Part shown: one piece after another, positions 1 to 32,032 of the stretch
Layout of the letters: each line of letters begins with the position of its first letter
Numbering within the stretch: the stretch's first letter is position 1
Assembly: GCA_964035545.1 (NCBI GenBank)
Contig: CAXIUT010000199.1
Coordinates: forward strand, 1-32,032
Length of the DNA stretch: 32,032 nucleotides
Source of the DNA: Bugula neritina
Taxonomy: Eukaryota > Bryozoa > Gymnolaemata > Cheilostomatida > Bugulidae
Direction: 5' to 3'
The notes under the pieces: generated by a model
The model's input: only the letters and a program-made list of their open reading frames with translations
Databases searched by the model: none
What the model was told of the DNA's origin: nothing
Position numbers and translations under genes: made by a program

Positions 1-99
1 CCCAACCCCAACCCCAACCCCCAACCCCAACCCCAACCCCAACCCCAACCCCAACCCCAACCCCAACCCCAACCCCAACCCCAACCCCAACCCCAACCC
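1..99 (-). repeat. Left telomere, (CCCCAA)n
   Basis: The window opens with about 16 tandem CCCCAA units. One variant unit carries five Cs (fourth unit), and the array ends in CCC before unique sequence at 100. On the right-hand strand this is the G4T2 repeat of oligohymenophorean ciliates. Its orientation is correct for the left end of a linear chromosome. The 84 bases between it and the first gene are AT-rich and show nothing else, as expected for a short macronuclear subtelomere. Confidence 0.97.
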
Positions 100-183
100 T
101 CTTGAATGATTAATGATATAATCTTATTATAACAATTTTAAGTATATTTTTTTTGAATAATCATTTAGAATATAATTTGTAAT

Positions 184-1034
184 TCAAAATGTGGTTGATA
201 GCTTTTCATTTCTGAAAAAACCTCCTTGGAATTCTTGCTTTACTTCAAAAGGGGATTCAATAAGGAACATTGGTGTCTTAATTCCTTCTTTAACAGTTAA
301 AATTCCTTTATGATCAGTCATATCAGTTTTAACATAGCCAGGGCAGCAGAATAAACTTGAATCGCTTTTTTTATGATTTGAGGATTACGAGCTAAAGCTG
401 AATGGTACACATTGATTCCCAACTTAGATAAACCATATCCTGATTTAGGCCATCCTTTTTAGGCATAATTTCATCAATGATTCCTTGTTCAAACTCTTTC
501 ATAAGTGTGATAATTTAATCTTTAGTGATATTTTATTTTTTCCACCTCTTTTTAGTTCTTAGTTACTAATCTTTTTAAACATCATTGACCCAACTGTTGA
601 ACCAATAGTGACGACTTTTCCTTTTTAAGAGATCGAAGAAATAATCTTTTAAGTTAACTCGATAGTTCCAAAAAAATTCTAAATATCAAGAAACTTACTG
701 TTTTATTGGTATATTGGACTCCTTTGATGTCAAAGTCATCATCTTTAACAGCCACTCCAGCATTATTCACCAAACAATGGATAGAATTATATTTATCTTT
801 GACCACATTTAGGAAAGAATCTATGCTTGCGGAATCAGAAATATCTAATTTTTTTCAGTTGTATGCTGAAGCAGGATATTTGGTCAAGATCTATTTTCTT
901 GATTTTTATCCGAGTTCAATGTTGCGACATGCCATAATGACATTCCATCCTTGTTTGCTTGCTAAGTTTTCAGCAATTGCAAATCCTATTCCTTTGTTGG
1001 ATCCAGTGACAATGATATTCTTGAGAGCTTGCAT
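184..1034 (-). pseudogene. Short-chain dehydrogenase/reductase (carbonyl reductase-like), degraded copy 1
   Basis: The start ATG is at 1034 and the N-terminus carries the nucleotide-binding motif TGSNKGIG, then NNAG. A 20-nt intron lies at 679-698. Homology to the neighbouring copy continues to TGA at 184-186, and the C-terminal part resembles carbonyl reductases (P-G-Y-V-x-T-D-M). The frame is broken by an in-frame TGA at 855-857 (Leu expected) and by three single-base deletions near 549, 468 and 350, each shown by the frame jumping while homology to copy 2 continues. It is best called a pseudogene of an NADPH-dependent cytosolic SDR. Base-calling errors cannot explain the TGA as easily as the deletions. 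The first exon is almost identical to copy 2, the rest much less so. Confidence 0.85.
679..698 (-). other. 20-nt intron in SDR copy 1
   Basis: GTAAGT...TAG on the minus strand. Removing it joins NKT to NFFGT in the same reading frame as the paralogue. Confidence 0.85.
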
Positions 1035-1263
1035 CAATAGAAATTTTAAAAAATAATTTATAAATTAGAATGATTTTTTTAAAAAATTAATTGATATATT
1101 TGTCGGTATTAGATAAAATAATATTCTTATTTGATATCTTCAAATATCAAAATATGAAATTTAGATTTATTTGTATCTTCAAAGATGAATAAATATCTTT
1201 TGAATAACATCATAGATAAATAGTAACTAAAAACAAAATATAATAATAATATTTTTGAGAGAA

Positions 1264-2134
1264 TCACTTTGTAGATTAGAACTCAAAAGTTGATGATAGT
1301 TTCTCTTTTCTAAAGAATTTTCCTTGAAATTCCTCTTTTACTTCAAAAGGTAAATCAATTAAGAACATTGGAGTCATAATGCTTGATCGAGTGTCAAATC
1401 TCCCTTATGGCTGGTCATATCAGTTTGCACATATCCAGGACAACAGACATATACTTGAATTGATTTTTTTATTATCTCAGGGTAACAAGCGAGAGCTGAA
1501 TGATACACATTGATTCCCAACTTAGACACACCATATCCCCACTTAGGCCATCCTTTTTAGGCATAATTTTCATCAACAACTCCCTGTTCGAATTCTTTTA
1601 CAAGAGCTATGATTTCATCTTTTGTAATTTTATTGTTTCTCCATCTATTTTTTAGTTCTTAGTTTGTCAATCTTGTGAAAGTCATAGCTCCAGCCATTGA
1701 ACCTAGAGTCACAACTTTTCCTTTCTCAGAGATAAGAGGAATCATCTTTTCAGTGAATTCCATAGTTCCAAAAAAGTTCTAAATAAATAAATAATTACTG
1801 TCTTGTTTGTCCATCGAACTCCTTCTATTTCAAACTCACTTCCTTTAACAGCTACTCCAGCATTATTGACCAAACAATGAATAGGATTATATTTATCTTT
1901 TACCACATTTATAAAGGCATCGATGCTTGCAGAATCAGAAATATCCAACTTCTCTAAATGAACACTAGAAGCAGGATATTTGGTCAAGATCTATTTTCTT
2001 GATTTTTATCCGAGTTCAATGTTGCGACATGCCATAATGATATTCCATCCTTGTTTGCTTGCCAAATTTTAAGCAATTGCGAAGCCGATTCCTTTGTTGG
2101 AGCCAGTGACAATGATATTCTTGAGAGCTTGCAT
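1264..2134 (-). CDS. Short-chain dehydrogenase/reductase (carbonyl reductase-like), copy 2, one frameshift
   Basis: A tandem paralogue of the preceding gene, about 230 bp away. ATG at 2134. Visible SDR elements are the Rossmann motif TGSNKGIG, NNAG, a catalytic-type serine in GSMAG, and the Y-G-V-S-K catalytic Tyr/Lys pair, so the enzyme core is intact. One 20-nt intron lies at 1779-1798. Near 1380 one base is missing relative to copy 1: the literal frame ends at TGA 1374-1376, while the homologous C-terminus (TPMFLI... to TGA 1264-1266) continues one frame over. The protein therefore either loses about 35 C-terminal residues or the base is a sequence error. It probably reduces carbonyls with NADPH in the cytosol; the substrate cannot be told. 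Its start faces the phosphotransferase start 62 bp away, so the two probably share a divergent promoter. Confidence 0.8.
1779..1798 (-). other. 20-nt intron in SDR copy 2
   Basis: GTAATT...TAG on the minus strand, at exactly the same codon position as the intron of copy 1, so it predates the duplication. Confidence 0.88.
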
Positions 2135-2196
2135 TTGTTGAGAAATATCTTATCAATATAATTCCAAATCAGAATTAATTTCTTATATAAAAAGTT

Positions 2197-3352
2197 ATGT
2201 TAACTTACATCAACAAATAAGGTATAAGCTTCTTTATCAAGGATAAACTCATCTTAAAGATTTCTAATACAAAGGAACACTCGCAAGCATCACCTACAAA
2301 CACCTATGGTCACCTTTTGGGAATTGGCTTCTACAATTCATTCCTTCAACTATTGCTCCTAACACTATCACTCTCTTAGCTCTTATCATATTGACTTTAG
2401 GGCATATCCTCTTCATGGTTGGAAATGAAAAAAATTACAAAATAAAAAATTGGAAATTGATAGCCATGGCAGTATCAATATTGCTTTATCAGCATCTTGA
2501 TAACCTCGATGGAAAACAAGCAAGAAAAACAAGTATTTTTATAATAATAAAGAATCAAGTTCTCCTCTTGGCATGTTATTTGATCATGGAGCAGATGCTA
2601 TTAGCACTTTTTTGATTACATTCGAAGTGTTAGAGATATTTCAACTTGAAAATGCAAGTTTTAAAGTCCTTACTATCTTTGGAACATGCATGATTTCAGG
2701 TTATACGATGTTTTGGGCTCAATATGCTACTGGATTATTTAAGTTATAAATCGTCAACCCAGTTGATTAAGGATTACCTGGCTATGCTATATTTGCACTA
2801 GCTAATATCTTTGTATCGAAAAATTTTTGGAATACTCCTCATTGGTTCGGTCCTTATAATTTTTAAGGTGTCGTTTTATGTTTAGTTTTAGGGCTTTTTA
2901 TAGTTTTACCGATAATAAAAAATAGTTATACAGAGTCAATCCGGGATAAATCAGATATCACTAAAGCCTTAATTACACCTCTATTATTCGCAATAACCTT
3001 ATTTGCTTTGTATTTAAGTCCAAAATGCCCATATGAAAAAGCTCTATGGCCATTTTTCTATGGGATGATGTTTTCTTGGGCTTACAACGTCATCCTGATT
3101 CAAATATATCATGTAACTAAACAGCAGTATAACCCATTTAATAAAGCAACATTATCATTTCTTGGCCTATCATTGCTATATTTATTGATAGATGTTGATC
3201 CTTGGACATACTTCTTTGGTGTAGCTCTAGTTTCAGCAGCAGTATTCTTTGAATTTGTAATCAGTGTTATTCGACAGTCAGCTGATATCTTAGAAATTTA
3301 TGTTTTTTCTCTTGAAAAAGTTAAGAAAATACCATATTCACAGATATCTTGA
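2197..3352 (+). CDS. CDP-alcohol phosphotransferase (ethanolamine/choline phosphotransferase)
   Basis: It transfers phosphoethanolamine or phosphocholine from the CDP form to diacylglycerol, the last step of the Kennedy pathway, in ER/Golgi membranes. The spliced product is 371 residues, close to the EPT1/CEPT1 family. The signature D-G-x2-A-R-x8-G-x3-D-x3-D is complete (LDNLDGKQAR ... G-MLF-D-HGA-D, residues about 94-117) and only appears after removal of a 20-nt intron at 2533-2552. A first intron at 2222-2241 restores the N-terminal Y-K-G...W-S-P-F-G-N-W segment. About eight hydrophobic stretches follow. The C-terminus (IRQ...EIYVFSLEK) resembles the EPT1 tail. The frame is otherwise intact. 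Ethanolamine against choline preference cannot be read from the sequence. Confidence 0.93.
2222..2241 (+). other. 20-nt intron 1 of phosphotransferase gene
   Basis: GTATAA...AAG. Splicing restores the frame into the conserved N-terminus. Confidence 0.88.
2533..2552 (+). other. 20-nt intron 2 of phosphotransferase gene
   Basis: GTATTT...AAG. It lies inside the catalytic signature; only the spliced form gives D-G-x2-A-R-x8-G-x3-D-x3-D. Confidence 0.93.
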
Positions 3353-3387
3353 TCTTTATTATTTTATCTGCAATAAATATATTAACC

Positions 3388-3966
3388 ATGCTGCCTTATA
3401 GACTGAAACCTCCAACAAGTCACTAACTGAGATATACACAGGACTCACCTATATATTCTGAACCAACAATTGCTTTTAGTAATCGAAAACTTAAAGTAAA
3501 GGTTCAAGATGATCACCTAGAAATTAAAACCATATAAAAGTAGAGCACAAATATCAAGGAAAAAAACTATAGTCAATTCCTCTTCTTAAAAATTTACGCA
3601 TATCGAGTGATAAAATATCTATTTTGAAATCAGCTAAAAATGACTATAATGTTTTTTATGCGTAAAAAAAAGTCAAAATAAACTTATAATGATAAGGTCA
3701 TGATAGTAAATGGAGAGAAAAAGGAACCACAAAGAAGTATCTCTCATCGAAGTCAAAGAAAATAACCTTCCCAAACACTTGATAATTTCAGATATCAAAG
3801 TTTAACAATGTTAGGTAGAGGAAGTTCAATTTAAAGTCATTTTTTTACTAATATCTTATAAAGGTCATCATCTTTACAAGTTGAAGGAAAACCAAAAAGT
3901 ATGTCAACTTCAAGGTCACCAAGTAGGTATTCATCAGGTTCATAAGAAAGGCATATCAAATATTGA
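3388..3966 (+). CDS. Hypothetical Ser/Arg-rich protein, frame uncertain
   Basis: I do not recognise this gene. An ATG at 3388, 35 bp after the phosphotransferase stop, opens a frame with coding-like composition. To reach the final TGA at 3964-3966 the frame must change twice: one base seems missing in a run of seven As near 3560, and either a 25-nt GTC...AAG intron (3673-3697) or another indel joins the middle to the end. Assembled this way the product is about 184 residues. It is mixed charged at first and rich in Ser, Arg and Pro at the end (SMSTSRSPSRYSSGS), which suggests a disordered, phosphorylatable tail. No membrane segment or known domain is visible. The last part (about 3700-3966) is the most convincing coding stretch. 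Confidence 0.45.
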
Positions 3967-4162
3967 TTTAAATTATTTTCTATATTATTTTGATCTATTT
4001 GAAATGTTAGTAAATTGATTGAACTTAGTAAAATTATTTTTAAAAAATTAATTAAGAATGGTTGATCTTAATTATGATTGGTTAATTTTTGTAGGTTATC
4101 AGGAAATTATTATTTCATAGGGATCAATTTTTCCATAATTTAATTTATTTTTATTCTATTTG
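3967..4162. other. Intergenic, AT-rich
   Basis: 196 bases between the unknown gene and the ABCG copy. They are very AT-rich with no convincing ORF or repeat, and presumably hold the 3' end of one gene and the promoter of the next. Confidence 0.5.
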
Positions 4163-5979
4163 ATGATAAATCATACCGAACAGCCTCTCAACAAATAAAC
4201 AACATTTGAAAAGTGTAAACCAGTTGATATTTGTTTCAGAAATATCATCTACAGTGTTTAAGTTTAAGATAAGGAATAATCGTCTTCTTCATTACCATGT
4301 TTCAAAAATACAAACAGAAATAGCTCCTCAAGAATGTTTCAGGTATCTTTAAAGCTGGAGAACTGACTGCCATTATGGGAGCTTCAGGAGCAGGAAAAAC
4401 TACTCTTCTCAATGTGCTTGCATGTAGAGTGCCTTAAAAAAATCTCAAAGGAAACCTAACAGCCAATGGTAAGCCATACACATTCGATGATTTTGGATTT
4501 TTCGCTAACTATGTTATGCAACAGGATGTCCTTATACAGACTCTGACTGTCAGAGAAACACTTGAGTTTGCTGCTGATCTGAAATTGAATGCATCTGAAG
4601 AAGATAAGAAAGCCAAAATCGATCGATTGGCAAGAAAATTCAAATTGGAAAAATGTATTGATACTTATGTTGGAGGAGATCAACTAAAAGGAATTTCTGG
4701 TGGATAAAAGAAAAGAACATCGATTGCCTTTTAACTCATAAGTGACCCAACAGTCCTTGTCCTTGACTAACCTACTTCAGGTCTAGATTCGCTTACTTCT
4801 TTTATCATTGTTAGATATTTAAAAACAATTAGCTTCAAGAGAAGGAAAAACTATCTTCATGACTATCCATCAACCTAATCATGAAATTTATGAACAGTTT
4901 GATAAGATTATTTTGATGGTTGAAGGCAATTAATTTATCAAGGACCAGCTGTAAAGGCTGTTGATTACTTTTCATTAAATTTCGACCTAACTTGTCAATA
5001 GTTTTGTAATCCAGCTGATTATTTTATGCAAATAATGCATCATGAAGATCCAGAAAATCTTAAAAGATATCCTCGTTACTTCTAGACCTATCAAAAACGC
5101 ATACAGCCTTAAATTGAAAATGAACTTCAAAATTAATAAAAAGGAGAAGTTGTTAGGAGACAAATCGAGGTAACAGCTGGAACATCGATGAAAACTTTAA
5201 TTTATCGAGATTTTCTGAATGTTATGAGAAATCCTATGCTTATAAAGCTAAGATTCTTTCAAACAGTTATTCTTTCATTATATATGGGTGGATTATATTT
5301 TCAATTTGATGATGATTCTTAAAGATATACTGATGATTTGAATTGGAGATCTCTCACTGGATTTCTTTTTTTCTTATCTATCAATATGTTCTTTTTAGCT
5401 CTAGTGCCAGTAGAACTTGTGTTTCCAATTGAACGAGCTGTCTTTCTGAAAGAAGAAGGAGCAAAACTCTACACTACTTTTGCATACTTCATGAGTAGAA
5501 ATATTATTGAAATACCATATTCAATTGTATTTCCTCTTTTGCAGACTTTAATTCTTTATTGGTATGTTGGGCTTTCTTCAACAGTTCATCAGTTCTTTAT
5601 CTTTTTCTTGGTAGGCTATCTAGTAACAGTCAATGGAGTATCATTAGGACTTATGTTAGGTAGTATGATTAGTGATGCGAGATCAGTTTCTTCAATCACT
5701 CCTATTATTGTAATTCCATTTATTCTATTTTCTGGATTTTTCAAGAATTCCGGTAACGTACCACAATGGATAGGATGGATACAGTACATATCAACAATGA
5801 AATATTCTTTTACTGCTTGGGTTAACAATTAAGTTGATGGATTTACTCCTTCAAATATTTAAAACTTGAATTTCGATGTAAGTATGTGGCTTAGTATTGG
5901 AATACTAGCTATTCTAGCTGTTGGATTCAGATTGCTGAGTTTTTTCTTCCTTTGGTATCTCAGATCTCGGCTCTAATGA
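4163..5979 (+). CDS. ABCG-type half-transporter, copy A, with three indels
   Basis: ABCG (White/eye-pigment) architecture: an N-terminal ATPase followed by a membrane domain. Visible are Walker A GASGAGKT, the Q loop (QQDV), signature ISGGEKKR, Walker [10 protein letters not shown] (Glu encoded by TAA at 4768), the H loop (IHQP), and about six transmembrane segments in the last 220 residues. Half-transporters dimerise and export lipids or small hydrophobic molecules across membranes; the substrate is unknown. Compared with intact copy B (15064-16875), three single-base changes break the frame: a missing base in the A run at 4304-4308, an extra A at 4821-4825, and a missing base near 4928. Taken literally the gene is a pseudogene; with all three reversed the product is 605 residues. 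Start chosen because MINHTEQP matches copy B's MMNQTEK. Confidence 0.82.
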
Positions 5980-6017
5980 TCCATAATTCAAATATCATAA
6001 TATTATTATTTTATTAA

Positions 6018-7766
6018 TCATAAAGCATTTGTGTTTTCTTTAAGCCAGGTCAAAGTTTATTTATCGTCTTTGAGTTCAGGAGAAAGTTTATTCCACACTC
6101 TCTCATGATATTCATTGATAAATTCTACTGTTTCAGCATCAAGCAAAGATTTTTCGATTAATTTTCTATCATATGGACATAAGGTCAAGTTTTAAAAGTT
6201 GTTGAAACCTTAATTTTATCTCACTAACAACATGTTTTCAATTCTTATTCCGAATTATCCTTCACAATAGTATCCTGGTTCATTTGTAACTATCATGCCA
6301 GCTTTGAACTTTGTATGATTCATTCGACTAATACCTACTGGCATTTAGTGAACGCCAGCAAAGTATCCTACTCCATGCCCTGTTCCATGTTGATAATCCC
6401 ATCCTTTTTTCCATAGATGTCTTCTTGCTAAAACATCAATTTCAGCACCTGATAAAGATCCTTCAGGCCAATGTAGTCTTTATAAATCTAAATTTCCAAG
6501 TAAAACTCGAGTATAAGCTTATTTCTATTTAGGAGTTGGATTTCCAAAGGTGAATACTCTTGTTACATCAGTGGTGCCATCAAGATACTGTCCTCCAGAG
6601 TCAACTAAATGCAGCATATCTTTTGTAAGAATTTTACTTGACTCAGGCGAAGGTTTATAGTGTACAATAGCTCCATTTTAGCCTCCAGCACTAATAGTGT
6701 CAAAACTTAAACCTTTATTTAAAGGTTGTAATCTTCTTAGAGAGTCAATCTTTTAAGCAGCTTAATACTAAGATACAGTATTCATTTTGATCTCCAAGTC
6801 CAAAATTTAGCCATTGCGATACCATCAACCAAATGACAACGTCTAAAACCATTTATTTATTTCTGAGTACGGATTGCTCGATATAATCCAATACCGTCCC
6901 ATTAAATATATTGCTTTTATTTGATTTTGTCATATATAAAATAGTTTATTTTATCCATTGTAACCAAAGATGAAGAATCGAATTGAGGTTAATAACTTTT
7001 TACTTATATTTTTTTCTTGATTCAGATGTCTTTTAAGGACATCACATTCAAGAGAAGGATGCTATTTAGGGAGATAAAGTTTTCCTCCTTCAAGAGTGAT
7101 AACTAACATTCCTTTAAAAAATGGATTATGAGGAATTTAGTTTGATCTTATATTGAGTATCCAAGCTATTTCTGATAAATCATTAAAAATAGCAGCTTAT
7201 CCTTTCTTTTATTTGATTTTTTAACGTACCCAGACTACTTTTTCAGTCATTGGTTTTCCTGCCCATTCCTCATGAAGATATATCATTGGCATTTGAATAG
7301 TTGGTCTTTATTACCATATTTAGTCGATTAAATTTCCTTTTACAGCTTTAAAATCAATGCCTTTATCTTTAAAATATTTCATTCTTTCGATTGCAGTCTC
7401 TAATTAACATTTTAATTACTAGCAGCAATCAAAGAAGGATCAAAACCAATTGATATATCTTTGGAGTAGTTTTCTGCAATAATTTAGTTCCATTTTTTTT
7501 ATTTAGGTAACATCTTTTTGAAAGTCCATCCTTATTCTAGTTATTTTTAAGCTTGAATGAAGTATCGACTATCAGTCCATAATACTGCCTACTTTTGTGA
7601 CACGAATGTAAGTGCATTTGAACCTGTGAATCCAGATAAAAAATTTAACTCGTTAATCACTTTCAGTGAGATATTCACTTTGATGTTCATCGCTTCGAGG
7701 AAGAATGTAGCCATGAAGATTGTTGGCTGATAGTAGTTATCGTATTCTCGATAATCTTTTTGCCAT
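6018..7766 (-). CDS. Xaa-Pro aminopeptidase (aminopeptidase P, M24B), with four indels
   Basis: It removes N-terminal residues that precede proline, probably in the cytosol. The N-terminal creatinase-like domain ([20 protein letters not shown]) is followed by the pita-bread catalytic domain with all five metal ligands: [26 protein letters not shown] and RIEN. VHE near 6346 has its Glu encoded by TAA. The ATG at 7766 gives [12 protein letters not shown] and needs no shift. Four compensating single-base indels are inferred from family homology: extra base in the T run 7638-7643, missing base near 7401, extra base in the run 7009-7015, missing base in 6785-6788. They sum to zero, giving 582 residues when corrected. 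Either a decaying gene or local consensus errors. It is convergent with copy A of the transporter (38 bp apart). Confidence 0.85.
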
Positions 7767-7857
7767 ATATTTGATAAATATCAGACATAATTAAAACAAC
7801 TCAAATATTATCTTTTTCAGTGAAGTTAAGATAGTTATAAATGATAATTGTTGATGA

Positions 7858-8175
7858 TCATTCGTAAGGATTTAGTTTTTTTAGTTCTTTTTCTCCATGG
7901 GCATATGAACATTGATCTTTGTATCGACAAAAGCCTCGTTCTTCAAAGTTTTTACATAATCTGGTCTTATACTTATTACTCCTAACTACGTCTTATTAAT
8001 GTTTGAATTAGCAATTATCACCTTTCTTGCATTAGTTTTTCAAAAAGTATCTGCAGACTCCTTCTCTTTCCAACCTGAAAAACTCTTCTTCCTGTCCCTA
8101 CTCACATATATTAAGTCTAAAACTAGGAGGTTTTATCTCATGTATCGAATTAAGGGACTTTTAAAGGTCCTTCAT
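7858..8175 (-). CDS. Tandem CCCH zinc-finger protein
   Basis: A small intact gene of 105 residues without an intron, too broken by TAA/TAG to be seen under the standard code. It holds two CCCH fingers: C-x7-C-x5-C-x3-H (CRYFLKNQCKKGDNCEFKH) and C-x8-C-x5-C-x3-H (CKNFEERGFCRYKDQCSYAH), separated by about 20 residues. The second matches the tristetraprolin/ZFP36 spacing exactly, and both are followed by basic residues. Proteins of this kind bind AU-rich RNA and tune mRNA stability; that role is inferred from the family. The start ATG gives MKDLEKSLNSI and the stop is TGA at 7858-7860. It lies 90 bp upstream of the aminopeptidase P start, on the same strand. Confidence 0.88.
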
Positions 8176-8314
8176 TGAGTAGTTTTTTCATGTGACTATT
8201 ATTTATTCAAAATATCTATTAAGTTCAAATATCATGACTCTATTGATATTTTTAAATAGTGATAAAATTATCAATATAAAAAAGTAAATGCTGACAATCA
8301 TATTGTAATAAGGA

Positions 8315-10989
8315 TCAAATTTCTCCTTGGTTATTTAGGATTAATCTTTTATATTTATAATGTTCGAATCTTCCTCTCTTGGCTGGTGAAGCTAAATAAT
8401 TTTTACTATTCTATAAAGCTTGTTCTTCATTTTTACTTTGCTATCTGATATTATGAGTAAATGTTTTTCTGAAGTGAGGGTCTGATAGATCCATTACTAC
8501 TCGATTTTTTTCCTGTTGACTATCGACGATTTGAACGTTCTTCATTAAACTTGTTGGAGACCATCTATACAAAGTTAAGACGAGGTGCAAAACAAAATTT
8601 CATTGGTTAATCTTTTGTTTTAGAATTTGATCCATATGATCCGAAATTGAAGTTTATGATTTTAGCTGTATTTCCTTTTTTTTAATCAACTGATAAAAAT
8701 TTCTATCTTGATCCATTTGATTTTTTTGGACCCTTTCTTGTTCTAAAAATAAATTAAGATTCATTTTATTATTGTCTTTAGCATGATTCTTAAAAACCAG
8801 GTTGATATTCTTCAAGAGTATCTTCTTCTTTTTGTATATCTTAACTTGTCTTTCTGGTATTAGGTCTTGATTTATGTCTGATATTACAACGACTTACTGA
8901 CCTACATTTACCTTTTATCATCTGAAGAAGATAGTTAGCCTGATCAGGAGATAGATCATCTTCTGCTCCTTAATTATCAGAACTTCCTTAACTAAGATCA
9001 TCATCACTCTTGCGATCGAACTATTTTTTAGATTAGGCTTGCTTTATCTCTTAAAAAAGAGATTTTATTTGTTAGTTTTATATTTATGCAAAGATAGAGT
9101 TTTTTTGTGGTTTTATTTGTGGTTTAGTTATTCTTTTAGTTATTTTTCTATTATCTTTTTCTTTATCTTTTTTTCTTGCCTGTTTTTTCTAATATCTATT
9201 TTTATCAGATGTCACAAGTAGGTCAATATACTGAGCAAGTGCTACACCTGTTCGATTTCCCATTTATTTCCATTTTTCACCATTGAATGGTACATCTTTT
9301 AGGTTTTCATAGTCGAAATAAGAACCATTCGATGTTTAAATTGTATAAGATAAAGGTATTCCTAGCTTTCTCAATAAAATAGCTCGTGCTGTTGTTTGTT
9401 TCACTTGATTTATTTTGAAAATACAGCTGTAATATCTAAACATTGGAGTTACATTGCCAAGTAACTTAGGAAATATTCTTGCTTCATAGTAATAACGATC
9501 GATGATAGGAAACTATGGCCCATACATGAAGGTGTTCTTTTAGTTGAATGACCATGAAAATCTAAAAACATTAATACCTTCTCACCGAAAAATTATTTAC
9601 TTTATGTCACCAGCTTTTTAAAATGATAAACTTCAGGAAAAACTAATTTATCAGGATGTCTATACTCTCTATTGAAATCTTTTCCTGATAACCCAGTTCT
9701 ATAGTTACCAAGAGCTACACCATCAGATTAAGCATTGGTACAATCTTAAAAACTATGTGTTTTCTTAGAAGAATAGCCAACTTGGAATCACCACAGAGCC
9801 ACTCAATGAATCCTTCTATCATATGAGATCCATTAGATTAACCAGGATGAGCTCGTCCTGATATTACAATACATCTCTTTGGTACTCCTTATATTTCTTC
9901 GAGAGATTCTGTTAGTCCTTGATGTACATTCAAAAGAGGTATTTCAAGTCCTCCCAGAGAGTTACAGAGTTTAGTAACTTTAAGGAAGTTTTTAGTTTAA
10001 GGTCTAGCACTCAATGTGTGAATATATTCTGTTAGTCGTGTATAGGAGTAAGGGATACAGTATGCTATTTGAATTTAATCTTGATCATATTGAGTATAGT
10101 ATTCAAAAGAAAGTCTATACATTTGTCTGATATCGAAATCATACAATCTTTGCAGCGTTAAGGGATTTCTTTTCAAACGATGGTTCTATCCATCTTGCTA
10201 CCATGATACCTTTTCTTTCTTGTATTTTTGCTATGAATAAATGTACGGTTTCATTCCTCTAGCAAATAAACATTTATCTTTCTGAAAGTTGCATATATTT
10301 ATTTTATACTTCAATAATCTTTTCCATCCCTTTACTTTAAAGTTGAACCACTGCAGATGTCCAGAAGTGTTACTATCGACTCGCATAAAACAGTCATACT
10401 ATCTTTATCCTATCTGCATGACACAATCAAGATTTCCTCCTTAGAAAAAGGAATCAAAAATCAAGCCATCTTCAGCCTACCAATGCTGTCCACAGAAAGG
10501 TCTATTGGTAAACTTCATGTCATTTGGAGCTTTGATGTGATTATATGGAAATGAAAAGCTCTTATCATACCAAGAATAGTAGGTATTTTCGTAACGAGGA
10601 CCAAGGTAGACTATCCTTGATTTATTTTTTGGTTGTTTAAGTGCTTTTTTTATGAGATTATCGAACCTTTCGGTTTAGAATATAATTGGAATGGGAGATG
10701 GAAGGTCGAGTTTTTTTGTTCCAACTATGTTAAATGAAAAATACCCAGTTTAAATATCAGGCTTGAGTGAATATGTTTTATCTTTAATCTACTGTGGAGG
10801 TGGAATCTTGAATTTAACTTCTTCTTTCAGGTTCTATAGATTCTATTCTTCTTTGATTTATGGTATAATTAGCTGTTCGTGGGTGATCTCTTACTCAGAA
10901 GAGAATCCATCATCGATGATTTTATCCTAGTCATCTTTTTCTACTTTGGGATTTTATTATTTATTCATGACTTTATATTTATTAATCAT
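8315..10989 (-). CDS. Cytosolic carboxypeptidase (M14D, CCP/AGBL family), with frameshifts
   Basis: Probably a tubulin deglutamylase or detyrosinase acting on axonemal microtubules. An N-terminal CCP domain (YLGPRYENTYYSWYDKSF...PFCGQHW, residues about 150-220) leads into the zinc peptidase: zinc ligands in HPGE (Glu by TAA at 9838-9840, residue about 383), NPDGV, GNYRTGLSG, zinc His in FHGHS, catalytic Glu in YTIETS (TAA at 9336-9338, residue about 550). A long charged, Ser-rich tail follows, ending ...KRLILNNQGEI at TGA 8315-8317. Two single-base deletions (near 9725 within NPDG, and in 9538-9541) break the frame. Near 8570-8600 a +1 shift or a 22-nt GTC...AAG intron is needed to reach the tail. 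Corrected length is about 891 residues. With kinesin-2 it forms the ciliary part of this chromosome. Confidence 0.85.
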
Positions 10990-11245
10990 ATCATCATTGT
11001 AATAGTTAGTAAAATATCAAAATAGATTTTATTTACATTCATCATATTCAATATATATTCTTATACGAATATACTATCTGCTATTATTGTGATATAAAAC
11101 AAAAAAAAAATAGAAGAGACAGGAATATGAACTTCAAAAAGAACAAGAAATACTAAACTTATGAATTTAAATTATTTTTTTTCATAGTCAAAATATCAAA
11201 TAATTGGTGATTAATCAAAGAGATAATCTTTTTATAAATTTATTA
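10990..11245. other. Divergent intergenic region
   Basis: 256 AT-rich bases between the carboxypeptidase and UBR starts, with an A run near 11101. It must hold promoters for both genes. I see no defined motif and no ORF worth reporting. Confidence 0.5.
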
Positions 11246-14200
11246 ATGAGACCTATTCGACATCTTCTCAAAATTATCGAAATAAAAAGGGGAAAAACAC
11301 TATTTTAGGACAAAACAAAGTAGATTATAAACGAGAAATGTCCCAGATTAGAACATTTCTATACTTTTCTTATGGACACATATCAATCAAAGACAAAAAT
11401 ATAAGTCTTAGGTTTCGAATCAAAAGTTAAAAGTTAACTAGATAACATAAAATATCCAGATAAACCAAGTGTGAGTCTTACATGTGGAAAATAAGATAAA
11501 AATGGATGTAAGATAATATCTATATAGTCTATTTTTGCGATGATTGTGGTCTTTCAGAAGGCAGCTGCTTTTGTCCTGACTGTTTTGAAGAAGATAAGCA
11601 TAAAGGTCATATGTTTTCTTTTATTAATCAATAAGGAGGATATTGTGATTGTGGAAATATGCATCTCCTTAAGAAAGAAGGATTCTGTAAAAATCACACC
11701 TAGAATAAGCAATAAATAATCCCCAAAGAATAGCTAACCCAGTATCAATATTAAATGGCATTTTTAATGTCAATTGGAACCCTTTTATTACTTGAAAATC
11801 CTAAAGATACGAAATAAACATCAATAATATTGAAATCTATTCTCAGTTATTTGATATAACTAAGTCAAAATTCATTATACTATCAGACTATTCTTGTTTA
11901 AGCTTTGTTGACTAATATGAAAGGAATATTTAAAAGAAAATAAGGATCAATTATTCGAACATTTCTTTTGAATAAATGGCCTGAATAAATCAATAAAAAG
12001 ATAACATAAATATTGCTTATTTTACTTCATAAATAGAAATTAAAAATGTAGGCTTTACCTACAGTATTCGAGTTGATATCAACTAGAGGTTAAATATTGA
12101 AATAAAATTTCAATATGGTCTAAGATTATATGTATCAAACAACAACACATAAATAAAAAATATAAGAAATAATATTCGCTCACTATCATCATCTTGTTAT
12201 ACATGAGTAGCCAGTGTAGAGTACATCATCTACTTTGCTTGAGTAATTTTATAATCATATTTATATACTTTAGCCTAATTTATTTATGTAGATGATGATG
12301 CTTATTTTTAAAACTTTTTCATTGAAGAAATGGGCGAATATTATCAATTTGAAGTAGGATTTAGTAGTAGATTCATAGTTTTTACATGAAGTGCTATTTA
12401 ATTTATTTAAAATGTTCTATCAACAACCATAGATTTAGGGTTTGGTAAAGTAGTGTCTTGTGAAACTGATTAAAGAATCTTTTGAAATGTTGATCAGTAA
12501 AAAGAAAGAGTAATAATTTTAGAAGATTATTCTTATTATTTTTACTTTCAGTGTAAATACTTATATAAATTTATATGATGAAAATATAGAAACAATAAAA
12601 ATATAGGAGTTAATACTTCTTTTCATTTCCTAAGAACATGATATTAAAAAAGTAACAAAAGTTCTAAAATAGGCTTTGATGTATAAAATATCTGAGTACT
12701 CCTTTTAAAAAGATGAAAATATATTTTGTTACTAAACTATGATCAATATTTCCCTAGATTATTTATCTTTCAAATATTTACTTCTCATTTATCAGCGTTT
12801 AAACAAAATAGTAAATAATAATCAAAATAGTCTAATCTAAGAAAATTTGAATAAAATATCATCATTGCTTAAAGTTAAAGATTGGAGTAAAAAGAATTCA
12901 TCAAATAGTGTGTATGTCCAGGCATAGTTGAGTCTTTTATCTAAGAATATAAATCTTTTGAAAAATGTTATCTTTATAACAGAATCATAGATTCCAGAAC
13001 TATTAATATCTATACTGTTAAATAAATAAAACATAAAATAAAAAACCTTTTAATTTTTAAGATAATTAGCTACTTTATGCAAAAAGATGAGTAAAGTAGA
13101 ATTTAAAGATATTGTTTCTAATTGGATATCAGCTTAAAATTTGTATTTGAAATAATTTATTATGAACTAATATTAAACAATTCGAAAGGAATAAAATAGC
13201 TAGCATTATATTAAAAGTAATTTGAGTTGGAGTTCTGTTTTTTGTCATTATTAATCAAATTAATAAAAATATTTAAGATTCAAATCAAAAAAGATTAATA
13301 ATATGATAAATCTTAATAAAAAATAGTTTCAACCATTTAACATCAAAGTTATCAAGCAAACGATTCAGATATATAAGGAACTTATCATGAATGATCGATT
13401 TTTATCAAATTAAAAACTAAAATAAAAATATTCTTCGATAGTAAACAGTTATTTCTAATTTTTAATACTGTCTGACCTTTAAATGAACTGTTTATAGGTA
13501 AAGATGGAATTATAACTTTTAGTGAATCATAAAACTATGAAGAAGATAATATCTAAATAGAATTAACTTCTTATAAAATGGTATGAAAAAGCTGATCAAT
13601 TGAATTCTTTAAATAAAAATAAATTCGAAGGAAATGATAAAATAAAAGTTGCAAAATCAAAATAGAAAAGAGATAAGATCTTACAACATTTGAAGCAAAA
13701 GCAAAATAAAGTGATTAGTCAGATGGATTTAAATCAAACTCAAACATAAAATAAAACAGAAAAATTATGTATTATATGTAAATGTTCATAATAAAAGAAG
13801 CCTTTATATTATCTTTGTCAAGTAAATTAAAGTAATCTTTTGATGAAAAGTATGTTAAAAACAAATAAAAGTATACTACTTTTTACTACGTGTGGTCATC
13901 TGATTCATTAAACTTGTTTAACTTAAAATCTAAAAGCTTCATAGAAATATGGAGATAAATATCATTGTTTTCTATGTAGAAAACTTTCTAATTTGAGAAT
14001 TCCTTTAAGTTATGATAAAATTAATAAAAGCTATACTAAATAATTTTATTATGAAATACTGACTATTCTTTCTCTTGATAAAAAATAAAAAAAGAGATAT
14101 TTGTTATAAGCATTGCAATTAAAAGATTCAAAAAATATTCTTCCTTAGATAGATAATAAGGTAATAAAAATTGAATAGTTTTATAAAAAGATTTATGAGT

Positions 14201-14985
14201 CGATAGTTTATCAGATTTATTTATATTTTACAGCAAATTCTCAATTATTTGTTAATTATATGATGCCTATTATTCCTTTTATGATTAAATTTATCAAATA
14301 GGAATATCTTAAGAACTCTAATATGTTTGTTCTTCGATAAGGATTAGTCACTAATAAAATCATCAAAAAAATATAAAATCATATCAGCTGTATTTTTTCA
14401 GATAAAGAATAAAAAATTATCCAAAAAGTTGAAGATAATATAAAGAATCAAAATCCTTAAAATTTAGACGAAAATTAATAAAAAATAATTGAAGAAATAG
14501 ACAAACTATTTATGAACTTGATCGGTCGATAGGTTTAAATGAAGAAGCTAAAAGATCTTTCTAGATTTGATATATTTAAGCCTCCTTAAGATCTGGGTGA
14601 TTTAAAGCGAATGTGTAGAAAATGTCCTTTTTGTAGTAAGCTAACTGATTCAATAGTTCTTTGTTTTTTCTGTAATGTATATTCTTGTTGTGATTGTTCT
14701 AAAGAATGGAATGTTCATCTTCATAAATCTCATTAGGGTAAGTTAGTTAGCATACTTGTTCGAGATGGTTGTTATTATTACTAATCTAATAATTTGAAGA
14801 CTCCATTTAGAAGTCTATATCGAAATTATGTCGGCTAGATTTATGAAGATATTGATTACTTTAATCGTTTTGTAAAGAAAGGATAATATCTTTTGGATAT
14901 TTTTGAGTATTAAAAAATAATGGAGGATATAGTTCTTTAAAATATACAGTCGAAATGTTAGAAATAGAATGCTAGTAGATGGTGA
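11246..14985 (+). CDS. UBR-box / RING E3 ubiquitin ligase (N-degron type)
   Basis: Intact over 3.7 kb with one 20-nt intron (11508-11527); 1,239 residues. The N-terminal UBR box (residues about 79-145) has the full zinc-binding pattern: CGK...CDDCG...CFCPDCF...H-x2-H...GGYCDCG...FCKNH. Such boxes bind basic N-terminal residues of substrates. A long helical middle with no visible domain leads to a RING-H2 finger (about 834-900: CIIC...CGH-x2-H-x2-C...CFLC) that recruits the E2, and a C-terminal Cys-rich block (about 1115-1150: CRKCPFC...CFFC...CCDC) like the UBR autoinhibitory region. Shorter than UBR1/2 (about 1,750) but the order matches. The lack of any indel across this A-rich gene contrasts with the genes to its left. 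Its 3' end converges on ABCG copy B. Confidence 0.92.
11508..11527 (+). other. 20-nt intron in UBR gene
   Basis: GTAAGA...TAG inside the UBR box. Only splicing joins CGK...NGF to YFCDDCG. Confidence 0.93.
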
Positions 14986-15063
14986 TTAAATATTTCATAT
15001 CTATCAATAAATCATATTTAATTTTATATCATAAATAAGATAATATTTAATGTCTAATGTTGA

Positions 15064-16875
15064 TCATTCAAGTTTCGATCTTAGCTTCCAAAGGAAGAAT
15101 AGGCTGAGAAATCTGAACGCTATGGCAAGGACAATTAACAAATATATACTTAGCCATAGATCTGTGTTCAAATTAAGGCTATCAAAGTTTGTTTTATCTG
15201 TAGCAAATTATGTTTCATTCTCAAGCCAAGCTGAAAAAGCATATTTCAGAGGTGATAGATATTCAAGCCAACCTATCCAAATTGGAACATTTGCTCGATT
15301 TTTCATGTAGCCAGAGAAAATGATAAAAGGTACTATAAAGGCATTCGCTAGTGTTGAAACTGCATTTGCATCTGGGACTATACTACCTAGCATTAATCCT
15401 AAGGATGTTCCATTGACAAATATCAAATAAGCTACAAGGTAGAAGATGAAAAATTGTTTGACAGTTGCTGAAAGGTCAACAAACCAGTATATAATGAGAG
15501 TTTCTACTAGAGGAAATATGACTGAAAAAGGAATTTCTATGATACTTCTACTTAAAAAGTATGTGAAAGTACTGTATAATTTTGATGATTCTTCCTTTGC
15601 AAAGACATCACGCTAACTTGGAAACACTAGTGCAACTGGAACTAATCCAAACATCATTGTATTGGTAGCATTGAAGATGAAAAATCCAGTTAGAGCTCTC
15701 CAATTTAAATCATCAGCATAATTACCACTGAATTGATAGAAAAGGCCTCCCATGTAAAGAGATAAGAAGATAATTTGTATAAATCTTCCCCATATTATCA
15801 TTGGATTTCGAATAACGGTTAATAAGTCACGATGTAATAATGTTTTAAGAGAAGTTCCAAAAGGTATTGTGATCTATCTTTTGACAATAGATGTCTTATT
15901 TTCATTATTTAGGGAGTTTTCAATAGAAGGATAATTATATTTTTGATAATTTTATAAATATCGAGAATATCTTTATACATTTTCTGGATCTTAGTGATGC
16001 ATTATTTGCATAAAATAATCAGCTGGATTCTCGAATTCTTTGCAAGTTAAGCCAAAATGAAAGGAAAAGTAATCAACAGCTTTTACAGCTGGTCCTTGAT
16101 AAATTAGATGACCTTCAACCATCAACATTATTTTATCGAATTATTCATAGATATCAGCATTAGGTTGATGGATAGTCATAAAGATAGTTTTTCCTTACTT
16201 GGAAGCTAGTTTTTTAAGATATTTAACAATGATAAAGGAAGTAAGTGAATCTAAACCTGAAGTTGGCTCGTCAAGGACAAGGACTGCTGGATCGCTGATA
16301 AGTTAAAAGGCAATCGATGTTCTTTTCTTTTATCCACCAGAAATTGATTTTATAATTCCTCCCCCTACAAGAGTATCAAGACAATTTTATAATTTGAACT
16401 CTTTAGATAGTCTATTAATTTTAGCTTTCTTTTCTTCTTCATCAAACGCATTCAGTTTAAGATCAGCGGCAAATTAAAGTGTTTCTCTGACAGTCAGAGT
16501 CTGTATAAGGACATCCTGTTGCATCACATAGTTAGCAAAATATCCAAATTAATTGTATGTAAAAGGTTTGCCATTAGCAGTGAGGGTACCTGTAAAATTA
16601 TTTTAAGGCACTCTACATGCAAGCACATTGAGAAGAGTAGTTTTTCCTGCTCCTGAAGCTCCCATAATAGCAGTCAATTCTCCAGCTTTGAAGATGCCTG
16701 AAACATTCTTAAGGATTTATTTTTCTCGATAATTCTTAAAGCATAGTGTTGAAGATGGTTATTCCTTATTTTAAACTTAAACACTATAAGTGATATTTCT
16801 AAAGGCAATATCAATTCCTTTACTTTTTTCAGACAGAGAATCTGTCCTCATGGTCTTCTCAGTTTAGTTCATCAT
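15064..16875 (-). CDS. ABCG-type half-transporter, copy B, intact
   Basis: Uninterrupted 603-residue frame, no intron. Order: short N-terminus (MMNQTEKTM), ATPase domain with Walker A GASGAGKT (residues about 70-80), [21 protein letters not shown] (Glu here is GAG) and IHQP, then a membrane domain with about six helices, ending ...[11 protein letters not shown] and TGA at 15064-15066. The conserved FP-x-E-R motif after TM2 has its Glu encoded by TAG. It is a paralogue of 4163-5979 on the opposite strand, about 9 kb away, with patches of near-identity around Walker A and the Q loop. A half-transporter must pair, so copies A and B could have formed a heterodimer before copy A was damaged. Substrate unknown. 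Confidence 0.94.
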
Positions 16876-17234
16876 CTCTTTACAATCAATAAATATAATC
16901 GTTTATCAGAAAAGCTAAAAATAAATATAATTTTATAATTCTAGCATTGTAAAATAAGCTTGGATAGGTTATAAATATTATAGAATTAATTTTCAAATCA
17001 ATTTCAATTATTTTAATTGATTTTACTCTATAAAAGATAAACTTAATAAATAGGAAATACTTATTTTCTCTTTCTAATACTGGTTTTTGGATGTCCTTAC
17101 TATCATCAATTAATAATGATTTAATCATAGTTAGCAAACAGTGATATTATTAAAAAAGTCATCTTATGCAACAATTTCTGATCTCTTTAATATTTAAAGT
17201 TTATTTCAATCCTATTATATATCACTATTTGTTC
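16876..17234 (-). other. Intergenic with a doubtful small ORF
   Basis: 359 bases between the ABCG copy B and SNARE starts. A minus-strand ATG at 17137 opens 83 codons ending in TGA at 16886-16888, just 10 bases before the transporter start. The first 26 codons (MLTMIKSLLIDDSKDIQKPV) look coding-like; the rest is low-complexity Ile/Phe/Leu. A 19-nt GTATTT...AAG segment could be an intron giving a 41-residue product. I cannot tell a real micro-gene from chance, because with TGA as the only stop ORFs of this size are common in AT-rich DNA. Confidence 0.25.
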
Positions 17235-17945
17235 ATGACAGAACTAGATTAGTCCAAATAAGCTATATCCAATGATCTTATTGATCTAGATTAATTCATC
17301 CAGAAGTCTCCTCTATTCCACAGTGATCGCTCACAATGGAGAAATCAAGTCTTAACTAGAATCAGAAAAATAAAAAAATAAATCATGTATCTTGAAGAAG
17401 GTATTAAAGATCTATCTGATTCACAATCTTATAGTTATGGAGGATCTATTAAATCTTTTAAAAAATCTGTTTAAAAATTTGAGTATTAGTGTGATAAAAG
17501 AGATCGAGGGAATTCTTTTTCAGGAAATCAAAAGACTCCTATCATTCAAACCAATGAATAAAAGAGATAAAATGCAAGACAACAGGTCTTTAACAGAGGA
17601 GATCAAGCTCTTGATGCAGCTAAAGAGGCTACTACCGATATGAAAAGAATAAATGAGAAAGCAATTGAAATGTCAGCCAACATAAACCTTGAATTAAATG
17701 CTCAGATAGAACAATTAGACAGAATGAAAGCTATAACTAATGATACTGAATCAACTTTGAAAAAGGCTAAGAGAAATATAACTTATTTTACCAAGGCTCT
17801 TTAATGTGATAAATGTATGGTAGGACTTTTAGCTTTGATTCTGTTGTGTTTGGTAGCTGTAATAGTTTTGGCAATAAAGAAAAGCAACCAAGGTGATGAT
17901 GGAGGTGATAGTGGCGATAGTGGAGATAATGGAGATAGCGGATGA
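17235..17945 (+). CDS. Qb-SNARE (NPSN-like), tail-anchored
   Basis: Intact, 236 residues, no intron. An N-terminal helical region (residues 1-100) is followed by a SNARE motif (about 135-195) with heptad hydrophobics, a zero-layer Gln in LNAQIEQLD, and the FTKALECDKCMVGLL junction typical of Qb-SNAREs such as plant NPSN11. One transmembrane segment follows (about 195-214: GLLALILLCLVAVIVLAI). Such proteins anchor in endomembranes or the plasma membrane and zip with other SNAREs to fuse vesicles. Unusually, the segment is followed not by the end but by about 22 residues of Gly/Asp/Ser repeat (GDDGGDSGDSGDNGDSG) on the luminal side. The TGA at 17943-17945 lies 55 bases before the first internal telomeric array. 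Class assignment (Qb rather than Qc) is by resemblance. Confidence 0.85.
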
Positions 17946-17999
17946 TCATTCTATTAATTAGTTAAATATAAAATGGTATTAAATACAATTAAATCATGA

Positions 18000-18091
18000 G
18001 GTTGGGGTTGGGGTTGGGGTTGGGGTTGGGGTTGGGGTTGGGGGTTGGGGTTGGGGTTGGGGTTGGGGTTGGGGTTGGGGTTGGGGTTGGG
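18000..18091 (+). repeat. Internal telomeric array 1, (GGGGTT)n
   Basis: A pure G4T2 array inside the chromosome: GGTT, six GGGGTT, one GGGGGTT, seven GGGGTT, then GGG. It is in the same orientation as the right-end telomere and is not followed by CCCCAA, so it is not a head-to-head chromosome fusion. It lies between the SNARE stop (17945) and the open 3' end of the CK1 kinase gene. The single five-G unit resembles the variant in the left telomere, suggesting real telomerase product rather than a simple microsatellite. Confidence 0.95.
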
Positions 18092-19176
18092 CTTTATTCT
18101 TCAATAATTTTTCTGAGAAGCTGACTTTGAACACAATTTGAAAAAGAATCAAATGATTTTCGACCATATCTCATTATTTTTGAAGAATTATCTGTCTTTT
18201 ACTTAGAATTACTTCTATCTTTTCTGGGTTAATACTTATTATCTGGAACTTGAAGAAAATTACTTGTATTCAGACTTACTCTTTTGACTTTGCTTCTTTC
18301 TTAAACATTTTTTATTATGATATTTGGCTCCATAACTATTGTCTTATTTCTTCTAAAAAGATTTTTCAGTTTGGAGTAATTAGGCTATTATCCAACTTTT
18401 AGTTCGCATATATACTCAAAAGCATTACGAAATGACATGGGCATTTCAGCAAAAAGGGTACTTTTATATTTCATTTTTAACAGTTTTATTTTTTAAAGTT
18501 TTTTGTTTTCAGGAATAGATAGTTTACTCCAAGGAAGTCTTCCATAAAAGAGATAAGCTAAGTTATAAAATAATGATTAAAGGTCATCCTTTTTATTTTG
18601 TTCAAGCATATTATGAGCCTGAATACTAGCATAACGAGGAGTTCCAACAAATCCTTTAAAGACTTAACGTTTCTTTTTCTTTGACAGTTAAAAAGCTAAT
18701 CCAAAATCAATCAGATATAGCTTTCCCTACTTATTTTTCATCCAATTATGAGGTTTAAGGTCTTGATGTATAATGTTTTAAGAGTGAATTCCTTCCATGG
18801 CCTTTAACATTTAGATAGCTAATTAAGATATTTCAGAAGAAGAGTACTCCTTTTTTTTGTTGAGATCCTCTTCAAGTAGCTCCATTTCTAAAAAATATCC
18901 ATTTTACCATTATCCAGAGTGATAAATGGTCGGAATACCAGGTTTTCCTTGAAGTTTTTTCAAGAACTATATCTAACACTTAAGAGCTTTTTTCTCTTTT
19001 GATTTTGAAATTTTCTCAACTTTAAGAGCAAGAAGTGCTCCATTCTTTTTGCTGATCACTTTTAAAATTTGACCAAAGCATCCCTCTCCGATGACATCAA
19101 TTATTTTATACCTAGAAGCAAGAAAAGGGTCTTATTTAAATTTATAAAGTACTTCAAGATACTTTTTGTTCTACAT
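18092..19176 (-). CDS. Casein kinase 1-like Ser/Thr kinase, 3' end meets the telomeric array
   Basis: Frame from ATG 19176 with no intron or indel; 361 codons to the array edge. Kinase landmarks in order: glycine loop GEGCFGQ (residues about 30-36), LALKVE Lys, HQDLKPHN catalytic loop, IDFGLA, then the CK1 signature GTPRYASIQAHNMLEQ...DDLESL. The catalytic Arg of HRD is Gln here, while Asp is kept. A Ser/Arg/Lys-rich tail (about 290-361) ends ...QLLRKIIEEES. No TGA occurs before the array: the last TAA (18094-18096) reads as Glu here and the frame enters CCA-ACC repeats (Pro-Thr). If the array is skipped (18001-18091 absent) the frame reads EEESS then TGA at once, so the original stop was probably displaced by the array. 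Confidence 0.85.
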
Positions 19177-19209
19177 TTCCAGAATAAGAAGAAAAAAATA
19201 TTAGAATAA

Positions 19210-19790
19210 CAATTATAATTAATATAATCGACTATTCTTCTTTTGAAATGATAATAGATAAAGTCACAAAGTATAATTTTTTAATTTAACTACGATTTAA
19301 GAACATTAAATAATTGTTTTTTTGATTTTCTCTCATTTAAAGAGTAAAATTGAATTTTAGAATATTTTGATTATTATTTAGTCATATTAATTAACAAAGT
19401 ATGAAACAAGGAAATTAATTTTACTTTATAATTGATAAAATCATATTAAAAATCATTAATTTTTTTTACAAAAATTTTTCGATTAAAACCTTAATAATCA
19501 CAACAATATTAAGAAATTTCTCGTAAATAATTTAAATCTATCAAGAAATAATCTATTTTATTGTTTCTTATCAATCTAAATACATATTTTTCAAAGAATT
19601 CCATTTATTGAATCGAAATTTTCATAGCTTGTCAAAGGTACATTCCTTCTCTTCAACAAAGTGGTGAATTGTTCTCTCACTTCTGAAGAAATATCGCAGT
19701 CTTTCCTGATACTTTATAAATAGTTTCATTTTTTGATACTGTTTAAAGCTCTGTTTTATCAACTTCTTTTCATCATTTAAATTTTGAGTA
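19210..19790 (-). other. Possible relict ORF between divergent kinase and kinesin genes
   Basis: 618 bases separate the kinase and kinesin starts. On the minus strand, 19622-19790 reads as coding-like sequence (...SFKQYQKMKLFIKYQERLRYFFRSERTIHHFVEEKECTFDKL) ending at TGA 19622-19624, with an ATG at 19729. One frame over, from ATG 19625, an open Lys/Tyr/Ile-rich frame runs toward the kinase start. This may be a broken gene of unknown function with a frameshift near 19624, or chance. The region must also contain promoters for both neighbours. Confidence 0.28.
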
Positions 19791-19794
19791 TAAC

Positions 19795-21964
19795 ATGGCT
19801 GAAAAATAGTGCGTTAAAGTAGCAGTCCGCTGCAGACCAATGTCGACTAATGAAGAAAAAAAGAACTTTGATTCAATAGTCGATGTTTGTCCATAGAAAG
19901 GAGAAATCGTAGTACATAACAAAAAGGATAGTGGATAAAAAGAAAGAGTTTTTAGTTTTGATATGACCTTCTAACCAGGTTGTCACCAAGAAAGTATTTT
20001 CAAGCAAGCTGCTCTTCCCATTATTGAGAGTGTTCTTGAAGGTTATAATGGAACTATCTTCGCATATGGTCAGACAGGTACAGGAAAAACTCACACAATG
20101 GAGGGTGTGAAACATGATGAACAGCTGAAAGGAATCATTCCTCGTACATTCTAACGCATAATAAACGCAATCAATGGTACAGTTTCATTTTATTATAGGA
20201 ACTCCTGGGGTACAATTTCTTGTTAAAGTGTCTATGCTTGAACTTTACAACTAGTAGATCGTTGATCTCTTTGCAAAACACGGAAATAAACTCCAAATTC
20301 ATGAAGATAAAGATAAAGGAATCTATGTTAAAGATCTCAGTGCTGAAATGGTGACTACTGTTTAGGAAATGAACAAAAAGCTAAAAGAAGGAGGATAAAA
20401 TAGACATACAGGATCAACTTAGATGAACTAAAAATCATCACGATCACATTGTATTTTTATGATTCGAGTTGAACAAGAATAAATGGTTTAAGGTTAATCT
20501 AAAGTAAGAGCAGGAAAATTAAATTTAGTTGATTTGGCAGGATCTTAAAGACAGAAAAAAACTCAAGCAACTGGAAGTCGTTCGAAAGAAGGCATTCATA
20601 TCAACATGGCTCTTTCTACTCTTGGTCAAGTTATTAAGGCTCTTGTATCAGCAAATGTTTCTCATATTCCTTATAGAGATTCAAAACTTACGAGACTTTT
20701 ACAGGAATCACTTGGAGGAAATGCAAAAACAGTGATGATTGCTAATGTTGGACCAGCAGATTATAATTATGATTAAACAATGAGTACTCTTAGATATGCA
20801 TCTTAAGCTAAAAAAATTAAAAATAAACCTAAAATCAATGAAGATCCTAAAGATGCCATGATTAGAGAATATCAAGATTAAATTGAGAAACTAAAGAGAA
20901 TGTTGGATGGAAAAATGCCAATAGAAGGAGTTATAGTTGAAAAGAAAGTCAGGAAAAAACCCAAAGATATTGCTTCAAGATTAGCTAAATAATCATAAAA
21001 AATAGAGAAACAAAAAATGTAATTATTAGGAAAAGATGAAGAAGCTAAAATGGAATTGTTAAGGAAAAAAGAAGAAGCTGATAAGCAAAGAGAAGAAGAA
21101 AAGTTAAAGCAAGAAGAACTAGCACTTAAGTTAAAAGAAATGAAAGAAAAGTTGATGCATGGAAATAAATTAAAAGAAGAAGCAAGATTACATTAAAAGA
21201 CTTTATTTGATACTCAGCAAGAACTTTAAGAAAGAAAGCAACATGAACGTAGACTGAAGGAACAACTAGAACAAAAGATAATTGATATTGATCTTATTGA
21301 AGATAAAAATACTGGTTTACAAGATCAAGTTTAACATAGACGAAAGCAACTAGCAAAAGTTAACAATAAACTCAAAGCTGCATATGAAGCCAATAATGAT
21401 ATTCAAGAGTTCATGGTTCAATAAAGAGAATAACTTTAAGAGTAAAACAGGTCAATTGTGAGAGAACTCAAACTGGTTAACATGATCATCGAACATTTTG
21501 TACCTATCCATGAGGTAGCTGCCATTCAGCATCGTCTTGAGTTCGATTAAAGCTTCGATGACTGGGTCATTGTTTAAAGAAATAAAGCTCCTAAACCTAA
21601 TCCAGGTTCAGCTCTTGGTTTTAAGTTTCCTCTTTGCAGTGAAGGTCGCTTTGCTATTGCTTGTGGAGATGATAACCCAAGGTTTAGGCAAGACAATATT
21701 CTCCAGATGGATCTTGATCAGGTTCCTTCAACCATTGAAGATTTTAGATATGAAATATCTCCAACAATTATGGAAAACTTGAGTGTTGTGCTGAATGATA
21801 ATGAAGAATAACAAAGAATTATCGCCAAAGAAGAAAGACCTAACGTTTATATCGATGACCCTGAGAGAATGAATAAATAATAAGTTATGAAGCAACGTGA
21901 GAGTACAACAAGAGCTCGTTCAGCTAAGAACATGAGACCAGCGAGTGGCAAGAAAAAGCGGTGA
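19795..21964 (+). CDS. Kinesin-2 family motor (intraflagellar transport type)
   Basis: Intact 715-residue product after removal of a 22-nt intron (20177-20198). The N-terminal motor (residues about 5-345) shows RCRP, the P-loop GQTGTGKT (about 92), switch I region NEKSSRSH, switch II LVDLAGSE, and [11 protein letters not shown]; the Glu of NEKSS, GSE and YDE are all TAA. Then a neck and long coiled coil (about 370-560), and a small tail whose [23 protein letters not shown] resembles the KIF3 tail. Kinesin-2 walks to microtubule plus ends and drives anterograde intraflagellar transport; the subunit (KIF3A/B-like or homodimeric) cannot be fixed. It ends with a basic [14 protein letters not shown] and TGA (then TAA TGA). 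A decayed copy of its tail lies at 23478-23735. Confidence 0.93.
20177..20198 (+). other. 22-nt intron in kinesin gene
   Basis: GTACAG...TAG in the motor domain. Splicing gives [21 protein letters not shown], the conserved kinesin strand; a 17-nt alternative gives a non-homologous frame. Confidence 0.88.
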
Positions 21965-22033
21965 TAATGAACCAATCTATAATTATATTATGAATTATTT
22001 TAAAAAGAATAATTATATTCAAAGTTATATCAA

Positions 22034-23418
22034 TCATTCCACCTTTCTTTTTATTTTTTAAAACCATTTTTTACATCTTTTATTATAAGAAAAAACACAT
22101 TTGAAAGTAATTAATAGAATTAAAAAAAGCCCTATAAACATGAAGTAAATTATGGTAATAGTGTTTTTTTATTCATAATGTTTTATAACTGAGAAAGCAC
22201 AAACCAAATTTATTGATAGTAATCCTAGTAAAAGTCCCAAATTTGTTAATAGGTAAATAAAGATCGACAAAAGATAGTAACAAATGATGTTAAAACATGA
22301 AAAAAATTAACTTCTAAATGGTTTAAAATTTTCTTTCTTTTCTTCTGATTATTTTTTTCTTTTATTTTAGATTTTATTTTCAAAATATTCTTCAAATACT
22401 TTAAAATCATTTAATGATTGTTTTAGATTTTTATTTTAAAGATTTTTCAACTATAATTGTTTTGCTTTACTGTGAACTACCTTAATACTCAAATAAATGG
22501 TTTCGAGTTGATCAAGATTATACTTATCTGAAATCAAGGGAGAACAAATATTTGATTTTTTCATACGCTATGAAAACTAAATTATTTCTTTTAAGCTCAT
22601 ATCATGAAAACAAATATTTTTTTAAAATTATTAAAATTACCTATCTCTTGAAGGCTATCTATCTATTGGGTTTTATAGAATTACTTCATCATGATCAATA
22701 GGTGGTAATTAAAACATTGGTTATAATTTTAGATTTACATTCTCTTTTAGATTTTATTCAGTCTTAGTATTTTCTTTGAGTTGATTTATTGTCTATTCTC
22801 CCTTCATTAATAAGTTGTAATTAATTTATAAAAGGTTATTGGAAATCACCAACATCTATTTTTCTTAATTTTTCGTTTGTCAACTATCCCATAGTAAGTT
22901 GTTGGAGTTTCAATTTCTTTCTTTTTTTTATAATCTTCTGCCTATGAATCTTCTTATTCCACTGAATCATCTCTGTTATCATATGATATTTTCTCAAACA
23001 CTTTTTTTTTACCTTTGTTCACTTTATAGGCTATTCCTTAGTATCTCATAACTTGTTTAATTGCTTAGTTTATTTTAATTTTAGAACCTTCTGATATGGA
23101 TTGATTTTTGATCAAATAAAATGAGGCATTGACTCTATATTGGGCTAAAAGAAATTAAAAATGTAACCTTTCTAATGTTTCTAAATCTTTTATTTTAGCT
23201 TAAATTTATTTGTCATTAAAAGATGGAAGTTGTTAGATAAGTTAGCTTGGGATCAATCTTTATCCACGATATATAATATCTCTAAGAAGGTTTTAAAGTT
23301 TTTTTCTCAGTTTACTTATCCTAGATCTAAAAACTAATACTTTGTAAGGAGAAGAGCAACCCATAACGACAGATAGTTCTTAAATAATATTAATAGGAGA
23401 GCTTATAAATATATCCAT
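22034..23418 (-). CDS. Unknown protein, charged/coiled-coil with C-terminal membrane segments
   Basis: I do not recognise this gene. ATG 23418 opens MDIFISSPINIIEELSVV. The first half is charged and helical (residues 1-190), with an acidic patch VEEEDSEAEDYKKKK; the second half is Glu/Lys/Asn-rich and probably coiled-coil. At the end two or three hydrophobic stretches (CYYLLSIFIYLLTNLGLLLGLLSI and IIYFMFIGLFLILLITF) precede a basic tail KRCKKWFEKIKRKVE, so it may anchor in a membrane by its C-terminus. One base appears missing in the T run 22859-22863 (plus strand): the upstream frame ends at TGA 22846-22848 while the coding pattern continues one frame over to TGA 22034-22036; corrected length 461 residues. 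Convergent with kinesin, 69 bp apart. Confidence 0.62.
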
Positions 23419-23477
23419 AATAAAAATATCAATATCAATATTCATCTCAAAAAACTTAAGTTATTAACAAAACACAA

Positions 23478-23735
23478 ATTGTTGAAGAAAAAAGAGAAAC
23501 TGATGAGCAAAGAGAAGAAGAAAAGTTAAACAACAAGAGCTTGTTCAGCTAAGAACATGAGACCAGCTAGTGGCAAGAAAAAGCGGTGATAATAGACCAA
23601 TCTATAATCATATTATGAACTATTTAAAAGAATAATTTTATTCAAAGCTATATCAATCATTCCACTTTTCTTTTTATTCTTTAAAACCATTTTTTTACAA
23701 GTTTTATTCTAAGAAAAAAACATTTTGAAAAATAA
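23478..23735 (+). pseudogene. Decayed duplicate of kinesin tail and its 3' flank
   Basis: This stretch is a shortened copy of the kinesin 3' region. 23478-23530 matches the coiled-coil segment at about 21058-21110, and 23531-23735 matches 21906-22115, so about 800 bases are missing between. The copy keeps the tail codons for [14 protein letters not shown], the TGATAAT stop context, and even the 3' end of the neighbouring minus-strand gene (KRKVE and its stop). It has point changes throughout and no motor, so it cannot be functional. It sits 60 bases upstream of the membrane-protein gene's start, so it may have carried in or displaced regulatory sequence. Confidence 0.85.
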
Positions 23736-24301
23736 AATTTTATTTATCTTATATTATAGATTTTAAATATTTATTGGAAATCATAAGCATATCTTTTCTT
23801 AATTATTGTTTTTGAATTAATCTAATTTTTGGTGAAGAGGTTCCATATTTTTAATAACAAATAAGGAAGAGAAAAATCGAATTTAAGTAAAATCTATTTC
23901 AAAAGGATAAAAATATAAGTTGATTTATGATAGATTTTTCGTAAAAATATTTAAATGAAAATATTGATATCACATCAGATGAAATTGAAACATATTATTT
24001 AGAATTTAGTTTTTTAATTTTATAGTTCAATAATTGTTTGTCTAATTATCAATAATAATTCTTCTTTAAAGCTTTCTAAGTAAAAATTTATCCAAAACAA
24101 ATAAATAAAAATCCAATAATTATGAACTACAACTAAACAATATATTTTATAAAAATCATAAATATATCTATTCGTGAAAACATTTCTCCATTTAAATGAA
24201 AAATACCACTAAAGTTATTGCTTTTAAGGAAACTTGATCTTTTAAAACTTATTCTAAAATGGTCTTATAATATAGAATTCAAATCAGTTGGAATATTATC
24301 A
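23736..24301. other. Long AT-rich intergenic region
   Basis: About 566 bases with no ORF I can support and no repeat beyond A/T runs. It is the 5' flank of the GTPase gene and probably contains its promoter. Confidence 0.5.
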
Positions 24302-27198
24302 ATGAATAATTCAAAAACTCACTCAAGCTTTGCGATCCCCTTCATCACCTACAAATAAGGATAAGGATTCGCTCTTTCTTCCGAAGCTTAATAATTCCTG
24401 ACCTCTCTACCTGAAAATAGACAACTAGGAATTGTCTCTATCGTTGGAAAATATCGAACAGGCAAAAGTTTTTTTGTTAATAGAGTACTTCTAGATCAAA
24501 AAAAAGGAGGCTTTCAAGTAGGACCAACGATAAATCCATGTACAAAAGGGCTTTGGCTCTGGAAAAAGACAATACCAAGCAGTTCGAATTAAGATATGGA
24601 CATCATTATGATCGATACAGAAGGATTTGGAGGCATGGACTAGAATACCAATCATGACTCACGTATTTTTCTCTTTTCCTTGCTTTTGAGTTCATATTTC
24701 ATTTACAATTCAGTCGGAAGTATAGATTAAAATGCACTGACTACTCTAAACTTAATTATTAATCTTGCTAAATAGATTCAAACTAAGACCAGCTCCAAGG
24801 GAGGATAAGATATAAGTAGCTTTCCAGCATTTTTATGGGTTGTCCGTGACTTCACATTGATGCTTCAAGACAAAAATGGCAACAAAATAAACTCTAAATA
24901 ATATCTTTAAAACGCTCTTTAACTTCAAAAGGGGTCATCTGATGCAGTAGAAAATAAAAATAAGATTAGAAGACACTTAAAACATTTTTTTAGAGACAGA
25001 GATTGTGAGTTAATGGTTCGACCAACATAAAGATAAAAAGATTTACAGAGATTAGACTAAATAGACAACTCTAATCTGAGACCTGAATTTGTTAATCAAG
25101 TTTAATCGATCAGAAGTAAGATATTTGGACAGGTGAAAACTAAGAAGATGAACGATAAGGGACTAAATGGTCAACTATTGGTTAGTTTATGCAAAGGATA
25201 TATGGATGCAATTAACAAAGGACATATTCCTAATGTTGAAAGTGCATGGTTTTATGTATGTAGAAGTTAGGGAATAAGGGCAATAAAAGAAGCTACATCA
25301 TATCTAGAAAAATAAGTTGATAAAATAGTTCAGGATCCTATTGAAATTAGTAAATTTGGTTAAATTAAAAATTAAATAAGATAAAAAGTTCTTTAAAAAT
25401 TCAAGAAGAAATCACTTGGATCAGAAGAAAGTCATCCTGATTTGTTGTAAAAACTTGAAAAAAGATTAAATTAATATATGACAAATCTGACAAAGAAAAA
25501 TAAAACATTGTGGGAAGATAGATATAGGTCTTAAACTTAAAAATTAACAGATAATATAAAATAAAAGATATATAGTGACTAATATGCTTAATTCAGTGAT
25601 TTTGTTTTAGATTTTGAGATAATCAAGTAGGAATATAACCAAGTTACATCTGATGGAGATTCGTTATAAAAGTGGAAATATTTTAATGAGATTTCTTAGA
25701 ACCTCTATAAACTAGCAGGATAGACAATAACTACTAAAATAAATAAGAATCTCAATCATCAGAAAATGATGCTTCAACAAAAGATGAACATCCAATCTGT
25801 GGAGTTATAATAGAGAAATAAGTAATTATAGATATAAAAATAACAGTTGAAGACTAGAGTTGAGTATTTGTAGAAGTAAAATGTTAAAGTGATAGCTCTG
25901 GAAGACAATCATAAAAGTAGAGCACTTCAGTATAAAAATTAACATGATAAAATGTATGAAAAGTATAAATTAATCTACAACTAACATGAAGAAACTCTTA
26001 TAGAAGTTGATAAATTGAAAAAATAGTCTAAGAAACAAGTTGATAATGGTATTTAGTAGACAAAAAATGAGCTTTCCTTTTTAAAATCAACTCTTGAGAA
26101 AGAAAGAGCTTTACATGAGATGTAAAAGAAATATATGGAGTAATAACTTGATAGATATAAATAAAGAGCTATGAATCTTGAAGGATAAAGTAGAAAGTTA
26201 AGAACTAACAATGCTAAGTTGATTTCAGATTATTAATAGCTTTAAAATAAATATGATTAAAGAAAAGAAGAGGCATAAATTCTTGAACAAACTAATTCAT
26301 CATACAGTAAAAAGATATAAACTCTTATTGCATAAAATTCAATGAAAAATTAACTGATGAATGATCAATCAGAATGGATGTTGTAGAAATCATATCTTTA
26401 AAACCAAGTATCATTTCTTAAAAATACTCTTAATTAAAATAAAAGATTACATGATGCTCTTCTAGTTGCTCTTCAACAATCAGTATCAGCTTCATAATCT
26501 GAAGGTAGCAGAGAATTAATAGAAGCTAATAAAAATTTATCTTCTGCTTTATAGAAAGTATAATAAAGATGTAAAATACTTGAATAAAAATATTAGAGAG
26601 TGAAATAATTCAAAAAGGTGATGAAAAATTGTCTATCGATGCAATGTATGGGTTGTTCTAAATGGATACAAACTCATGCTTTTTCATTACATGTTGAACA
26701 ATGTTTAAGAGGAAGTCAATCTACTTTCAAAGAACAAATCTATTATGACTATAATAAATAAAATCTTCATATTTCTGTTGTAGATGCTTGTAGGGAAAGT
26801 CATGATAAGAAAAAGCCATATACATAATACAAAATTCAAATAAGTTTGGGTAATACTAAATGGAAGGTAACTAAACGATATAAGTAGTTTTCTGAACTGC
26901 AACAAGTACTTTTTATTTAATTTAGATGTTGATAAATCGTTTTCCATCTATCAAGTATCCTCCGAGTTGTAATTATTTGGTAGATTATAACAATATGGCT
27001 GCTAATAAGCAAAAAGTAGTTCAAACATAAGAACGAAGAAAGACTTTACAGCAGTATTTGAGAGATCTGAGTAAAATGTAGGATATTAGAACCAGTTAAA
27101 TCTTTAAAAACTTCCTTAACTTCCCTGATAATGGATAATCGGAATTCAAACATAAATACATAGATACTCCTGAACAAAAATAACGACTCTTTATGTGA
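24302..27198 (+). CDS. GB1-type (GBP/atlastin-like) GTPase with zinc motif and C-terminal PX domain
   Basis: Intact 958-residue product after splicing a 20-nt intron (26906-26925). GTPase domain (residues about 20-300): P-loop GKYRTGKS (about 49-56), CTKGLW switch I, DTEGFG (about 106), and the RD of VVRDF that replaces N/TKxD in this family. A long helical/coiled-coil stalk (about 330-770) follows. A Cys/His cluster CMGCSKWIQTHAFSLHVEQC (about 780-800) may bind zinc as a C2HC finger. The C-terminal PX domain (about 840-955: YKIQISLG-x-TKWKVTKRYKEF ... RFPSIKYPPS) would bind phosphoinositides such as PI3P. GBPs self-assemble on membranes and atlastins tether them; here the PX domain could supply membrane targeting, inferred only. 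VPS15, the PI3-kinase regulator, is the next gene. Confidence 0.87.
26906..26925 (+). other. 20-nt intron in GTPase-PX gene
   Basis: GTACTT...TAG. Splicing joins FSELQQ to MLINRFPSIKYPP and so restores the PX domain. Confidence 0.9.
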
Positions 27199-27283
27199 TT
27201 GCTTCAAAATTATAATTAAAAATAGTTATTAATAACATATCAAATATCTATTTTTGAAGGTTTATGATTATTATATTATCAAT
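27199..27283 (+). promoter_or_regulatory. Short AT-rich gap, probable VPS15 promoter/5' leader
   Basis: 85 very AT-rich bases between the GTPase stop and the ATGGGC that begins VPS15. No motif is named; function is inferred from position. Confidence 0.4.
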
Positions 27284-30200
27284 ATGGGCAAGGGGTTGGG
27301 GTTGGGGTTGGGGTTGGGGTTGGGGTTGGGGTTGGGGTTGGGGTTGGGGTTGGGGTTGGGGTTGGGGGTTAATCGGAAAGTTCTCATTAGCAATAAACTA
27401 TTCTAAACAAATTTCTTCAAATATTGTTAATTTAGTATCAAAATGGCAGTTTTCTTTAGAAGAGATAACACTAATATACAATAATATCTAAAGGTATATC
27501 TACCATCATAAAGGCTTTTAATATTATTCAAAGTTTAGTCGAAAGATATAAGTGTACACATATAATTCCCATGAGATTGTTGGAATTGAAAGAATTCAGA
27601 GATAAATAATTTCAAAAATATAGTCAAAATTTTATTGTGGCTGTGAGACAATATGTGCATATGACTCTTGAACAAAGACTTTAAAGCAAACCTTGTCTGA
27701 CATTCGAATAAAAAAGTAATATCTTGATAATACAGTCTGGATAATATACCAAATGATCTTCTCAGTCTATACAATCCATGATATTTTCAATATTTTTCAT
27801 GGAAACCTCAGAACTTCAAATTTCCTTCTTAATTCTCAAAATTATCTATTCCTTACAGACTTCTCATCTTACAAGCCTATCTACCTTCATCAGGATTCAC
27901 AACTAGGACTATCAGAATTCCGTTTGTTCTATGCTTCTTCTGTATAGAAATGCAATCTTGCTCCTTAAAAGTTAATATAAGGAGATATTTGCACTTTTCA
28001 GCATTCTAAAAGTTTATTTAATTTTACTGAACAGCCTTAGAAAAATGAGAATGACTCTCCTAAAAAAATAAAAAAAAATTGGTAAGATAATAGTGCTTCA
28101 ACTCAAATGAAAAAACTTAAAATGATGGATATGTTTTCATTGGGCCTAAGTATTCTATAGGTTCTAAATAATGGACGTTCCCCAATGACCTACTCAGATC
28201 TTCTTCGCATGAACAAGCAAGGATTTGATTTTTAACCTATTATCAAAGAATCTACAGATAAATTGCCAAGAGGATCAACAGTGATAGCATAACTTCTTAG
28301 AGATTTACTCAAAACTAATCCATAAAGTAGAATTAGTGCTACAAAAGCTCTTCAGAAAGTATCCAGTATTATTGATCAATAAATGTATTTGCTTATATGG
28401 ATGTGTCTTTCAGCTTTCACTAAAAGTAGTTTTTCATCTTGTGATCTAAGAATCAAACTTATCTATGTACTCATTGATTTTATTGAAATTAATATTAGAC
28501 AAAGTGGATATCAATGGTCGAACAAACCACCTCGTTGTCTTGCTAGTTTCGATGCTTTGAAGATATTTGTATAATTAATACAAAAAAATAATCTTTTTAA
28601 TCCTAAAATAAAAGGAGACTCCATTTTTGAAAAATTATTTCATCATTGCTAAAAAACACAAAACTAGCCTTAAAATACTCCTCTTAAAGAATAAATAATA
28701 TTCGAATAAACAGACTAAAGACAAAAATTCTTTATAAATTTATCTAAAAGAACATCAATAGCAAAAAGACTGTCATTGGGTAACAGTCATTACAAAATAA
28801 AACAACTCTGTCCTCCATCACTCAAACAAATCGGACATCTCTTCCAACATCAGTATACGCCAGTCAAACTAACTAGTGTAGAGATGCAACCATCTCATTA
28901 ATAGCTCTTACTACAATCATTTACTAACAATCAATATTATCGCTAGGAAAGAATAAAGGAACAGCAATACTATCAAACTTGTGAAATTATCATCAAAATT
29001 ATATTTTCATGTATGAGAGGATGTAAATATGTTGCTAGCAAGTTGCTAGGAATAGAAATAATCAGTTTGTTAGGGAAAGATTGTAGTGATAACTTCAGGT
29101 TGACTAAATTACTACCTTATCTTATGAATCTATCTGAAGATAGTGATATTTCTGCAGGTAGATAAGCATTTTTTACTTTGCTTAACCTTTTTTATGAATT
29201 TATTGATCCTTTTCATCATGAATAAGACACTAAATACTACTAAATAATTCTCTAATATATAGCAAATATCATTCGACAATCAAAAACTAATAAATTACGA
29301 CCAACTCTCTTCGCTAACTTCCGCTAAGTCTTCTCTATTCTTTAATGGCTATAAATACACTATAAAAGATTTAGTAATACCCTCAAAATCAATCATTCTA
29401 GACTTTTAGATGTCCTTAAAGCGAACTACGGATATTTCTCTAAATAATAAGTCAAATTATTACTCAATGGCAACATTCCTGAACACTTCCTTCCAGATAT
29501 GTTTGAATTTTATCTCAGTCTTATAAATACTGATCGACTTGAAGGGTTCAAACTCAGTCTTAGTCTTGCTAAACATATCAATCCTCTAACACATAGAGAT
29601 ATTCTGGAAGTATTTGATTCATGTGTTGAAAGCGGATTGGAATAATCAGGAGTATCTCTTGTTTATTCGATTAAATATTTTTCTCTTAGAAAAATAACAA
29701 CTAGTTCAATAATTCATAAAATAGCACCACATGTTATCAATCCAAGTAAGTGGGTTCGAGATGAGGCATTAAACTATGTGAAGATGTGTTTGAATGAATT
29801 TCCTCCAACAAAGAATTACTTTTTCTTTAAGGATACATTTACACCTCCTTTTCCACTCCAGCCAGAAGACATAGATGAAGAAGTATTATTACCTCCGATT
29901 CTTAAAGATTCAGATATAGATTGGTATGATAAAAAATTAAAAATAAAAGATCGTTCTCCAACTTTGATACTATTTCAAAATTATTTGTCTAAAATAAGAA
30001 ACATAAAAGAAGATAAAAAGAGAGGTACTTAGAATATTGATAAATGGAATTAAACTTTCAAAACAGTACAATAAGTTGTATAATAAGGAAAACTATTTTA
30101 ATTCTAGACTTATATTAAACGACAACTATAGCTACTATATGAGTACATTATTCTAATTTAGATATAATTTGCTTTATTATGTTCTTAACTTGCCTAATAG

Positions 30201-31872
30201 ATATTCTCCTCCTGAGAAAGATAAGGCTCAAGATAAAGCTTATCAAATTATAGTGGCTTTTAAGAAGGTAGGAAAAAATATTGATCTTGGGACAATTGAT
30301 TATTAAAAAAAAGAACTTTTCTAACAGTTCTAAGGATCTATTAGTATCATTTATATTTATTAAGATTCTACTTTTTAAAGATTACTTTCAAAGAAAAATA
30401 AAAATTTAGGTGAACCAGTTTCAGATAAAATCAAACTCGCATAAGCTATCATCATCATAGGAGAAGTGCTTTGTAGATTTTAAAGTTTCAAAATAAAACC
30501 AATACCAAAATTAGGTACCTACATTCGACAACCTTTAACCTTTGAGAAGTTAGCCAAACCAAAAGGCATCCTTGTTTCTGAGGTTTTCGAGCATACAGAT
30601 AGCATAACTTGTCTTGAAAAAGTAGCTGATCAATTTATTCTTTCGGGATCAGCTGATGGTTCTGTAAGAGTATTTGACTCCAGAAAAATTCAAACTAATG
30701 TGACAACATGTTCATAAGGATGGGTCTAACTACGAGGATAAGGCTAAGAGAAAGCAAAGATAGCTGCTATTGCTTCTTTTGATCAAACATACTCAGCTAT
30801 TGTAGGATCCAACAAAGGTCAAATTCGAGTTTATCCAATTTAAAGATTTCACAAGATGAACTCAGGTAAAAATGATGAGATTGTGAAATATGCGGTTGGA
30901 GGGTAATTATAGAAGATAGTAACTTTAACGAATTAACTTAAAAACTAATGTTTTTGTTATATTACTGCTGATGGCAATCTTGGTGTTCAAGATATTCGTC
31001 TTAAATCAAAAGCAATGACTTGCTCTATTGGTAGATAGAGAGGCCTACCTAAAGCTTTATGTGCCACGAATAGACAATCAATTTTGATTGGCACTATTGA
31101 TGGTTATGTCGTTAATTTCGATATCCGCTTCAACATCGTATCTAGTGTCTTACAACTACAAAATTAAAATTAAACTTTGCCTATTTCAAATATTGTAGTA
31201 TCACCTTATTTCAATTAACAGCATTAACCTCTCTTTGCCTTTACATATCCTTCAAATCACTTTTAGTTTTGTTGTTTCAATCTTCAGGATAACAGTCATG
31301 AATTTGGTCCATAGAGACAGGTGACAAGCATTAACTCATAATAGATTATATCAACTCCTTATTTTGTTAACAGAACAAGTGACTAACAATTCAAAATATG
31401 TCGCAATAGTCTTATGTGGAGAAAAACCTATGAACAACTAAGTGATTTTAACAACAACTTCAATATTTTTGACTATCTTTCTGATCCACTTACAAGAAAA
31501 TAAGCTAAAATACGATAAATATGGCTAGATAATTCAAAAAATAGGTACAATCAAATATCATCTCTCTATCAAAGAAAACATCTTCCCTTTCTAGAATTTT
31601 TACACACAGGAGTACTTACATCATGTAATCCGCTTCCCACTCTTCCACATGATCTCAAACAGAGACCACCATTCGCACTACTATCATAACGAAAGGAACC
31701 AGTTCGTTAGATATATGACTTGGAAAGACCATTGACAAGTTTACCGAATCCATCTCACAAGTTATTGAGTTTTTCAGGAGAGGAAACAAAGGAATATTTT
31801 ACTTGTTGTCGAGTTTTGCCTAATTTGGTTGTGGCTGGATGTCGCAATTCTCAATTAAAGATCTATATATGA
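27284..31872 (+). CDS. VPS15: VPS15 (PI3-kinase regulatory subunit, pseudokinase-HEAT-WD40)
   Basis: VPS15 recruits and activates the class III PI3-kinase VPS34 for endosomal sorting and autophagy. The kinase-like domain shows FSIKMAVFF (lysine region), EKIWIIYQM, HGNLRTSN (in place of HRD...N), LTDFSSYKP (DFG region, as in VPS15) and LAPEKLIEGD, whose APE Glu is TAA at 27966-27968. A long helical-repeat middle ends near residue 1050 and WD40-type repeats fill the C-terminus. Introns: 27494-27513, 27716-27735, 30143-30161. No indels. From ATG 27284 the frame reads Met-Gly-Lys (a myristoylation-type start, typical of VPS15), then (Leu-Gly)n from the telomeric array, then VNRKVLISNKLFETNFFKY, giving 1,509 residues. 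The next ATG (27443) would delete the start of the kinase fold, so 27284 is preferred. Confidence 0.88.
27292..27370 (+). repeat. Internal telomeric array 2, (GGGGTT)n
   Basis: Twelve GGGGTT units and a final GGGGGTT, 79 bases, same orientation as the right telomere. It begins three codons after the VPS15 start and is read as Gly-Leu repeats. The five-G unit at the end is what puts the repeat in frame with the downstream VPS15 sequence. Confidence 0.95.
27494..27513 (+). other. 20-nt intron 1 of VPS15
   Basis: GTATAT...AAG. Splicing joins EYLK to AFNIIQSLVERY; the unspliced frame soon stops. Confidence 0.85.
27716..27735 (+). other. 20-nt intron 2 of VPS15
   Basis: GTAATA...CAG. Splicing creates the conserved EKIWIIYQM segment preceding HGNLRTSN. 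Confidence 0.9.
30143..30161 (+). other. 19-nt intron 3 of VPS15
   Basis: GTACAT...TAG. Needed to carry the frame from the helical middle (QLELLYE) into YNLLYYVLNLPNRYSPPEKD. Confidence 0.82.
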
Positions 31873-32032
31873 TTCATGTAGTAAATCATAATACTAATGA
31901 GATTAGTATTAATTGATTTGATATCATATTTGAAAGTGAAGTTGGGGTTGGGGTTGGGGTTGGGGTTGGGGTTGGGGTTGGGGTTGGGGTTGGGGTTGGG
32001 GTTGGGGTTGGGGTTGGGGTTGGGGTTGGGTG
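31873..32032 (+). repeat. Right subtelomere and telomere, (GGGGTT)n
   Basis: After the VPS15 stop come 68 AT-rich bases, then a (GGGGTT)n tract from 31941 to the end of the window, finishing GGGTG. Orientation is right for a chromosome end. With the CCCCAA start of the window this implies the sequence is one complete small chromosome of 32 kb. Confidence 0.96.

Follow-up and report, generated by a model that had tools for sequence, protein, structure and literature searches.

Internal GGGGTT arrays in a telomere-capped ciliate contig as likely ends of shorter chromosome copies stitched in by assembly

The two GGGGTT arrays that lie inside a telomere-capped contig of 32,032 bases (contig C190, here called the window, from an assembly with 295 contigs totaling 215.8 Mb) are likely to be the real ends of shorter copies of a chromosome that assembly pasted into a longer one. 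Although the sequence contains them, there is probably no molecule that carries them at these places. The case for stitching rests on the strand of the arrays, the phase in which they end and the register of one gene; general tests of continuity across the junctions did not confirm it. The alternative chromosome ends that such arrays would mark are most likely an already known ciliate phenomenon and not a new structure. Arrays of this kind could be mistaken for fusion sites between chromosomes, for repaired breaks or for a novel telomere biology, and a strand test combined with a test for replacement of the array's own length separates stitching from biology without recourse to raw reads.

Terminal and internal telomeric arrays of the window

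The window, which contains no N, begins with a CCCCAA telomere on the minus strand (positions 1 to 99; 99 bases, starting CCCAACCCC) and ends with a GGGGTT telomere on the plus strand (positions 31941 to 32032; 92 bases, the final bases being GGGTG). Both ends are likewise capped by telomeres in contig C11. Two further GGGGTT arrays, both on the plus strand, lie inside the window. The first (positions 18000 to 18091; 92 bases) includes one G5 unit and ends at the phase GGG, and the second (positions 27292 to 27370; 79 bases) has G5TT as its last unit, its end being GGGGGTT and not the GGG phase. The longest exact run of the telomere unit across 30 simulated windows with the base-to-base frequencies of the window was 6 bases. 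The coordinates and the simulation together confirm the starting claim of a sequence-only reading of this DNA, namely, that two internal arrays of one orientation sit within a capped contig; its description of the arrays as pure holds everywhere except at the G5 units, one in the first array and the last unit of the second. That reading had further remarked that only GGGGTT is present, with no pattern of head-to-head fusion, and the assembly has zero exact GGGGTT/CCCCAA junctions with 0 to 6 bases between the two units. A chromosome fusion site, in which GGGGTT would be followed by CCCCAA, is rejected on this count.

Gene content and ciliate affinity

When TAA and TAG are read as Gln, the genes of the window include those for an ABC transporter, a kinesin, a guanylate-binding protein (GBP) and a VPS15-like protein. 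Code 6 open reading frames (ORFs) with Pfam domains are thus found together with short, capped chromosomes, a combination that marks ciliate macronuclear DNA. The GBP ORF (positions 24302 to 26932, plus strand), which lies to the left of the second array, is a relative of the ciliate GBP-PX proteins; it is 99% covered by ciliate relatives, the best named of which are from Tetrahymena malaccensis (41%) and Paramecium tetraurelia (40%). These relatives indicate that the source of the window is an oligohymenophorean ciliate.

Two ORFs border the first array. One of 259 aa (positions 17166 to 17945, plus strand) stops 54 bases before it; this ORF appears by eye to be t-SNARE-like with a C-terminal anchor, and no Pfam family was found for it. 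The other, a protein kinase ORF of 390 codons (positions 18094 to 19263, minus strand; Pkinase match with an E value of 1.3e-30 on 17542-19176), enters the array without a stop, and its C terminus is hidden by the array or lies beyond it. Neither Rfam nor a tRNA scan gave a match in the window.

Orientation and end phase of arrays across the assembly

Internal arrays are not peculiar to the window: at least 251 exits from them were counted assembly-wide with two patterns, GGG followed by M (212 exits, 191 forward and 21 reverse) and GGGG followed by M (39 exits, 31 forward and 8 reverse). These patterns miss other exits, that of the second window array among them, and the counts are lower bounds. 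A third pattern, TT followed by H, gave 58 exits (38 forward and 20 reverse); contigs C1 to C9 account for 26 of these, and some others are inside caps. The sample for strand analysis comprised the first 100 of the 212 places with the first pattern and all 39 with the second.

Among records whose length is known and does not exceed 47.5 kb, 29 GGGGTT exits stand against a single CCCCAA exit, the latter from an array of 22 bases at C93:174. Records of at least 54 kb hold 21 of the 22 CCCCAA-oriented exits examined (these 22 being the ones listed among the 29 that the two patterns counted together), and, where checked, the records of this size that carry CCCCAA exits are scaffolds. Another 66 GGGGTT exits come from records of unrecorded length; all of the records with a listed CCCCAA exit had lengths. 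The long records also contain at least 22 GGGGTT exits, so no orientation ratio is claimed for them. In both C55 and C20, a run of exactly 200 N separates telomeres that face each other, and in C216 an array edge borders N; all three are long records. N can also denote withheld sequence in these data, but a run of 200 placed between two telomere ends is taken to be a scaffold gap. The orientation in which a contig is written is arbitrary, yet the strand of the arrays follows the written strand, which suggests that single contigs are one-oriented and that scaffolding flips some of them. Contig building in the written direction can produce such a bias, and a cellular process cannot. An array physically present inside a chromosome should be oriented independently of the written strand of its contig, and this independence was not found, with 29 plus-strand exits to 1 minus-strand exit in short records of known length.

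About 75% of the counted exits share one phase, GGGGTTGGG, which is also the phase of contig ends: outside C1 to C9, exits with GGG followed by M make up 212 of the 283 found with the three patterns. In the window, C10 and C11, the left cap begins with CCCAACCC, the complement of the GGG phase. This common end phase is present at the first window array and absent at the second. Sharing their phase with contig ends, most arrays stop at the point expected of a read that spans an entire molecule.

Several arrays are stacked, with spacers of about 90 bases in C53 and C55 and of 21 bases in C20, as expected of ragged ends that belong to one chromosome. The stacked arrays of C55 (L048:1667-1926) and C20 (L052:1447-1697) lie beside a chromosome end; those of C53 are in L067. 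Two exits 96 bases apart in C78 were considered as two arrays, a candidate that was rejected in favor of one interrupted array. Short CCCCAA runs of three to four units are found at L066:1-201 (C93, 16 kb) and in L061 (C202, 10 kb); these may be native repeats and not telomeres.

A VPS15-like gene across the second array

The second array is followed directly by a VPS15-like gene (PI3K regulatory subunit 4; positions 27371 to 31872, plus strand), for which PDB comparison names VPS15, with Pfam kinase and WD40 matches below the curated cut-offs and a reading frame that changes at least once. The codons that come first after the array, NRKVLISNKLFQ, align from residue 28 of P0121, a relative starting with MGN, and therefore about 27 residues are missing. 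The probable start of the gene, ATGGGCAA (positions 27284 to 27291, plus strand), is found on the left side of the array, with ATGGG placed 8 bases before it. If 79 bases are assumed to be hidden, the resulting 8 + 79 = 87 bases correspond to 29 codons and the upstream ATG is in frame, whereas a gap of 0 leaves it out of frame. An in-frame ATGGG located 28 to 30 codons upstream was found at 213 of 200,000 random segment ends, a chance test that was framed post hoc, once the ATG had been noticed.

Judged from these alignments, the flanks of the second array look like native neighbors, and the array appears to have displaced approximately its own length of native sequence. Coordinate arithmetic would replace an array's own length in this manner, and repair would not. 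The homology test exists at this one junction (27292), as does the register test of the replacement model, and the array concerned is one that misses the common GGG phase. The sequence-only reading had taken each array to carry a foreign next segment on its tip; at 27292, what follows is probably the native continuation minus about 79 bases. Exact insertion was also tried here and rejected: joining the flanks directly gave MG followed by KIGKFSLA as the start of VPS15, and P0121 shows the frame to be NRKVLISNKLF. About 120 bases past the array (window 27371-27760), the gene shifts its reading frame, which could reflect a small intron or a base error.

Tests of continuity across the junctions

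A gene model test covered 28 junctions: the window, C10, C11 and C14 supplied 8 of them, and the other 20 came from 19 of 20 further pieces, with arrays less than 200 bases from a piece end or from N excluded. At a gap of 0, these junctions gave a z value of -0.48. Seven control splits gave 3.4 to 6.7, those at random places reaching 5.5 to 6.7 and those in sequence with little open frame 3.4 to 5.0, a contrast that counts against clean insertion. At a gap equal to the array length, z was 0.13 to 0.15. Masking of exactly 81 bases at random positions yielded control values of 5.3 to 7.7, so exact replacement within genes should show, and it does not appear as a general pattern. When the left edge was placed in sequence with little open frame, the control values were 0.47 and 3.26 (0.12 and 1.41 with length errors), and those at random places with length errors were 1.13 and 2.18; the gene continuity test is weak if the ends fall between genes or if the lengths are inexact. 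A strand class test found no continuity (0.386 versus 0.403 when permuted; controls, 0.71 to 0.85).

At the level of single junctions, L036 has 233 and 366 codons in one frame on its two sides, but the length of its array is a multiple of 3, so insertion and replacement fit it equally. L034 has a frame of 368 codons to the right of the array, and an in-frame ATG is absent to its left. Open frames frequently run into the right side of junctions. Counts of rejoined frames and stop distances were mixed, and nothing general is drawn from them; a codon usage test on 30 codons had no power. Pfam searches with 20 edge ORFs retrieved only weak or subthreshold matches and no usable domain across a junction, and no such domain was retrieved with three joined ORFs in Pfam, with the joined L036 ORF in a protein database or with five edge ORFs in the PDB.

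Proposed origin of the arrays and its alternatives

In the explanation that we favor, the window would combine, as one assembled consensus, macronuclear minichromosomes that overlap and belong to an oligohymenophorean ciliate. Some copies would stop near 18000 and others near 27291, with GGGGTT added by telomerase, and the rest would run on. During left-to-right building of the contig, a telomere-ended molecule would have been overlapped with a longer one, the first read being kept to its last base and the longer read resumed from the corresponding coordinate, so that each telomere would overwrite approximately its own length of native sequence. The proposed stitching would also drop left telomeres. 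Such behavior would be expected of assemblers that extend a contig by the suffix of each following read. We infer both the existence, as molecules, of copies ending at about 18000 and about 27291 and the exact program step. Alternative telomere addition sites, with capped ends stitched into a longer assembly, were the first of three causes put forward in the sequence-only reading, and it is this cause that the strand bias, the end phase and the VPS15 register favor.

The second of those causes, true interstitial arrays left at repaired breaks, would have a break capped by telomerase and the capped end rejoined, leaving the array inserted between native neighbors. The single terminus phase that ends most arrays, the native appearance of the flanks at 27292 and the two long open frames that L036 unites in phase are all compatible with it, but the strand bias follows the written strand in short records, and insertion without loss would give VPS15 the wrong frame and leave it about 27 residues short. 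The empty site expected between native neighbors is, moreover, not intact: these residues are missing at 27292, and exact continuity is lacking over the 28 junctions at gap 0 (z of -0.48 versus 3.4 to 6.7 in the seven controls). We consider this origin quite unlikely. Library or amplification chimeras, the third cause, in which an end-repaired telomere is ligated to the broken end of an unrelated fragment, are simply unlikely. Random ligation predicts both orientations in short records as well as telomere-to-telomere junctions, and the observed values are 29:1 and 0; the VPS15-like gene appears to continue across 27292-27370, and spacers of about 90 and 21 bases separate the stacked arrays. 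This is so even though end repair of a telomere would yield a single end phase, open frames often enter the right side of junctions and the 28-junction continuity tests were negative.

Two further possibilities are less probable again. It is very unlikely that mature telomeres were joined in the cell to uncapped fragment ends during macronuclear development, so that minichromosomes would bear left-neighbor telomeres as internal marks at hundreds of sites. It is scarcely credible that scaffolding joined unrelated contigs and omitted the gap: 200-N gaps are indeed found in two long records and an N edge in a third, but both of the complete joins carry N with telomeres facing each other, and short, fully read records (the window, C10 and C11) are without N and yet have their arrays all on one strand.

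Relation to known systems

Known cases of alternative telomere addition are those of Paramecium bursaria (PMC7702705), Blepharisma (PMC9942806) and Oxytricha (PMC3558436). P. bursaria is described as having C4A2/G4T2 telomeres, a GC content of 28.8% and variable addition sites genome-wide, about 30% of which are in coding regions; most of its full-length minichromosomes are around 8 to 16 kb with telomeres at both ends, and its contigs were assembled from overlapping minichromosomes (PMC7702705). The window is similar in its G4T2 telomere and its GC content (29.1% versus 28.8%), and the median position of the first listed plus-strand array per record is 12.3 kb, with 8.8 and 20.6 kb as the quartiles over 81 records, which compares with 8 to 16 kb. 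Telomeric reads were mapped in P. bursaria, whereas the window is known from the assembly alone, and the likeness does not imply species identity, the closest named GBP relatives being those of T. malaccensis and P. tetraurelia at 41 and 40%. If the stitching explanation is true, the arrays also locate alternative chromosome ends in an oligohymenophorean, the molecules of which seem close in size to those of P. bursaria.

Oxytricha trifallax also has shorter isoforms nested in longer ones, which its assembly merges, and "multitelomere contigs" are named that may be alternatively fragmented chromosomes (PMC3558436). The resemblance to the window lies in the shorter isoforms within longer ones and in contigs with several telomeres; O. 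trifallax differs in its gene-sized chromosomes and G4T4 telomere, and its merging is said to obscure minority telomeres, whereas the window contig retains them. Blepharisma stoltei differs in its telomere unit, CCCTAACA, and in an expected molecule length of about 130 kb (PMC9942806). Vertebrate interstitial telomeric sequences are also telomere repeats inside chromosomes, at breaks, but they are reported as physical insertions (PMC2246262, PMC8537989), and the strand bias seen with the window argues against a physical array. No description of telomeres overwriting their own length was found in the literature searched, which is no proof that the effect is undescribed.

Large contigs and other sequence features

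The contigs C1 to C9, of 10.9 to 35.6 Mb, have kilobase CCCCAAA arrays within the first 10 kb in six of nine cases, a telomere different from the CCCCAA of the window. Searches of C1 to C9 with two window pieces of 2.5 kb each (15500-17980 and 27371-29871) found no match, nor did one with a 10-kb piece (2000-12000), the last being weaker, as the query's own place was absent from the results. With no match for the three pieces and with CCCCAAA telomeres, C1 to C9 were rejected as the germ line of the same ciliate; they are probably chromosomes of another organism, coassembled with the ciliate contigs.

The window contains two ABC transporter genes (4207-5979 and 15067-16875) in opposite orientations, which are 77% alike over about 1.3 kb. 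The right one is a single open frame of 603 aa, and the left one is split over three frames, for which decay, introns and sequence errors are alternative explanations. A direct repeat (window 900-1081 and 2000-2185) is 86% identical over about 186 bases. At L027:8552 (C14), the right flank of an array starts within one base of what by eye is a tRNA-like start (GACACTGTGGCCGAGCGGTTAAGGCG), and ARAGORN called no tRNA at this place. ARAGORN did report a tRNA with the anticodon CTA at L022:6787-6858 (C10), labeled tRNA-Pyl; it is probably a tRNA-Gln(CUA) of a ciliate that reads TAG as Gln.
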